Of a stretch of 64,000 nt of DNA, positions 1-64,000 are shown piece after piece. Both the position numbers and the translations under genes were made by a program. Below the pieces are notes generated by a model, which worked only from the letters and a program-made list of their open reading frames with translations, did no database searches and was not told the origin of the DNA. Each line of letters opens with the position of its first letter. The first letter of the stretch is position 1. This stretch comes from Dyadobacter sp. CECT 9275 (GTDB lineage: Bacteria > Bacteroidota > Bacteroidia > Cytophagales > Spirosomataceae), in the NCBI RefSeq assembly GCF_907164905.1, contig NZ_CAJRAF010000002.1, forward strand, positions 2,356,001 through 2,420,000, given 5' to 3'.

Positions 1-1194
1 AAAACACTGTTCGACCATTCGTTCAGTGCCATTTGTTTCTCCGCCGACGGAAAAGATATTTACATCTCAAGCGGTTCACGAACCGATCATGGAGAGGTCA
101 AGAATAACGAAGGCCTGTACCCCAATCTCCGGGAAGTGGCGTTAACCAGTGCCATTTATAAATTACCCGCCGGTACCGAAAAATTGTTCCTTCCCAACGA
201 CTCCGCTTCACTGGCTCCCTACATTTTTGTCAGAGGCGTCCGGAATGCATTTGGCCTTGCGGTTGCCGCCAATGGTGATCTTTTCAGTGTGGAAAATTCC
301 GGTGAACGGGATGACCCTGAGGAAATGAACTGGATCAGGCCGGGAGCACACTATGGTTTCCCATGGGAAATAGGCGGGAACGATAATCCGATGCAGTTTG
401 CGGGATACGACCCCGAAGCCGACAAATTGCTCAATCACCAGTATACCGGTTACAAAACCAAAGCATTTTATGACGACCCGGCGTATCCAAAAAAACCGGC
501 CGGCCTTGTTTACCGGACGCCAGTGGTGAACCTGGGGCCGGACGCAGATAAATTTCGCGACCCTGTCACGGGCATCGTAAAAGACGCCAGTGATACAGGT
601 ACCGGCATCACGACGTTTTCCGGACATCGATCGCCCGTTGGATTATCATTTGATACAAAAAACGCTCTTAAAGGCATGTACACCGGCAAAGGGTTTATGC
701 TGAGTTACCAGAAAGGCTACGACGGATACGGGCCGTTGGAAGAGACCGGGCAAGATCTGCTGATGCTCGATTTAAAAAAGAACCTTGCCGGTGATAACTA
801 TGAACTTCATGCCTTTCAGATCGCCGAGGGTTTCCAGGAACCTACTGACTCGGAAATTAACGGCAATAAAATCTATATACTGGAAGAACGTGGCCAGATA
901 TGGGAAATAACGTTTCCTCAGGAAATCATCACGGGAACAGATCCTGAGTCTCGGGCCTTCAAAGTGTATCCCAATCTGGCATCGGACAAACTCTTCCTCG
1001 AAGGACCGGGCCTGAACGAAATATCTGCCATATACATCCATGATATCACCGGAAGACAGGTTTTGTCATACCTGCCGCAGCAGGTGACCGGTTATGCAGA
1101 AATGGATGTATCCGGTCTACAAGCCGGTATTTATATTATCCAGACCATTACCGCCCGTCATCATTTCACAAAAAAGATTCTGATCAGCAGATGA
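1..1194 (+). CDS. Secreted PQQ-type sugar (sorbosone/glucose) dehydrogenase, 5' truncated, with T9SS sorting domain
   Basis: The reading frame is open from base 1, so the N-terminus lies outside the window. The visible part resembles the beta-propeller of soluble glucose/sorbosone dehydrogenases: the segments VRGVRNAFGLAV, ENSGERDDPEEMN and SPVGLSF are typical of that fold. The last 80 or so residues form a type IX secretion C-terminal sorting domain (KVYPNLASDKLFLEG near its start, then a DITGRQV turn, GLQAGIYII and a final KKILISR). The protein is therefore probably exported and either anchored at the cell surface or released. Substrate and cofactor cannot be read from the sequence. Its stop overlaps the start of the next gene by four bases, so the two are probably translated together. 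Confidence 0.8.
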   Translation, partial: KTLFDHSFSAICFSADGKDIYISSGSRTDHGEVKNNEGLYPNLREVALTSAIYKLPAGTEKLFLPNDSASLAPYIFVRGVRNAFGLAVAANGDLFSVENSGERDDPEEMNWIRPGAHYGFPWEIGGNDNPMQFAGYDPEADKLLNHQYTGYKTKAFYDDPAYPKKPAGLVYRTPVVNLGPDADKFRDPVTGIVKDASDTGTGITTFSGHRSPVGLSFDTKNALKGMYTGKGFMLSYQKGYDGYGPLEETGQDLLMLDLKKNLAGDNYELHAFQIAEGFQEPTDSEINGNKIYILEERGQIWEITFPQEIITGTDPESRAFKVYPNLASDKLFLEGPGLNEISAIYIHDITGRQVLSYLPQQVTGYAEMDVSGLQAGIYIIQTITARHHFTKKILISR

Positions 1195-2492
1195 AATTCC
1201 GATTGATACTCCTCCTGGTTATTCTGGTTGCATGCTCCGAAAAAGGGACGGAAGAAATTATTTCCAAGCCGAGTTTAGCTTCCTTCAGCCCGGCAAGCGG
1301 CGGAAAAGGGACCGTAGTTACCTTCTCAGGTGAAAACTTCGGCTCCGATGTATCCAAAGTTTCCGTAAAACTGAACAGCATGGATGCCAGGATTATTTCC
1401 GTCTCCGACAAGGCCATTACTGCAGAAGTACCGGGGAAGTCGGGATACGGAAATTTCGAGCTTAAAATAAACGGTGAAACTTTTACCACGACTGAAAAAT
1501 TCAGATACCTGTATTCCGGGACGGTCAGCTATTTTTCCGGAGGTGAAAGCGGATATGCCGATGGACCAGCGCAGGCCGTGAAGTTTAGCGGTATTTATAA
1601 CATTCTTTATGACAAGGGAAACATTTATACTGTTGATCTGGGCAACTGTATGATCCGGAAAACCATTCTGGATGGCTCCACTTCAACCATCGTGGGTACG
1701 CCTCATTCAGGATTTCAAGATGGCAAGGGGGATGAGGCGCTCATGAAATTTCCGATTGGTATGGACATCACACCCGATGGAGTTATTTATGTGGCAGATG
1801 CCTACAACAGTGCGATCAGGAAAGTGACTACCGATGGTACACTGACCACCTACACGGGCAACCCGCAGCGTTCGGGTTATGAGGATGGGTCGCTGCAGCA
1901 TGCAAAGTTTAAAACGCCATACGGCGTCAAACTTGATCAATCAGGAAACCTGTGGGTGTGTGATACGGAGAATGCCCGGATCAGGAAAATCACTCCGGAT
2001 GGAAATGTCAGTACCTATGCCGGCAGTACGGAGGGATATGCCGACGGTACATTAAAAGAGGCCAAATTCAAAATGCCTGCTTATCTTACCTTTGACGAAG
2101 CCGGAAACATGTACATTGCCGACAAACATAATCACTGCATCCGGCTGATCACCCCTGCGGGCCAGGTTTCTACAATTGCGGGACAACCTACCCAAAACGG
2201 GTACGCCGATGGGAAAGGCAATGCCGCTAAGTTTGACCAGCCCAGTAATATCCAGGTAGATAAGCTAGGTATGATGTATGTCACAGACTTGTACAATCAC
2301 TGCGTCAGGCTTATTTACCCTGACGGGACAGTAACCACCCTGGCAGGTAAGCCGGGCAAATCGGGGTATGCAGAAGGAAAAGGACAGGATGCTTTATTTT
2401 ATCACCCACAGGGCAGCACACTTGACCCTGCCGGAAACCTCTATATCAGTGATTCTTACAATAATCGTATCCGGAAAATCACAATAGAATAA
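1191..2492 (+). CDS. IPT/TIG-domain and NHL-repeat lipoprotein
   Basis: The first 15 residues are a lipoprotein signal ending in the lipobox LVAC, so the mature protein starts at Cys15 and is lipid-anchored. Residues about 27-105 form an IPT/TIG immunoglobulin-like domain (SFSPASGGKGTVVTFSGENF). From about residue 120 onward there are five or six NHL-type repeats, each about 60 residues, with the pattern G-Y-x-DG-x-A-x-F-x-x-P followed by YVADxxNxxIRK. This predicts a six-bladed propeller. Such proteins usually act in binding or surface display in Bacteroidota; the ligand is unknown. The ATGA overlap with the dehydrogenase suggests they are used together. Confidence 0.85.
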   Translation: MKFRLILLLVILVACSEKGTEEIISKPSLASFSPASGGKGTVVTFSGENFGSDVSKVSVKLNSMDARIISVSDKAITAEVPGKSGYGNFELKINGETFTTTEKFRYLYSGTVSYFSGGESGYADGPAQAVKFSGIYNILYDKGNIYTVDLGNCMIRKTILDGSTSTIVGTPHSGFQDGKGDEALMKFPIGMDITPDGVIYVADAYNSAIRKVTTDGTLTTYTGNPQRSGYEDGSLQHAKFKTPYGVKLDQSGNLWVCDTENARIRKITPDGNVSTYAGSTEGYADGTLKEAKFKMPAYLTFDEAGNMYIADKHNHCIRLITPAGQVSTIAGQPTQNGYADGKGNAAKFDQPSNIQVDKLGMMYVTDLYNHCVRLIYPDGTVTTLAGKPGKSGYAEGKGQDALFYHPQGSTLDPAGNLYISDSYNNRIRKITIE

Positions 2493-2544
2493 AACATTAC
2501 TGCCTGGCTTCGGAGACGGACCAGCGTAAAAAACTTCGTTCATC

Positions 2545-3861
2545 ATGCAGAATTCACAACACAAAATCGGCTGGCTTACTGCCTGCGCATTGGTTGTTTC
2601 CAATATGGTTGGAACGGGAGTTTTCACAAGCCTCGGTTTTCAGCTGGATAGCATTCAAAATACGTGGTCCATCATTTTGCTCTGGACGCTTGGAGGTATC
2701 CTGGCGCTCATCGGTGCCTTTACTTTTGCTGAACTGGGGACACACTATGCCAATGAAAACGGTGGCGACTATGTTTTCATTTCAAAAGGTATTCACCCGT
2801 TTTTCGGTTACCTGTCGGCCCTGGTATCTATGGTTGCGGGGTTTTCTGCGCCAGTTGCCATTGCGGGAATTGCCATGGAAGCCTATCTGGCCCCGTTTCA
2901 CATTTCACATCCCCGTATCCTCACCGTTTCCATCATCCTGGTGATCGGATTCATCCATTCCTTTAGCCTTAAACACAGCGGCATTTTTCAGAATTTTTCG
3001 ACGACCATTAAAGTACTCTTTATTGTTATGATCCTGGCTTGCGGCGTTTACTTTTCCTCTCTGCCGGGAAACGCCATACGGCTGGACAATAGCTACAGGT
3101 CCGAAATCCTGACCTCCGGTTTTGCCGTTTCGCTGCTTTATGTTACTTATGCCTACACGGGGTGGAACGCTGCCGCTTACATTGTTTCAGAAATCAAAGA
3201 TCCCAGAAAAAATTTACCCAAAGCTTTACTGACGGCTACCCTGGCAGTCACCGTGACGTACATATTACTGCAACTGGTATTCTTAAAATTTGCCTCCGCC
3301 GAACAACTGAAAGGCAAGGCCGATGTAGCCGTTATTTCCTTTTCCAATCTCTTCGGAAGCAATGGAATAAAATGGATCAGTGTCGGGATCTCTGTACAGC
3401 TAATTGCCACCATGAGCTCTTATGTGTGGATTGGCTCCCGTATCACGCGGCGCATGGCTCGGGATTATCCTCTCTGGAAATATTTTGACCATATGAATCG
3501 CCGGGACATTCCGGTCCGGGCGATATGGTTACAGATCGGTATTACCTGTCTGCTTTTATTTTCCGGGACATTGGAACAGGTACTGCTTTATACTTCCTTC
3601 GTACTCCAGCTGATGGGCACGCTGGCTGTTGCAAGCTTGCTGGGCTCCCAAAGAAAACCCGGTGATTATCCCAGCCCGTTTCGCCCCTGGCTTCAATGGA
3701 CCTACATTATTTTTAGTATTTGTGTACTGGGATTTATAGCAATTGACAAACCTCTGGAAAGTTTTGCCGGCCTTGCGGTTGTTTTACTGGCAGGTATCTC
3801 CTATTTTCTGAAACCTCCGCAGGCAAAAACGGATGATGCTCCTAACAGCGAAAAATTTTAG
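2545..3861 (+). CDS. APC-superfamily amino acid permease
   Basis: A 438-residue, very hydrophobic protein with about twelve predicted membrane helices. The first helix carries the broken-helix motif GTGVFTSLG (residues about 23-31), the hallmark of APC transporters (GxG in TM1). SxxxYAYTGWNAAAYIVSEIKDP near the middle is the usual TM6 and following loop of the LAT/amino acid permease group. It is predicted to be an inner-membrane amino acid/H+ symporter or antiporter; substrate unknown. The start is an ATG 52 bp after the previous stop. The gene stands alone or at the end of the same transcript. Confidence 0.85.
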   Translation: MQNSQHKIGWLTACALVVSNMVGTGVFTSLGFQLDSIQNTWSIILLWTLGGILALIGAFTFAELGTHYANENGGDYVFISKGIHPFFGYLSALVSMVAGFSAPVAIAGIAMEAYLAPFHISHPRILTVSIILVIGFIHSFSLKHSGIFQNFSTTIKVLFIVMILACGVYFSSLPGNAIRLDNSYRSEILTSGFAVSLLYVTYAYTGWNAAAYIVSEIKDPRKNLPKALLTATLAVTVTYILLQLVFLKFASAEQLKGKADVAVISFSNLFGSNGIKWISVGISVQLIATMSSYVWIGSRITRRMARDYPLWKYFDHMNRRDIPVRAIWLQIGITCLLLFSGTLEQVLLYTSFVLQLMGTLAVASLLGSQRKPGDYPSPFRPWLQWTYIIFSICVLGFIAIDKPLESFAGLAVVLLAGISYFLKPPQAKTDDAPNSEKF

Positions 3862-3957
3862 AATTTCAGAAACGGTAACTGAATAAATTCTTCGTTTGGA
3901 TTTCATAAAACTGGGCCTTATGATTTTCTTTACAGCCTATTACATCAGCATACAGCA

Positions 3958-4755
3958 ATGGTACTCTCAGAAATATGGATATATCCGGTAAAATCACTCG
4001 GCGGAATCCGGCTGAAAGAAGCAAAAGTGGAAGAAAGAGGGCTGCAATTTGACCGCCGGTGGATGATTGTAGATGAAAACGGAATGTTCCTTACGCAAAG
4101 GGCCCAGCCCAGAATGGCCTTACTGGATGTATCTCTTGAACAGCACGGATTAAAAATTACAGACCGCCTTTACGAATCAGGATTTGTGACAATACCGTAT
4201 GAAACGGTATCCGGACCAGAAATAAAAGTTACCGTGTGGGACGATGAAGTATCCGCGGAGGTCGTAAGCGAAGAAGCCAGCAACTGGCTGAGCCGGTACC
4301 TGCAGCTGCCTGTAAAGCTTGTAAAAATGCCGGAAGCTTGTGATCGAAAAGCTGATCCGAAATATGCCCCGAACAATGAGCATGTGAGCTTTGCAGACGG
4401 CTTCCCATTTCTGCTGATATCTCAGGAGTCTCTGGACGATTTAAATACCAGGCTTCAGGTACCCGTTACCATGCTCCGCTTCCGTCCCAACTTTGTTGTG
4501 GCCGGTGCTACCGCTTACCTGGAAGACGAGCTTAATAAGATAAGCATTTCAGGTATTGAATTTTCATTGGTTAAACCCTGCTCGCGCTGTGTCCTTACCA
4601 CCATTGACCCCGTAACGGCCGATAAAGGCTCCGAACCTTTAAAAACACTTGCGTCTTACCGGCGCCTAAATAACAAGGTACTTTTTGGACAAAATCTTGT
4701 CGCCAGCAAGGAAGGAGTTGTGCAGGAAGGGGATTCTGTTTTAGTTTTGCACTGA
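3958..4755 (+). CDS. MOSC-domain protein of the YcbX/mARC type
   Basis: A 265-residue protein with an N-terminal MOSC beta-barrel (starting LSEIWIYPVKSLGGIRL, then GLQFDRRWMIVDENG) followed by the MOSC domain. The sequence KPCSRCVLTTIDP near residue 207 holds the conserved Cys that binds molybdenum cofactor in the mARC/YcbX family, which reduces N-hydroxylated compounds. There is no 2Fe-2S ferredoxin domain at the C-terminus, unlike E. coli YcbX, so an outside electron donor would be needed. The enzymatic role is inferred from family membership. The next gene begins 3 bp after the stop. Confidence 0.85.
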   Translation: MVLSEIWIYPVKSLGGIRLKEAKVEERGLQFDRRWMIVDENGMFLTQRAQPRMALLDVSLEQHGLKITDRLYESGFVTIPYETVSGPEIKVTVWDDEVSAEVVSEEASNWLSRYLQLPVKLVKMPEACDRKADPKYAPNNEHVSFADGFPFLLISQESLDDLNTRLQVPVTMLRFRPNFVVAGATAYLEDELNKISISGIEFSLVKPCSRCVLTTIDPVTADKGSEPLKTLASYRRLNNKVLFGQNLVASKEGVVQEGDSVLVLH

Positions 4756-4758
4756 AAT

Positions 4759-5613
4759 ATGCGTGCAGTAAAAACCAAGTCCGTCAAACACCTGCTTTCT
4801 TCCGGGAGCCGGGAAGATGTATCTTTCCTTCAATATCTTAATTTAGAACGGGTTGCCTGTTCGCTTGTATTTTTCATTATAGCCAGTCGTCTTCCCGAAG
4901 GAAAATCGGAACCGGATTATAAGCTTGCACTGATTTTAGGTCTTGCAGTATACGCTGCCGGAATCGTAAGCGAGTTTGTTTTACCTAAAACAAACGCCCT
5001 TTTTGCCAGGAGAAAGGCATTCTTTAAATCTAATCAGATTGTGCTGGTACGATCCGCGGCTGTGGCCGTTCTGATAGCCCTTCTTTTTTGCTTCTTCCAA
5101 AATCGTCAGATCTGGATTTTCGGGATTGCACTCACTGGCGTGAGTGGACTTTATTTTTATTTATTTTCAAAAATCCTGACGGGTTCTGAGGCAGGTACAA
5201 TCGGAAAGCTGGCCCGCTCGCTCATTTTTTGCGCCGGCAGCTGGTGTATCACCTGGCTAGGAACCGATGTCCCGTCCGAAAGTATACTGGCAGGCTCCAT
5301 ATTATTGCTTATTTTCTTCCAGAATACCTTATTACGAGCGCTTTATGTTCAGTATGCCGGTGCAGGAAAAGGGCTGACCAAAGGGGATAGCTCCGGGAAC
5401 CTGATCAGGATCATTACTGTAATCATACTCATGCTGGGGGCTGCCGGATGTTATTTTACAACTTTCCGTTTCGCTCAGCGGCTATTCGGGATACTGATGC
5501 TCACCTCGGCTTTTCAGTATATGCTTACATTAGGGAAACATTCGCTTTACCGTAAAGGCTACGCGCGGGCACTGATCGAATGGGTAATGATTTTACCTTT
5601 TACCATTTTGTGA
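4759..5613 (+). CDS. Hypothetical polytopic membrane protein
   Basis: I do not recognise the family. The protein has a basic, soluble N-terminus of about 25 residues followed by about eight hydrophobic stretches typical of membrane helices (for example ALILGLAVYAAGIVSEFVL, SAAVAVLIALLFCFF and IIFC-like segments), so it is probably an inner-membrane protein. The ATG lies 3 bp downstream of the MOSC gene stop, so the two are probably in one operon. A strong bidirectional terminator follows. No catalytic motif is visible. Confidence 0.6.
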   Translation: MRAVKTKSVKHLLSSGSREDVSFLQYLNLERVACSLVFFIIASRLPEGKSEPDYKLALILGLAVYAAGIVSEFVLPKTNALFARRKAFFKSNQIVLVRSAAVAVLIALLFCFFQNRQIWIFGIALTGVSGLYFYLFSKILTGSEAGTIGKLARSLIFCAGSWCITWLGTDVPSESILAGSILLLIFFQNTLLRALYVQYAGAGKGLTKGDSSGNLIRIITVIILMLGAAGCYFTTFRFAQRLFGILMLTSAFQYMLTLGKHSLYRKGYARALIEWVMILPFTIL

Positions 5614-5627
5614 AAGTGATGGTCTCA

Positions 5628-5667
5628 AAACGAAAAAACCTGCCATGCAAGACAGGTTTTTTCGTTT
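5628..5667. terminator. Bidirectional intrinsic terminator between convergent genes
   Basis: A perfect 15-bp inverted repeat (arms 5628-5642 and 5653-5667) with a 10-base loop. The stem contains an A6 tract on one side and T6 on the other, so it has the form of a GC-containing hairpin followed by T residues in both directions. It lies between the membrane protein gene on the plus strand and lpxA on the minus strand. Confidence 0.85.
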
Positions 5668-5683
5668 CATTAATTTCTTCTGA

Positions 5684-6496
5684 TCAGGACTGCGCCTCGC
5701 CCTCGGCAGAACCGCTTGCCTGAAAGGGACTTTTCATAATTCCCCTTTCCGAATTCCTTATGAAATTTATAATGATATCTCTCTCGTCAGACGGAGGAAG
5801 TTCCAGCTCAATTTTCTGCATGGCCTCAGCATTGTTGAGTCCCTTCATATAAACGTAGCGATAGATATTCTGTATCTCAATGATCTTTTCATTGCTGAAA
5901 CCACGGCGTCTTAATCCTACCGAATTAATACCTGCATAAGAAATAGGCTCCCTTGCGGCCTTGGTAAAGGGTGGTACGTCCTTACGTACCAGTGAAGCTC
6001 CCGAAACAAAAGCATGCGGACCTATCTTAACAAACTGGTGAACAGCGCTTAATGCACTGATAATGGCCCAGTCTCCCACGTGGACATGCCCGGCCATCTG
6101 CACGTTATTACCTATGATACAACTGCTTCCGACCCGACAGTCGTGTGCTACGTGCGCATAGGCCATAATGAGACAGTCGGCACCTACTACCGTTTTCCAG
6201 TGCTCTTCGGTACCGCGGCTGATGGTTGCATATTCACGGATCGTGGTATTGTCACCGATGATCGTGAGGGTGTACTCATTGTTGTATTTCAGATCCTGAG
6301 GCGTGGCCGAAATTACCGCTCCCGGGTAAATTTTGCAGTTTTTACCAATCCTTGCACCGGAATTAATTACGGCATGAGAGCCTATCCATGATCCCTCTCC
6401 AATCTCAACGTCTTGGTGAATCATAGCAAAAGGCTCTACCTCTACATTCTGAGCGATCCGAGCGTCAGGATGGATATATGATAACGATTGTGTCAT
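5684..6496 (-). CDS. lpxA: Acyl-ACP--UDP-N-acetylglucosamine O-acyltransferase
   Basis: LpxA catalyses the first step of lipid A synthesis, moving a 3-hydroxyacyl chain from ACP to UDP-GlcNAc in the cytoplasm. The 270-residue protein has the expected left-handed beta-helix made of hexapeptide repeats ([LIV]GxxxxI), followed by a helical C-terminal domain (GLRRRGFSNEKI and after). The segment NNVQMAGHVHVGD holds the conserved His of the active site. Its ATG overlaps the stop of lpxC-fabZ by four bases (ATGA), the usual coupling in Bacteroidota. It is the last gene of the lpxD / lpxC-fabZ / lpxA run. Confidence 0.97.
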   Translation of the reverse strand: MTQSLSYIHPDARIAQNVEVEPFAMIHQDVEIGEGSWIGSHAVINSGARIGKNCKIYPGAVISATPQDLKYNNEYTLTIIGDNTTIREYATISRGTEEHWKTVVGADCLIMAYAHVAHDCRVGSSCIIGNNVQMAGHVHVGDWAIISALSAVHQFVKIGPHAFVSGASLVRKDVPPFTKAAREPISYAGINSVGLRRRGFSNEKIIEIQNIYRYVYMKGLNNAEAMQKIELELPPSDERDIIINFIRNSERGIMKSPFQASGSAEGEAQS

Positions 6497-7884
6497 TTTT
6501 TCTTTACCAGGCTTGCAATCATATCCGCTTCACATACCAGCTGACCGGAAACATATCCGCGGCCACTCATTTTTACGATCCCTCTTTTCATAGGGGAAGT
6601 AAATTCACATTTAAAAATTACGGTATCACCCGGAAAAACATTTCTTCTGAAACGACAAGCATCAATGCCAATCAGATAGGGCCAGTAATTATCAGGATCA
6701 GGGACACTTGTCAGTACAAGTATGCCTCCCGTTTGTGCCATGGCTTCCAGCTGGAGTACACCTGGCATCACAGGATTGCCCGGGAAATGACCCAGAAAAT
6801 ACTGTTCGTTGATGGTAACATTTTTGACCCCCACCACACTATTTTCATCCAGTGCAATGATCTTGTCGATCATCTGAAATGGATAACGATGTGCCAGCAG
6901 CTGGCCTATCTGGTTAATATCAAAGATAGGTGCCTTTTTGGGGTCATACTGAGGGATATCACCCTTTCCTGACTTAATCAGTTTCTTGATTTTTTTGGCA
7001 AGCCCTACATTGGCCGCATGTCCCGGACGGGCGGCAAGTATCTGTGCTTTGATAGGCCGGCCTATCAGTGCCAGGTCACCAATCAAATCTAGCAGCTTGT
7101 GCCGCGCCATTTCATTTGAATAGTGGAGATCCACATTATTCAAAATGCCTTTGGACTTGTCAACACTTACCTTGGGCTTGTTCAGCAGTTGCGACAGATG
7201 GTCCAGTTCACCATCTTCCACTTCCCGGTCAACAATTACGATGGCATTGGTAAGATCTCCGCCTTTGATAAGATTTTGCTTGTAAAGCGCTTCCAGTTCG
7301 TGCAGAAAAACGAAGGTACGGCAGGCCGCGATATCGTCTTTGAACAAAGTAATATCGTTCAAAGAGGCATGCTGGCTACTGATGACCTTCGAATTATAGT
7401 CCACCATCACCGTGAGGCGATAGTCCGATAACGGCAGGGCTACCAGTTCGGTATCTTTTTCTTTATTTTTATAATGAACGTATTCCGGTACTTCGAAATA
7501 GTTACGGTAGGCATTCTGCTCTTCTATTCCCGCGTCGATCAGTGCATCCACAAACCGGATGGAACTGCCGTCCATGATCGGCGGCTCAGGGCCATCCAGC
7601 TGGATCAGTACGTTGTCAATCTGTAGGCCCACCAGTGCTGCCAGTGTATGCTCAACAGTATGAATACGGGCTCCGTTCTGTTCTATGGTAGTTCCCCGCG
7701 ACAAGTCGACAACGTTATCAACATCGGCATCGACGATCGGCTGATCCGGTAAATCAACCCGCTGAAATTTGTATCCATGGTTGGCTGGCGCTGGCACAAA
7801 GGTCATTGTTGCTACCACACCGGTGTGTAAACCTACTCCCGTTACTGATACGGACTTGGAAATGGTTTGTTGTTTTTCGTTCAT
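6493..7884 (-). CDS. lpxC/fabZ: Bifunctional UDP-3-O-acyl-GlcNAc deacetylase / 3-hydroxyacyl-ACP dehydratase
   Basis: A natural fusion, common in Bacteroidota. Residues 1 to about 305 are LpxC, the zinc deacetylase and committed step of lipid A synthesis: HTVEHTLAAL and HKLLDLIGDLAL carry the zinc-binding His/Asp residues. Residues about 315-463 are FabZ, the hotdog-fold dehydratase of fatty-acid elongation, with the signature GHFPGNPVMPGVLQLEAMAQ (catalytic His and Glu). Joining the two ties lipid A output to fatty-acid supply. The start ATG at 7884 gives the usual N-terminus (KQQTISKSVSVTGVGLHTG). It sits 83 bp downstream of lpxD. Confidence 0.97.
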   Translation of the reverse strand: MNEKQQTISKSVSVTGVGLHTGVVATMTFVPAPANHGYKFQRVDLPDQPIVDADVDNVVDLSRGTTIEQNGARIHTVEHTLAALVGLQIDNVLIQLDGPEPPIMDGSSIRFVDALIDAGIEEQNAYRNYFEVPEYVHYKNKEKDTELVALPLSDYRLTVMVDYNSKVISSQHASLNDITLFKDDIAACRTFVFLHELEALYKQNLIKGGDLTNAIVIVDREVEDGELDHLSQLLNKPKVSVDKSKGILNNVDLHYSNEMARHKLLDLIGDLALIGRPIKAQILAARPGHAANVGLAKKIKKLIKSGKGDIPQYDPKKAPIFDINQIGQLLAHRYPFQMIDKIIALDENSVVGVKNVTINEQYFLGHFPGNPVMPGVLQLEAMAQTGGILVLTSVPDPDNYWPYLIGIDACRFRRNVFPGDTVIFKCEFTSPMKRGIVKMSGRGYVSGQLVCEADMIASLVKKK

Positions 7885-7967
7885 TATATTCTCCTTATCT
7901 ACTTTAAGGCGCCGGGGTCTTACTCATCAAACTGAGTGGCTTACTTGAGTATTTTTAAATTAAATAA

Positions 7968-9017
7968 TTAATCTCTTTCCTGAACTTCCGAGTGTTCCCG
8001 TTTCCGTTCCAGATCTTTCAATCTTTCTTCCATTTCCGGTAATCTTCTTGTAAGCGCCATAGATCTCAGATGTTCTGTAAGATCCCTGGCAGGTGACCCC
8101 GAAAGCGACAACCCCTCTTTTTTGATAGACTTGCCCAACCCGCTTTGCGCGCCTATTTTCGTATTATTTGCAATAAATATGTGCCCGGTAATTCCTACTT
8201 GCCCCGCAATCACACACTGTTCCCCTATCTGCGACGATCCGGAAACTCCTGATTGCGCAGCAATTACGGTATTTTTCCCGATCTCTACATTATGAGCTAT
8301 CTGAATAAGATTATCCAGCTTCACTCCTTTCCTGATAATGGTCGAACCCATTGTTGCACAGTCAATGGTTGTGTTGGAACCTATGCTCACGTCATCTTCG
8401 ATCACCACATTGCCCAGCTGAGGAATGGTTTTATAGGATCCGTCGGCCAGGGGAGCAAATCCGAAACCATCACCACCAATTACTGTATTGGCAAAAATAG
8501 TACAGTTTTTCCCAATAATTGTATTATCATAAATTCTTACACCTGGATGAATGGTTGTATTGTCCCCAATCTCCACCTTGTCGCCGATGTAGGTACTAGG
8601 GTAAATTTTCACATTGTTGCCAATTATGCAGTTTTTACCTACATAAGAAAAAGCACCACGGTATCCGCCCTGCCCCATGGAACTGTTATCTCCAAAGAAA
8701 CTGGGCTGCTCCACGCCAAACTTTCCACCGGCCATCAGTTTCTGATACTCTTCAAGCAGGATTGTAAAAGCGGTATATGCATTCTCAACGTAGATCAGCG
8801 TTGCCTGGATCTCCCTTTTCGGACTAAAATCTTTGTTGACAATTACAGCCGAAGATCCGGTACTATATATATACGGTTCATATTTGGTATTAGCCAAAAA
8901 AGAAATACATCCCGGCTGTCCTTCCTCGATTTTCGCAGCCGAATTAATTATAATTGTTTCATCCCCAACAATTGTTCCATCAAGCATTTTAGCAATCTCG
9001 CTGACAGTAAATTTCAT
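7968..9017 (-). CDS. lpxD: UDP-3-O-(3-hydroxyacyl)glucosamine N-acyltransferase
   Basis: LpxD adds the second 3-hydroxyacyl chain in lipid A synthesis. The 349-residue length is normal. The N-terminal part (residues 1-105) is the uridine-binding domain (AAKIEEGQPGCISFLANTKY). It is followed by a long hexapeptide-repeat beta-helix, including IAHNVEIGKNTVIAAQ, which carries the catalytic His, and a C-terminal helical extension. It is the first gene of the lpx run; the 94 bp upstream separate it from the HD-domain gene. Confidence 0.96.
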   Translation of the reverse strand: MKFTVSEIAKMLDGTIVGDETIIINSAAKIEEGQPGCISFLANTKYEPYIYSTGSSAVIVNKDFSPKREIQATLIYVENAYTAFTILLEEYQKLMAGGKFGVEQPSFFGDNSSMGQGGYRGAFSYVGKNCIIGNNVKIYPSTYIGDKVEIGDNTTIHPGVRIYDNTIIGKNCTIFANTVIGGDGFGFAPLADGSYKTIPQLGNVVIEDDVSIGSNTTIDCATMGSTIIRKGVKLDNLIQIAHNVEIGKNTVIAAQSGVSGSSQIGEQCVIAGQVGITGHIFIANNTKIGAQSGLGKSIKKEGLSLSGSPARDLTEHLRSMALTRRLPEMEERLKDLERKREHSEVQERD

Positions 9018-9111
9018 ATTTCTTAGGCTAAATTCAGATAACGTACCAACAGGTGTTTACAGCGATTATTAATGTGGCGCCCATGCTTTGGCCCCTGAAA
9101 GAATGCCCACA

Positions 9112-10347
9112 TTATGAACCACGCAAAGATACATTTTTACCCCAACATACATAATACTTGCGCACAATCTTAGTGAGTGCTTCTATGGTAGGAATGTCCG
9201 ATGCATCGGCTATATCAAGCAATTCTCCGGTTTTCATTTTAACGCGGATGGGGTCCTGTTCCTTTTCATAGGCCCAGTTGGTGGTTTCACCCGTCAGAAG
9301 AAAATACGACAGATCTTCCTCTCTGATCCCTGACTCCAGCAGTTCCCGGCTTTTTGCTTCCAGAATCTCCGGAGCCGGAAACGCATCAAAGAAGCTTATT
9401 TTGAACAGCTTACGATCCAGCAATCCTTTACAAAGTGCTGACAGAACCGGATCCTCGTGACTGGCCCACCCCTTCACAGAGGCCCATACGTCGTTATCAT
9501 CCAAAGCGTTGAAAGATTGTAATAAATCAGGATTATTTTCGAAATCTGCAAGACTGTAAGTATTTACAATAAACCTGGAAAAATCGGGCGTCGCAAACAA
9601 AACCCTCCCGTCATTCGACAATTCCCGGGCCCGGCGCAGGATTTGTGTGAGCATGGCCTGGGCACTGAGCAACGTTTTGTGCAGGTAAACCTGCCAGTAC
9701 ATGAGCCGCCGGGCATGCAGGAAATTCTCTATACTGAGCAACCCCTTCTCCTCCACCACAAGCTGGTCGTGGCTGATATCAAACATTTTGATCAGCCTGT
9801 CGGCACCGATTGAGCCTTCGATAACACCCGTATAAAAACTGTCCCTGTTGAGATAATCCATCCGGTCCATATCCAGCTGGCTGGAAACCATCTGGTGAAA
9901 AAATTTCCTGGGATAAGTCCCTTCAAACATCTGAATGGCCATATCCAGCCTGCCGTTCATTTGCCGGTTCAGGTCTTTCATCAGGGCAAGGGTGATGGCT
10001 TCATGTTTCACACCCGGCATTAACACACTCTCCAGTACATGCGAAAAAGGCCCATGTCCCAGATCATGTAAAAGAATGGCAATCTGTGCCGCTTCAATTT
10101 CAGGTCCCCATATCAAATGCCCCTTTTCCTGAAGTGCCCGGAGCGTCTGGCTCATCAAATGCATGGCACCCAGGGCATGGTGAAAGCGTGTATGCAGCGC
10201 ACCAGGATAAACCACATCCGCCAACCCCAATTGCTTAATTCGCCTTAGCCGCTGAAAATAAGGATGTTCTACCAGATCGAACAATAAATCCGAGGAAATG
10301 GAAATGAAACCGTAAACGGGATCGTTGATGATTTTTCTTTTGTTCAA
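9112..10347 (-). CDS. HD-domain phosphohydrolase (dGTPase/SAMHD1-like)
   Basis: The HD motif is complete: HTRFHHALGAMHLM then ILLHDLGHGPFSHVLE, with the metal-binding His and His-Asp pair, followed by SSQLDMDRMDYLNRDSFYTG, typical of the YdhJ/SAMHD1-like branch. The likely role is hydrolysis of (deoxy)nucleotides; the substrate is not readable. I chose a TTG start at 10347, giving N-terminal NKRKIINDPVYGF, where family members normally begin; the frame stays open upstream to another TTG at 10425 with no family similarity. The region upstream is shared with the divergent tRNA promoter. Confidence 0.8.
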   Translation of the reverse strand: MNKRKIINDPVYGFISISSDLLFDLVEHPYFQRLRRIKQLGLADVVYPGALHTRFHHALGAMHLMSQTLRALQEKGHLIWGPEIEAAQIAILLHDLGHGPFSHVLESVLMPGVKHEAITLALMKDLNRQMNGRLDMAIQMFEGTYPRKFFHQMVSSQLDMDRMDYLNRDSFYTGVIEGSIGADRLIKMFDISHDQLVVEEKGLLSIENFLHARRLMYWQVYLHKTLLSAQAMLTQILRRARELSNDGRVLFATPDFSRFIVNTYSLADFENNPDLLQSFNALDDNDVWASVKGWASHEDPVLSALCKGLLDRKLFKISFFDAFPAPEILEAKSRELLESGIREEDLSYFLLTGETTNWAYEKEQDPIRVKMKTGELLDIADASDIPTIEALTKIVRKYYVCWGKNVSLRGS

Positions 10348-10413
10348 AACTATTTTTTCTGTAAAAATAGTAAACAGACCCGGTATGAAGGAATATAATC
10401 TCGCCAATATCTC

Positions 10414-10443
10414 TTGCAAAATCAATTCGTTTGATTAATTTTG
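10414..10443 (+). promoter_or_regulatory. Bacteroidota-type promoter for tRNA-Ile
   Basis: TTG at 10414-10416, 19-bp spacer, then TAATTTTG at 10436-10443. This matches the Bacteroidota consensus (-33 TTG, -7 TAnnTTTG). It points toward the tRNA that begins 70 bp downstream. Confidence 0.6.
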
Positions 10444-10512
10444 CACTCCGAACAGGCCAAGAGCCCGCAATGCAGTGGCATTTGGATGATGGTTGGTTAT
10501 AATAATTAAATA

Positions 10513-10586
10513 GGGCCTATAGCTCATTCGGTTAGAGCAACTGACTCATAATCAGTAGGTGCCTGGTTCGATTCCAGGTGGGCCCA
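10513..10586 (+). tRNA. tRNA-Ile, anticodon CAU (read as lysidine)
   Basis: A complete 74-base cloverleaf: acceptor GGGCCTA pairs with TGGGCCC, D-arm GCTC/GAGC, anticodon stem ACTGA/TCAGT with loop CTCATAA, T-arm CCTGG/CCAGG with TTCGATT. No CCA is encoded. The anticodon is CAU. The surrounding GACTCATAATC is that of the minor isoleucine tRNA, whose C34 is changed to lysidine by TilS, rather than of a methionine tRNA. The 3' part from base 10540 is repeated at 48061, so the tRNA is the attachment site of the integrative element; its 3' half comes from the element and restores the gene. Confidence 0.93.
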
Positions 10587-10662
10587 CTTGAAAATCAAGG
10601 ACTTAGCGAATTTCGCTAAGTCCTTTTTCATTTATGTGCAATACAATGTGCAATACAAATTT
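10540..10662 (+). repeat. attL direct repeat of the integrative element
   Basis: The sequence from 10540 (inside the tRNA anticodon stem) matches 48061 onward through the tRNA 3' end, the terminator and a GCAATACAAATTT segment. There are a few mismatches (one in the tRNA T-loop, several in the terminator) and one 12-base length difference. Just inside are two perfect tandem copies of TGTGCAATACAA (10635-10646, 10647-10658); the same 24 bases recur beside the integrase at 47916-47939 and are candidates for integrase arm-type sites. Confidence 0.85.
10597..10628 (+). terminator. Intrinsic terminator of tRNA-Ile, inside attL
   Basis: A perfect 13-bp stem (10597-10609 with 10613-10625), loop ATT, then a T5 run. 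The copy at attR (48118-48149) has two mismatches in the stem. Confidence 0.85.
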
Positions 10663-10902
10663 GGTTATTTGCATAGGATAAATTGAGTGCACTGATATAT
10701 TTTTATTCCACGAGTTTTTTTGATTCGATAATAAACTTCACTTTAATAGTTTACTGGTAGACTTATTTAGGGTCCTTTTGCCAATCTTTTTTGAATGCCT
10801 TATTGATATTTTTGTCCTCGGCACGACACACAGAGCCTGTGGTTAATCGATACTGAGATTTTTAGCTAAAATTCTCAGCGTACAAATTTTTAATTGATCT
10901 TT

Positions 10903-10956
10903 TTGTTCGCTATTTTTGATTGTTCACTGAACACGAACACCTAAATAAAACGAACA
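10903..10956 (+). promoter_or_regulatory. Candidate autoregulatory operator of the AbiE-like pair
   Basis: The 55 bp before the AbiEi-like gene hold repeated half-sites TTGTTCG, TGTTCA, TGAACA, CGAACA and CGAACAA. GTTC-ACT-GAAC at 10922-10932 is a perfect palindrome, and TATTTTTG at 10911-10918 fits a -7 box. AbiEi antitoxins are known to repress their own promoter by binding inverted repeats; assigning that role here is inference. Confidence 0.4.
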
Positions 10957-10957
10957 A

Positions 10958-11977
10958 ATGATTCTTGCAGAAAATGAGATTGTCGGAAGGGCACTGAGAA
11001 ACCTAGAAGAAAATACCGGTATTACTGGTCATTGGACTTCTGTGCAAAACCCACATATATCCGAGACCGATGGTGAAACAAGAATAACTATGAAAGAAAC
11101 CACGGTTACTTTTAATACCGAGGTAAAACGCGAATTTCGCGACTACCAGCTAGACAAGCTAATTCGTCAAGCTGAACTGAATAGACCGTTTATGCTTATT
11201 GCAGATAAGATTTATCCGGCGCAGAAGCAGCGTTTGCGCGAAAACGGAATTGCCTATCTGGATACTGCAGGGAATATTTACATCTCCAACGGCAATTTAC
11301 TGTTATGGCTGGATGGTCAAAAACCAGTGCATATCGGCGCCGATACAAAAACAAATCGGGCCTTCACCAAAGCCGGCCTTAAAGTAGTTTATGCTTTCTT
11401 ACAAAATCCAGAGGCTGTAAATTTCACGTACCGTGAGATTGCTAGTTTTGCCAAGGTGGCACTGGCAACAATAAACGAAGCCATATTGTCTTTGAAAGAA
11501 ACCGGGCATATTGTGCAGGTTAATAAAAACCGCATGGTACTCAGTAACAAAAGAGAGTTGCTCGATAATTGGATAATAGGATATCAAAATATATTAAAAC
11601 CTTCCTTATTATTAGGAACTTACCATTTCGCAGCAAGCGACCAATGGAAGCAACTGGAGTTGCCTGCAACAGCTGTTTGGGGTGGTGAACCAGCAGGCGA
11701 TCTTGAAACCGCCCACCTGAATCCCCAACAATGGACTATTTATACTGCCCAAGCCAAGCTCGAGTTAGTAAAAATCCTAAGGCTTGCCCCCAAGCCTGAT
11801 GGTAACTTAAATGTCTACAACAAGTTTTGGATGGACATCGCCGTGTATCCAGACAACCTTGTGACTCCCGAACTGATAACTTACGCTGACTTGGTGATCA
11901 CCGGAGATGCAAGATGCATTGAAACAGCAAATATTATTTACGAAACAAAGCTCAGTAGGATATTTGATCAGCCATGA
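10958..11977 (+). CDS. AbiEi-like type IV antitoxin/transcriptional regulator (COG4861-like)
   Basis: A 339-residue protein I place in the COG4861 family, annotated as a type IV toxin-antitoxin AbiEi antitoxin. The central part (about 120-190: TKAGLKVVYAFLQNPEAVNF, then REIASFAKVALATINEAI) looks like a winged helix-turn-helix. The C-terminal part is mixed alpha/beta. It overlaps the next gene by four bases (ATGA), the classic antitoxin-toxin layout. It is the first gene inside attL and has its own upstream GTTC/GAAC repeats. The expected role is neutralising the toxin and repressing the operon; neither is demonstrated. Confidence 0.7.
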   Translation: MILAENEIVGRALRNLEENTGITGHWTSVQNPHISETDGETRITMKETTVTFNTEVKREFRDYQLDKLIRQAELNRPFMLIADKIYPAQKQRLRENGIAYLDTAGNIYISNGNLLLWLDGQKPVHIGADTKTNRAFTKAGLKVVYAFLQNPEAVNFTYREIASFAKVALATINEAILSLKETGHIVQVNKNRMVLSNKRELLDNWIIGYQNILKPSLLLGTYHFAASDQWKQLELPATAVWGGEPAGDLETAHLNPQQWTIYTAQAKLELVKILRLAPKPDGNLNVYNKFWMDIAVYPDNLVTPELITYADLVITGDARCIETANIIYETKLSRIFDQP

Positions 11978-12804
11978 AACACACAGAATTAAAGAATGTC
12001 TTTGACACATTAGAGAAAGCTTTTACTGAACTTTCCATTGACTATTACCTGATTGGAGCCTTAGCAAGACAGATATGGTACGAAAGAGCTCAAATAAAAT
12101 TCAGAACAACCAGAGATGTAGATTACGCCATTCTGGTAGGCAGTCATCAAGAATATGAAACTGTTAAGCAATACCTAATCAAAAATGAAAATTACTTACC
12201 AATCAGGGAAAATGCATTTGTACTGATATCGCCAGACGGATTTCAGGTTGACCTACTTCCATTCGGGGAAATTGAATCCCAGGGAAGTGTAAAGATTGAA
12301 GGGATAGGTATGACCACAATCCAGATAAGCGGGATGAAAGAAGTTTATGAAAACGGGACAGAGATTGTTAACCTTGAAACAGGAAACACCTTCAAGGCCG
12401 CTACATTAATTGGAATTGTTCTTCTGAAACTTGTCGCATATGATGACAGACCTGAACGAAGACAGAAGGACGCCACGGATATTGGCAACATCTTAGTAAA
12501 TTTTTTCGATATGCATCAAGATTTAATATACTCCAATCATCTTGACATGTTTGATGAACAAGAACGTACACTAGAAAATATATCAGGAATCGTGCTAGGT
12601 AGGGAAATAAAAAAGATTGTCTTATCCAATGCAAACCTGATAGATCGATCGAAAAGAATTTTAATTGATCATATCAATTTTGGAGAAGAGAGTATTTTTA
12701 CTCAGTTGATTGCCAAAGAAACCGGAAAAGAAATTGATTTGATAATCGGATACCTTCGAGATATTCTCTGGGGATTTGAAAATCCATCAAAACCTGTTGA
12801 CTAG
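11974..12804 (+). CDS. AbiEii-like nucleotidyltransferase toxin (COG4914-like)
   Basis: A 276-residue protein with a nucleotidyltransferase fold. YYLIGALARQIWY (about 26-38) corresponds to the G-[GS]-x9 region, and RTTRDVDYAILV (about 44-55) supplies the paired Asp metal ligands (D-x-D). A second acidic strand, GFQVDLLPFGE, supplies the third Asp. ERRQKDATDIGNIL at about 160 is a conserved helix of this family. Such proteins are the toxin partner of AbiEi-like regulators and act in phage defence or element maintenance, probably by nucleotidylating an RNA or protein target. The target is unknown. Confidence 0.72.
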   Translation: MKHTELKNVFDTLEKAFTELSIDYYLIGALARQIWYERAQIKFRTTRDVDYAILVGSHQEYETVKQYLIKNENYLPIRENAFVLISPDGFQVDLLPFGEIESQGSVKIEGIGMTTIQISGMKEVYENGTEIVNLETGNTFKAATLIGIVLLKLVAYDDRPERRQKDATDIGNILVNFFDMHQDLIYSNHLDMFDEQERTLENISGIVLGREIKKIVLSNANLIDRSKRILIDHINFGEESIFTQLIAKETGKEIDLIIGYLRDILWGFENPSKPVD

Positions 12805-13595
12805 CATCATGGGAGAAGTTAATTCTCCAAAATACTAAGCTCATATCAGGATGCTATTGAAGATAATGCGCTTTCGGATTGAAATCTATGATCTGGAAAA
12901 TCAGTTAACGGATTGCTATCTTTTCTGCTGCCAAGCCTTCCAAAAACCGGAGCCAATACCTGGTCATATTTACCAGGCGGGTTATTACGTTAATAGAAAT
13001 TATTCCGGCTAATATGAAAATTAACAGAAAATTTTCCAGAGAACGGCGCACAGGACCGTATTAATCGAAAAAATTTCAGGTATACATTCCCTTTATCAAC
13101 CGAGAATTATCTTAAGCAAGCCAATTTCAATATCTAATGGATCACCGTCAGTCAGAAAACATACAGATGTGTAGATTCGGTAAAATTGACCAGGTGAATA
13201 CGTTCCGGGCTGAACAAATCATTTTGGTTCAGATTGAACACCATAGTCTTTCTTTTCGCCAACGAATTATCTCGGTAACCTCACACTATGACTTCTGGTT
13301 GACCATCTACACGGAATCAGGTCGTCCAAAACAATGAATTTTCCACTGAAAGAAAACGGAAGCCAGAAAGGAAACTGTTGCAAAACAACCCCTCAGGAAT
13401 CGGTTACGTTGCATATTGGAGAATTCGAACGCGTCGACCATATGATTCCGTAGCAGACCATCACCTGACGATTACTAGCCATGTGCTAAATAATTATCAC
13501 TTGCTTAAACTTGTCAACTCCGACCGAAACTACCTGTTATCAATTTCCGAACTGGGGTGATCAATGGCTCCGAATTCCCCAGTATGATAGCCGAA
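12805..13595. other. Non-coding stretch with decayed IS21-like ends
   Basis: No convincing gene in 791 bp. Two small open frames (13137-13337 and 13378-13560) have no recognisable protein. At about 13296-13345 the sequence (GACCATCTACACGGAATCAG) resembles the right end of the intact IS21-family element at 42848-45476. From 13418 a second relic runs in the opposite orientation (separate entry). The part from 12805 to about 13290 shows nothing I can name. Confidence 0.55.
13418..13590 (+). repeat. IS21-like relic, left border of the sulfur module
   Basis: The start (GTCGACCATATGATTCCGTA) matches the reverse complement of the right end of the IS21 element at 42848-45476. The finish (GGGGTGATCAATGGCTCCGA) matches the reverse complement of its left end. 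Only about 170 bp remain, with no transposase genes. A second copy with the same layout and orientation lies at 38831-39003; both share GATTCCGTAGCAGA and GTGATCAATGGCTCCGAATTC. Confidence 0.6.
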
Positions 13596-14114
13596 TTACT
13601 TACCAACCCTTTTGCTTAAAAACTGGTCCAGCTGTTCTCCGTGAAGGTTCAGGGCAATAATATATCCTTTTTGATCCACTAACACGTTGAAAGGTATCCC
13701 TTCAAGCTGATAGGTTTTGGCGACCGGGGATGTCCAGAATTTCAGATCGCTTACCTGTGTCCATGGCAAGTCCAGTTTTTTAATAGCCCTCTCCCAGGCA
13801 TCTTTTTTACTATCCAGAGAAACTGCATAAATATCCAGATTAGTACCCGTTTGAGATGGGTAATGGTATTTTGCATATAACTTTTTGAGCTCAGGTTGCT
13901 CCTGAACACACGGGGCACACCACGATGCCCAAAAATCGATCAATACCAAATTACCCTTCAGGGACGAAAGAGATACCATTTTACCACCGGGGGTGGGCAG
14001 CACGATTTCGGGTGCCAGATCCCCTACTTCTATTGGTTTTTGAGCCAATGATCTTTCCTGATTCAGTAAAAAAAGCAAGCTTGCAAAACCAATAAATAAT
14101 TTAATATTACGCAT
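13596..14114 (-). CDS. TlpA-family periplasmic thiol-disulfide protein
   Basis: A 172-residue protein with an N-terminal signal peptide (to about residue 24, LAQ) and a TlpA/AhpC-type thioredoxin fold. The active site FWASWCAPCVQEQPELK has the CxxC pair, and EGIPFNVLVDQKG holds the cis-Pro loop. It is probably a periplasmic thiol oxidoreductase. It follows the rhodanese-like gene by 12 bp, so the pair likely forms an operon at the edge of the sulfur module. Confidence 0.85.
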   Translation of the reverse strand: MRNIKLFIGFASLLFLLNQERSLAQKPIEVGDLAPEIVLPTPGGKMVSLSSLKGNLVLIDFWASWCAPCVQEQPELKKLYAKYHYPSQTGTNLDIYAVSLDSKKDAWERAIKKLDLPWTQVSDLKFWTSPVAKTYQLEGIPFNVLVDQKGYIIALNLHGEQLDQFLSKRVGK

Positions 14115-14126
14115 TTCAAAATCCTT

Positions 14127-14573
14127 TTATTGTACCGGATAATTCTTATCGATCCAGTCCGTTTTTATATTTTTCGGGATATTCAACAATCTGGCCTGCG
14201 TGAAGCCCTGTTCTTTAACAACTTTAAATGCAGGTCTGACATTGGGACATTTAGCAAACGGGCAGCAACCACAGTAAATAACAACCTCGCGGTTTTTATC
14301 CTGGGTCGAAAGAATCTTTTCCAGTTTTTTGATATTGTCCTTTTCACTTCCGGGGCCTGCATCCAATGAGCCAGGAATAACAGCCTGCGGCCCAACATTA
14401 ATGATCAGCGGTTTCTTTTTTCCACTGTCGTTAATCTGGTCAGCAAGTTCCTGGGTAGGTTTCAGCTCTGAATCTGTCCAAGGCTCGGCAGTGGTTTGCG
14501 CCAGCGTTGTCAACCATGACAATGCCATGAAAAGAAATCCCAAAATGATCGATAATGTTTTTCTACGTATCAT
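14127..14573 (-). CDS. Exported rhodanese-like protein
   Basis: A 148-residue protein with a signal peptide (cleavage likely after LAQ, about residue 26) and a single rhodanese-like domain. The predicted active-site loop is VVIYCGCCPFAKCPNV, with the catalytic Cys in a Cys-rich context unlike the standard six-residue CxGGxR loop. Rhodaneses carry sulfane sulfur as a Cys persulfide; a periplasmic one beside a TlpA protein may pass sulfur or reducing equivalents outside the cytoplasm. Substrate assignment is inference. Confidence 0.75.
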   Translation of the reverse strand: MIRRKTLSIILGFLFMALSWLTTLAQTTAEPWTDSELKPTQELADQINDSGKKKPLIINVGPQAVIPGSLDAGPGSEKDNIKKLEKILSTQDKNREVVIYCGCCPFAKCPNVRPAFKVVKEQGFTQARLLNIPKNIKTDWIDKNYPVQ

Positions 14574-14635
14574 TGTTTTGTTTGTTAATTGTTAAATCAA
14601 AAAAGTCGTCGAGGACAACTATGATAATATGATGG

Positions 14636-15676
14636 CTAAACTATTGTAATAATGGATCCACTATCTGGCGATTTTAAATAGCCGAAGCAAGTCAGCTCTT
14701 GACCCAACAAGGCGAGTTCCTTCTCAAAATATCCTGCTTTTTCATTACAAACAGCGACTAACAAACCGCCACTGGTCTGTGGATCAGCGAGGATGTATTT
14801 TTGATAATCCGTTAAGTCTCCAACTTTATGACCATAACTCTCCCAGTTCCTTTGAGTACCGCCAGGAAAACAACCTTGTTCAATATAGTATGATAAAGAT
14901 TTAATAACCGGCACTTTGTTAAATTCAATTACTGCTGATAATCCGCTACCTTCACACATCTCTGACAAATGTCCCAGCAAGCCAAACCCGGTCACATCAG
15001 TCATCGCCTTTACCGCCTCCATCCGGCCAAATTCCTCACCAAGTTTATTGAGCGTTACCATGCTTTTTAACGCAATTGCCGCATCCTCTTCAAGCAGAAT
15101 CCCTCGTTTCTGTGCTGTCGATAAAATCCCTACGCCCAATGGTTTGGTCAGGTACAAACGGCAACCTGCTGTTGCTGTGGAATTTTGTTTGAGCGATGTT
15201 ATATCCACCATGCCGCTTACGGCCAGTCCAAAAACTGGCTCAGGACAATCGATGCTGTGGCCTCCTGCCAGCGTAATACCCGCTTCTGCGCACACCGCCC
15301 GGGAACCTTCAAGCACTTTTTGGGCTACTTCAGCAGGAAGTTTGTTAATAGGCCATCCCAGGATCGCTATAGCCAATACCGGCTTGCCACCCATTGCATA
15401 AACATCGCTGATCGCATTCGCTGATGCGATGCGACCAAAGTCATAGGCATCATCCACGATGGGCATAAAAAAATCCGTTGTCGAAATGAGTGCCGTGCCG
15501 TTACCAAGATCCAGTACGGCGGCGTCATCCCGCTTGTCATTCCCCACCAAAAGCCGCGGATCTGCCTGATGTAAGATCGGGCTATGCAAAATTTTATCTA
15601 AAATGGCCGGGCTTATTTTACATCCGCATCCTGCACCGTGGGAATACTGCGTCAACTGTATGTCTATCGTCTCCAT
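14636..15676 (-). CDS. selD: Selenide, water dikinase
   Basis: SelD makes selenophosphate from selenide and ATP. The 346-residue protein has the normal length and the N-terminal catalytic loop [11 protein letters not shown], where the first Cys and the Lys match the essential Cys17 and Lys20 of E. coli SelD; this is the Cys form, not a selenocysteine form. The ATP-binding Asp-rich segments ([31 protein letters not shown]) and the C-terminal DPQTSGGLL motif are present. It is 3 bp downstream of selU, so the two form a compact tRNA selenation operon. Confidence 0.95.
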
Positions 15677-15679
15677 AAA

Positions 15680-16726
15680 TTATAATTCCTGCTGCGTTTC
15701 AGCAATCGAACTGGCGAAATTAAGAATCCTTTTTGCATTTTCTGATTTGTCCTCACCAGCCAGCTCCAGGGTAAAAAGCCGGTTTACATCTCTTTTCTGC
15801 AAACTGCTCCGGTAGGTTTTATCATAATAAACCAATACCAGCCGGATAAAATCAGCCATCCGGTTTTCTCTGATCGCGGCTACTGCCTGTGTCGTCTGTA
15901 ACGGCCCCAGCCGTTTGCGGATCCGTTCGGTGCAGGCTACCAGAAAATCCTTGTCCAACTCTCCATAATCGACCACCAACTCACGGACACGCTGATCCAG
16001 CGCAATCTCCAGATTAATCAGGGCGGCATTTTTCATCTGCTCCCAAAATGTTCTTGGAATTGATAATCTACCAATATTGAGATTTTCATCTTCAATCCAC
16101 GTCGGGCGGGAAAAATTCAGGTCTTTTAATTGTTCTGCCAGATTATTTTCAAATTGTTCCTGGGACGGCTGGATCATGCTATTCATCGTTCCATAGGAAG
16201 AACCCTGATGCCGGGCAAGATCTTCAAGGTCTATTACCTGTTCTCCCATTTTTCGGAGCTCATGCAGTAATTTCGTTTTTCCTGATCCTGTCATGCCACC
16301 GAGTATCCGGACCGACCGACGCTGTGCAAACAAACGGTGGGTCCATCTACGGTAACTTTTATAACCTCCTTCAATTAAATATACCTTGAAACCGTAGAGA
16401 TTCAGTGCCCAGGCCATGGCCCCGCTGCGCATGCCTCCCCGCCAGCAATGAACCGCAATTTTTTTATCAGGTGCTATCACCAATGCCTGCCTGATAAAAT
16501 CCGACCATTTCGGCCCTGTCAGGTCGAAACCCAGCAAAATGGCCTGCTCCCGCCCGATCTGCTTATAAGTTGTGCCTACCAAAACCCTTTCTTCATTACT
16601 GAACAAAGGTATATTGAAGGCTCCCGGAATATGGCCATGGGCAAATTCAGCGGGTGTCCGGACATCAACCAGGGCTATAACGCCGGTTAACAGCAGAAAT
16701 TCATCAATGGTTATATTTTCTATCAT
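15680..16726 (-). CDS. selU (mnmH): tRNA 2-selenouridine synthase
   Basis: SelU/MnmH changes 2-thiouridine to 2-selenouridine at the wobble base of tRNAs, using SelD's selenophosphate. An N-terminal rhodanese domain contains VDVRTPAEFAHGHIPGA and the catalytic loop HCWRGGMRSG (catalytic Cys). A P-loop NTPase follows (LGGMTGSGKTKLL). I chose the ATG at 16726 (MIENITIDEF), where family members start; other in-frame starts are an ATG at 16738 and a TTG at 16759. There is no SelA/SelB or tRNA-Sec in view, so selenium here is likely used for tRNA modification only. Confidence 0.93.
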   Translation of the reverse strand: MIENITIDEFLLLTGVIALVDVRTPAEFAHGHIPGAFNIPLFSNEERVLVGTTYKQIGREQAILLGFDLTGPKWSDFIRQALVIAPDKKIAVHCWRGGMRSGAMAWALNLYGFKVYLIEGGYKSYRRWTHRLFAQRRSVRILGGMTGSGKTKLLHELRKMGEQVIDLEDLARHQGSSYGTMNSMIQPSQEQFENNLAEQLKDLNFSRPTWIEDENLNIGRLSIPRTFWEQMKNAALINLEIALDQRVRELVVDYGELDKDFLVACTERIRKRLGPLQTTQAVAAIRENRMADFIRLVLVYYDKTYRSSLQKRDVNRLFTLELAGEDKSENAKRILNFASSIAETQQEL

Positions 16727-16759
16727 TGGTTCCGGCATAGAAACTGATGCCCCTGGCAA

Positions 16760-17063
16760 TAAAACAACTTCTTATCCTTATGCATAGTTGCGCCTTTGAT
16801 CAGTATCATGACAATGTAAAACATTACCGACCGGTCCGTATAAGGACTACAATAATCATGCTAAAATTATAGATTTATAAATGAAGCTTATCACTTCGGC
16901 TGTCTTACCTTTGCATTATTTCAAAATACGGAACAACAACCCCATCGCGGCCAGACTTTCACTATTGCAACTGACTTGCTTAAAATTTTGCTCCGAGCTT
17001 TGCACTTAATTCAATTTATCAGCACACGGCTCTTACCCAATTTGCTCCTGTCCACTTAACATT
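16760..17063. other. Intergenic stretch upstream of selU, no gene seen
   Basis: About 300 bp without a coding frame. It contains a TACCTTTG -7-like box on the plus strand at 16906-16913 with no gene after it, and a small palindrome ATGT-AAA-ACAT near 16813. It probably holds the selU-selD promoter on the minus strand, which I cannot pinpoint. Confidence 0.4.
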
Positions 17064-17684
17064 CTAATTTACCTGTCTTTTAAAACTACAAAACAGAAAA
17101 TTTTGTGTCGTGTTGAATGGCGTGGTATGATCTTCCTTTACGCAACGAATTTTGTCAAAACCATTTTTAAGTTCGTTTGTCAAAGTTTGTTCAGTGTATT
17201 GCTTAATGTCAAGTCCACTACACTTTGCGGGTCCATTTTCAGAAAAAGTGCCGATTGTCATAAATCCATTTACAGATTTCCTGGCTGTTTCCATATATCT
17301 TGAAACTTGTTCAGCTGTGGTCAAAAAATGAAATGTTGCTCTGTCGTGCCAAATGTCAAACGTGGTGTCTGGTTCAAATTCTGTTATATCACTAACCACC
17401 CAATTAACTTTTTCGGCCTTATCGCCCAGACGGAATCTGGACTTTTCAAGTGCTTTTTCGGAAATATCCAAAACGGTTACGTGTTCAAAACCTTCGTCAA
17501 GCAAGTAGTCCACCAGTTTGCTGTCGCCACCACCAACGTCAATGATTTTAACATCTTTTTTCAGACCAAAAGAAGAAATGAAGTCTAGCGAAGTTCTGGG
17601 AATTTGCTGCGTCCAACTTACCTGATCTGGGTTTTTAGTTTCATAAACTTTTTCCCAGTGATTTTTTGTGTTCGGATTTTTCAT
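17064..17684 (-). CDS. Class I SAM-dependent methyltransferase
   Basis: A 206-residue Rossmann-fold methyltransferase. Motif I, IIDVGGGDSKLVDYLLDEG (about 49-67), binds SAM; motif II is VTVLDISEKAL; the acidic loop is WVVSDITEFEPD; motif post-I/III is FDIWHDRATFHFL. Its N-terminus (HWEKVYETKNPDQVSW) is typical of small stand-alone methyltransferases often found near metalloid or sulfur genes. The acceptor is unknown. It lies 31 bp downstream of a second, different methyltransferase, so both may be co-transcribed. Confidence 0.85.
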   Translation of the reverse strand: MKNPNTKNHWEKVYETKNPDQVSWTQQIPRTSLDFISSFGLKKDVKIIDVGGGDSKLVDYLLDEGFEHVTVLDISEKALEKSRFRLGDKAEKVNWVVSDITEFEPDTTFDIWHDRATFHFLTTAEQVSRYMETARKSVNGFMTIGTFSENGPAKCSGLDIKQYTEQTLTNELKNGFDKIRCVKEDHTTPFNTTQNFLFCSFKRQVN

Positions 17685-17715
17685 TTTTTTTCTAACAGTT
17701 TACAAGATCGTCTGG

Positions 17716-18321
17716 TTAGATTGCTGCCAACATCCTGATCACAGACGCTTTACCTTGGTGATAATTACCTTCCTTCAGAACGATCTCTTCTTGCCGTAGG
17801 TAGGTAATGGTCAGTTCTTTAAAACCGGACTCAATCTCTTCCTTTGAAAAAAGAAAATCAATATCCTTCGGACCGCCGGACTGATAGCGCTCCTGATATT
17901 CGAGCTGTTGTCTGGAGAATCCTTCAAAGATAATTTTACCCCCGGGATTCAGCAGGGTGATCAAATATTCTGCAAACAAAGACCATTCCCGCGAGGGTAA
18001 ATGGGCATAGATCAAAGCAATACAATCGTATCTTTCATTCCTGGGGACAACATCTTCGAGAACCCCTACTCTATAATCTATTGATACTTTTTTATTGCCA
18101 GCCAACAGCAGTGCTTTCTTTTTGGCAACCTCACTGGTATCAAACGCGGTGACATTCCAACCTTGCGTCGCTGCAAATACAGCATTTCTACCCTCACCTT
18201 CGGCAGGCAAAAGCAAACTTCCGGGCCTCAATATGCCCAAATTCAGCTTAAACCATAAATTCGGCATTGTTCCGTAGATATATTCATTACTACCGTACCG
18301 TTCATCCCAAAACTGATTCAT
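17716..18321 (-). CDS. Class I SAM-dependent methyltransferase, TPMT/TehB-like
   Basis: A 201-residue methyltransferase. It starts FWDERYGSNEYIYGTMPN, the entry segment common to the thiopurine methyltransferase/TehB group. The SAM-binding motif is unusual, LLLPAEGEGRNAVFAA, with AEGEGRNA in place of the usual GxGxG, as is normal in that group. Enzymes of this type methylate thiols, selenite/selenide or tellurite derivatives to volatile products. A detoxification role beside SelD/SelU and the sulfur genes is attractive but is inference. Confidence 0.8.
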   Translation of the reverse strand: MNQFWDERYGSNEYIYGTMPNLWFKLNLGILRPGSLLLPAEGEGRNAVFAATQGWNVTAFDTSEVAKKKALLLAGNKKVSIDYRVGVLEDVVPRNERYDCIALIYAHLPSREWSLFAEYLITLLNPGGKIIFEGFSRQQLEYQERYQSGGPKDIDFLFSKEEIESGFKELTITYLRQEEIVLKEGNYHQGKASVIRMLAAI

Positions 18322-18474
18322 ACTTTTCTATTACAGATAATAACCTATGGACAGAAATTTCAATTGCTTTCAAAATATCTGTAAAATATTCAAGGCTGCG
18401 ATCAATGCTTTTTGCTGCATTTCATCATTAGAATTAACCACAGCCTTGGATTATCAATTAATCTACCTCTCCGG

Positions 18475-19125
18475 TTAAATGGATTTGACCGCCAAATACC
18501 AGTCTACCATCTCTAAATCAGATGACTTTCTTTCCAAAAGTGACTCAACCGTTTTTGGCGCGCCGATAATTACCTTTTCACCAGGTTTCCAGTCGAGCGG
18601 CATTGCGACCTTGTATTCATCAGAAGTCTGAAGAGCAAGCAGCGATCGTTTGATTTCTTCCATATTTCTGCCTACGTTCAAAGGGTAATACATGATCAGT
18701 CTTACTTTCCCCAATGGATCAATAATAAAGACCGCGCGCACAGCTGCCGTTTCGCTTTCACCAGGCTGCAGCATCCCATACAGCTTTGCAACTTTCATAT
18801 CCAGATCAGCGATGATAGGAAATTCAAATAAAACTCCGGTTTTATCGTAAACTGCATTTACCCACGCAATGTGGGAATGAATGCTATCAATACTCAACCC
18901 CATCAATTTGGTATTGTGCTCCGCAAAAAAATCCTTCTCTTTGGCAAACCCTGTCATCTCTGTGGTACAAACCGGAGTGAAGTCTGCCGGATGCGAGAAC
19001 AAGATCACCCAGCTACCTTTGTTGTAGTCAGAAAATGTTAATTTACCAGTGGTGGTAATGGATTCAAAATCTGGTGCCTGATCGCCAATACGAGGCATAC
19101 GTGATTCCTTTTCGAGATTTTCCAT
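18475..19125 (-). CDS. 1-Cys peroxiredoxin (Prx6-like)
   Basis: A 216-residue peroxiredoxin with the active site HPADFTPVCTTEMTGFAKE (peroxidatic Cys near residue 53) and the Prx6-type C-terminal extension (PLDWKPGEKVII). No second conserved resolving Cys is evident. It reduces peroxides and possibly persulfide-derived oxidants. The upstream region carries a CRP-like palindrome and -7 box at the same spacing as five other promoters of this module, so it is probably regulated with the sulfur genes. Confidence 0.92.
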   Translation of the reverse strand: MENLEKESRMPRIGDQAPDFESITTTGKLTFSDYNKGSWVILFSHPADFTPVCTTEMTGFAKEKDFFAEHNTKLMGLSIDSIHSHIAWVNAVYDKTGVLFEFPIIADLDMKVAKLYGMLQPGESETAAVRAVFIIDPLGKVRLIMYYPLNVGRNMEEIKRSLLALQTSDEYKVAMPLDWKPGEKVIIGAPKTVESLLERKSSDLEMVDWYLAVKSI

Positions 19126-19188
19126 TTGATCTAATGTTATAAAATGTCAACCGTGCCAGGCAATGATTACTGCCAGCATCAGCATGTA

Positions 19189-19233
19189 CAAATCTCGGAT
19201 ATTCAAAGGGCTTGATTGGTGACAAATGTCACC
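19189..19233 (-). promoter_or_regulatory. CRP-like operator plus -7 box, peroxiredoxin promoter (site 1 of 6)
   Basis: Palindrome GGTGACAAATGTCACC at 19218-19233 (core TGAC-N4-GTCA at 19220-19231). Exactly 23 bp further on, on the minus strand, is the -7-type box GAGATTTG (19196-19189). This would centre the palindrome near -41, a class II activator position. The peroxiredoxin ATG follows about 64 bp later. Confidence 0.7.
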
Positions 19234-19327
19234 GACCTTAAAACAATTCGTTATTGCATCCCTCAGACTCGAAAGTTGCGAGAATCTGAGAATGTACTGC
19301 CATTTATTTTACAAAACATGGTGGGTT

Positions 19328-19789
19328 CTAAGGATGCACCATTGCCCATCCCTGCTGCTGACGGATGATAAGCTCGCCATTGCCGCTGGGAACAAAGGAT
19401 ATGAAATCAAAGAGCTCATCTTTGCTGATTCTGCGCTCTCTAAGCGTGTTTTCGCATTCTGCCAGAATAACCCCTTTCGCCTGCAATGCCTTTAACTGCG
19501 CTTCATAAGGACCATCTTTTTTGAAGACAGCCACGCCGCCTCCATGGACAACGAGCTCTGCTTCCAGTTTCCCTTTCAGACGTGGATCCTCCAGTGCGTT
19601 CATCATGTTTTTCATCGTGGCTTTAATAACTTTGTCATCGTCACTATTGAGCTGGTAAACGACTTTGTACAACTTTTTATCAGCGACAGCCCCATGAAAT
19701 TCTGCTGGGTTTACGGCCTTAATCTGAGCATGGACGCAAACTGAAAGTAGTAATGAGACGGCAAATAGAATGGATGCGATCTTTTTCAT
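19328..19789 (-). CDS. Exported DsrE-family protein
   Basis: A 153-residue protein with a signal peptide (to about residue 21, VHAQ) and a DsrE/DsrF-like fold: YKVVYQLNSDDDKVIKATMKN, then ELVVHGGGVAVF, then LQAKGVILAECENTLRER with one conserved-position Cys. DsrE-like proteins bind sulfur on a Cys and pass it on, or act in small-molecule sulfur relay. Its place 29 bp downstream of a TsdA-like cytochrome supports a periplasmic sulfur role. Confidence 0.8.
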   Translation of the reverse strand: MKKIASILFAVSLLLSVCVHAQIKAVNPAEFHGAVADKKLYKVVYQLNSDDDKVIKATMKNMMNALEDPRLKGKLEAELVVHGGGVAVFKKDGPYEAQLKALQAKGVILAECENTLRERRISKDELFDFISFVPSGNGELIIRQQQGWAMVHP

Positions 19790-19818
19790 TTTTGGATTAT
19801 TTTAGATTGAAATATTAG

Positions 19819-20826
19819 TTATTTAACTGTTCTGACTGCTGCAATGGGCTTGAATGGACCATATTTATGCTGATTTTCTGAGAATCCATCCGAGTAGGGC
19901 CCAAACGGAAAATCTATTGGTTTCTCAGAAATATTCTTCCAGTCCAGTCTCTGATCTTTGTGAGGACGCGGCTGCGCGTTTACAAATGCGGCCAGATCCC
20001 AGGCCTGCTCATCAGTCAGAATAGGGTTGTCATGACTGGCACCGAACGGCATATTGTCTTTCACAAAACCAGCAAAGGTCGAAATTCTATATAGCCCTGC
20101 CCCATCGTTGTAACTTCTGGCGCCCCAAAGAGGCGGATAGATAAAAGACTTTCCATCCGGATTGATGATGCCTTGCCCTTTTACCCCATGGCAAACCGCA
20201 CACTTTTCCTGATAAAGCATGCTACCCGTATTCGGGTTGGCCGCCCGGTCAAGATAAGCAAGTTTAGTCATTCCGGCACCTTTGGGAGCACGCCCTTTCG
20301 GTACGCCCCTCCCTACCCATTTCATATAAGCCACCATGGCCTTCATTTCTCTACTGGAGCTATCAGGCTTTCTGCCGTTCAGACTTCTTTCAAAGCAATC
20401 CGAAATCCGCTTCACGATTGTCTCTGTGCCTGCTGATCTGGCACGGTACCTAGGATAGGTTGAGTAAACGGCCGAATAGTTATTGCCCATTGGCCTTGTC
20501 CCTGCATCCAGATGACAATTCTGGCAGTTCATCCCATTCGAAATGTGCATGACGCTGCCCTTCGGGCCCAAATACTTGGATGTGTTGGCGATCAGATCTT
20601 TACCATATAGGATCAATTTCATATCATCGGTATCGGATGTCTGCTGAATAGCAGGCGTTTGCTGCCTTGTCAGCGTGTGCGCTTTCAGCTGATTGCCCCC
20701 AAACTTACCTGAACTAAACACGGCCGGAAACATCAGAATGAAAACGGAAATACCTAAAAAAGAGATGATCAGTGTGCGGTTTATCCATTTGGCGGTGGGC
20801 GATTTACTTTTTCGTAAATTATTCAT
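19819..20826 (-). CDS. tsdA: Dihaem c-type cytochrome, thiosulfate dehydrogenase (TsdA)-like
   Basis: A 335-residue protein with an N-terminal membrane anchor or signal (about 19-37) and two class I cytochrome c domains with CQNCH (about 98-102) and CAVCH (about 207-211). The first domain has NCQNCHLDAGTRPMGNN and RISDCFERSLNGR, the layout of TsdA, which oxidises thiosulfate to tetrathionate (or the reverse). The Cys in ISDCFERS is a candidate for the axial Cys haem ligand that marks TsdA. This is inference by family resemblance; a general dihaem cytochrome is the alternative. It is transcribed with the DsrE gene. Confidence 0.72.
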   Translation of the reverse strand: MNNLRKSKSPTAKWINRTLIISFLGISVFILMFPAVFSSGKFGGNQLKAHTLTRQQTPAIQQTSDTDDMKLILYGKDLIANTSKYLGPKGSVMHISNGMNCQNCHLDAGTRPMGNNYSAVYSTYPRYRARSAGTETIVKRISDCFERSLNGRKPDSSSREMKAMVAYMKWVGRGVPKGRAPKGAGMTKLAYLDRAANPNTGSMLYQEKCAVCHGVKGQGIINPDGKSFIYPPLWGARSYNDGAGLYRISTFAGFVKDNMPFGASHDNPILTDEQAWDLAAFVNAQPRPHKDQRLDWKNISEKPIDFPFGPYSDGFSENQHKYGPFKPIAAVRTVK

Positions 20827-20881
20827 AATCTACATTTTAATCTAAGATGTTATAGGAATCAATCGAGCCGAACTGGCTTTT

Positions 20882-20926
20882 TAAATTTCACCCAATCAGC
20901 TAAGAAAATTGGTGACATCTGTCACA
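20882..20926 (-). promoter_or_regulatory. CRP-like operator plus -7 box, tsdA promoter (site 2 of 6)
   Basis: Palindrome GGTGACATCTGTCACA at 20911-20926 (core 20913-20924). The box 23 bp downstream on the minus strand is GAAATTTA (20889-20882), one base from the GAAATTTG of site 6. It lies about 60-100 bp upstream of the cytochrome ATG. Confidence 0.65.
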
Positions 20927-20931
20927 GAACA

Positions 20932-21513
20932 CTAAAAAGCCAACTTACTGATCATATCCACCAGCTCCGGACTGTTATAATCCGCTGCCCCTTCCTGACG
21001 GTAAACCATTTTTCCTTCCTTATCCAGGATCACCGTGGTAGGAACAGCCCCCTGCATAAACACCGGCGGTATCTCCCCAGCCGGACTTACGACCTGCAAA
21101 TCGTAATGGTGCTTTTTCATAAAGCTGTCCGAATTCTGATAATTCCCATCCACATCAACCATTAAAAAGACGACATTTTCGTTATCCTTGAATTTGCCAT
21201 ACAAAGCATTGATCGAGGGCATTTCGGCAATACAGGGCGGGCACCAGGTTGCCCAGAAATTCATAAAAACGACTTTTCCTTTCAGCGAGGCCAGATCAAC
21301 CGTTTTTCCATCGCCCTTCCGGAAGTAAACATTCGGCAAAGCCTCAGCCGAAGCTTCACCTGGCTGTTTATCGATTTTGGGCTGGAACAGGCCTACCTTC
21401 ATCAGCGCCTGGATTGTCCATGCTTTTACTTCAGGGCTTATGACCATGGCAGCTAAAAATACAACCATCACTGCCGTAATGATATTGGATACTGAAAACC
21501 ATTTCTTTTTCAT
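20932..21513 (-). CDS. Membrane-anchored TlpA-like thioredoxin
   Basis: A 193-residue protein with one N-terminal membrane helix (IITAVMVVFLAAMVISPEV) and a periplasmic thioredoxin domain with active site FWATWCPPCIAEMPS (CxxC) and AVPTTVILDKEG (cis-Pro). It probably reduces disulfides in the periplasm, for example for cytochrome c maturation. It is the last gene of the RND efflux operon, 25 bp after the adaptor gene. Confidence 0.88.
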   Translation of the reverse strand: MKKKWFSVSNIITAVMVVFLAAMVISPEVKAWTIQALMKVGLFQPKIDKQPGEASAEALPNVYFRKGDGKTVDLASLKGKVVFMNFWATWCPPCIAEMPSINALYGKFKDNENVVFLMVDVDGNYQNSDSFMKKHHYDLQVVSPAGEIPPVFMQGAVPTTVILDKEGKMVYRQEGAADYNSPELVDMISKLAF

Positions 21514-21538
21514 ATTTTATCTTATTTGAATAGGTACA

Positions 21539-22657
21539 TTAATTGACTTTAACTTTCCCGCTATTCAGCAGCTCTTCATTCCCACTTCTGACAACCTTAT
21601 CTGTTTTAGTCAGGGAACCAAAAACTTCCTGAAGTGAATCTTTTCGGGTCCCTTCTGAAACATCTACTTTTTTTACGCTGTCGTTTTCAACGACAAGCAC
21701 AAAGGTACCTGACTGCGCATGTACCACGCTACTGGCAGGAACCCATAAGGTTGAATCGGGCCGCCGCAGGGTCATGGTCACCTGAGCATATTCTCCACCG
21801 TCGAGCGATCCATCTTGATTCTCAACATCAAACTCTGCTGTCACCGAGCGGTTCTGCTGCTCGAGAACCTGGCTTTTTCTGGACAAAACCGAATGAAATA
21901 TTTTTCCCGGGCGATTGGAAACAGTAAAATCGATTCTGGTATTTTTCCCGAGCGACTGTGCATGTTTTTCCGGGATTGCCACGGTTAATCTCAGCTTTTT
22001 GTTCTGGGCAACTACCAGCAGCGGCATGGTATTATTTTCACCTACCAGCGCTCCAACGGACACATTCCTTTCCACAACAACCCCGTCGAAGGGCGCGATA
22101 ATCTTTAAGTATTGCTCTTGCTGTCCCAATGATTGCGCATTGGATATAGCTGACTGGTAAGCAGCACTGTCGCTTCTTAATTTGCTTTTAGCCCTGTCGA
22201 GCTCAATGGCTGCAACCGACCCATCCTTACGGGTAGCTTTTAAGATCCTTTCATACATTTGACGGCTTAGCATATAATCTTCGTAAAACTTCTGCTGATC
22301 CGATCTGGCAGACTGAAAGCGTTGTGAAACTTCGGGTGCTTCCAAAACAGCCAGTACCTGTCCCTTTCTGACAAGACTTCCGCGATCCACCGAAATAGTT
22401 TTAACAAACCCTTTTATTTTTGCAAATAAGCTGACCTGTTCATATGGTTTGAGCTCGCCGGGCAGCGTCAGCTTGTAGTCGGGCTGGTCTTCTAGGGGCA
22501 TGACCACCTGTACTGCCGCAGGCCCTTTCACTTCTGATTTAGCCTGATTTTCGGTTTCTGGTTTACTGCCACAGCCATTTATACCCATGCTGAGCAGCGC
22601 GCCCAGAAAAAGAACCAGTGAATTTTTATTTATACGCATCATTTTTGATTGATTCAT
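21539..22657 (-). CDS. RND efflux periplasmic adaptor (membrane fusion) lipoprotein
   Basis: A 372-residue adaptor with a lipoprotein signal (LLSMGINGCG, lipid on Cys29). It has the standard order: beta-barrel strand, lipoyl half (FVKTISVDRGSLVRKGQVLAVLE), helical hairpin with coiled-coil character (about 110-180), second lipoyl half (IIAPFDGVVVERNVSVGALVG) and C-terminal barrel and membrane-proximal domains. It links the inner-membrane pump to the TolC-type channel. Its start overlaps the pump stop by four bases. Confidence 0.93.
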   Translation of the reverse strand: MNQSKMMRINKNSLVLFLGALLSMGINGCGSKPETENQAKSEVKGPAAVQVVMPLEDQPDYKLTLPGELKPYEQVSLFAKIKGFVKTISVDRGSLVRKGQVLAVLEAPEVSQRFQSARSDQQKFYEDYMLSRQMYERILKATRKDGSVAAIELDRAKSKLRSDSAAYQSAISNAQSLGQQEQYLKIIAPFDGVVVERNVSVGALVGENNTMPLLVVAQNKKLRLTVAIPEKHAQSLGKNTRIDFTVSNRPGKIFHSVLSRKSQVLEQQNRSVTAEFDVENQDGSLDGGEYAQVTMTLRRPDSTLWVPASSVVHAQSGTFVLVVENDSVKKVDVSEGTRKDSLQEVFGSLTKTDKVVRSGNEELLNSGKVKVN

Positions 22658-25600
22658 TTAGTAAGTTCAATTAATTGGGCATCCACATCATCCGGGTCCA
22701 GCGATGGACTATCCCTGCTTGCTTTGCGCATCACGCTTGTAAACAGGTGCGGCATCACCAGAAGAACAGTCAGTGTGGATAAAAGCAGACCTCCTATAAC
22801 AGCCTGTCCTAACGGGGCTACCTGCTCGCCGCCTTCTCCCATTCCGGAAGCCATCGGTACCATACCAGCAATCATGGCAAGGGTTGTCATCACGATTGGC
22901 CGCAGGCGCGAAGAAGCTGCGGCAAGTCCCGCCTGCCGGGCCTGCATACCCAGGGTCAGTCTATTGTATTCGGCCTGGTTGATCAAAAGCACCGCATTGG
23001 AAACCGACACACCCACCGACATAATTATGCCCATGTAAGATTGCAGATTGAGCGTGCTGCCAAATAAAAGAAGCATCAGGATACTTCCTCCAATCACAGC
23101 CGGCACCACCGCAAGTATCAGCGCAGAGATTTTAAAGGACTGATAATACGCCGTAAGCATCAGGAAAATAACAACGACCGCAACCACCAGACCCGTCTGA
23201 AGTCCTGACATGGTCTCATCCAGCAGCTGCATAAGACCTTCGGTCGAAATGATCACGCCACGGGGCGCATCACCAGCATCCACCAAAACTTTTCTGACCG
23301 TTGCCGACGCACTGCCCAGATCTTTGTGATCTGTATTGGCCAGGATCGTCACATACCGGTTCGCTCCCTGACGATTCACCTGTCCTGCCTGCTTGACCAT
23401 TTCCAGCGTGGCAACATCTTCCAGTACCGGACGCGGCTCTCCTGCTTTAAGAGGTAATGACCGAAGTTTGTCCAGCGATCCCATATCCGATTCGGGAATC
23501 TGTACCTGCACCTGGAAAACCAGACCCGATTTGGGATCGACCCAAAGGTTTTTATTTGTAAAACGGGTGGATGAAGTTGCGATCGCCAGCGCCCGTGAAA
23601 CATCGTCCATGGTAAGCCCGAACTGGGCTGCAAGTTGTCTGTTCACGTTGATTTTTACGCTCGGATAATTGACTGGCTCAGCAATGCGTATATCCCGCAG
23701 AAAAGGTATTTTGCCCATCTCACTTTTCAGTTTCATCGCATACTGATTCGCCGCTTTCAACTGCCCCGCCGCTACTTTGATCTGTATCGGTGTCATAGCT
23801 CCCTGGCTCATGATCTTCTCGACCAGTTCCATGGGTTCAAAATTGATTTTCAGCTCAGGAAACTGCTTTTTTACCTGATTTCTGATTTTCTCCTTCAGAC
23901 CGGCAATGGGCTCTTTGAAAATACTTTGGTCGATCGATACCTGTAAAACAGCCTCGTGCGATCCGCTTGTAAAAAGGAAAATTGGATTAATGGCCGTAGC
24001 GGACGGTTGAAGCCCTACGAAAGCGGAGCTTATTTTAATGGCTTTTTCCGGAAGCTCATTCTTAATGATGCTGGTCACTTTTTTGAGATACGCCTCAGTC
24101 ATTTCAAGTCTGCTTCCCTCGGGGGCTACAATCCTGAGCTGGATATCACCGCTGTTACTAGCTGGCAGAATATCAGTACCGACCGTCAAAAACGATCCCG
24201 TTACCATAACGCCAACCAGAATCACATAAACCATAATAACCGCTGTTGGTCTCGCCTGCAAGCGCCGGGTCAGCGATAAATAACGGGTCTTAAAAGAGTC
24301 AAACCGTGCCCGCTTTGCTCCTCTTACCTTTTTATGGCTTTTTAAATTTTCCGGTTTCATTAGCCAGTTGGCCATGATCGGCACAAAGGTTTGAGAAGCC
24401 ACAAAGGATGCAATCATTGCAAAAGCCACTGCAAGCGACAGCGGCATGAACATATCCTTTGGAATGCCGCTCATCATAAAAGAAGGGATCAGAACCGCCA
24501 GGATACATAACAGGATCAGAAGCTTTGGAACCGATATTTCCAGCAGCGCATCCAGAATAGCCCTTTTCTTGGGTTTATCCATTTCAAAATGCTGGTGAAT
24601 ATTTTCAATGGTTACCGTAGCTTCATCTACCAGTATTCCGATAGCCAGCGCAAGTCCGCTCAAAGTCATCACATTGATCGTCTGCCCGAGCATATATAGC
24701 ATGATCACCGCGGAGAGAATCGCGATCGGGATGGTCATCACCACGATCAGCGAACCGCGGGAATCACCCAGAAAAAGAAACACCATCAGTCCGGTCAGAA
24801 GGGCACCCAATATGCCTTCATGGATCAGATTTTCCAGCGAACGCGCGATATAACCCGACTGGTCAAAAACGTAACGTATTTCTACATCTTCCGGCAATGC
24901 CGCTTTGAGCATGGGTACGGCCGCTTTCAGGTTTTCCACCACTTTCAGCGTAGACGCATCTGCTTTTTTGATCACAGGCAAATACACAGAACGCTTTCCA
25001 TTGATAATGGCATAACCCGTCGTGATGTCGGCCGCGTCTTCCACGCTGGCAATATCTTTGACATACACGTTAGTGCCTGAGCCTTTTCGCACGGGTATAT
25101 CCAGAAATTCCTGCGGATCGTTGGCAATCGAGTTGAGCGGGCTCATCAGATTCTGTTTGCCGATCCGGATATTTCCTGCCGGCGCCGGAAAATTATTCTT
25201 TGCAATAGCTGTTGTCACCTCTTCCGCTGAAAGCCCATAGGACTGCATCAGATCCGCATTGACCTTGACGACCATCGTTCTGATATTTCCTCCGAATGGC
25301 GCGGGGGCAGTTACGCCCGGAATGGAAACAAACATAGGCCTGATCTTGGTCAGAGCCATCGTTTGAAGTTCCGTGATCGATCTTTGCGGACTTTCAAAAA
25401 CCAGCTGTCCGATCGGGATTGAGCTGCCATCAAAACGCACCACCTGGGGAGGGACCGCGCCCGGTGGCAGAAACCCCATCGCCCTGGATACCTGCGTGGA
25501 AACCTCACCCGAGGCCTGCGCCATATCTGTACCTGGGTAAAAAGTAAGCTTCATAAGCGTAAATCCCTGAATACTTTTAAAATCTATATCCTTTACCCCG

Positions 25601-25824
25601 CTGACAAAAATCAGGACTTTCTGAAACTCGTTGGCCATAAACCCATCCATATAGGCTGGCGACAGCCCTCCATAGGGCATAGCAATGTATATCACCGGAA
25701 GTTCGACGCTCGGGAAAATATCCACGTTGATCTTTCTGATCGCTGTGAAGGAAAAATAGGCAATACCAATAACAGCTACCATTATTGATAAAGGTCTTCG
25801 CAAAGCAAGCCTTATAAGGTTCAT
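22654..25824 (-). CDS. RND-family efflux transporter permease
   Basis: A 1056-residue pump with twelve predicted helices in the usual 1+5+1+5 pattern and two large periplasmic loops. TM4 has LALAIGILVDEATVTIENIHQHFE, the proton-relay region with a conserved Asp. There is a repeat of this region near residue 950. Methionine-rich heavy-metal (CusA) motifs are not obvious, so it is nearer to the drug/solute HAE1-like type; the substrate is unknown. Its setting among sulfur genes suggests efflux of a sulfur- or selenium-related toxic compound, but that is inference. Confidence 0.93.
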   Translation of the reverse strand: MNLIRLALRRPLSIMVAVIGIAYFSFTAIRKINVDIFPSVELPVIYIAMPYGGLSPAYMDGFMANEFQKVLIFVSGVKDIDFKSIQGFTLMKLTFYPGTDMAQASGEVSTQVSRAMGFLPPGAVPPQVVRFDGSSIPIGQLVFESPQRSITELQTMALTKIRPMFVSIPGVTAPAPFGGNIRTMVVKVNADLMQSYGLSAEEVTTAIAKNNFPAPAGNIRIGKQNLMSPLNSIANDPQEFLDIPVRKGSGTNVYVKDIASVEDAADITTGYAIINGKRSVYLPVIKKADASTLKVVENLKAAVPMLKAALPEDVEIRYVFDQSGYIARSLENLIHEGILGALLTGLMVFLFLGDSRGSLIVVMTIPIAILSAVIMLYMLGQTINVMTLSGLALAIGILVDEATVTIENIHQHFEMDKPKKRAILDALLEISVPKLLILLCILAVLIPSFMMSGIPKDMFMPLSLAVAFAMIASFVASQTFVPIMANWLMKPENLKSHKKVRGAKRARFDSFKTRYLSLTRRLQARPTAVIMVYVILVGVMVTGSFLTVGTDILPASNSGDIQLRIVAPEGSRLEMTEAYLKKVTSIIKNELPEKAIKISSAFVGLQPSATAINPIFLFTSGSHEAVLQVSIDQSIFKEPIAGLKEKIRNQVKKQFPELKINFEPMELVEKIMSQGAMTPIQIKVAAGQLKAANQYAMKLKSEMGKIPFLRDIRIAEPVNYPSVKINVNRQLAAQFGLTMDDVSRALAIATSSTRFTNKNLWVDPKSGLVFQVQVQIPESDMGSLDKLRSLPLKAGEPRPVLEDVATLEMVKQAGQVNRQGANRYVTILANTDHKDLGSASATVRKVLVDAGDAPRGVIISTEGLMQLLDETMSGLQTGLVVAVVVIFLMLTAYYQSFKISALILAVVPAVIGGSILMLLLFGSTLNLQSYMGIIMSVGVSVSNAVLLINQAEYNRLTLGMQARQAGLAAASSRLRPIVMTTLAMIAGMVPMASGMGEGGEQVAPLGQAVIGGLLLSTLTVLLVMPHLFTSVMRKASRDSPSLDPDDVDAQLIELTK

Positions 25825-25829
25825 AGTAT

Positions 25830-27212
25830 CTAATTAAATTGGTTTTGCAGATAGGAAAAATCGCCGGTCGCTTCTGATTCCACCAGGATCTGTTCCCACA
25901 ACTGCTGATGGGCATCAATATTGTTTTTTTCGGCCAGCTGTAAAATGGACTGTATCTGTAATAATTCGGTCAGGCTGATCAGTCCGCTTTCGTATCTTGA
26001 CATATACAGATCGTAAGCAAGCCTGGCATTTTTAACCGCTGCCGTAACGTTGACAATCTGCTTCTTTTGCCCCGCGATACGCTTGGTTACCGAGCTCAAA
26101 TTTGTTTCCAGATCCAGTTTCTGGATGGTGTAACTTGCCTGATCAGCCCTGACTTTCTGCGCTATACGTTTACTTTCAAGACTGCTGTTAAATGCATCTG
26201 TAATATTAAAAGTTACGGCAAGACCCACCAGATAATTCGCAGCCCCATTGTTATAGCCTGCCGCCAGGCGGTTGTCGACGAGCCCATCTGGCCCAATGCC
26301 ACTGCCTCTAAGGGCAAGTCCTCCGATTGCTGAAACCGTCGGAAGTCCCCGGCGACCCGCCAGTGCTGCCTGGGTCCGGCCATATTCGACAGTACTTTCC
26401 AGCACCTGCAAATACGGGTGATTCGCGCTAATCTGAATCTGGTCATCTCTGAAAGTCGCAGCATTTAAGTAGGGTCCATAAGCCAGCCCCTGCGCAGTAT
26501 CGGCTTTCTGCGCAAGCGCTGTCAGCTCCGTCAGATCCGATCCAAGCTTTGCCGTCCACTGCTCCTGAGCAGAAAGTGTCTGCTGATACGATGAAAGCGC
26601 CAGAGAACTATCCGCCCCCGGTTTTAAGCCGGCTGCTGATAAACTTGCTGACAATTCAAAAATCTGCTTTGTCCGCGCTGCGTTTTCCAAGGCCCAGATC
26701 AAATTAACTTTACTGTTTAGTATATTCAGATACAGCTGTGTAGACCGGGCTCTGAGTTTCAGCTGCTGCGCATTCAGATCACTTGTTGCACGCTCAATCC
26801 CCTGATCAGCGGCCTTCATGGCCAAAGTTTTTCTGCCGAATTCAAAAAATTTCCAGTCTGCCACTACCGAACCGAAGGTATTGAAAGCTGCCACAGGTTG
26901 TCCGGGCAGCGTGGAAGCCCTGCCATTGGTGTTGATCACGCCCGGCAATGGAAAAAAGGAGCCGCTGCTGCTCTGGTAGCTTCCCATAGAATTCTGGAGC
27001 TGCAATTGCACGGAGGGCAAAAAGTTATTATTTCTGGTAAGCTGCTTTACAACCCGGGACTCTTCCAATTGCGCCTCTTTCAAATCGATAACAGGGTAGT
27101 CCGAAAGAGTCATGTCCCAGATTTCGGAGAGTCTCAGACCGGTTTGTGCATGCAAAGAAGAACTGACAAGCACCAGTAAAAGGCCTGACAGACAAAGCTT
27201 ATGCCTTATCAT
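25830..27212 (-). CDS. TolC-family outer-membrane channel protein
   Basis: A 460-residue protein with a signal peptide (ends SLHAQ, about residue 23) and two TolC/OEP repeats of long helices separated by short beta segments (AFNTFGSVVADWKFFEFGR and LVGLAVTFNITDAFNSS). It forms the trimeric outer-membrane exit duct for the RND pump whose gene follows 5 bp later. Order in the operon: small lipoprotein, TolC, RND pump, adaptor, TlpA. Confidence 0.93.
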   Translation of the reverse strand: MIRHKLCLSGLLLVLVSSSLHAQTGLRLSEIWDMTLSDYPVIDLKEAQLEESRVVKQLTRNNNFLPSVQLQLQNSMGSYQSSSGSFFPLPGVINTNGRASTLPGQPVAAFNTFGSVVADWKFFEFGRKTLAMKAADQGIERATSDLNAQQLKLRARSTQLYLNILNSKVNLIWALENAARTKQIFELSASLSAAGLKPGADSSLALSSYQQTLSAQEQWTAKLGSDLTELTALAQKADTAQGLAYGPYLNAATFRDDQIQISANHPYLQVLESTVEYGRTQAALAGRRGLPTVSAIGGLALRGSGIGPDGLVDNRLAAGYNNGAANYLVGLAVTFNITDAFNSSLESKRIAQKVRADQASYTIQKLDLETNLSSVTKRIAGQKKQIVNVTAAVKNARLAYDLYMSRYESGLISLTELLQIQSILQLAEKNNIDAHQQLWEQILVESEATGDFSYLQNQFN

Positions 27213-27296
27213 ATTTAATCTGTTTAAAATGTAACGACAACAGGCACGGGCTTAGACAACCCGGACATGCGTATTAAATCAGAAAAACAAGAAGGC

Positions 27297-27734
27297 TCAA
27301 ATCAGAAGATATCTGTTTTTGATGTAGATAGGACTGCCGCTTGCGGCAGGTAAAACTTTAAACAGATTTGTCAAAGGGACATGGTTGTCACCTGAAAATC
27401 CGTCAAAAATCAGCAGAAATGGTAAATAGGAAAGTAAAAAAAGTGAAGCGGATGGCAGCGTGACAGTCGCTGATACCATATGTAGATCCGGATCGGAATA
27501 CGCTGAGCCTTTTTGATAAGCACACGGCTCGTTTTCTAAAAGTTTTACTGAAACCGGTAATCCCTTATCAATTCTTTCCGATGTGTGCCCTGCGCCCGAA
27601 TGATTTAAAAGCGCAGTACTCAGCGTTTTCTTGACCTGACAGTTAGACAACAAAAACAAAGCAAAAAACAGAAAGATAACCGCCCTGACAGGCTTGCATC
27701 CCTTTATCTCATGTTTTTTGTCGTATTGTTTCAC
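27297..27734 (-). CDS. Small hypothetical lipoprotein heading the RND operon
   Basis: Not recognised. A 145-residue protein with a hydrophobic segment ending in LLSNC (residue 32), a plausible lipobox, so probably a lipoprotein. A second hydrophobic stretch (ASLFLLSYLPFLLIF) lies at about 96-110. Small proteins with this outline often precede heavy-metal-type RND operons in Bacteroidota. It is 84 bp upstream of the TolC gene on the same strand, and a terminator separates it from the SQR operon upstream. Confidence 0.5.
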   Translation of the reverse strand: MKQYDKKHEIKGCKPVRAVIFLFFALFLLSNCQVKKTLSTALLNHSGAGHTSERIDKGLPVSVKLLENEPCAYQKGSAYSDPDLHMVSATVTLPSASLFLLSYLPFLLIFDGFSGDNHVPLTNLFKVLPAASGSPIYIKNRYLLI

Positions 27735-27779
27735 TGAAAAGATTAATAATGCAAGACGAAAAAGTATCTGATTACACCG

Positions 27780-27824
27780 CCCGACCGTTTGCTTTAATCT
27801 TATTAACGCAAACGATCGGGTTTT
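27780..27824 (-). terminator. Terminator after the SQR / metallo-beta-lactamase operon
   Basis: A 13-bp stem (27780-27792 with 27808-27820) with one mismatch and a 15-base loop, followed on the plus strand by TTTT. It lies between the end of the SQR operon (27874) and the start of the RND operon (27734). It is best formed in the plus direction, so stopping minus-strand reading is likely but weaker. Confidence 0.55.
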
Positions 27825-27873
27825 AGTGAATCAAAATAGTTTTTTCAGAAAAAATTCCTGAAAAATATTACCG

Positions 27874-29232
27874 TTAATGAGCTGCCGGCTGCTGATCAAA
27901 TTCTTTAATGTGCTCACCGATGTCAAATACGGGGATATGCGCTCCGACCAAAGAAGCGATCAACGAACTGCCGATCGCACTTCGGTATCCGCCCGCACAG
28001 TGCACAGCGATGGGTTTATCAAGAGGTATTTCGTCAATCCTGCTTCTTAAATCAGCCAGTGGGATCGCGAGACTACTGCTGAAAATTTTATTCGCCGATA
28101 CTTCCGAGGCGTTCCGTATATCAACAATCGTATACTGTTCCTGGTTTTCTTTAAAATTTTCCAGATCCAAGGGCTGCATGATTTGCTCTCCACTTGTTAA
28201 CACAAAAGCTTCCCGGATTTTGGTTTCGTACCCGATGGATGCCGTGCGCCCTATAAGCCTCTCCAAGGTTTCTCTATCCTGGGCAGCCAGATAAAACTCC
28301 TCCGAAGGATCTATCATGCTTCCCAGCCAGGTCTCAAACTTGGCTGCATCCATGATATTGATCGATCCGGACAGATGACCCTTTTTAAAATCCTGCTGGC
28401 TGCGGCTGTCTACAATCCATATACCAGTTTCCAGCTGATCAGTTTTTGAATCCGAAACCTTTACCTGAGCGGTACTATCAACAAATCCGGACGCCCCTTT
28501 TTTATTCAATTCAACATCAAAAGGAAAATAGGCTGGGATAAAAGGCTGGTCAGATGTCAGCTCCTTTACAAAAGCCTCTTCGCTCATGGGTTGAAGTGAC
28601 CAGTTTCCTGCCTTTTGCTCCCCCATCGTGCTGGTGGCGGCATCACTTAAAGCCTTTCCGCATAAAGTGCCCGCTCCATGCGCCGGATACAGGATCACAT
28701 CGTCAGGCAAAAGCATCAGTTTGTCTCGAAGTGAATAATACATTTTGGCCGCCAGCTTTTCTCTTTGCGCGTCCATGTTTCCCCCAGACTCTCTCAGATC
28801 CGGTCGGCCACAATCTCCAATGAACAGGGTGTCCCCGCTGAACAAATATTTGGGTTTACCATCATGCTCTAAAAGAACCGATATACTATCATCCGAATGG
28901 CCGGGCGTGTTGATGGCCTTCAAAACAATCTTTCCAAAGGCCAGCACATCTCCCTCGTCAAAAGGTGTTAGTTCATATTTAGCCTCGATTTTTTTACTCG
29001 CATAAATGGCAGCACAGGTCGTCTGAGCAATCTCCAGATGACTACTCACAAAATCAGCATGGGAATGCGTTTCTATAACGGCAATAATCTCAGCATAATG
29101 CTGCTTTGCAAAATCATAATACGGCTCCGGGTTACGCCCCGGATCGATCAATACCACTTTTGATTCACACTCGCTCAGAATGGCATAACTGTAATGCGCC
29201 AGAAATTTATCTTCAAACTGTTGGATCTTCAT
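27874..29232 (-). CDS. Metallo-beta-lactamase fold / tandem rhodanese protein (persulfide dioxygenase-like)
   Basis: A 452-residue protein. Residues 1-240 form an MBL-fold domain of the ETHE1/glyoxalase II type: ETHSHADFVSSHLEIA, GHSDDSISVLLE, LFSGDTLFIGDCGRPDL and YPAHGAGTLCG supply the metal ligands. Two rhodanese-like domains follow. The first (about 255-350) has no Cys in its loop (AAQDRETLER); the second (about 355-450) keeps VHCAGGYRSAIG with its catalytic Cys. The likely reaction is oxidation of glutathione- or protein-persulfide to sulfite. It sits 19 bp after the SQR gene, matching the mitochondrial order SQR, then persulfide dioxygenase, then rhodanese. Confidence 0.85.
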   Translation of the reverse strand: MKIQQFEDKFLAHYSYAILSECESKVVLIDPGRNPEPYYDFAKQHYAEIIAVIETHSHADFVSSHLEIAQTTCAAIYASKKIEAKYELTPFDEGDVLAFGKIVLKAINTPGHSDDSISVLLEHDGKPKYLFSGDTLFIGDCGRPDLRESGGNMDAQREKLAAKMYYSLRDKLMLLPDDVILYPAHGAGTLCGKALSDAATSTMGEQKAGNWSLQPMSEEAFVKELTSDQPFIPAYFPFDVELNKKGASGFVDSTAQVKVSDSKTDQLETGIWIVDSRSQQDFKKGHLSGSINIMDAAKFETWLGSMIDPSEEFYLAAQDRETLERLIGRTASIGYETKIREAFVLTSGEQIMQPLDLENFKENQEQYTIVDIRNASEVSANKIFSSSLAIPLADLRSRIDEIPLDKPIAVHCAGGYRSAIGSSLIASLVGAHIPVFDIGEHIKEFDQQPAAH

Positions 29233-29251
29233 AAAATACTCTTTTTTGCAA

Positions 29252-30460
29252 TTAAGCTGTTCCTTTTAAAATTTTATTCCAGTAAAGCCATGGAAGTACT
29301 TTGGTCTTCAGAAGCCACATACTATATCTTTCCTTAGCCTGATTAAATGGAAAGGTTTCCATGGGATTGTTATTATAGTCGAATTCGGCCAGAACCAGCT
29401 TTCCGTAACCGGTAACAAGCGGACAAGAACCATACCCAGTATAAACCTGCCCCAATGCCTGTCCCTGCATCAGCGCAAGCAGGTTTTTGACCAGAACGGG
29501 TGCCTGCTTACGAATGGCTGCGCCGGTTTTGGAATTAGGTGTACTGCCTGCATCCCCCAGACCAAAAACGTTCCTGAAACGATTGTGCTGCAAAGTATCC
29601 TTATCCAGGTCAACCCAGCCAAGAGGGTTACCAATAACTGCCAAAGGACTGTTTTTTATGAAATCAGGTGCTGATTGCGGCGGCGTTACATGGAGCATAT
29701 CAAATTTCTGGACCACCTGCCGGATTTCTCCGTCCTGATCCCTGGTTTCAAAAAAAGCCATCTGGTTGCGGCCGTCTATTTCAGTCAGGTTGTGATTAAA
29801 ATGCGTATGTATTCCGTAATTTGCCACCACCTGATTTAGCACATCAGCGTATTTTTTCACCCCGAATATTACGCCACCGCCACTATAAAAGTGCACCTCA
29901 GACTTTGATAGAAGACCCTGTTTTTTAAGGTAATCCGCAGCCAGGTACATAATTTTTTGCGGAGCTCCGCCGCATTTTATCGGTGTATTGGGTGCCGTAA
30001 ATATGGCCTTAACCGGGCGCTTGATACTGCGTAATGTCTGCCAGGTATAGGGCGCAGACGCAAAAGTATAATTGCTGCATACACCAAACTGACCCAGATT
30101 CTCCTGGAGCCCCTTGATTTTGCCCCAGTCCAGCTGAATACCAGGTGCTACCACCAGATAATCATAGGTAATTCTACCACTATCCGCACAGGTAAGTGCA
30201 TTTTGGTCCGGCTCAAAAGTCACAACCCGGTCTTTGATCCAATGCGCCTTTTCGGGAATGCAGTCTGCCTGATCCCTGACCGTTTTTTTTATATCATAAG
30301 CCCCTCCACCTACAAGCGTCCACGCAGGCTGGTAATAATGTTTATCGGACGGTTCAATGATACCGATATCGAGCTTACTGTCATGGTTCAATAACCGGGC
30401 TGCAACTGAAATTCCCCCGTTGCCACCACCGACAACCAAAATCTGAAAGTGATTTTTCAT
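29252..30460 (-). CDS. sqr: Sulfide:quinone oxidoreductase, mitochondrial (SQOR) type
   Basis: A FAD enzyme of about 402 residues that oxidises sulfide and reduces quinone. The N-terminal FAD-binding loop is ILVVGGGNGGISVAARL. Segments shared with animal SQOR include FTAPNTPIKCGGAPQKIMYL (first redox Cys), LHVTPPQSAPDFI, GWVDLDKDTLQHNRF and YGSCPLVTGYGKLVLAEFDY (second redox Cys). All suggest the human-like branch of SQR. I set the start at the ATG at 30460 (MKNHFQIL); the frame extends upstream to 30523 but overlaps the DUF2892 gene stop (30465). It is in one operon with DUF2892 upstream and the MBL/rhodanese gene downstream. Confidence 0.93.
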   Translation of the reverse strand: MKNHFQILVVGGGNGGISVAARLLNHDSKLDIGIIEPSDKHYYQPAWTLVGGGAYDIKKTVRDQADCIPEKAHWIKDRVVTFEPDQNALTCADSGRITYDYLVVAPGIQLDWGKIKGLQENLGQFGVCSNYTFASAPYTWQTLRSIKRPVKAIFTAPNTPIKCGGAPQKIMYLAADYLKKQGLLSKSEVHFYSGGGVIFGVKKYADVLNQVVANYGIHTHFNHNLTEIDGRNQMAFFETRDQDGEIRQVVQKFDMLHVTPPQSAPDFIKNSPLAVIGNPLGWVDLDKDTLQHNRFRNVFGLGDAGSTPNSKTGAAIRKQAPVLVKNLLALMQGQALGQVYTGYGSCPLVTGYGKLVLAEFDYNNNPMETFPFNQAKERYSMWLLKTKVLPWLYWNKILKGTA

Positions 30461-30464
30461 CATA

Positions 30465-30671
30465 TTAATCGTTTGATTTGTTGGTGTGAAGACCGAATGT
30501 TCTATATAACGGGCAAAAACCAATAAAGCTCGTGAGGATAAAAATGCCGGTCACAACCAGCAGAACCACCGCTACGGTACCAGAAATGATATGGGTGAAA
30601 TAAAGAATCAAAATAGCGACTGCAATCAGTATGCGGAAAACCCGGTCAAATACTCCCATGTTCGTTTTCAT
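30465..30671 (-). CDS. DUF2892 (YgaP membrane-part) small inner-membrane protein
   Basis: A 68-residue protein beginning NMGVFDRVFRILIAVAILIL with two predicted membrane helices and the closing motif FCPLYRTFGLHT, typical of DUF2892. The same domain is the membrane tail of the rhodanese YgaP in E. coli. It is often found with rhodaneses, SQR and YeeE/YedE. It is the first gene of the SQR operon and has a CRP-like site 55 bp upstream. Confidence 0.9.
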   Translation of the reverse strand: MKTNMGVFDRVFRILIAVAILILYFTHIISGTVAVVLLVVTGIFILTSFIGFCPLYRTFGLHTNKSND

Positions 30672-30694
30672 TGTCGTTGGATTAGTTTATACTC

Positions 30695-30739
30695 CAAATC
30701 TACCAACGGTCTGATCGCTCAACAGTGACTTATGTCACA
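30695..30739 (-). promoter_or_regulatory. CRP-like operator plus -7 box, SQR operon promoter (site 3 of 6)
   Basis: Palindrome AGTGACTTATGTCACA at 30724-30739 (core 30726-30737). Exactly 23 bp on, on the minus strand, is TAGATTTG (30702-30695), a perfect match to the Bacteroidota -7 consensus TAnnTTTG. Confidence 0.75.
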
Positions 30740-30800
30740 TAAGCCAATATAAATTTTTTAAAGTATAATACGATAAAAACCAGATCTCACTATGCTATTT

Positions 30801-31214
30801 TTAGTGTGGAAGCCATGTTTTAACAATTCCATAGGCATAAGTTCCGCCAAGGGCTCCTGCAATAACAATGAGCATCGGCCAGTAACCGTAACCCAGATTG
30901 ACAAACATCGGTCCCGGGCATGCCCCTGTCAATGCCCAGCCCAATCCGAATATCGATCCGCCAATCAAATAACGCGACCAGTTTTTGTCTTTATCCTTAA
31001 ATTCTATCGGTTCCCCACTGAAATCTTTGATGTTGAATTTTTTGATCAGAAATACAAAAATGGTTCCTAATACGACTGCCGTTCCAATGATCCCATACAT
31101 CTGAAAGGATTGGAACCTGAACATTTCCTGAATACGGTACCAGGAAACAGCCTCAGATTTGGCCATGATCACCCCGAATAGAATACCAGTCAAAATAAAT
31201 TTTAAACCTTTCAT
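30801..31214 (-). CDS. YeeE/YedE half-transporter (PmpB/TsuA-like)
   Basis: A 137-residue membrane protein with about four helices and the motif WALTGACPGPMFVNLGYGYWPM, which carries the conserved Cys of the YeeE/YedE (DUF6691/PF20398-like) sulfur transporters such as thiosulfate importer TsuA. It is half the length of full YeeE, and its partner half is encoded 4 bp upstream. The two would assemble into one transporter for a sulfur anion. Confidence 0.85.
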   Translation of the reverse strand: MKGLKFILTGILFGVIMAKSEAVSWYRIQEMFRFQSFQMYGIIGTAVVLGTIFVFLIKKFNIKDFSGEPIEFKDKDKNWSRYLIGGSIFGLGWALTGACPGPMFVNLGYGYWPMLIVIAGALGGTYAYGIVKTWLPH

Positions 31215-31218
31215 AATC

Positions 31219-31776
31219 TTAGAAAATTAATGGGAACAGAAAATACGTCATCACGAGGCCTCCGATGAAAAAACCAATCACAGCAACAAGGGAAGGAACC
31301 TGTAAATTAGAAAGCCCGCTGATGGCGTGTCCGGATGTACAGCCCCCGGCATACCGTGAGCCGAAACCTACGAGCGCGCCTCCGGTCAGCAGGATGAAAA
31401 ATCCTTTTGGAGATGTGGCGAAATCCTTGCCAAAGAGCTGGGAGGGATTAAGTCCGCCATCAAAGTGAATCCCCAGCCCTTTCAGGTCATTAATCGTAGA
31501 GGCCGACAATTGCATCGGATCGGGGGTGCTTAACCATTGGGAAACAATGTAGCCCCCGATAACCGACCCCACTAAAAATAACAGGTTCCATATTTCCTTG
31601 CGCCAGTTAAAATCAAAAAATTTGACTTTCTGCCCCGCTCCGGAAATGGAACAGATCGTTCTCAGATTAGAAGAAAACCCAAAGGATTTTCCAAAGTATA
31701 AAAGCATGGCCATGATCAGACTGATGGCAAAGCCAGAGATATACCACGGCCAGGGTTGTCTTATCAATTCTAACAT
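31219..31776 (-). CDS. YeeE/YedE half-transporter (PmpA-like)
   Basis: A 185-residue membrane protein carrying FGSRYAGGCTSGHAISGLSN, the Cys-bearing signature of the first YeeE/YedE repeat. I set the start at the ATG at 31776 (MLELIRQPWPWY), where homologues begin; the frame extends to 31857 but that would overlap the preceding gene. It forms a pair with the next gene (4-bp gap). Thiosulfate or another sulfane compound is the likely cargo, from family knowledge. Confidence 0.85.
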   Translation of the reverse strand: MLELIRQPWPWYISGFAISLIMAMLLYFGKSFGFSSNLRTICSISGAGQKVKFFDFNWRKEIWNLLFLVGSVIGGYIVSQWLSTPDPMQLSASTINDLKGLGIHFDGGLNPSQLFGKDFATSPKGFFILLTGGALVGFGSRYAGGCTSGHAISGLSNLQVPSLVAVIGFFIGGLVMTYFLFPLIF

Positions 31777-31801
31777 ATTGTTTTTGTTTTTTGAAAATTG
31801 G

Positions 31802-32251
31802 TTATAAAAATGGAAAAAAGCGGTAGGTGCCGCTGCTGTACCGGCTGTAATCATCATAAAAAGCCATCAGCATTCTCTCTTCATATTTTGATTTAAAGTA
31901 AAAAAGCAGCCAAAGAAACAGGGCAATGATTACTTTAATTGTATCAGCGGTATGAAGTCCATACCCGGCGGCGGCCATAATGATCCCTGAATAAATCGGG
32001 TGGCGTATGTACCGGTATAATCCGGAGGTGATAAGTTGCCCGTTTTTTACAGGAGACGGAAAAGGGGTCAGGCTCCTTCTGATCTGATATACCGATATGA
32101 GTATTACAATCAGACCTGCCAGTGCCAGTAGTCCTCCTGCAATTTCGCCAACCCTGTTCACTGAAAATGTCAGCAGAGAAGGCATAAAAGTGTACAACCC
32201 AAACAAAACAAGTTGAACGCTGACAAAGACCATATCTTTGAGTTTTCTCAT
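31802..32251 (-). CDS. Isoprenylcysteine carboxyl methyltransferase-like membrane protein
   Basis: A 149-residue protein with about four membrane helices. The C-terminal half has ITSGLYRYIRHPIYSGIIM and a later KYEERML, the signature of the ICMT/PEMT/NnrU methyltransferase superfamily (PF04191/PF04140). It probably methylates a small molecule or lipid with SAM; the acceptor is unknown. It lies 5 bp downstream of the TauE gene and upstream of the YeeE pair, so it is part of the sulfur transporter operon. Confidence 0.8.
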   Translation of the reverse strand: MRKLKDMVFVSVQLVLFGLYTFMPSLLTFSVNRVGEIAGGLLALAGLIVILISVYQIRRSLTPFPSPVKNGQLITSGLYRYIRHPIYSGIIMAAAGYGLHTADTIKVIIALFLWLLFYFKSKYEERMLMAFYDDYSRYSSGTYRFFPFL

Positions 32252-32256
32252 CCAGA

Positions 32257-33051
32257 TTACAGCGCTATGATCTCATGTGTAATAATATAGATTCCCATCA
32301 CCAGTATGAACCATCCGAACCCTTTTTTCAGCTGATCTGAATTGATATACTTACTTATCATGCCACCAAACAGGATGCCAGCGATGGCAATTCCAGTGAT
32401 TCTCAGAAGAAACGGCCAGTCAATTTCAAAATGCCCGATATCTCCTGCAAAGCCGATTAAGGAATTTAACGCAATGATCAAAAGTGAGGTACCCACTGCC
32501 TTTTTCATGGGCATCCCCAAAAGCAGGACAAGTGTGGGGATCAATAAAAAACCGCCACCCGCACCAAGAAGACCTGTCGTCAACCCGATTCCGACACCAA
32601 ATACAAAAAGTCTGATATAGTTATCGCCTGCTTTATCCGGGTGCTGTGTTTTCTGTACCTCCCTGCTGATCATGCCAAAAGAGGCTCCCATCATCAATAA
32701 TGCAAACAGGATCATCGTTAAGATCGGCTCAGTTACCTGAAAATCGCCAATTTTAAACAGCTGTTTTGGAATCAACGGGATCAGAAACTTTCTTGTCACA
32801 AACACAGTCGTTATGGAGGATACGCCAAATAAAAGTGCGGTCCGCACACTTACAGCCCCCTTTTTATAACTATTGAATGCACCTATCAGACTCGTTGAAC
32901 CTACGATAAATAACGAATAAGACGTCGACAAAAGTGGCGAGATCCCAAATAAGTACACCAGTACCGGTACAGTCAAAATTGACCCTCCCCCGCCGATCAG
33001 GCCCAGTGAAATTCCAATAAGTACCGACGCTACGTAAGCTAAAATTTCCAT
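32257..33051 (-). CDS. TauE/SafE-family sulfite/organosulfonate exporter
   Basis: A 264-residue protein with about eight helices and the two family repeats: LGLIGGGGSILTVPVLVYLF and LTTGLLGAGGGFLLIPTLVLL, each with the Gly-rich turn of PF01925. TauE/SafE proteins export sulfite, sulfoacetate or related anions. In this setting it most likely removes sulfite made by the MBL/rhodanese proteins. It is the first gene of a four-gene operon (tauE, ICMT, two YeeE halves) and has a CRP-like operator 50 bp upstream. Confidence 0.88.
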   Translation of the reverse strand: MEILAYVASVLIGISLGLIGGGGSILTVPVLVYLFGISPLLSTSYSLFIVGSTSLIGAFNSYKKGAVSVRTALLFGVSSITTVFVTRKFLIPLIPKQLFKIGDFQVTEPILTMILFALLMMGASFGMISREVQKTQHPDKAGDNYIRLFVFGVGIGLTTGLLGAGGGFLLIPTLVLLLGMPMKKAVGTSLLIIALNSLIGFAGDIGHFEIDWPFLLRITGIAIAGILFGGMISKYINSDQLKKGFGWFILVMGIYIITHEIIAL

Positions 33052-33069
33052 ATTAATATTTTAATCATG

Positions 33070-33114
33070 CAAAGCAAGGACTTTCACTGCTTCGATAAGG
33101 TGACTTTTGTCACA
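33070..33114 (-). promoter_or_regulatory. CRP-like operator plus -7 box, tauE operon promoter (site 4 of 6)
   Basis: Palindrome GGTGACTTTTGTCACA at 33099-33114 (core 33101-33112); 23 bp on, on the minus strand, is TTGCTTTG (33077-33070). The TauE ATG follows 18 bp later. Confidence 0.7.
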
Positions 33115-33219
33115 TAGGCCATTTATTATAGCCGGCGCGCCAGAACATGGATAAAACAAAATATCCGAAGGCGACAAAAGTGCTCTCCGGATATCTCGAA
33201 TAAAATATAAAACCAACCT

Positions 33220-35088
33220 CTAATGTTTTTCTTTGGTCACAAAATTAGTAATCAACGGCTCCTGTGTGCTGATCAACTCGTTTTCATGAGGAAAGTTTGA
33301 ACCTGGCGTCTGAGAGTAAGGGATGTTTTGCGGGATAAAATCCTGCTCGGCGCCAGGCTTACTATAATCGTACGGCCAACGGTAAACAAAGGGAATTTTT
33401 CCAGGCCAGTTTCCATGACCTGGCAACAATGGCGTAGTCCACTCCAATGTATTCGAGTTCCATGGGTTTAGCGATGCCTTCTTTCCCAGGAAGATGCTTT
33501 TGATAAAATTGAACAGAAAAATAAACTGTGCTATAAAAGTCAGAATGGCGGCCGCACTGATAAAGGCATTCATATCAACAAATTTGGTCGTGAAATCATA
33601 GCTGGTAAATGCATAATAACGGCGCGGAAATCCGGCTATGCCCAAATAATGCATCGGAATAAAAGTCATGTAGACACCAACAAAAGTAATCCAGAAATGA
33701 ATCTGGCCCAGTGTTCTGTTCATCATCCGGCCAAACATCTTTGGGAACCAGTGATAGATACCTGCCATCATGCCAAAGAAAGACGCAGACCCCATGATCA
33801 GGTGAAAATGAGCTACAACAAAATAAGTATCGTGCAGCTGTATGTCCAGTGCCGAGTTTCCAAGTATTGCACCTGTGACACCTCCCGAAAACAGGAATGA
33901 TACCATGCCTATGGAAAATAACATCGCTGGCGTAAAAATAATATTCCCACGCCACAGCGTCGTAATGTAATTGAATCCCTTAACTGCGGACGGGACCGCG
34001 ATGATAAGTGTCAGAAACATGAATACGGATCCAAGAAATGGGTTCATCCCGGTTACAAACATATGGTGAGCCCAGACAATAAACGATAAAAACATGATGG
34101 CCATCATCGAGGCGATCATCGCCCTGTACCCAAAAATCGGCTTTCGCGAATTGGTCGCAATGATATCAGACGTAAGCCCAAGTGCAGGCAGAAAAATAAT
34201 ATAAACCTCGGGATGACCAAGAAACCAGAACAAATGCTGATACAATATCGGAGATCCTCCCACATTAGGTAATGCTTGTCCATTGATATATATGTCCGAA
34301 AGAAAAAAACTTGTCCCAAAACTTCGGTCCATGAAAAGAAGTAAAAACGCAGATAACAAAACAGGAAAGGACATCAATCCTATAACAGCCGTAATTAAAA
34401 AAGACCATATTGTCAGCGGTAACCGATTAAAAGACATTCCCCTTGTTCTCAGATTTATGACGGTCGTAATATAATTTATGGATCCCAACAGTGTTGAAAT
34501 CACAAAGAGAGCGAACGATAGAAGATAAAGAGACATCCCCATGCCTGAGCCTGAAATGGCCTGCGGCATCGCGCTTAAAGGTGGGTAAACCGTCCACCCT
34601 CCCATAGCGGGACCTGTCTGAAGAAAAAAAGAAGAAAATAAGACAACGCTGGCCGCAAAGAAAAACCAGTAGGAAAGCATGTTCATAAACCCGGAAGCCA
34701 TGTCGCGTGCTCCGATTTGAAGCGGGATAAGAAGATTACTGAATGTCCCGCTCAACCCTGCCGTCAGAACGAAAAACATCATAATAGCTCCATGCATTGT
34801 TACCAGTCCCAAATACATAGAGGGATCAAGTTTCCCGCCGTCGCTAATCCATTTCCCTAAAACTGGTCTTAGCCACCCCAGATTCATTGTAGGAAAACCT
34901 AACTGGAGTCTGATGACCATAGAAGCAGCGCCTCCAATCAGTGCCCAGAAAATTCCGGAAAAAAGGAACTGCTTGGCAATGACCTTATGGTCTGTGCTGA
35001 AAATATATTTCGTCCAAAAGCTCTGGCTATGTTCGATTTGGTGATCTGTTATCTGAGCACTTACGGGAATGTTGTCTGGATTCTCCAT
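33220..35088 (-). CDS. ctaD: Haem-copper oxidase subunit I, orphan copy
   Basis: A 622-residue cytochrome c oxidase subunit I with all redox ligands visible: TMHGAIMMFF (haem a His), GHPEVYIIFLPALG (CuB His and cross-linked Tyr), AHHMFVTGM (two CuB His) and HDTYFVVAHFHLIMG (haem a3 and haem a His). It is a full-length, apparently intact A-type core subunit. What is odd is that no subunit II, III, IV or assembly gene lies nearby. It must either join the housekeeping complex or act as an alternative subunit I under sulfide stress (sulfide poisons the normal oxidase); the latter is inference. Confidence 0.93.
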   Translation of the reverse strand: MENPDNIPVSAQITDHQIEHSQSFWTKYIFSTDHKVIAKQFLFSGIFWALIGGAASMVIRLQLGFPTMNLGWLRPVLGKWISDGGKLDPSMYLGLVTMHGAIMMFFVLTAGLSGTFSNLLIPLQIGARDMASGFMNMLSYWFFFAASVVLFSSFFLQTGPAMGGWTVYPPLSAMPQAISGSGMGMSLYLLSFALFVISTLLGSINYITTVINLRTRGMSFNRLPLTIWSFLITAVIGLMSFPVLLSAFLLLFMDRSFGTSFFLSDIYINGQALPNVGGSPILYQHLFWFLGHPEVYIIFLPALGLTSDIIATNSRKPIFGYRAMIASMMAIMFLSFIVWAHHMFVTGMNPFLGSVFMFLTLIIAVPSAVKGFNYITTLWRGNIIFTPAMLFSIGMVSFLFSGGVTGAILGNSALDIQLHDTYFVVAHFHLIMGSASFFGMMAGIYHWFPKMFGRMMNRTLGQIHFWITFVGVYMTFIPMHYLGIAGFPRRYYAFTSYDFTTKFVDMNAFISAAAILTFIAQFIFLFNFIKSIFLGKKASLNPWNSNTLEWTTPLLPGHGNWPGKIPFVYRWPYDYSKPGAEQDFIPQNIPYSQTPGSNFPHENELISTQEPLITNFVTKEKH

Positions 35089-35184
35089 TTTTTGACTTAT
35101 CGGTTAAAGAGAGGTCAAAATTACCTGGCAGAGTACCGTGATCATATAGTAAAATCAGGGCATCATCGGGACAGATCAACGATA

Positions 35185-36054
35185 TCATGAAATTTGTTTG
35201 AACTCAGAAGGAGACATACCAAACTGCTTTTTGAAAAAACGGTTAAAATAAGACGGGTCTTCAAAATTAAGCGCTGTGGCAACTTCTTTAATTGCTACTC
35301 CGGTATGAACCAGTAAGCGCTGCGCTTCCATTCCTATTCTTTCATAAATCAGCTGGCTTGCGGTTTTACCCAGGACGCTCTTGCAAAGGAAATTAAGATG
35401 GTTTGGCGAAACACTCAAAAGTCCGGCATAGTACATTACCTCTTTATGACTTCGATAATGCCGATCAATTTCCTGTTCGTAACGCTGCACAAGCGCATGC
35501 CCCGGGAGGTATGTATGATCCGAAAATTGTCTAAGATAGATACGGTCTGCCTTTTCCAACAGTATGTTAAGGAAAGATAAAATAACCTGATTTCTACGCG
35601 CCTGATGGTTTTCAAATTCACTGTAAGCCTGGTGAAACAATAGTGAAATTAATTCCGCCTCATCTTCCAGCTCTATAAGCGGAGACCAGCCCTTTGAATT
35701 AAAAAAAGAATAGGTATAAAGGCGCTCAGGATACTGATTGGTAAGAAAATTACTTTCAAAAAAGAGGCTGTATCCTGCAATGTCATCACTCAGTTCCCAG
35801 CTATGGACCTGGCCCGGACTCAGAAAATATACCTGACCTTTTTCAATATCATAGCTATGAAGATCGATATGGTGCTTACCAGAACCATTCAGGACAATCA
35901 TCAGCATATAAAAAGAATGGGAATGTGGCCGATCAACACCTTTTACGCTTTTTGACAATTCTTCAAGCTTAATCATATAAAATAGCTCGTTCTCCCGGCA
36001 GGCAGGATACATGCCAAGACAAAATACCGGTAACTTATTTTTTGATTTTTCCAT
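35185..36054 (-). CDS. AraC-family transcriptional regulator
   Basis: A 289-residue regulator. The N-terminal cupin sensing domain (about 30-130) contains RPHSHSFYMLMIVLNGSGKH and VYFLSPGQVHSW. The C-terminal AraC DNA-binding domain (about 190-289) has two helix-turn-helix units, including VSPNHLNFLCKSVLGKTASQ and the end signature ALNFEDPSYFNRFFKKQFGM. The inducer is unknown. It is the only regulator in the sulfur module and is itself preceded by a CRP-like site, so it may be a second tier of control. It is divergent from the second MBL/rhodanese gene. Confidence 0.93.
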   Translation of the reverse strand: MEKSKNKLPVFCLGMYPACRENELFYMIKLEELSKSVKGVDRPHSHSFYMLMIVLNGSGKHHIDLHSYDIEKGQVYFLSPGQVHSWELSDDIAGYSLFFESNFLTNQYPERLYTYSFFNSKGWSPLIELEDEAELISLLFHQAYSEFENHQARRNQVILSFLNILLEKADRIYLRQFSDHTYLPGHALVQRYEQEIDRHYRSHKEVMYYAGLLSVSPNHLNFLCKSVLGKTASQLIYERIGMEAQRLLVHTGVAIKEVATALNFEDPSYFNRFFKKQFGMSPSEFKQIS

Positions 36055-36098
36055 ATCCTAACATAAGATGTAGCTTGTGGCCCGTATCTGTGAGATTG

Positions 36099-36143
36099 CA
36101 AATTATAGTATCCGGGATGTAATTGTTCGTGACTTTTGTCACA
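36099..36143 (-). promoter_or_regulatory. CRP-like operator plus -7 box, araC-type gene promoter (site 5 of 6)
   Basis: Palindrome CGTGACTTTTGTCACA at 36128-36143 (core 36130-36141); 23 bp on, on the minus strand, is ATAATTTG (36106-36099). The core is identical to that of site 4. Confidence 0.7.
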
Positions 36144-36276
36144 TTGAATGCTAGTTACAAGGCTCATTATCCATAAATACATCCTCCTTAAAATGATGAA
36201 TGTGCACATAGCGCTATTTGAGCATCACCTGCCGATAAACGGCAAGGTTCGTTTGGGGTAAAGAATTTCTTCCCTA

Positions 36277-36321
36277 CGTGACAATTATCACTGACGGAGC
36301 TCTGACTTCTTGCGAAATTTG
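36277..36321 (+). promoter_or_regulatory. CRP-like operator plus -7 box, second MBL/rhodanese promoter (site 6 of 6)
   Basis: Palindrome CGTGACAATTATCACT at 36277-36292 (core 36279-36290, one mismatch in the second arm); 23 bp on, on the plus strand, is GAAATTTG (36314-36321). This is the only one of the six on the plus strand. The remainder of the 302-bp gap between the divergent genes (36055-36356) shows no other feature. Confidence 0.68.
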
Positions 36322-36356
36322 TATTGTTCATTTAGAAAATCAAAATCAAAAAGGCT

Positions 36357-37778
36357 ATGCGAATCGAACAAATTTATACAGGCTGCCTTGCACAAGGCGC
36401 ATATTATATTGAAAGCAATGGAGAGGCAGTCGTGATTGACCCGCTTCGCGAAGTAGAACCTTATATTACCCGTGCCGAAAAAGATGGGGCCCGGATCAAG
36501 TATGTGCTTGAAACGCACTTCCATGCTGATTTTGTTTCTGGTCACATTGATCTGGCAGAGAAAACCGGTGCAGAGATTGTATTTGGACCAACTGCTAAAC
36601 CAGCTTTTGCAGCCCATGTGGCTCAGGATGGCGAAATATTGAAAGTTGGTAATATTACGCTAAAAGTTCTGCATACTCCCGGTCACACGATGGAAAGCAC
36701 CTGTTTTTTGCTCACTGATGAAAACGGAAAAGATACAGCCATTTTCACAGGTGATACTTTATTTATAGGAGATGTAGGACGCCCAGATCTGGCACAAAAA
36801 GTAGTGGCAGAGCTAACCCAGGACAAACTGGCCAGGCATTTATTTACTTCCCTGCGGACCAAAATCATGCCTCTTCACGACGATATCATTGTATATCCTG
36901 CGCATGGCGCCGGTAGTGCATGTGGTAAAAATATGAGCAAAGAAACAACCGATACGCTGGGCAACCAAAAGTTGTTTAATTATGCTTTACGTGCTGATAT
37001 GACTGAACAGGAGTTTGTAAAAGAAATAACTGATGGGCTGATGCCGCCGCCTGCGTATTTCCCGGAAAACGTAATGATGAACATCCGGGGATATGACAGT
37101 ATTGACACAGTACTCGAACGCGGAAACCATGCGCTTAATCCTGATGCCTTTGAGGTTGCCGCCAACGAAACTGATGCAGTTATGCTTGATACCCGCGAAG
37201 CGCGGATGTTCGCCCAGGGTTTTATCCCAAATTCAATTAATATCGGCATTGACGGAAATTTTGCTCCCTGGGTTGGTGCGATGATTCCTGATATCAAACA
37301 GAAAATACTGGTAATCACCGACGAAGGCCGGGAAGAAGAGGTGGTCACCAGATTGGCTCGCGTTGGGTATGATTACACGATCGGGCATCTGAAAGGTGGT
37401 TTTGAAGCCTGGAAAAATGCGGGGAAGGAAATCGATCAGATCGAGTCCGTCACTGCCACTGAAATGGCGGAGCGGATAAAAAATAACCCTTCCCTGACTG
37501 TGCTTGATGTACGTAAGGCAAGTGAGCATTTTTCTGAGCATGTAGTCGGCTCGGAAAATATACCATTGGATTATCTGAATGATCACTTCACGGAGATCAG
37601 CAAGGATAAAACCTATCTGGTCCACTGTGCAGGAGGCTACCGCTCAATGATTTTCAATTCCATTCTCAAATCCAGAGGATACGACCATCTGATTGATGTA
37701 CAGGGCGGTTTTAAGGCCATCAAGGAGGCCGGTCTTGTGAAGATAAGCGAGTACGTATGTGCAAGTACAATGTTGTAA
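36357..37778 (+). CDS. Metallo-beta-lactamase fold / tandem rhodanese protein, second copy
   Basis: A 473-residue paralogue of the protein at 27874-29232 with the same layout: MBL domain (ETHFHADFVSGHIDLA, HTPGHTMESTCFLL, IFTGDTLFIGDVGRPDL, YPAHGAGSACG), a first rhodanese-like domain lacking the catalytic Cys (VITDEGREEEVV) and a second with VHCAGGYRSMIF. It probably acts on persulfides. It has its own CRP-like promoter and the opposite orientation to the rest of the module. Having two paralogues may reflect different persulfide substrates; this is inference. Confidence 0.87.
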   Translation: MRIEQIYTGCLAQGAYYIESNGEAVVIDPLREVEPYITRAEKDGARIKYVLETHFHADFVSGHIDLAEKTGAEIVFGPTAKPAFAAHVAQDGEILKVGNITLKVLHTPGHTMESTCFLLTDENGKDTAIFTGDTLFIGDVGRPDLAQKVVAELTQDKLARHLFTSLRTKIMPLHDDIIVYPAHGAGSACGKNMSKETTDTLGNQKLFNYALRADMTEQEFVKEITDGLMPPPAYFPENVMMNIRGYDSIDTVLERGNHALNPDAFEVAANETDAVMLDTREARMFAQGFIPNSINIGIDGNFAPWVGAMIPDIKQKILVITDEGREEEVVTRLARVGYDYTIGHLKGGFEAWKNAGKEIDQIESVTATEMAERIKNNPSLTVLDVRKASEHFSEHVVGSENIPLDYLNDHFTEISKDKTYLVHCAGGYRSMIFNSILKSRGYDHLIDVQGGFKAIKEAGLVKISEYVCASTML

Positions 37779-38005
37779 TGATTAATTAAAAAAGTTAAAT
37801 ACAGGTGTAACAAAGTTAAATTTTGGAAATACGGATAAAACATCCATTGGCTATTCACGATGCTGCTGCGGTGTTACATTTTACAGGTGTAACATCAGCC
37901 ATAACGGGAATCCCTTGGATTGAGCCCCTGGCCGTTTCACTTTTGACTTGATTGATAAATTATTGCCCGCTTTACCTGATTCAGCGGATAACTACTAAAA
38001 AAAAT

Positions 38006-38311
38006 ATGGGAATCCTATCATCATTATTCGGATTAAAAAATACAGACTACAAGACACTGATACAGCAAGGTGCTCTCCTAGTTGACGTTCGCTCCCCGCA
38101 GGAGTTTGCCAGCGGTCATATCCCGGGAAGTACCAATATTCCACTGGATCAGATCGGAGCAAAAGCAGATATGCTGCTAAAAAAAGCAAAGCCGGTGATC
38201 ACCTGTTGTCGTAGTGGAACAAGAAGTGGCATGGCAGCGGACATACTTAAATCAGCTGGTGTTGATGCACACAATGGCGGCGCTTGGGACAGTCTCAAAC
38301 AAAAAATCTAA
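38006..38311 (+). CDS. Single-domain rhodanese sulfurtransferase
   Basis: A 101-residue rhodanese: LLVDVRSPQEFASGHIPGS then the active loop VITCCRSGTRSGMA with two adjacent Cys, the second being the catalytic one. There is no signal peptide, so it is cytoplasmic. I set the start at ATG 38006 (MGILSSLFG), where homologues begin, rather than 37952. It follows the MBL/rhodanese gene by about 230 bp, which include an inverted repeat (TGTTACA and TGTAACA near 37871-37893). Confidence 0.88.
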   Translation: MGILSSLFGLKNTDYKTLIQQGALLVDVRSPQEFASGHIPGSTNIPLDQIGAKADMLLKKAKPVITCCRSGTRSGMAADILKSAGVDAHNGGAWDSLKQKI

Positions 38312-38344
38312 ACAGCAAAGTATGTGATAACGAAATAATCCCCC

Positions 38345-38368
38345 GTGGCCCGTCTGTCTCCGGGCCAC
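38345..38368 (+). terminator. GC-rich hairpin after the rhodanese gene
   Basis: A perfect 8-bp stem GTGGCCCG / CGGGCCAC (38345-38352 with 38361-38368), loop of 8 bases, 34 bp after the rhodanese stop. There is no T-run, so it could be a weak or Rho-assisted terminator, or an mRNA 3'-end stabiliser. Confidence 0.4.
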
Positions 38369-38830
38369 CCAACGGCTTTACTGTACCATGAAGCCAGTCA
38401 TATCACATAATTTATATTACAACATTGGAGCCAACGAGGATAATTTCAGAGAGGGATTCCAACCTAATTACTAACTCAAAATCAATAAATTAACCCTCCC
38501 ATTATTTCCCTACCCCCAAAACGACGTAATCCAATAATATGCTCGTCTTTAACTAAAAACGCTACTAATCTGGTTGATACAAGACTCAGCAGGGATTCTC
38601 ACCCTCGGTTGTTTCCTTTTATCCGACCCTGCTCTTCAACCTATTTTAAATCACTGGAATGAAGACTTTAGTTACAATTTCTAAACTACCTGCTTTACAA
38701 TTTATATTGTCCTCAAAAACAGTTTGATTATCGTCATCGAGTTACTAAAATACTTGATCAGGTAAAAACAAAACGAGCACCATTTTTTTGTAAGCTTTGT
38801 GTACGATATGGTGCATTAGTGATCCATAGT

Positions 38831-39003
38831 GGAGGATTCGGATAGCTTGACTACTGGATTCCGTAGCAGATTGACCACAACCTGTTTTATTCTTTTCGGA
38901 GTTACTATGCAACTAATCAATCATTTAGCCTTATCAATTCCGCCCGAAATTATATGATCTTAATTTCCAAATTGACGTGATCAATGGCTCCGAATTCTCC
39001 AAT
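38831..39003 (+). repeat. IS21-like relic, right border of the sulfur module
   Basis: Same layout and orientation as 13418-13590: it starts near GATTCCGTAGCAGATTGACC (right-end type of the IS21 element, reverse complement) and ends at GTGATCAATGGCTCCGAATTC (left-end type), with about 100 bases of similar sequence between and no transposase. The two relics form direct repeats about 25.4 kb apart. Confidence 0.6.
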
Positions 39004-39077
39004 CCGAACGGCACAACAGGACAGCCGCTCGCAGAAGTTGTTGATAAAAAGTAGATTAACTGATGCCGGAACCTTAT

Positions 39078-40861
39078 TCAGGTTTGATTTAAAACCGTGG
39101 TATGCATATCATGTAATGCCGGGAGCAGGTTTTTCTCAGGTATAAAAGGTATCCCGAAGGTGTTTTCAGCCAGGGTGTTTTCTATCTTTTGAATTATTTC
39201 TACTTCGGCAGCGGCGCGGCTTCTGAGCAATGGGTCGGTTATAGCTGGCAGCATTGAAAGGCTTTGATTGATTATCCATGCATAGGGGACGATACCGGCC
39301 CTTTTGAGGTCCTCCTGCAAGGAAGCCGCTTCCCGCATGGGCGTGGTCTCCGGTAACGAAATCAATAATACCTTCGATAGTTCATGGTCCTGCAAAGCCA
39401 TATAAGGGGTTTTGATTCGGCTTGCATTCAGAGTCGTGTTCCGCAAAACTTCCCTGTGGTAACTTCCGGCAGTGTCCAGTAAGAGCAGCGTATGTCCGGT
39501 CGGGGCAGTATCCATGACCACAAATTTTCGTTTTGCATCATTAATGACTTTTGAAAAAGCATGGAAAACCGCAACTTCTTCGGTATAGGCAGATTTGAGA
39601 TCCTCAAGCAAAAGTTTTTTGCCTTCATCATCCATTTTTTCGTCTTTTTGAGAAAGAACCTTATCAATATACCGCTGCGTTTCCACTTTTGGATCAATAC
39701 GGTCTATCGTTAAATGATCAGGTAAATCACTAAGTTGATTGATGAAATCCTGAACATGTGCCGCAGGATCTGTGGTTGTCAGATGAACCTCAAATCCTTT
39801 TCTGGCCAGTAAAACAGCGATTGCAGATGCAGCGATCGTTTTTCCTACACCGCCTTTCCCCATGGTCATGATCAGCCCATGGTTTTGATGATCGGTAATT
39901 TGTTTTACTAAATCATCCAGGCCAGCCAGACCCGGATCAAATTTTGCTTCCTTGTTTATCAATGCACCTAAAATCTGTTTTTGGAGCTCGGGATGCAGCA
40001 GTGACCTGAGTTTTTCAATACCCAATACGTTATAAGGCAGTAACGGAAATGTTTCCAGTGGCAGCTTCCGAAGATACGCAGGAATGGCGCTAAGCTGCTC
40101 GTCTGCCAGGGCCTGAACTTTCAGCGAAAACAGGTCACCTTTATCCAAAGCTTTAAAAAGCCCGTTTATATACAGCCTTTGATTTTTCATCCCCAGCTCG
40201 TTTAATTCCTCGCTCGAGCGGGCGGCTTCTTTAAGCGACGACCCTTCTGCCCGGGATACCAGGTAAAAAGTCGTTTGGGCCGAATCCCGAAGGCGGCTTA
40301 CTACTTTGTTATATCGCTGCTGATTGCTTTTGAGGGCGAAAGAAGGACCCAGACAAGAAGCACCGTCCGGATTTTCCGAAGTAAAATCTGCCCAGGCGCC
40401 CGGTAGTTCGAGTAATATCAATGTATGCCCTGTTGGCGCGGTATCAAAGATGATCACATCAAAGTTACCGCCTTCGGATTCTCCGGATATAAATCTGGAA
40501 AACTCGGCAAATGAAGCTATTTCTGTTGTGCAGGCACCGAGAGTCCTTCGTTGATCTTTTTGATCTCGGTTTCAGACAGAATCTCTTTTAATGGCCCGGT
40601 AACCCTGCCCCTATACTCTTCCGCCGAAACCTGCGGATAGATATTGATGGCAAAAAGATTTTCTATTCCATTCACCGGACTGATTTTGTCATAGACCTTG
40701 CTTTCCAGGACGTCTTCGAGATTGGATGCGGGATCCGTGCTTACCAAAAGCACTTTTCTGCCTTCGTCGGCTAGCTTAACTGCTGTGGCACAAGAAAGAG
40801 AGGTCTTACCTACTCCGCCTTTACCCGTAAAAACCTGGTATGGTGTGATCTTGTCTGTCAT
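39078..40861 (-). pseudogene. arsA: ArsA-type anion-transporting ATPase, broken by a one-base frameshift
   Basis: Two overlapping reading frames together make one tandem ArsA. The first half (start about 40861, MTDKITPYQVFTGKGGVGKT) has P-loop 1; the second half (to 39078) has P-loop 2 in MTMGKGGVGKTIAASAIAVLL and two switch motifs DTAPTGHTL. Near 40535-40539 the frame changes: reading EGLSVPAQQK then stop in one frame, and CTTEIASFAEF in the next. A single missing base, turning an expected EGLSGACTTE into the observed sequence, explains it. ArsA drives arsenite efflux with ArsB, which is not in view. It could also be a sequencing error. Confidence 0.82.
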
Positions 40862-41245
40862 TTTTGGCATTGAACTTTGTGTCATAATCTGGCGGGGCGG
40901 CTTATCAGTTGCTGCTTTGGCGAATCTCCAACTGATAAGTTTCAACCGGGCACCATAAATATACCAGGCATTAACCGAAGAATATGTGCTGATTATCAAT
41001 TCTATCGATGACAATAATCATCTAGAACTCACTAAAACAAGCCAAAGGCTTCAAAGTATGCGGATCAAATCCAGATCCACCTTTGGGCAGCATCAGACGA
41101 AAGCTGGAAAATGAGGTTGAATCCCATCACCAGAACTTACTGACGTTCTATGAATAAATTTGACCGGAGGCAAATTGAAGCTTCAACCCAGGCAAAATTT
41201 TAGACAATCCTATACGAGCGATGTTTTCGCCTGCCTGTGATAAAT

Positions 41246-41740
41246 CTAGGTAAGTAATATAAGGATGGAACTGAGCAAGGTAAATATCAGATCGAGGTGA
41301 TCATAAGCTAGCAGAAACCCACCAGCCAACGCTCCGAAAGCAGAACCCGCATCCCTGAAAGTTGCATTATTTGAAACTGCGCGCGTTACGTCGGCTTTCC
41401 CAACGGATGCCGCGCCAGCGGCCAGGGACGAATTAACATTATAAAACGTAAATACTAAGATCAATCCACTCAGCACCCAGCCGTTTGTCGCAAGCAGCAA
41501 ACCCAGGCAAATTAGTAGAATAGAGCCTGAGTAGATGTTAGGAAGTCCGTAACGATCTGCTGACCAACCTGCAAAAGGCGAAATCAAAAGTGAGCAAATC
41601 CGCCTGAAGCTAAGAAAACCGTCAGCTGCGGCAGTAATTTCAACCAGTGACCAATCAGGTCAGGCATCCATCAGTAAGGACCCGATCAAAACCACAAGCA
41701 TACCTTCCACTGTAAAGGCGTTTGATGAAGCAGCTGGAAA
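41246..41740 (-). pseudogene. MFS transporter remnant
   Basis: The larger piece (about 113 residues, from ISPFAGWSADRYGLPNIYSG to the stop at 41246) covers several C-terminal helices of a major facilitator protein, with the conserved GWSADRYG loop. Upstream, fragments in other frames continue it (FTVEGMLVVLIGSLLMDA, then WSLVEITAAADGFLSFRR), so at least two frame breaks are present. Much less than a full 400-residue transporter is left. It lies next to the PepSY gene, a common pair in siderophore or iron uptake loci. Confidence 0.65.
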
Positions 41741-41795
41741 ATTGTATGTTTGGTTAGATATCCCAAAGTATTGTCTCAATGAAAACTAAATATTT

Positions 41796-42926
41796 TTACG
41801 TGATATTACGTTGTTTCTTGACGAGTTTATTCCACCAGATTACAAATCCGGTATAATAAAGCACGCCTGGCAATAGCCCTAAAATGACCCATAATATCCT
41901 GGTGAAATGTCCTCCAAATGTCCCAAAATGTAGGGGGAACATACTTTCAATCAACTTCACCCCTGCTGGCAGTTTATCCCATAGCCTTACACTGATTACC
42001 TGACCAGAATTGTGATGCAGATAAACAAAAGTATCCCCGATCCTTCCCCAGTCGCCCTTTCTGAGCTTTCGCATTGAAAAGTTTTCTTCGGGTTTCTGCG
42101 GAAAACGAAGCAGGCTATTTTCAGCGTCAGCAGCTGCCCTGGTTGCATTCCGGTACACAGTTTCAAAAGATGCTATGCTGGCAAGCGTGTCGGGCCTGGC
42201 AATTTTTGGGCTTGGGATTGTGTGGGCTGTACCAGTTATTGCTGCGGCAATGTTATTATACTGCTGCTTAAAGGGAAAATAGGCACCTGTAACTGTGACC
42301 AGGATCAGCAACAGGCTACCGTAAAAACCTGCCAGTTTGTGAACATCATAATTTTTTGACTTCCACGAACCCGCTTTGTGATAAGTAAAACCATGCTTGA
42401 CCCTTGGTGCTCCTGGCCACCAGATCACAAGGCCTGTCAGGCAGATCATCCCGAAGAGCAGCCCGATGATACCATTGACAACCCTTCCATTTTTCCCACC
42501 CAACAAATCTGCATGCAAGTCATAGATCCACTGGTACCAGGAATCTGAAAAGTCAACTTCCCCCAGGATTTTTCCGCGGTACTGATCTACGTAAACCTGC
42601 ATCCTGCCGCCATCTTTTGGTACGCACCGGAAGTTCCATGCAGCTGTTGGTCCACCGTACATGGCCACACTTTGTATTTTATCCTTTGGCCTGCTGCGCT
42701 GCACCATCTGGTATAGTGTATCAAGTGACACTGTATTGGCAAGCGGGCTAACGAGGGAAATTTCCGAGATCATCGCTTTTTCAATTTCAGGCTTGTAGAC
42801 GATAATGCTCCCTGTAATACTCACCACCGCAATCACCAGGCCTAATATGTGGAAAATTCGGTGAAACTGACCACCCCAATTCGGTTTAAACTGACCACCT
42901 GTTCCGGGCGAAATTGACCACCCCAT
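41796..42926 (-). CDS. PepSY-domain (iron-regulated type) membrane protein, N-terminus replaced by IS21 end
   Basis: The native part starts at about 42847 (ILGLVIAVVSITGSIIVYKPEI) and contains the PepSY-associated membrane region: four helices, periplasmic PepSY domains, and FHWLGMICL-like segments such as DLHADLLGGKNGRVVNGIIG and GFYGSLLLILVTVTGAYFPF. The first 25 or so residues of the present reading frame (with repeats of GGQF) are coded by the left end of the adjoining IS21 element, which supplies a new ATG at 42926. The true first 10-15 residues have been lost. Proteins of this family act in ferric-siderophore uptake. Whether the chimeric start works is unknown. Confidence 0.75.
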   Translation of the reverse strand: MGWSISPGTGGQFKPNWGGQFHRIFHILGLVIAVVSITGSIIVYKPEIEKAMISEISLVSPLANTVSLDTLYQMVQRSRPKDKIQSVAMYGGPTAAWNFRCVPKDGGRMQVYVDQYRGKILGEVDFSDSWYQWIYDLHADLLGGKNGRVVNGIIGLLFGMICLTGLVIWWPGAPRVKHGFTYHKAGSWKSKNYDVHKLAGFYGSLLLILVTVTGAYFPFKQQYNNIAAAITGTAHTIPSPKIARPDTLASIASFETVYRNATRAAADAENSLLRFPQKPEENFSMRKLRKGDWGRIGDTFVYLHHNSGQVISVRLWDKLPAGVKLIESMFPLHFGTFGGHFTRILWVILGLLPGVLYYTGFVIWWNKLVKKQRNIT

Positions 42927-43034
42927 TTCGGATCAAACTGACCACCTGATTCCGGAGTAAACTGACCACCTGAGAGATTAGAAAATGCTGTAGAATCAAC
43001 CATATTTTTGGCACGAACCAATCGTGTAAAAGGT

Positions 43035-44585
43035 ATGGCCAATTCGACAATCAGCATGAGCAAAATAAGACAGATTTTACGGATGTACAGCCAGGGCCGC
43101 AGCAAGCTCTGGATAGCGGAACAGACAGGTGTTTCCCGCAATACCGCTAAGAAGTACATGACCACTTTTGATGCGAGCGGACTTACCTTTGAACAGATCA
43201 ACAGCCTGAATGATAAAGAGCTGGATGACTTTTTCGGAACGGTTAAACAGCAGCCACCGCAAGACAGATTGTTGAATCTGCAACGTTGTTTTCCGCAAAT
43301 AGACAAAGAATTAAAACGGACAGGTGTTACCCGTCATATGCTTTGGGAAGCCTATAAAAAGGAATTTCCGGAAGGATTTGCTTATACCCAGTTTTGCTTT
43401 CATCTGACCAAATGGAAGGCCCGCGTTAACCCTGTGATGCATCAGGACCATAAGGCCGGCGATAAGCTGTACATCGATTTTGCAGGTGTTAAATTAAGTA
43501 TTGTAGATAAAGAGACTGGTGAATTAACTGAGGTTGAAGTGTTTGTGGCTATCCTGGGAGCGAGTCAACTCACTTACGTGGAAGCAGTCAGTAGCCAGCA
43601 AAAAGAAGATCTGATCGCAGCTTGCGAGAATGCACTTCATTATATCGGTGGTGTGCCGGCAGCAATTGTTCCGGATAACCTTAAAGCTGCTGTTATAAAA
43701 AGCAATAAATACGAACCTACGCTGAACGAGGCCTTTGCCGATTTTGCTGATCATTATGGGACTACGATATTACCTGCACGCGCTTACCGGCCAAGAGATA
43801 AGGCGTTGGTGGAAGGTGCTGTCAAAATCGTTTACAGCCGTATTTATGCGCCTTTAAGAAAGCAGGTTTACAACTCACTGACAGAGTTAAACGCAGCTAT
43901 ATTGATTGCTCTCGAGGCTCATAATAACCAACTGCTTCGGGGCCGTAATTACAGTCGCAGACTCCAGTTTGAAGAAATTGAGCGCAGTGCTCTGGCCCCG
44001 CTTCCGATCCTGCATTATGAGTTCAAAAAACAGCTACATGCCACTGTAATGAAGAACGGACATGTCTGCCTGAGCGTTGACAAGCACTATTATAGTGTCC
44101 CATACCGGTTTATCGGCAAGAAAGTCAAGTTGTTGTATTCCAATTCTGTGGTTGAAGCATATTATCATTACGAACGTATCGCCCTTCATAAAAGGCTTAA
44201 AAGTCCCTATAATTATTCTACCGATAAAGAACATCTGGCCAGTACACACCGCTTCGTAACAGACTGGACACCAGATCGATTCTTGGAGTGGGCTTCCTCG
44301 ATCCATGAAGATGTCAGGTTGTATATTCTTAAAATCCTGGATCGCAAACAGCATCCCGAACAGGCCTACCGCTCCTGTATTGGTATCCTCTCTTTTGCGA
44401 AGAAAGCTGGTGAACAACGCCTGATCAGCGCGTGCCAAAGGGCTTTAAGCTATGGTATCTACAACTATAAAACAATCCAGACTATACTGGAAAAAAATAT
44501 GGATCAATATGAAGACAGCCTGTTTGCAGACGAATTACCCATGCCCAAACACGATAATATCAGAGGCGAAGACTATTATCAATAA
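43035..44585 (+). CDS. istA: IS21-family transposase
   Basis: A 516-residue IstA. The N-terminal helix-turn-helix region reads SMSKIRQILRMYSQGRSK then LWIAEQTGVSRNTAKKYM. The rve-type catalytic core has the DDE triad: LYIDFAGVKLS (Asp), AIVPDNLKAAV (Asp) and KALVEGAVKIVYSRIY (Glu). The C-terminal beta-barrel and a helical tail follow. I set the start at ATG 43035 (MANSTISMSK); an upstream TTG at 43008 also keeps the frame. It appears intact, so the element could still be mobile. Confidence 0.94.
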   Translation: MANSTISMSKIRQILRMYSQGRSKLWIAEQTGVSRNTAKKYMTTFDASGLTFEQINSLNDKELDDFFGTVKQQPPQDRLLNLQRCFPQIDKELKRTGVTRHMLWEAYKKEFPEGFAYTQFCFHLTKWKARVNPVMHQDHKAGDKLYIDFAGVKLSIVDKETGELTEVEVFVAILGASQLTYVEAVSSQQKEDLIAACENALHYIGGVPAAIVPDNLKAAVIKSNKYEPTLNEAFADFADHYGTTILPARAYRPRDKALVEGAVKIVYSRIYAPLRKQVYNSLTELNAAILIALEAHNNQLLRGRNYSRRLQFEEIERSALAPLPILHYEFKKQLHATVMKNGHVCLSVDKHYYSVPYRFIGKKVKLLYSNSVVEAYYHYERIALHKRLKSPYNYSTDKEHLASTHRFVTDWTPDRFLEWASSIHEDVRLYILKILDRKQHPEQAYRSCIGILSFAKKAGEQRLISACQRALSYGIYNYKTIQTILEKNMDQYEDSLFADELPMPKHDNIRGEDYYQ

Positions 44586-44606
44586 TCCTTTAAACAATTA
44601 ATAAAA

Positions 44607-45356
44607 ATGAACACAAACACTTTGGAAAAGTTACGCAAGCTAAAATTTTACGGCATGTTCCATGCCTTTAAAAGTAGCCTGGAAAGTGGAAAGACTAATG
44701 ATTACACGGCGGATGAGCTTTTAGCTCATCTAGTTGACGCTGAATGGGATGACAGAAATAACCGTCGGGTCGAACGCCAGATCTTGTACGCACGGTTCCG
44801 CTATAAGGCCATGGTCGAAAATATCCACTATCATGCTGATAGAAGTATTGACCGTAATCAGATCATGCGCCTAGCAGAATGCTCCTTTATTGGCCGAAAT
44901 GAAAACCTACTGATCACAGGCAGTACCGGAATCGGTAAAAGCTATGTAGCATCTGCGATTGGTCATCAGGCATGTATACTTGGCTACCGCGTAATGTATG
45001 CCAGTACTCCCAAATTGTTTGCCAAACTCAAAATGGCCAAGGCGGATGGATCCTATATCAAAGAAATTACAAAAATAGAACGGCAACAACTTCTTATCCT
45101 GGACGACTTTGGTATCCAGCCGTTCGATGCCCAGAGCCGGGCAGCACTGATGGAAATCATAGAAGACAGGCACGGAAAAACATCCCTGATAATTACTTCT
45201 CAGTTGCCTGTTAGCAAATGGCATGAAGTAATAGGAGAAAAAACCATTGCTGATGCCATTTTAGATCGTATAGTACATGATGCACACCGGGTTGAATTAA
45301 AGGGGGAATCAATGAGAAGAAAACGAAAAACGGAGCTCGAAACCAGCTACGAATAA
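44607..45356 (+). CDS. istB: IS21-family ATPase helper protein
   Basis: A 249-residue AAA+ ATPase related to DnaC/DnaA. Walker A is ITGSTGIGKSYVASAIGHQA; Walker B is LLILDDFGIQ; the sensor segment is SLIITSQLPVSKWHEVIGE. IstB loads and directs IstA to target DNA. It starts 21 bp after istA. Confidence 0.95.
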   Translation: MNTNTLEKLRKLKFYGMFHAFKSSLESGKTNDYTADELLAHLVDAEWDDRNNRRVERQILYARFRYKAMVENIHYHADRSIDRNQIMRLAECSFIGRNENLLITGSTGIGKSYVASAIGHQACILGYRVMYASTPKLFAKLKMAKADGSYIKEITKIERQQLLILDDFGIQPFDAQSRAALMEIIEDRHGKTSLIITSQLPVSKWHEVIGEKTIADAILDRIVHDAHRVELKGESMRRKRKTELETSYE

Positions 45357-45482
45357 TTATAACTTTTATTTACTAATTTTGAATCGCTTCTACTAGCATT
45401 TTCTACTACCGGCCGCCAGTTAATTAGGTGGTCAATTTGCCACGGAATCAGGTGGTCAACTTCTCCGAAATACCCACCCAAT

Positions 45483-45839
45483 CTAATAAATGAATTTATA
45501 TCAGTTACTCAGGGTATTGGAGATTTATCCGTACCTGGCAACCTTGAATTTAAGGAACTTAATATCTGGGATTTAGATTCGACACCGTGGGATAAATATG
45601 AGAACAGGAAAATTTTGAACTTGGATATTGACTACTTTTTCATGCGAGATTACCGCTCAACCATTGAATTATTTAGCGTAGAATTGATTGATTATTTTTC
45701 GGGATGGCTTTTGAAAAACAAAGATAAATTTGACATAATAACTATTGCACTAAGTCCCGAATGTTGCGGCTCATGGGATAATTCAGTAAACATGGCAAAT
45801 AGAATATTAAAACCATTAAATCTTAAAATTGATATTTGA
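45483..45839 (+). pseudogene. C-terminal fragment of a UPF0489-like protein, cut by the IS21 element
   Basis: The frame is open from the IS boundary to the stop at 45839 (about 119 residues). ILNLDIDYFFMRDYRST and IITIALSPECCGSWDNSVNM resemble the arginase-like UPF0489 fold, where the Asp pair would be catalytic. The N-terminal part is absent; it is not on the other side of the IS element either. An ATG at 45615 could in theory start a 74-residue product, but this is more likely a dead remnant. Confidence 0.6.
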
Positions 45840-46465
45840 GAATATCGATTAGGTTGGTTGAAATGAAAATATCAATTCATTGAAATTATAGTCAAAAGTA
45901 GGTTTCACAGAAATTACTGATTAATGGGTTAAATTAAAAGTATAGTGGATCAAGTTTAAGAATATCATTATTCATAATTGTTGAACCATTTTACAGTCAG
46001 ATTTTCGAAATAGCAGAGCGGCCTATGCGGTGGGCTGTTAGCCGTGGCTGATTGCTCGAATGCCTTCTACTCCTCTTGGTAGCAATTTCATTCGCTGATT
46101 AAGATTACCTTTGGTTGCGTAACACCAAGGTAATTTTATGAATCCGAAAAATATAGATCTTATGCTAACATAAGCTCATTTAGAAGCCATGAGGGATTTT
46201 TCATATATTTAATTAAGGTAAGTAACAGAAAGAATTAGATATCAACAAAAAAACTATGTCAACTTGCTGATTATTAACAATTCTTATTTCTAGCTCCAAA
46301 AGTTAAACTCAAACAAACGCACCTCTGACTACCAGTATAGGCAATTCAAATTATCCAGAGTTAGTAAATAAAGTTCATTAATTCCCGGATTCTACATCAC
46401 TCAAATTCAAATCAATTGATATCATAAACATCATATTTCAATCTAATTCTCCATTTTAATCTAGC
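45840..46465. other. AT-rich intergenic stretch, no gene seen
   Basis: About 626 bp between the UPF0489 fragment and the integrase stop. It has stop codons in all frames. I see no recognisable repeat, RNA or protein relic. Confidence 0.5.
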
Positions 46466-47878
46466 TCAAATCAAGGCTTCAAGATATTTCCTCATTTTCT
46501 CATCATCAAACGATCCTAAATAGGCTTGTGTCGTCGAAATATTCTGATGGCCTAACGACTGGGATATAAACGCAATTGGGGCCTCAGAATGCAAGAGTAT
46601 AGTAGCGAATGAGTGTCGGGCGGCATAAGTTGTGATATCCATCGCTATGTCTAATTTCTTAGCGATACTCCGGATATGCAGGTTGGTCATCGTCACTATC
46701 TGAGAGACCGTACTCTTCTTCTGCTTTGCGGTCATGCCGGAATCCAAAAATGGAAATACGTATGATTCTGGCGCGGTACTGTTGGTATACCTGTTTATGA
46801 TATTCCAGCTCTCAGCAAACAGGTTTATTTTTATCCGGACTTGATTGCCCTTTCTCGTTCTTGCTGTTTTCTGCCGAACGAAGGATAAGCTATTGCCTGC
46901 CCTATCAATATCCTTCCACTTGATATTGCAGATATCTGTAATATTCATCCCATTACTCAGATATGAAAATACCCAAAGATCACGGCCTCGCTCTTCATAG
47001 GAACCAGGCTCGCTCTGGTAGCTGATGATCTTCATCACGTCAACTTTGGACAGTGCTTTTTTAATATTTGCACCAGCCGGAATAATATATCCACCCTTTC
47101 CAAAAGGATATAGATCTGAGCTTACAACCTTGTCTCTGATCGCATCATTAAAAACACTACGTAATTGCCGGCAATATATTCCCACCGTTGTAAGCGTTGC
47201 CGGTGTATCAATGGCAACAGCTTCCCCCTTTTTTAATTTCTTCTTTTTTGCAGCACGACCATACAGAAGCATCCATTGTTCATACGCTTTTAAAAAATCG
47301 GGAGTGACATGCTCAAATCTTAAAATTGTAGCAGGTTTCTGTGTATTCCGTTTAGGAGGCTTTGGAGTGTTCAGAAATCTGCTCATATCAGCATCATTGA
47401 ACGACGAAATAAATCGGCGCAAGGAAATACCCGTATCTCTGTAACTCGCAGCTGAACCAAGACGTTCTTCACTCTCCATCGCCTTTGCTTTTAAATCAAG
47501 CATGCTTATCACGTCGTCTGATTCAATCCGTTCGGGCGGAGCTTCTACCTTCCCGTAATTTTCAAATGATTCACGAAACAGATCAAATGTAAAATTCGGA
47601 CCTAGCTGTTTGGTGATGTTACGTGCAAATGGAACAATTCCTAATGGGGCAGTCTCCCGGCTCCACAACTTGTGCCAAACATCAAGAAAATTGTCATCCT
47701 TGATTTTACCATCCGGAGATTCTTTCTCAGCGTTTTTCTTTAACCGCTCCCACTCAGCCTTGCTAACTTTGATGCCTGTTGAAAACAGTTTCTGCTTTCT
47801 TTCAAAAATGACGTTAAGCTTAATCTTATTATCGTCTCTTCTGGTATCGAAGAACAAATTGACCGTGGCCTGTTTCAT
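46466..47878 (-). CDS. int: Tyrosine-type site-specific integrase of the element
   Basis: A 470-residue integrase of the Bacteroidota type. The N-terminal arm-binding domain reads KQATVNLFFDTRRDDNKIKL; a SAM-like core-binding domain spans about 120-270; the catalytic domain lies at about 290-470. Catalytic residues: TTYAARHSFATILL (Arg-His), SLGHQNISTTQAYLGSF (His and nucleophile Tyr). In place of the usual first Arg (xGxR) the sequence is YLSNGMNITDICNIKW, a known variation in IntDOT-like enzymes. I set the start at ATG 47878 (MKQATVN). The gene points inward from attR and is 24 bp away from a tandem 12-mer repeat. Confidence 0.93.
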   Translation of the reverse strand: MKQATVNLFFDTRRDDNKIKLNVIFERKQKLFSTGIKVSKAEWERLKKNAEKESPDGKIKDDNFLDVWHKLWSRETAPLGIVPFARNITKQLGPNFTFDLFRESFENYGKVEAPPERIESDDVISMLDLKAKAMESEERLGSAASYRDTGISLRRFISSFNDADMSRFLNTPKPPKRNTQKPATILRFEHVTPDFLKAYEQWMLLYGRAAKKKKLKKGEAVAIDTPATLTTVGIYCRQLRSVFNDAIRDKVVSSDLYPFGKGGYIIPAGANIKKALSKVDVMKIISYQSEPGSYEERGRDLWVFSYLSNGMNITDICNIKWKDIDRAGNSLSFVRQKTARTRKGNQVRIKINLFAESWNIINRYTNSTAPESYVFPFLDSGMTAKQKKSTVSQIVTMTNLHIRSIAKKLDIAMDITTYAARHSFATILLHSEAPIAFISQSLGHQNISTTQAYLGSFDDEKMRKYLEALI

Positions 47879-47915
47879 GATACTACAATTTTGATTGAAC
47901 ATTCATTCAATTTCT

Positions 47916-47939
47916 TGTGCAATACAATGTGCAATACAA
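47916..47939 (+). repeat. Tandem 12-mer next to integrase, identical to the one inside attL
   Basis: Two copies of TGTGCAATACAA (47916-47927, 47928-47939), followed by ATTT, identical to 10635-10658 and with the same following bases. They are candidates for arm-type binding sites of the integrase or its directionality factor. Confidence 0.6.
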
Positions 47940-48060
47940 ATTTACGGATTAGACGATAAACAGACAACAATCAAAAACAAAAATATTTTACAAATATCTA
48001 ATTATCAGTACATTAAACAATAATAGACAAATAGACGATAAGAAGAAAAACCACATTTTT

Positions 48061-48171
48061 ACTGACTCATAATCAGTAGGTGCCTGGTTCGATCCCAGGT
48101 GGGCCCACTTGAAAATCAAGGACTTAGAGAAATTCGATAAGTCCTTTTTCATTTATGAGCAATACAAATTT
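48061..48171 (+). repeat. attR: displaced 3' end of tRNA-Ile plus terminator
   Basis: From 48061 (ACTGACTCATAATCAGTAGG) to 48107 this repeats the tRNA-Ile 3' portion with one base change in the T-arm. It continues through the terminator hairpin and a GCAATACAAATTT segment, with several mismatches and one missing 12-base copy. There is no 5' tRNA half here, so this is the displaced chromosomal end. The bases 47940-48060 between the integrase-side repeat and attR contain no other feature. Confidence 0.88.
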
Positions 48172-48201
48172 GTTGGGATCAAGCCGAATTCTTGGGGAGA
48201 G

Positions 48202-48567
48202 TTAAGCATAAAGTTTAGTTAACCGAAATAAGAAAAAAGGAATGTCCCGAACACCTCTGAAGATGATCTAAAAGCCTCAATTTTGGCATTAAATAACTCC
48301 GCAGAGGCATTAATGCTTCTGTTTTTGAAGAAATTTAAGATTTCCGGATAATAATGTGTTTGAATGGATCTGGCAACGCTTTTGAATGAGTTTAAACCGC
48401 AATTTTCAATTGCATTGTACCAAAGGGCGGGCTTTTTGAAGGCTTGTTCTTTCAATTTACAAGTCCGGAAGATCGCTCCTAATTCTGTTGTCAAGCGGTA
48501 CGCCTGGTAGACAACCGGATAGCGCTCAAAAGTAGTCTGGACCGTAAAACTTGCGAAGCCGACTATT
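48202..48567 (-). pseudogene. C-terminal fragment of an ISL3-type transposase
   Basis: About 120 residues of the end of an ISL3-like DDE transposase (ISAon1 group): RYPVVYQAYRLTTELGAIF then HYYPEILNFFKNRSINASAE with FNAKIEAFR. A frame change after IEAFR is needed to reach the usual ending FRGVRDIPFFLFRLTKLYA at 48202. Stop codons appear upstream of 48567. It is a dead remnant located just outside attR. Confidence 0.72.
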
Positions 48568-48832
48568 TATCAGGATGTTTAAACAACAAATATCTACTTC
48601 TGACAAGTACTTTTTTTAGGGCGACCTTGGAAATTCGATTAGGAACGACATTTTAGCAGGGATATTTGCTGAGCTAAATTTCTATTTTTTGTCAGTAGTC
48701 GGCGTAAGCTTGGAATAGTCCAAATTATATGCCGGCTATTTTTGTATTTATTGAAAATGGGTGCTGACTGAGCATAGATTGCCGGGCTCTTACAATTTGA
48801 AGAGTGTCAAGTTTAGATTTGATATGATTGGG

Positions 48833-50189
48833 TCAGGCTGCGCTTCTGAGCTCTTGTTGCTGTTGCTTTCGTCGGCGTTTTGCTATCAATACGCAATTGG
48901 CCGTTAGTACCCCAAAAAAGAGCCAAACCTGTTCTGTCTCAGGATTTCGGGCTTTTATTTTTCTAAGTAGATATTGCTCCTTTTCGTTGCCGAAGCTGCC
49001 GGCACCGGCCGCCCGGCTCCAGGCGAGTTGACCTCTCCTTGTTTAACAGGGCTTTGATACTCTTGGAGGGCTTGTCGTCTTTTCCTCTCCCTTTTCTTAT
49101 AAAATTGGTAACGATCCCCTCCCTGGTGGCAAATTTCCGATTTTCATTCGTAGCATAGATGGCATCTCCTGCTAAATGAGAGCATTCTCCAAACAGATTT
49201 CTATGCTTTAATGTACTTATTTTAAGTCTCTTACATTCGTTAAAAGCTTTATAGCTAACATGTTCGAGGATGCTTATGCCGCCTACTTGCATTTTATGAA
49301 CTTTAATCCCGAATTCAACGGGCTTATTCTCCTTACCGCGAACAATCGGTCTGATGTAAGGCTTGTAGATACTGACAATTCTTTCTTTTATTTTAACTTT
49401 TGGATAATGGAAATGGTGAGACTGCTGTTGATAAACCATTTTAATGGTCTTAAAAGTGGCAGCATCCTTATCAGTAAGCCCACATGCCTTCACCTGATTG
49501 AGAAGCTGTTGATATGAGTTAATACCTTTCAGCAGTAATTTCAGCAAAGCGCTTCTTCTGGTTCTTGTTTTTCGATAAGTTTTTTTTCTTTGTTTGCTAT
49601 ACACATTTGTTTTCTGCTTTTGCTGCTTGTACTTGGAACGTGGTTGGGCAATGTAGTGAAGGTCGCAAAGTGCAGGAATTTGCTTTTCCCATATCCATTG
49701 ACAGCTCTCCCACAAGATCTTGACATCAGTAGGGAAACGCATATGGACTTCGTAGCAGGTGGCATCCATCAGAAGCACATTTTTGTCCGGGATTTCTTCC
49801 TTCCAATTAGATATCAACACTTTCTGTACTGCCTGCATATCGACATGACGTCCCAGGTAGCTCCTTACCTTTGAGACAAAGGAGTTGTCTTTAATCGACT
49901 CATTATCAGGTAAAAGAATACCACAAAATAGCTGCATGCCCCAATCGGTATTAAACCGATCCAGAAGCTTTTGGTCGCTTAACCCCGTATAATGCTTTAA
50001 AAACATCATTCCGAAAAGACCTTTCGGAGGTAACCATGATGGAGAACCTCGTAACGTTTTCTTTTCAGGAAGTAGATCGGTCAAACCATTCCAATCGATA
50101 CAGTCATGGATGCGACCAAGTTCCGTATTCTTGAAAATGTGCAATTTTGGCGAATTGTACGAATCTGGAGAAAATAGAGTAATTTGCAT
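48833..50189 (-). pseudogene. DDE transposase (IS1182/IS5-like), frameshifted near the C-terminus
   Basis: The first 390 or so residues are typical of the family: an N-terminal domain (WNGLTDLLPEKK, HYTGLSDQKLLDRFNTD) and a DDE domain (VLLMDATCYEVHMRFPTD, KPVEFGIKVHK, GDAIYATNENRKF). Just after the STRLE segment a GC-rich stretch of about 16 bases (near 49004-49019) shifts the frame, giving an early stop at 48963. The expected ending (GSFGNEKEQYLLRKIKARNP to a stop at 48833) continues in another frame. The transposase is probably inactive. Confidence 0.72.
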
Positions 50190-50230
50190 CTGCTTATGTT
50201 AACGTGTGGTAACCTTAAGGTAAGCAAAAA

Positions 50231-50264
50231 CCCCGAATTATGCCAGTTTTTGACATATTCGGGG
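50231..50264. terminator. Hairpin at the right end of the IS element
   Basis: A perfect 8-bp stem CCCCGAAT / ATTCGGGG (50231-50238 with 50257-50264) with A5 before it and TTAATT after. It probably blocks read-through transcription into the transposase gene. Confidence 0.55.
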
Positions 50265-50434
50265 TTAATTATTTCTATAAAAACCTTTTAATCAATTACT
50301 TATTGTTATAAAGGGCGCCCTTTTTAAAGTATCACCGTTGGGAAGAATTTCCTGATGCTTACGATTTATCAGAGGTTCTCTATGGTAAGACATATATGAG
50401 TTTAGTCTGCAAAGCTTTAATCACCTTCATTCCC

Positions 50435-51145
50435 CTAGTAACTCCACTCACCATGACTGACAGGCAGCCTGTTAAGCTCTTCCCGATAAAATCTCCATTG
50501 CGGTAAAAACTTGTCCATTAATCCAACAAACCGGTCTCCATGGTTTCTTTCAAGTAAGTGAACCATCTCGTGCACAATGATATATTCCAGGCAGATCAAA
50601 GGCTTCTTGGCTAATTCCAGATTAATCCAGATTCGTTTTTTTTCAATATTACAGGTTCCCCACTTGGTTTTCATTTGTTTAATCTGCCAGTCATCCACTG
50701 ATACTCCTATCACTTTTTCCCATTTATTGATCAGAGGTTCGACATCTTTTTTTAACTCAGTTCGGTACCATTCGGTAAGAGCCAGGTGTTTTTGTTCGAC
50801 CGACGCTTCTGGTTTTACAAATAAGTCCAGATACCTTTTTGTTTTCAATATCACTTTCGGCGGAGCGTTGTGCTCATTTATCCTCAACAAATATCTTTTC
50901 CCCTGAAAATAATGGCTTTCACGATTCTTATATAACCGTGGAGATTGTCGGTCCTGCGCTTCGAAATTACGCTGATGACGCCGGATCCAGCCAAGTTTGG
51001 AAATAGCAAAAAGACGCAACGTTTCGTCTTCAACCTGTAATGGCGCGGCAATACGTACCCGGCCTGTTGGTGGATAAACCGACAAGTGAATATTCTCAAT
51101 GTCTTTTCTGACAATATCAATCGTCAGTTTTGAGCCTATTTGCAT
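50435..51145 (-). CDS. YgjP-type (DUF45) M48-like metallopeptidase
   Basis: A 236-residue protein with the zinc motif IVHEMVHLLERNHGDRF (HExxH plus a downstream His) near residue 185, and the family signature KTKWGTCNIEKKRIWINLEL. This is the YgjP/DUF45 group, often found attached to type I restriction loci. I set the start at ATG 51145 (MQIGSKLTID), where homologues begin; a GTG at 51163 is also possible. It lies just downstream of hsdR and is probably co-transcribed. Its role in the restriction system is unknown. Confidence 0.87.
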   Translation of the reverse strand: MQIGSKLTIDIVRKDIENIHLSVYPPTGRVRIAAPLQVEDETLRLFAISKLGWIRRHQRNFEAQDRQSPRLYKNRESHYFQGKRYLLRINEHNAPPKVILKTKRYLDLFVKPEASVEQKHLALTEWYRTELKKDVEPLINKWEKVIGVSVDDWQIKQMKTKWGTCNIEKKRIWINLELAKKPLICLEYIIVHEMVHLLERNHGDRFVGLMDKFLPQWRFYREELNRLPVSHGEWSY

Positions 51146-51165
51146 CACAGATACTTTCTCCACGG

Positions 51166-54100
51166 TTATTTATATTCTGTCTGCTGTTTGATGATTTTGA
51201 TAATCGGATCCAATTTTTCGGTTTTGTGATATTGCTCTAATAACGGTTTCACAACCTGATTTTTGAGGTGCTTTTCCTTTTGAGAATGACCTATCCAATT
51301 GTCGTGTTTACCATAAATGACTGCTTCATCCATCAATAGGGCGAGCTTTTCTTCCTTGTCCAGATTGTCGTAAAGTGCTCGCTTCCCCTGCGTGTCTATG
51401 CCCGTCGGGTAATTGTCCTTTTTAGCTTCAGGCTGGATTTCTTTTGCCAGATCTTCATACCTTTTCAAAGACTCTTCATAATCAATCGCCCCTTCTTTTC
51501 GCAAACGGATCAGCTCTAAAAGTAGCACACTCATTTTTTCATAATAGGCCGGATTGATTGGCATTTCCTGAATAATGGTTCTGCGCATGTTATTCTCAAT
51601 CGTTTCGGCCACCGCCTGCTTATCATGTTTAATTCCGTCAGAGAGCCGACCCGTTGCATATTCGATTCCATTCTCAACAATCAATTGGAGTAAAGAAGCA
51701 TCTCCCAATTTCGATAAGACCCTGCTTGGATCGGCGGTCAGATACATGTCCAGCATTTGGCGCATATCAGGTTCGTATCTTTTCAGATCAATGTAGTCGC
51801 CACTATATTCCTTGATGCTATTTCGTAGCTGCGTGTATTCGTAAACCTGTTGTTTAATTGTGGCCGCTTGTTTTGGTGTAAATCCTGCCTCTGCCATTTC
51901 ACCCGCAATATTATTGTAAGCCCTGATGAGCGCAACGACCAGTTTATAGAAAGTAAGGCGTTTTTCCTCTCGCTCTTTCAGCTCTTCTTTGTTAGAAGGG
52001 TTCCCGCAGAAATAATGAAAGTATTGCGGATTGTGCTTTGGCATAGCCACAGGTTCGCAAAGCTGATGTAATGCTTCCAGCGCATCGTCCAGCCTCTCTT
52101 TATTTTTTTGATGCCGATCGGTCAACAGGCCTTTAATATCCTCTTCTTCAAAAGCGTCGAATGCGTCCGAAGTATAATCTGATATGGATTTTTCAAGCTT
52201 GCCAAACAGATTTTTATAATCGACAATGTAGCCAAACTCCTTAAAATGTGGATCTCCTTCTTCTTCAGCACCAAGCCGGTTTGTTCTGCAAATTGCCTGG
52301 AAAAGCCCGTGATCCTGCATTTGTTTGTCTATATACAGGTACGTACAGTGAATGGCATCGAATCCGGTCAGCAGTTTATCCACCACAATGAGCAGCTGCA
52401 TTTGTGCCGGGTGATCCTTGAATTCCTTTTTGGCAAACTTTTCAAAGTCTTCGGCATTGGTGTAGCCATAGTCCCGGAGCATTTTTTGATAGGTTTCATA
52501 TTGCTCCTTTTTCTCCGTTTCTCCTTCTCCCGTTTCTTCCAGTTTGATGGAGCTTATCGTAGGAACATAACTCGTTATAATGGCGCACTTTTTCAAACCC
52601 GTACTCTGGAAGATCTCGTAATACCGGCACGCTTCATAAATACTTCTGGCTACCAGCATGGCGTTACCCTTGCCATCTTTTAACCGCGACTGGAATAAGA
52701 AGTCTTTTCTGATATCAAAAACAATTTTTTCCAGACGGCTTTTTGTGCTCAGTACTTTTTGCATGGTTCCCCATTTCTGTTTAAGCTCAGCCTTGGGCAG
52801 ATCATTCATTCCCTTCGTTACGGTTTCAAACCACTGATCTACACCTTTTTGATCCAGTACATGCTGGTCAACATCCCGTGCTTCGTATAACAAATCCAAA
52901 ACGACGCCATCCTTCACCGCTTCGTCAAATTTGTAGGTATGGATGTATTTCCCGAAGATCTCAATACTTTTCTTTTTGTCAGCTTTGAGTAACGGCGTGC
53001 CTGTGAACCCGATAAAAACGGCATTTTCCGGCAGTAGCTCTTTCATCGCCTTGTGCAGATCTCCGCTGTTGGTACGATGACATTCATCTATAAAGACAAC
53101 GAACTGGCCTTTGGCACTGAAATCCTTTGGAATCTTGAGTTCAGCAATGTAGCTGGCTGTTTCGCTGTCTTCTCTCCCGCTGAACTTATGTATCAGGCTG
53201 CATAACAGACGCTCTTCATTCACGTTCAGTTTTTGAATCAGATCGGCACCACTTTTGGTACGGACAATGGTTTCACCCACGCCGTTGAACACACCTTCTA
53301 TCTGTTCGTCCAGTTCGGTCCGGTCCGTGATCACCAGCACCCGCTGTTCTACGCCAAGTGGTTTGTTTTCGAGTATCCATTTCGCCAGCCACACCATCGT
53401 CAGGCTTTTCCCACTGCCTTGTGTGTGCCAGATAATTCCGCCTTCCCGTCGCAACAGGCTTCTCTGCGCCTCTTTTACACCAAAGTATTGGTTAGGACGG
53501 CAAAGCTTTTTGGTGCCTTTGTCAAAAATCACAAAGTGATTGATGATGTCCAGCACGCGTTCTTTACTACAAAACTGTATCAGGTGTTTGTCCAGCACAT
53601 TTTCGTCCGGATTGTAAACGTCATTGTCCTCTTTCCATTTTAAAAAGTACTTTTCTTTCGTAAGCGTAGTGCCGTAGTACAAACCTGCGCTATCATTACC
53701 AGCCAGCACAAGCTGGACCGTTGTAAAGAAAGGCTTGATAAACAAATGCGCCTGGTTGTCCAGATTCTGGCGAATGGCTTGAGTCACGGAAGTACCCGCT
53801 TTTTTCAATTCCAAAACGCCAATGGCAATACCATTCAGATACAACACGATGTCAGGACGTTTGTTGTTTGCTCCTTTCACAGATACCTCTTCGGCAATGG
53901 CAAAGTCGTTTTCTGAGGCGTTTTCCCAATCTATCAGATGCACGGTCTCCTTGTTTTTACCCGCTTCCTCTTTTACAGGAATTCCATAACGAAGCAAAGA
54001 GTACACCGCCCTATTCGCCGGGTAGAGATTATCACCGGCATTGATGGTCGCTGCTTTTTTAAGTTCGAAAAGTGCTTTGGAGATAAGCGTTGCATTGTAC

Positions 54101-54258
54101 CCTTTTCTGGTAAGATATGCGGTGAGCAAAGCAACATTTACGTTACTATTCTCTTCCGTATCTTTCAGGTTTCCCAAATATCGATAGCCCAATTGCTGCT
54201 GAAACAATTTGACAATACGATCCTGGGCAATGCGCTCTTCTTCTCCGGGTTTACTCAT
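51166..54258 (-). CDS. hsdR: Type I restriction endonuclease subunit R
   Basis: A 1030-residue HsdR. The N-terminal nuclease domain has the PD-(D/E)xK residues in NKRPDIVLYLNGIAIGVLELK-like sequence (PDIVLY ... ELKKAG, about 130-155). The translocase motor contains Walker A HTQGSGKSLTMVWLAKW, DECHRTNSG (motif II), VFIGFTGTPLL (motif III) and LLIVVDKLLTGFDA (motif V). HsdR needs HsdM and HsdS to assemble. It overlaps the upstream DUF1016 gene by eight bases. HsdR appears intact, unlike hsdM in the same operon. Confidence 0.95.
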   Translation of the reverse strand: MSKPGEEERIAQDRIVKLFQQQLGYRYLGNLKDTEENSNVNVALLTAYLTRKGYNATLISKALFELKKAATINAGDNLYPANRAVYSLLRYGIPVKEEAGKNKETVHLIDWENASENDFAIAEEVSVKGANNKRPDIVLYLNGIAIGVLELKKAGTSVTQAIRQNLDNQAHLFIKPFFTTVQLVLAGNDSAGLYYGTTLTKEKYFLKWKEDNDVYNPDENVLDKHLIQFCSKERVLDIINHFVIFDKGTKKLCRPNQYFGVKEAQRSLLRREGGIIWHTQGSGKSLTMVWLAKWILENKPLGVEQRVLVITDRTELDEQIEGVFNGVGETIVRTKSGADLIQKLNVNEERLLCSLIHKFSGREDSETASYIAELKIPKDFSAKGQFVVFIDECHRTNSGDLHKAMKELLPENAVFIGFTGTPLLKADKKKSIEIFGKYIHTYKFDEAVKDGVVLDLLYEARDVDQHVLDQKGVDQWFETVTKGMNDLPKAELKQKWGTMQKVLSTKSRLEKIVFDIRKDFLFQSRLKDGKGNAMLVARSIYEACRYYEIFQSTGLKKCAIITSYVPTISSIKLEETGEGETEKKEQYETYQKMLRDYGYTNAEDFEKFAKKEFKDHPAQMQLLIVVDKLLTGFDAIHCTYLYIDKQMQDHGLFQAICRTNRLGAEEEGDPHFKEFGYIVDYKNLFGKLEKSISDYTSDAFDAFEEEDIKGLLTDRHQKNKERLDDALEALHQLCEPVAMPKHNPQYFHYFCGNPSNKEELKEREEKRLTFYKLVVALIRAYNNIAGEMAEAGFTPKQAATIKQQVYEYTQLRNSIKEYSGDYIDLKRYEPDMRQMLDMYLTADPSRVLSKLGDASLLQLIVENGIEYATGRLSDGIKHDKQAVAETIENNMRRTIIQEMPINPAYYEKMSVLLLELIRLRKEGAIDYEESLKRYEDLAKEIQPEAKKDNYPTGIDTQGKRALYDNLDKEEKLALLMDEAVIYGKHDNWIGHSQKEKHLKNQVVKPLLEQYHKTEKLDPIIKIIKQQTEYK

Positions 54259-55291
54259 GGTCTCTCTGACTTAGTCTTTGTTGAGCAATTTCTACTGCTT
54301 TATGTAATTTTTCGCGAAGTAATTTCTCTGGTGGCAGTGCGGTCAGATAGTCCGCTACCCGGATATTGCTTCTATCCAGTTGCAGCAGCTCTACGTGTTC
54401 TTCGTTTTTGCCGGTGCAGAGTATCAAGCCGATGGGTGTATGTTCACCTTCCACCTGTTCGTGCTTTTCCAGATACCGCAGATACAGTTCCATTTGTCCT
54501 TTAAATCCGGCTTCAAATTCCCCGATTTTCAGGTCAATGGCTACAAGGCATTTTAATCTTCTGTGGTAAAAGAGCAGATCGATGTAGTAATCCCGGTTGT
54601 CGATGGTGATTCTTTTTTGTCTGGCCAGAAAAGCAAAATCACTTCCCATTTCCGTGATGAAACGTTGCAGCTCCACAATGATGCTCGTTTCCAGATCCTT
54701 TTCAGAATAGGTATCTGCCAAACCTAAAAAATCCAGAAAATAAGGATCCCGGAAAACCAGATCCGGACTTACTTTTTGTTCTGTTTTTAGCTGTTCAAGG
54801 TCATTGATTATCGTTTGTTCCGGCTTCTTGCTGATGGCGGTGCGTTCGTAGAGCATGGGGTTTATTCTTTCCTGCAATTGCCGGGACGACCACCTTTCCA
54901 GTTTACAGATTTCGATGTAAAAGTTTCTTTTTACAGCATCTTCAATAGAAATAAGCTGTCGAAGGTGCGTCCATGTCAATTGTGTACGCAGTGCGTGCAC
55001 AATTTCAATTTCAGGAAAAACCTCTGCCATACGCATGCAATGATGCAACTGCCGTTTGCTCCATCCATTGCCATAAGTGGTAGTAAGTTGCATAGACAGC
55101 GTAGCGACAATTTGCTTACCGTACTCCGCCCTGTTGAAATTCAGAACCTCTTGATTGATGCGTTTGCCAATATTCCAGTACAACAGCGTGATCTCCGCAT
55201 TAACCGCCACAGCCACATTCTGCCTGCTTTGCTCAATGAGCCGCTTTACCCCGACGGTAACAAGTTGTATGTTAGCAATTTCCGAACCCAT
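54251..55291 (-). CDS. DUF1016/YhcG-type PD-(D/E)xK nuclease-like protein
   Basis: A 346-residue protein. The N-terminal half (about 1-155) is the DUF1016-N helical domain (ALRTQLTWTHLRQLISIED, YEIC-like and MLYERTAISKKPE). The C-terminal half is a PD-(D/E)xK nuclease-like fold with IDLLFYHRRLKCLVAIDLKI, in which Asp, Asp and Lys fit the active site. I set the start at ATG 55291 (MGSEIANIQL). Such genes are common in type I restriction loci and defence islands. It overlaps hsdR and follows the AbiEii-HsdS fusion by 64 bp. Confidence 0.88.
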   Translation of the reverse strand: MGSEIANIQLVTVGVKRLIEQSRQNVAVAVNAEITLLYWNIGKRINQEVLNFNRAEYGKQIVATLSMQLTTTYGNGWSKRQLHHCMRMAEVFPEIEIVHALRTQLTWTHLRQLISIEDAVKRNFYIEICKLERWSSRQLQERINPMLYERTAISKKPEQTIINDLEQLKTEQKVSPDLVFRDPYFLDFLGLADTYSEKDLETSIIVELQRFITEMGSDFAFLARQKRITIDNRDYYIDLLFYHRRLKCLVAIDLKIGEFEAGFKGQMELYLRYLEKHEQVEGEHTPIGLILCTGKNEEHVELLQLDRSNIRVADYLTALPPEKLLREKLHKAVEIAQQRLSQRDHE

Positions 55292-55355
55292 ATCTACAAA
55301 AACCAAGTTACATCAACCGGACAGCCATTTTCAATTCTCGATTGTCAATTTTCAA

Positions 55356-57626
55356 TTAAACGAGCCTGATGTTCCCCGTCAGCAAATTCTGCATCATCCC
55401 CAATTTTACATCCCTGTATTTTGCCAGTTTGGTTTCTAATGCGTTGATTTCGGCGTCCATACTGAAAAGTATCGAAGTAATTTCCGTTTGAATTTTTTTG
55501 GGAGGAATTGGAATTTTGACCGTTTTTAAATTTGCTTTTGACACTCCGTAAACTTTAAGCCCGGTCGCTAGCCTATCAAGCTGAGATTTGACTACTTTAC
55601 TATTGTGAATGTAGGCTCTAAACCCATTTACAAATTCTTCATTTCTATCTCTAAGTAAAAAGGTATGAAGACCAGAAATTATCTTTCTTGAACCCAAATT
55701 GAGAACTTCCACACTTTTACCAATTCCTTCGTAATCTTCCGAAGCGTCAGCCATAATGAGATCACCCTCTTGCAAATAATGATAACCTTTGAGCTGATTA
55801 TGAGGGATTGTAGGTAAATTACTTTTATCTAAATTCAAAAAGGAATTCCATTTGGTATGAATATCACCATAATGCACATATCCAATGCTATCAATCTCAG
55901 TTAATTCTGCTCTTGAATAAGATGCGGTAGATAGAAAATCAAAAATATCGCCATAAGTTTTCACCTCCCAACCCTCCTTCGGTTCCAGCAATTTTTGCAT
56001 GGCTCCTTGTTTGATATTGCGTTTTTTGGCAATGAGTTTTTCTAAACTGCTTATCAAGGCATCCGCATCGGAAAGAGCCGTGGCAATGGCGGTTTGCTCG
56101 GCGATTGTGGGAGGAAGAGAGATTGGGAATTTCTTGACATCCTTACTTGTGATATTGGGATCTTTACGACTACTTGTAGCTATATCCTTCCAATAATCAA
56201 TTCGATAATTAAGAAAATTTATTAAAAATAGCGGACTATGATATTTTTGATCAAGTTTGATTGCCGTCAGCGCCTGATTTACACACGCGCTTATTGCTAA
56301 CAACCCTGTTCTACCTATTTGATTAAAACCACCATACATTGCAACAAGTACAGTATCAATAGGTAAAATTTTCAGACTGCTCGTTTCTTTAAGAGCAGTA
56401 CTCGTAACTTTTTCCTGGGTATCTACTATTTCTCCATTATTCAAATCCAAAGTTTTAACCCAAAAGATATTTCCATTCAAAAAATATCTATCATGCATTT
56501 CTCTTCTTGGCGTGGTTCCGGACGAAAAAGTCGCAATTTCCTCTAACCTTTTTACCTCCCAATCCACCGGAATCAGCCCAACCTCCGTCTGTTTATAACT
56601 CTGAGCCGAATCCCACTTCGTGGAATTTATTAGATTTTGTAATTCTGAAAGCTTTTCAATGAGAGCAACAAAAGGCAATGATTCTCTGTAAATCATGTTT
56701 TCCTGCATTTCCTTGTAATCAGCTTCCCATAATGGCAAAAGATCATCCGGAGGAATGAAATTAATATGTTCAGGGGCATGCTTATCATAGTCTACCCCTG
56801 AGATGTGTGCAAACTTTTTACGATGCGCTATAATAGTCGTGTATAGATTTGCATTGGCCAGAGCGGTTTTGGCAAATTCCGTTTTGCTCAGTTTTTCTAT
56901 ATCATACAGATGCCGGCTAAGCCGCTCTACCCGTATCTTCTCCTTAGGACGCTGAAACTCCTCATGCAATAAAAAGACTTTTTCCAAAAATGTTCGCTCA
57001 GGGTTTACAACCGGGATGGTGATGGCCTTGTCGGCAAATGGGCGGTCTGCATAGTTTTGACCTGCCAGCGTGTTAAAAGTTTTTTGCGTAAAGGGCTCTT
57101 TCAAGGAACGGCTACCCACTTCTACCAGCAGCCCTGGCTTTAAATAGGTTTCCGTTTCGGTAAGTTTCTTGTAATATATTTCTATGATAATCGGATCCTG
57201 ATCGTGATTTACAACTTCACGGTATTTTATTTCCACTTCTGAAAATCCTGCCTCTGAAAATTTAGCTTTAAGCTCCTCGGTGAAAGTAGTAGTGAGGTAT
57301 GCATAGGATGTCCGTCTCAATCTTTTGATATCACCACTGGTTAACTCCCCCTTAAATCCGAGAAACTCCCGGTCCAGCACAAGATCAATATCCTCTGAAA
57401 AGCGATCTATCAGGTTCCAGGCCTTACTCAATGAGGTTCCTCCTTTGAAAATAAGTGACGGAGCACATTCCATAGAAAAAATGAGAGCCAGTGTGTGTAC
57501 CACCCACCAATCCTTTTCAACAGCAACGGCAGGTAACGGAATCTGTCTGCCTGTTTCAGTATATATATTTAACTTGGTGCTATCTGGCAACCGTAACCAC
57601 TCTTTCAAGTGTAAAAACTCACTCAT
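55356..57626 (-). CDS. AbiEii toxin - HsdS specificity subunit fusion protein
   Basis: A single 756-residue reading frame with two unrelated parts. Residues 1 to about 335 are an AbiEii-type nucleotidyltransferase toxin: IFKGGTSLSKAWNLI (about 59-73), RFSEDIDLVLD (75-85, paired Asp) and NPERTFLEKVFLLHEEF (208-224). From about residue 343 the sequence becomes a normal HsdS start (SYKQTEVGLIPVDWEVKRL), with TRD1 (about 350-505), a central conserved helical part (AEQTAIATALSDADALISSL), TRD2 (about 545-705) and a C-terminal conserved part ending in MMQNLLTGNIRLV. No start codon suitable for a separate HsdS lies near the joint (about 56600-56618). The ATG overlaps the AbiEi gene stop by four bases. 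Confidence 0.88.
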   Translation of the reverse strand: MSEFLHLKEWLRLPDSTKLNIYTETGRQIPLPAVAVEKDWWVVHTLALIFSMECAPSLIFKGGTSLSKAWNLIDRFSEDIDLVLDREFLGFKGELTSGDIKRLRRTSYAYLTTTFTEELKAKFSEAGFSEVEIKYREVVNHDQDPIIIEIYYKKLTETETYLKPGLLVEVGSRSLKEPFTQKTFNTLAGQNYADRPFADKAITIPVVNPERTFLEKVFLLHEEFQRPKEKIRVERLSRHLYDIEKLSKTEFAKTALANANLYTTIIAHRKKFAHISGVDYDKHAPEHINFIPPDDLLPLWEADYKEMQENMIYRESLPFVALIEKLSELQNLINSTKWDSAQSYKQTEVGLIPVDWEVKRLEEIATFSSGTTPRREMHDRYFLNGNIFWVKTLDLNNGEIVDTQEKVTSTALKETSSLKILPIDTVLVAMYGGFNQIGRTGLLAISACVNQALTAIKLDQKYHSPLFLINFLNYRIDYWKDIATSSRKDPNITSKDVKKFPISLPPTIAEQTAIATALSDADALISSLEKLIAKKRNIKQGAMQKLLEPKEGWEVKTYGDIFDFLSTASYSRAELTEIDSIGYVHYGDIHTKWNSFLNLDKSNLPTIPHNQLKGYHYLQEGDLIMADASEDYEGIGKSVEVLNLGSRKIISGLHTFLLRDRNEEFVNGFRAYIHNSKVVKSQLDRLATGLKVYGVSKANLKTVKIPIPPKKIQTEITSILFSMDAEINALETKLAKYRDVKLGMMQNLLTGNIRLV

Positions 57627-58234
57627 TTATTTAAATCTGTTTTGACTGGTTCAATTAGCTTTCTTATCCATACCGGCGCTAATTTTAAATCGTGCTGCAA
57701 ATGATAGGGTTTTTCTTGTTTTAGTAATTCTTTAATTTTATTAAGCTCGTCTGCTTTAACATTATCTTTTCCAATGGTCCGCAAAGCCTGTATGGCTAGC
57801 TTGCTAATGTCGCCAATGCCCGATACATTTCTGGAACTTGCTTTTTTAAAGGTGATCACCTGTTTCCCAATCCTGATTTTTCGCGCAGATGCATCCGTAT
57901 AATAAACAATGTTCATAGGAACTTGTGTTGTCAACCCTAACTTATACATCGCATAACTGCCGGTTGGGAGAATCCGTGCCTTATCCCTTTTTGCAATCGC
58001 ACTGGCAATCTCTTCAATTCCTGGTAAGATCGGACCCAGTATCTTGTCATTTACCGGACGTACATATATTCCGGCAGCAACTCTGGTTAGATCTCCGGAT
58101 ATTACCAGCCTTTCCAATGCTTTGTTTACCGCCTTTGGGTTGGCAATAGAAGCAAAACTATCCACAAAAAAAAGCGAGCCATGTCTTGCTTTTTTTATTT
58201 TGTTAAATACCTGTATTTCAATGTTTTCTGTCAT
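57623..58234 (-). CDS. AbiEi-type antitoxin (DUF6088-like)
   Basis: A 203-residue protein with the N-terminal winged-helix of AbiEi/DUF6088 antitoxins (RHGSLFFVDSFASIANPKAV, then ALERLVISGDLTRVAAGIYV) and a C-terminal antitoxin domain (RILPTGSYAMYKLGLTTQV). It should neutralise the toxin half of the next protein and may repress the promoter. I set the start at ATG 58234. It is inserted between hsdM and hsdS, in the same direction. The upstream 49 bp contain TTGCGACAA-type repeats (TTTGCGACAAG and CTTGTCGCAAAT) forming a palindromic pair near 58249-58281, a candidate operator. Confidence 0.85.
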   Translation of the reverse strand: MTENIEIQVFNKIKKARHGSLFFVDSFASIANPKAVNKALERLVISGDLTRVAAGIYVRPVNDKILGPILPGIEEIASAIAKRDKARILPTGSYAMYKLGLTTQVPMNIVYYTDASARKIRIGKQVITFKKASSRNVSGIGDISKLAIQALRTIGKDNVKADELNKIKELLKQEKPYHLQHDLKLAPVWIRKLIEPVKTDLNK

Positions 58235-58283
58235 AAAATTAGATCTTCCTTGTCGCAAATTTAGTAAATATTTGCGACAAGAT

Positions 58284-60484
58284 TCAAAATCCCATTTTTT
58301 GCAGGTGACTCATCACCTTTACCTCCCATTTTTCCGCATCCTTCGCCAAAAAACCAAGCGTATATTCATAACGTTCCGTCAGTTCCTTAATCCGTTGGGT
58401 AAGCCGCTGGCTGATACGTTCCATTTCTGTTTTCACGCTTCGTTCAATGCTGCTCATCCATTTGTCATCCACCACCAGCTGTTTGATATCCGCTTCGGTG
58501 AGGGTTTTGTAATGGTTTAATGCCTTTTTATCCAGGTCGGTGATGGCGTCTTTTATTTTTTTATTCAAATCGGCCTGGTCTTCCACCAGTTTTAAATATT
58601 TTTCCAAAACCGCAGCTTCGCCCTGAGAAACTTCCTGTTCAGCTTCTTCAAGGAAAATCCCTTTTGCTACTTTATCTTTCGTTTTAATTTCTTTCAGTCT
58701 CTTTTGTACAGAAACTTTGTTCACCTTTTCCATATCTGCAAAGTAGCCATCTTCACCACCATGCTCTTCTTCCAGTTCGGTGAGTTGAGAAATAATATCT
58801 TCCCGGCGCGCTTCCAGTTTTTCAATGGTTGTTTTTTCTTTCTCAAAATAACGGTCTATGACGAGCGTCTTAGGTACCAGGTCGCAGTCCCATCCTTTAT
58901 CCACATCCGCTCCGGCTTTGTTTTTAACCAAAATCCGGTAGGGTTCGGCTTTCCAGCCATCTGCCGCGATCAGGTAACAGTCATCCTGCATTGTCTCATT
59001 CCAGTAGTTCATCAAATGCTGGTATACATCATATTTGTCCATCAACGCTTTGCCCGTATAGGTTTTCAACGCGTCTTCGGAAACCTGGAAAATGGTTTCC
59101 TTGGGTTTGATGCCAACGGTCAGGTTTTTCAGCAATTCCGTGTTCCGCGTTTTCCAGTCACCAAACAGGCTGTCCATTTCCAGGCTGAAACTTACAAATT
59201 CAGGATGCTGGAAAATGGTCTGTTTAATGGCGTCCTTACCAATTTTCAGTTCACTGTATCCTTGTCTTTTTCCCGGCGCAAACAATTCGGCTTTCAGTGT
59301 TTCGTAAACCGTCCAGTATTCATTCAACGCTTCAATATCTGCGTTGGGGATTCCACCCATCAAATGCGCGGCAATGTCCTGGATATCTTCCGTTTCCTGA
59401 CTGTCGATATAGCGGGGAATGTTCAGGTTAAAGTCATTTTTCGGATCGCTGATTTCATCAATACTTACCAAACGGCTGAACTTTTCAACTTTAATCTGCT
59501 TGTTAACACGCCGTGTGGCAAAATACAAGCACCTTTTCCGGTACTTTTCAGTGATTTAATGATATGCAGCAAAAAGGCGTAATCACCATTTTTGTCAGGA
59601 GGAATCGTTCCTGCTTCAAAGCGTGCATAAATATCATCGGCCGGATTAAAACCGGTCGACCAGTTTTTAAGCGAAAACGGCGGATTGGCTACAACGAAGT
59701 CGAACGCTTTGAGATCGCCGGTTTTGTCATCTTTGAAAAACGGATCGGAAAGGGTACTTTGTCCCCGGTGAATTTCGGAGAAGGTTTGCCCGTGCAAAAT
59801 CATGTTCATGCGCGCCAGGGCCGCCGTAGCCACATCTTTTTCCTGACCATAAATGGTACCTTTTCCGTCCGCTTCGTCTACGGTTTTTAAAAGCAGCGAT
59901 CCGGAACCGCACGTCGGGTCGTAGAACGTCGTATTATTGGTGGCATGTTTGATATTCAAAACCTGCGCCATCACCCGGCTTACTTCGCTGGGTGTGTAAA
60001 ACTGACCCTTGCTTTTCCCGCTTTCCGTTGCAAAGTGGCGCATCAGGAATTCAAATGCATCACCGAGTATGTCATCACCGGCGGCTCTGTTTTTACTAAA
60101 ATCAAGGGCCGGGTTTTCAAAAATGGCGATCAGCTTGGTAAGCCGGTCAACCATTTCCTTGCCCTTACCCAGTTTATCGTCATCATCGAAGTCAGCCGCG
60201 TCAAATACCCCAGCAAGGTTGTTTGCATCCGCAAGTACCCCAATGATCGTATTCATTTTCTCGCCAATCTCTCTGGTCCCCTTTAAAGCGACCATGTCCT
60301 GGAAACTTCCACCTTCCGGAATTTCGATCAGTGCATCAGGATCATTACCATACTTATCAGAAACATACTTGACAAACAACAACGCCAGAACGTAGTCTTT
60401 GTACTGGCTTGCATCCATTCCGCCACGCAATTCATCACAACTTGCCCATAATGAGCTATATAGTTCAGATTTTTTGATTGCCAT
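58284..60484 (-). pseudogene. hsdM: Type I restriction methyltransferase subunit M, internal deletion and frameshift
   Basis: Two overlapping frames. The first (60484 to 59465) contains the N-terminal helical domain, SAM motif I (FYDPTCGSGSLLLK) and catalytic motif IV (VVANPPFSL), then reads ACILPHGVL followed by unrelated TSRLKLKSSAVW and stop. The second (59528 to 58284) resumes with NKQIKVEKFSRLVSIDEI and the normal C-terminal coiled coil. In intact HsdM the segment between GVL and NKQ holds the end of the methyltransferase fold (about 80-100 residues by my knowledge of the family); here it is missing and the frame is shifted near 59510. A functional methylase is unlikely. Confidence 0.85.
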
Positions 60485-60543
60485 TGTTTATTAACAGGTA
60501 CTAATATTCGTGTAAAGGTAAAAAAGAGGTACAATTATAACAG

Positions 60544-61275
60544 TTAAAGCGTGTGTTCGCTTATGTTCCGGATAATAGTCTCGGCATTTTGCTTAAAGCC
60601 GCCTTTGCGAAAACGAAGACTATTGGGATGACAGATTTGGAAAGTATTCTCCGGCAATTTTTGGGAAGTCCATTTGTATAATAACTTCGGAATAAGTTCT
60701 TCCCGCAAAGCTTCTCCCGAAGTCAGCCCAAGGTTTTGGTTAAGATGCCATTGATAATTGGGACTTGAAGTCATGATAACAACAATTTCGGGTTTCAGGA
60801 TATCGACTTCTGCCAATAACAAATCAATAAAACCAGCCATTGTGTTATCGTACAAGTCACCAACTGGTCTGTTTTTACCGACATCAATTTTCGACAGATT
60901 TGTCCAAAGCACCGTTTTCCGTAAATCCGATTCCTGGTAAACCGCGTTCAGATCACGCATAAACCACCAGAAAGGAGAGTTGATAGGCTTTTCCTGAGCC
61001 ATGAATTCCTGATGGCACTGTATCAATTTCTCATAAAAAACTGGTAAGTCTTCATTCAGATCGCATTTTCTCCACCCATGTGTTTCCATCCCCACAAACA
61101 TGATCTTTTTTCGAGCATTAAGATACTCCGGCTGCACATCCATCAGGAAGGGACCGTGCATATCGCCTAATTGTTCATCCGAAGCATACGTTCTGATGGT
61201 TTTATACAAATCTGGTAGTCTATCAAAATACAGATTTCGGAGCTGGATATTTAAATCATTAGCAGAGAATGACAT
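60544..61275 (-). CDS. Hypothetical protein with uracil-DNA-glycosylase-like outline
   Basis: A 243-residue protein I cannot place firmly. KKIMFVGMETHGW (about 55-67), VLWTNLSKIDVG (about 122-133), LKPEIVVIMTSSPNY and NTFQICHPNSLRFRKGG near the end recall the order of motifs in uracil-DNA-glycosylase-like folds (beta-strand with G-x-E, then HPxxLR). If so, it would bind or process nucleic acid. It is on the same strand and 60 bp upstream of hsdM, and may belong to the defence locus. A different, non-catalytic role is possible. Confidence 0.45.
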   Translation of the reverse strand: MSFSANDLNIQLRNLYFDRLPDLYKTIRTYASDEQLGDMHGPFLMDVQPEYLNARKKIMFVGMETHGWRKCDLNEDLPVFYEKLIQCHQEFMAQEKPINSPFWWFMRDLNAVYQESDLRKTVLWTNLSKIDVGKNRPVGDLYDNTMAGFIDLLLAEVDILKPEIVVIMTSSPNYQWHLNQNLGLTSGEALREELIPKLLYKWTSQKLPENTFQICHPNSLRFRKGGFKQNAETIIRNISEHTL

Positions 61276-61488
61276 ACATTATTCAGGATTGAGGGTTTGG
61301 TCAATATAGCTATTTAAAGCCAATTTGTGAATCTAACAACAATACTTTTAGCGAAAAACTGCCATTTGATCAAAGCCAGATTTTGAAACCCGCTATAAGC
61401 TAAACTAAGCTTGATTTGGAAAACATATTGATTTTACAATAAATATTTATACTTTTCAATAAAACCTCAACTATTAGATGTAAATAAA

Positions 61489-63030
61489 ATGTCCACGACC
61501 AGAATTGCGATCTGTCTGTTTGATGAGAGTATTAAGGAATTCAATAAATCAGAATTAATTGTTGGGAGTAAATTACAATCAGTTCCGACCATAAATCCCG
61601 ATGGTTATGCTATCGAACTTTTCATACGAGAAGCTGAACCTTCACTACCTGAATGGGTAAGCAACGTTTCTAATTTTGGAGCATTGGGGCCATTTAACTT
61701 GAAAACTTCTTCATCAGGGGCTATTTTGTTTTTAAAAACAGGGAAACGAATCCTTGGTTGTTGCTTCGGCTCTTCAGTGGCAAACATAAATAAAAACAAT
61801 ATTGAAACAGATTTTGGGCTAGGTGTAGCTTTTGACAAGATGAGGCCGGATCAGACGAAATCAATCCAAGCCTGGACCTTAGCAGACAACCCTCAGACCA
61901 ATACAAGAAGCACGACCTTGCCAACAAACAGACTTAATTTCAATGTAGATCGATTCCTTGAAAACATTACGGAACTAGCAGGATTCTATTCACAAGATAA
62001 ACGAAGGACACTCATAAAGGGAAAAGAGTTTTTCTCAACGCTTGCTCCTGATTCGTTGAAGGAAATTATTGAACTATGTGAATCCAGTCTGGATTCATAC
62101 TTACGCGCCATCAAAAACGAAAGTTTCAAGGCTCTTACATCCGTGCGTAGAATAAAGGATAATAAAACGATCAAATCATTAGATGAAAATCTTTGTAAAG
62201 CCATAAGGATAAAATCATCAATCTTGTACGTTGTCGATTTCGAACCTGTCGAAAACGTAGAGAGTTATAAACTTTCCGAAAAAGGTGAGCAGCTATCTGA
62301 AATCAATACTGCTAACGTGTTGGAAAAATTTGGTACTTACACAGAGATCAAAGTCGAATACTTGAAATCCAGGCACATATACGCATTAGATACTAATGGA
62401 CAAGTTTTAAAAACCTGGCTGCTCTATAAATGTATCTTCTACACAGATTCTCTAACTAAAAGTATTCTTTACAAAGGCAAGTGGTACGATATTGACGATG
62501 CGTATTTACAAACTTTGAAAAGTTTTATTGATGAATTTGAGTCGACAGATAGTTTATTACCTGCCTGGAATGGCAAGGACGACGAAGAAGTGTATAACAA
62601 GAAGGCTGCAAAGAAAATACGGGGACAATGTTGGGATGGATTATTCTATTCTTCTGATCAATTTCGATATCAGATAGAATTTTGCGACCTGCTATATCAA
62701 AAAAACATCATTCATGTCAAAAAATATTCGCGGTCCTCACTAAGTAGTCACTTGTTAATGCAGACAACAGTATCTGCTCAACTTCTGGCTACCGATCCTA
62801 AGATTAAACCCTGGATTTTGAAAACGATGAAGGACCACTTCTCCGACCAACATCTATTAAAGCCCGACTTATCATTTACCAGTGAGGAGACGATTTACTA
62901 TATTGTGTTGCTATGCAATCGCAAGGGACCGCTTTCAAAAATTCTTCCGTTTTTCAGCTTGATAAGTTTCAATGTCGCTATCAAGAATATCTTACAACTA
63001 GGCTATACTGTAAAAATTGCAAAAGTCTAG
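61489..63030 (+). CDS. TIGR04141/DUF6119-family protein, possible defence gene
   Basis: A 513-residue protein matching, from memory, the sporadically distributed TIGR04141 (DUF6119) family: YKGKWYDIDDAYLQTLKSF (about 328-346), IEFCDLLYQKNIIHVKKYS (about 402-420) and SSLSSHLLMQTTVSAQLL (about 422-440). These segments are the family's most conserved. Its activity is unknown; its patchy distribution and frequent association with restriction loci suggest a role in defence. It is divergent from the UDG-like gene (213-bp gap) and has a lower GC content than its neighbours. Confidence 0.65.
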   Translation: MSTTRIAICLFDESIKEFNKSELIVGSKLQSVPTINPDGYAIELFIREAEPSLPEWVSNVSNFGALGPFNLKTSSSGAILFLKTGKRILGCCFGSSVANINKNNIETDFGLGVAFDKMRPDQTKSIQAWTLADNPQTNTRSTTLPTNRLNFNVDRFLENITELAGFYSQDKRRTLIKGKEFFSTLAPDSLKEIIELCESSLDSYLRAIKNESFKALTSVRRIKDNKTIKSLDENLCKAIRIKSSILYVVDFEPVENVESYKLSEKGEQLSEINTANVLEKFGTYTEIKVEYLKSRHIYALDTNGQVLKTWLLYKCIFYTDSLTKSILYKGKWYDIDDAYLQTLKSFIDEFESTDSLLPAWNGKDDEEVYNKKAAKKIRGQCWDGLFYSSDQFRYQIEFCDLLYQKNIIHVKKYSRSSLSSHLLMQTTVSAQLLATDPKIKPWILKTMKDHFSDQHLLKPDLSFTSEETIYYIVLLCNRKGPLSKILPFFSLISFNVAIKNILQLGYTVKIAKV

Positions 63031-63673
63031 CATAGGAAGATTGTGGAAGCAGCCTGCAATCTGGTTCAAAGATCGCTTGACAGATTATATCCGCTTGATC
63101 CAAATGTTGCAACCAAAGAAAAAAGCACCTAGCAAATTAATTCTAAGTACTCTATTTTCAAGCTTCCGAAGTTGGACTCGAACCTACGACCCTCTAATTG
63201 ACAGTTGCAGGCTTATTAAAAAATAGCCAAAAATAGAGCGGTCAAAAAAGGAAATACTACTAAATCAATGCCTCAAGATACTGCTTCATCTTTTCATCAT
63301 CAAACGACACAAGATAAGCCGGTGTAGTCGAAATGTTCTGATGCCATATCGACTGTGATATGAACGCAATTGGAGCCTCTGACTATAGAAGTATAATTGC
63401 AAATGAGTGACTCAATTTTGTCTGCCGCCTACCTCAGTACTCGGCATCATAAAGGACTGTCGCTGACAGATTTTATTCCCCATTCGCTCTGCCGCTGCAT
63501 TCCCGCAGAAGAAAATTCTGTCGGTTTGTTTAGGTACGAAGAATTGAAATACACCCGTTATAATTTTAAGAACTTCGGCTTTTGTCAAAGCCTTTTTCCT
63601 GCAGGTCCCCGCAGGAATGGTATAGCAGTTTTTGAGAGAAGGAAGTTATACGCCCTACATGGAAACCTACAAC
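63031..63673. other. Degraded border region with a tRNA-Asn-like 3' remnant
   Basis: No gene. On the minus strand 63207-63162 reads like the 3' half of a tRNA: CTGTCAATTAGAGGGTCG then GTAGGTTCGAGTCC and AACTTCGGAAGC. It is closest in form to tRNA-Asn but with mutations in the anticodon arm and T-stem. The 5' half is absent. An integrase relic follows (63260-63414). A small hairpin with T-run (GGCTTT-TGTC-AAAGCC, 63577-63597) is a weak terminator candidate. The frame 63397-63759 has no family resemblance. Confidence 0.5.
63260..63414 (-). pseudogene. C-terminal fragment of a tyrosine integrase
   Basis: About 50 residues remain, ending in YLVSFDDEKMKQYLEALI, nearly the same as the end of the intact integrase at 46466 (YLGSFDDEKMRKYLEALI). 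The segments SEAPIAFISQS and HQNISTT are identical. One in-frame stop replaces a residue in HSFAIILL*SEAP, and the upstream part is missing. It is the remnant of a related element and marks an old integration at the right side of this hotspot. Confidence 0.85.
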
Positions 63674-64000
63674 CTATTTACCGAGTCCCCAGTTTTTATT
63701 TGGCTTTGGCCCCATTTCAAGCTCTAATGTTCCACCATCTACCAGCTGCTCATGTGTAAATGAAGGTACGTTTAGTGGTATTCCATCAAACGTTGCGCGC
63801 TGGATGTACTTGTTCTCAACTGAGCATTTTTTCGCGATCATGGTAAATTTCTTCCCATTCTGAAGATCAATGGTTACCTTTTCAAATACGGGACTACCAA
63901 TGGTGTACTCTGGTTTGCCGGGTGTGACCGGATAAAAACCCATGGAGGAGAAGACAACAAATGCCGTCATACCTCCGCCATCCTCATCTCCGGGAATCCC
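63674..64000 (-). CDS. GH92 family alpha-mannosidase, C-terminal part (5' end outside window)
   Basis: The frame is open to the window edge (base 64000). The segment GIPGDEDGGGMTAFVVFSSM followed by GFYPVTPGKPEYTIGSP is the highly conserved C-terminal catalytic region of GH92 calcium-dependent alpha-mannosidases (GDEDGG loop with acidic residues). The final 70 residues form the closing beta-sandwich (NGKKFTMIAKKCSVENKYIQ). It presumably degrades mannan or host or fungal glycans in the periplasm or at the surface. It marks the return to core genome on the right. Confidence 0.9.
   Translation of the reverse strand, partial: GIPGDEDGGGMTAFVVFSSMGFYPVTPGKPEYTIGSPVFEKVTIDLQNGKKFTMIAKKCSVENKYIQRATFDGIPLNVPSFTHEQLVDGGTLELEMGPKPNKNWGLGK

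Follow-up and report, generated by a model that had tools for sequence, protein, structure and literature searches.

An AbiEii toxin joined in frame to the HsdS specificity subunit within a type I restriction operon of Dyadobacter

Results

The window, a 64,000-nt stretch of DNA from Dyadobacter sp. CECT 9275 (G000:C2:2356001-2420000, in a 7.23-Mb genome of four contigs), carries on its minus strand the gene order hsdM, antitoxin, AbiEii::HsdS, DUF1016/YhcG, hsdR and YgjP-like. The third of these genes is an open frame of 756 residues (57626-55356) that an earlier note had reported without a strand; it lies on the minus strand, starts with ATG and has zero internal stops, and the plus strand opposite it has stops throughout. 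Downstream lie a gene for a DUF1016/YhcG PDDEXK nuclease (54251..55306, minus strand; Pfam), hsdR with 1030 codons (51166..54258, minus strand; Pfam HSDR_N and TIGR00348) and a gene for a YgjP-like metallopeptidase (50435..51163, minus strand; Pfam). The earlier note mentions neither the DUF1016 gene that separates hsdS from hsdR nor two features described below, the break in hsdM and the operator.

The in-frame join is real and links a complete AbiEii toxin with a complete two-TRD HsdS, as the earlier note had proposed and as Pfam and PADLOC confirm. The toxin domain (56616..57626, minus strand, residues 1-337) is recognized by the Pfam AbiEii model at residues 55-317 (E = 4.8e-31, 109 bits against a curated cut-off of 22.5) and by PADLOC over residues 8-337, corresponding to profile positions 4-304 of 309. 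The HsdS domain with its two target-recognition domains (TRDs; 55356..56600, minus strand, residues 343-756) is matched by Pfam Methylase_S in two stretches (the better at 353-532, E = 6e-28), by PADLOC Specificity_I at 342-755 (profile positions 15-438 of 443) and, by sequence, by PDB entry 1yf2 (E = 8.6e-44). AbiEii and Methylase_S are the only Pfam domains in the 756 residues, which have no match to the PrrC family.

At the junction (56595..56627, minus strand, residues 334-344) the toxin end ..LQNLINSTKWD is followed by HsdS from SAQSYKQTEVGLIPVDW, and the sequence passes from ..LINSTKWD into SAQSYKQTEVG.. without a stop or start codon. Unfused toxins terminate near the KWD position, the nearest of them (L221) reading KWD and then TAG, and many of the 60 unfused HsdS relatives printed start with M, a few residues and GYKQTEVG or a close variant. 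Fusion residues 317-354 include no in-frame ATG, GTG or TTG, leaving the usual HsdS start position without a start codon; HsdS can therefore be made only within the fusion or by initiation at a codon of the toxin part. An AlphaFold2 model of the fusion is of modest quality (mean confidence 71.9, pTM 0.53), with the TRDs mostly below a pLDDT of 50 and a drop to 50-57 at residues 341-360, on the junction side.

Both halves of the protein are conserved. The window toxin keeps all 66 of 66 strongly conserved columns and the nucleotidyltransferase (NTase) motif hG[G/S]..DhD at G62, G63, D79 and D81 (motifs as defined in PMC3985639, with III and IV positioned by eye), and its fold is that of the MenT toxins. 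The two further fused toxins described below, from genome G345 and protein P0003, likewise keep all conserved residues except for one position in G345. Among 53 conserved HsdS columns, taken from 116 comparison proteins picked by likeness to the window HsdS and with the TRDs included, the window keeps 52, G345 34 and P0003 36; the two lower figures are probably due to this choice of comparison set. The ratio dN/dS was uninformative, synonymous sites being saturated in 7 of 8 comparisons.

The antitoxin gene stands immediately before the fusion with the ATGA coupling described in the earlier note, its TGA overlapping the fusion ATG. Its open frame spans 57623-58258, with a likely start at ATG 58234 that gives a 203-residue protein (57623..58234, minus strand) of the DUF6088 family, an AbiEi-like winged-helix protein by Pfam (PF19570, E = 4.1e-67), PADLOC (AbiEi, E = 2.1e-67), AlphaFold2 and Foldseek. 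The predicted structure (pLDDT 94.3) contains both an N-terminal winged helix and the fold of the AbiEi C-terminal domain, and its top Foldseek match is AbiEi 6y8q. Against the NCBIfam TAA_AbiEi equivalog the protein scores 20.1 bits where the cut-off is 150, so it is not that equivalog and we name it DUF6088, AbiEi-like; a Pfam link from this antitoxin to AbiEi_4 is seen in L037, at an E-value of only 0.05.

A perfect palindrome, TTGTCGCAAAT-ATTTACTAA-ATTTGCGACAA (58250..58280), lies between hsdM and the antitoxin gene and is the predicted operator. Within it, TAAATTTG (58256..58263, minus strand), 21 nt upstream of the antitoxin ATG, fits the Bacteroidota -7 box TAnnTTTG, the -7 box described for sigma-A in a flavobacterium (PMC9723704); by-eye inspection gave no -33 box that we would claim near this promoter. 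The operator is conserved: the dyad TGTNNCAAAT-N9-ATTTGNNACA, with one mismatch permitted between the arms and one to the core, occurs at 67 of 101 related antitoxin genes (above 80 bits to the window antitoxin, duplicates removed and the window left out) and at 0 of 2020 regions produced by plain shuffling, the 67 loci being related to each other and hence not independent. Its positions 4-5 and 25-26 covary (CG/CG 28, CA/TG 20, AA/TT 10, CC/GG 9). In a second count, the dyad was found near the antitoxin start at 66 of 100 loci, with 83 such dyads in total across 1.49 Mb, and TAnnTTTG fell within it at 55 of the 66. The loci of G345 and L037 also carry it. In the window's own genome the exact operator sequence matches at one place, its own site, and five other places match with 2 mismatches. 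We infer that the hsd operon contains an internal promoter repressed by the antitoxin, with hsdM upstream and toxin::hsdS and hsdR downstream, which would probably put hsdS and hsdR under antitoxin control.

The hsdM gene is broken. Its 5' part (59465..60484, minus strand) is a 339-aa frame that covers HsdM 1-327 before the frame changes, and its 3' part (58284..59528, minus strand), in another frame, resumes from about HsdM residue 407 onward. Compared with the genes at L220 and L037, the window hsdM (60484-58284) has about 250 bp gone downstream of the NPPF motif and a shifted frame, so the methylase is probably dead. The 339-residue product is without the C-terminal part, and deletion of the HsdM C-terminus is reported to prevent assembly with HsdS (PMC6158711). 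A two-TRD HsdS and HsdR are thus accompanied here by no intact HsdM. As judged from the sequence, this locus should neither methylate nor restrict, and what is left for selection to act on should be the toxin-antitoxin part. Complementation of hsdM in trans is unlikely, as the three other hsdM places compared (C1 start, C1 end and C1 near 1.95 Mb, with further N6_Mtase matches outside the comparison) are 27-31% identical. Contig C1 carries a 10.85-kb sequence at each end, the two copies being inverted and differing by 8 single gaps and 1 mismatch (small assembly errors or differences); the 250-bp loss in hsdM is unlike these, and the remaining genes of the window look mostly unbroken by eye.

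The architecture recurs. The earlier note had advised searching for other proteins with AbiEii and HsdS domains and held that confinement to one genome would mark a single fresh accident. A protein search with the toxin half, with candidates limited to 0.55-1.75 times 756 residues, returned 74 proteins, of which 4 combine AbiEii with Methylase_S: the window's, P0002 (748 aa), P0003 (749 aa) and P0066 (683 aa). The middle of the P0066 toxin looks frameshifted and partly corrupt, and this protein was not counted as a further fusion. P0002 and P0003 are full length, which rules out a single accident. P0002 bears the name of an Opitutaceae MAG protein and has the same sequence as the L220 frame in G345, a genome that the genome search places in the window's order. 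There the operon consists entirely of full-length genes, namely hsdM (809 aa), a DUF6088 frame (212 aa), AbiEii::HsdS (748 aa) and hsdR (1018 aa), followed by a frame that is YgjP-like by eye (436-1140); the fusion overlaps its two neighbour genes by 8 and 4 bases. Measured from a shared IN at the toxin end, the linkers are 9 residues in the window, 25 in G345 and about 12 in P0003, without mutual resemblance, and that of G345 has a single TTG, 17 codons before YKQ.

The AbiEii-HsdS fusion is rare. Across overlapping sets of 222 (family), 390 (order), 395 (class) and 395 genomes (phylum, with P0003 as the query), fused frames were found in the window's genome and G345 only, among the matches listed, and the DNA encoding P0003 was not found among the 395 genomes of the phylum. 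Ten places with an HsdS-only match in a long frame were fetched, and none of the five long frames scanned held an AbiEii domain: three had Methylase_S alone and two had it together with methylase domains. No phage or plasmid origin emerged, 0 records in either collection covering 80% of the query. We found no report of an AbiEii-HsdS fusion in the literature, as judged mostly from titles and the openings of abstracts.

Unfused counterparts also occur. L037, from a Chitinophagaceae MAG, has hsdM, antitoxin, toxin, a gap of 160 nt, hsdS and hsdR. At L223 the toxin and hsdS overlap by 10 nt, in a 3.9-kb contig where the toxin match begins at residue 43 and the hsdS frame, at 263 aa, is short. At L036 only the opening 45 residues of an HsdM stand just before the antitoxin, with no other hsd gene found using the window's proteins, and this remnant indicates that the toxin-antitoxin pair can persist after the restriction genes have gone.

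In a tree of 52 toxins scoring above 330 bits to the window toxin, with identical ones counted once, the window toxin pairs with the unfused L129 (99/90) and that of P0003 with the unfused L036 (100/95), and the G345 toxin is loosely placed with L037 and L130. One ancient fusion retained ever after, with the three fused toxins as one clade, is rejected (AU p 0.005), and a clade of the window and G345 is not (AU p 0.25). Rejection of the three-fusion clade means either that there were two or possibly three separate fusion events, at the least two, or that fused proteins split again on several occasions.

We surveyed the neighbours of 102 distinct toxin loci, 96 of them with an antitoxin. A same-strand downstream frame starting at -60 to +200 nt is present at 37 of the 102 loci and absent at 65, some of these at contig ends; with 65 toxin genes lacking such a neighbour, the cassette evidently needs no restriction operon. 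The 37 downstream neighbours include HSDR_N (4, one of which must be G345's own hsdR), Methylase_S (2), PglZ (2) and a GHKL-type ATPase domain (3), the others being of mixed kinds, and N6_Mtase is found among upstream neighbours in 2 of 35. Spacing to the next gene ranges from 4-nt overlaps to 24-nt gaps at L086 and L091 (hsdR), L231 and L061 (pglZ) and L269 (helicase): the toxin gene shares 4 nt with hsdR at L086 and L091, ends 6 nt upstream of pglZ at L231, and at L269 is separated by one in-frame TAA plus 6 nt from a DEAD/MZB helicase gene. The L269 locus, which also holds an Eco57I-type methylase, we take to be DISARM-like. Other AbiEii fusions occur in one protein each, with DUF1016 (P0004), Swt1-HEPN (P0075) and a DNA methylase that we judged type III Mod-like (P0076). 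The AbiEii cassette is thus sometimes lodged in DNA-modification operons, with fusion to the following gene as the extreme form of this. The same habit of adjoining or fusing to the next gene also feeds the view, weighed below, that the join was made by harmless read-through.

Discussion

Our best reading, to which we give a probability of roughly one half, is that a type IV toxin-antitoxin cassette was captured by a type I operon and that its toxin became a tethered backup or addiction domain silenced by the antitoxin. A self-regulated cassette made up of operator/promoter, DUF6088 antitoxin and AbiEii nucleotidyltransferase would have been captured between hsdM and hsdS in a Bacteroidota operon, and subsequent loss of the toxin stop codon would have turned the toxin into an N-terminal domain of HsdS. 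The toxin-bearing HsdS would still assemble with HsdM and HsdR; an engineered single-chain HsdM-HsdS works (PMC6158711). The antitoxin would silence the toxin domain and repress a promoter now also driving hsdS and hsdR, which may be transcribed from upstream of hsdM as well. Like its fold relatives, the toxin may act on tRNA or another RNA. With a silenced growth-arrest enzyme on the restriction enzyme, loss of the operon would be penalized, and failure of the antitoxin supply, as might occur when a phage turns off host gene expression, would free the toxin as a backup. Against this reading stand the rarity of the fusion, the broken hsdM of the window, where only the toxin-antitoxin half can work, and the independence of the cassette from restriction operons (65/102). 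Additionally, the definition given for type IV antitoxins is that they do not bind their toxin (PMC3985639), so the one here may stay off the complex.

The main rival is neutral read-through, in which the toxin gene stood in or nearly in frame directly ahead of the next gene, its stop was lost harmlessly, HsdS tolerates N-terminal additions, the antitoxin still silences the toxin and the join has no function. In its favor, few bases separate toxin and next gene in the unfused L223, L269, L086, L091 and L231, relatives of the toxin are fused elsewhere too (P0004, P0075, P0076), and the three AbiEii-HsdS linkers are dissimilar. However, of the four loci where this toxin clade adjoins hsdS and the DNA was seen, two (window and G345) have the fusion and two (L037 and L223) do not, P0003 is a further fused case, and the three fused toxins have kept their conserved residues save for the one position in G345. 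Taking both sides together, we regard neutral read-through as possible though doubtful.

The interpretation in the earlier note is partly supported: the fusion, its two complete domains and the coupled antitoxin hold, and the fusion recurs, whereas the guard arrangement that the note proposed is a possibility. In a guard, the restriction complex, together with the antitoxin, would hold the toxin, and an Ocr or ArdA protein that disrupts or occupies the complex would activate it, making the fusion a one-chain counterpart of PrrC or PARIS. PrrC, encoded within a type IC operon, is kept sequestered by the restriction enzyme until infection by a phage or inhibition of the enzyme sets it free (PMC3874165, PMC12707154); PARIS responds to Ocr by cleaving tRNA, and BREX-related systems have HEPN domains fused N-terminally to the core ATPase as backup effectors (PMC12839542). 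These precedents, the MenT-type fold and the full-length subunits of G345 favor a guard. In the window, however, hsdM is frameshifted and toxin::hsdS and the antitoxin are intact, so that, provided the assembly is correct, cells can evidently live without HsdM, which speaks against the simplest form of the idea, a guard watching HsdM. The dedicated antitoxin, moreover, already accounts for silencing, and we consider a guard unlikely. It is very improbable that an indel error or misassembly fused two genes, for although the C1-end copies differ slightly and the adjoining hsdM is frameshifted, the fusion is seen independently in P0003 and in G345 (another assembly with the same arrangement), most other window genes look unbroken by eye, and HsdS lacks its usual start in the window and has only a TTG 17 codons upstream in G345.

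Returning to the captured cassette, toxin-antitoxin and restriction systems are usually seen as neighbours in defence islands, whereas here the toxin is covalently part of the recognition subunit and the predicted antitoxin operator lies within the hsd operon. If functional, the fusion would make it possible to ask directly whether the link between growth-arrest toxins and restriction complexes is physical and goes beyond gene order. It would also represent a counterpart, built on AbiE, to PrrC and PARIS, and would add a candidate controller for type I restriction genes. G345, with its full-length operon, is a ready test object. In its boldest form, which we think somewhat unlikely, the proposal makes HsdS a single-chain guardian carrying a latent tRNA-modifying toxin, whose antitoxin would control hsdS and hsdR, time restriction after methylation and license suicide upon attack on the complex or on expression. 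The cassette would then be a portable Bacteroidota fail-safe for type I, BREX and DISARM-like operons, sometimes fused to the DNA-recognition or core subunit.

A toxin embedded in a restriction operon is of a known kind; this case is set apart by a toxin covalently part of the specificity subunit and a predicted antitoxin operator within an hsd operon. As in the AbiE type IV system (Dy et al. 2014, PMC3985639), which stabilizes plasmids, the antitoxin gene comes first and the toxin second, the toxin has NTase motifs, the antitoxin has the common AbiEi fold with an N-terminal winged helix, and inverted repeats lie at the antitoxin promoter, which is a predicted one here. In contrast to AbiE, the toxin here runs on into HsdS within a restriction operon, the antitoxin is a DUF6088 protein far under the NCBIfam AbiEi cut-off, and the palindrome is of its own kind. 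The HEPN-DUF499 fusions and PARIS modules in BREX and BREX-related systems (PMC12839542, the main text of which contains neither 'AbiE' nor 'DUF6088') likewise place a suicidal effector N-terminally on, or beside, a core subunit of a defence that modifies DNA, but the toxin and the core subunit are other ones here. The system outlined in PMC12409362 likewise sets a second defence inside a type I operon; as described there, it is a separate modification-dependent restriction enzyme, with no toxin-antitoxin pair and no HsdS fusion. The EcoprrI-PrrC pair, a type IC restriction operon with an anticodon nuclease (PMC3874165, PMC12707154), is an apt precedent that the earlier note had already named. 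There, as here, the gene for a growth-arresting effector lies inside the hsd operon, and the likeness may extend to an RNA target and to a latent effector on the restriction complex. PrrC, however, is a separate protein of another family, whereas the toxin of the window is covalently part of HsdS and comes with its own antitoxin and operator.

Restriction operon and its surroundings

The hsdM gene of the window (58284-60484) is damaged downstream of its NPPF motif by a deletion of about 250 bp and a frameshift, and the frames beside it, those of hsdR, hsdS and the antitoxin, are intact. Immediately upstream of hsdM lies a gene of 243 aa (60544-61275), whose match to uracil-DNA-glycosylase is weak (E 0.008) and falls below the cut-off. 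The restriction operon is also adjoined by mobile genes (43008-50189): an IS21-type istA/istB pair, a DUF772 transposase gene and a gene for a tyrosine recombinase.

Another contig of the same genome, C1, ends in inverted 10.85-kb copies (L254 and L255), which share 99.9% identity and differ by 8 single gaps. Both copies contain one hsdM match and one hsdS match, with stops present, and in one copy hsdM is split into two frames. The related type I operon at L018, in genome G171, has a DUF1016 gene 5′ of hsdS, and hsdS is in turn separated from hsdR by a small HTH_3 gene; extra genes seem to accumulate in the gaps of this kind of operon.

Palindrome preceding DUF6088 antitoxin genes

The putative palindromic operator of the window (58250-58280), with a -7 box inside it, has counterparts elsewhere in Bacteroidota. 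A palindrome with an internal -7 box is conserved 5′ of DUF6088 antitoxin genes, being present at 67 of 101 related antitoxin genes, and its arms covary in four types. The pattern looks as if each antitoxin type recognised its own inner bases of the palindrome.

Related proteins and other AbiEii fusions

Two HsdS proteins, P0111 and P0119, have an additional C-terminal stretch of roughly 190 residues; these stretches appear similar to each other and match no Pfam family at E 0.1. P0060 (1105 aa) combines AbiEii, a NACHT/AAA-type NTPase and pentapeptide-repeat domains in one protein. AbiEii is further found fused to a type III Mod-like methylase (P0076), to Swt1-HEPN (P0075), to DUF1016 (P0004) and to its own DUF6088 antitoxin (P0005). 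At L269, in genome G1019, a DUF6088-AbiEii cassette has an Eco57I-type methylase on one side and a DEAD/MZB helicase of 2108 aa on the other, and a single in-frame TAA separates the cassette from fusion with the helicase.
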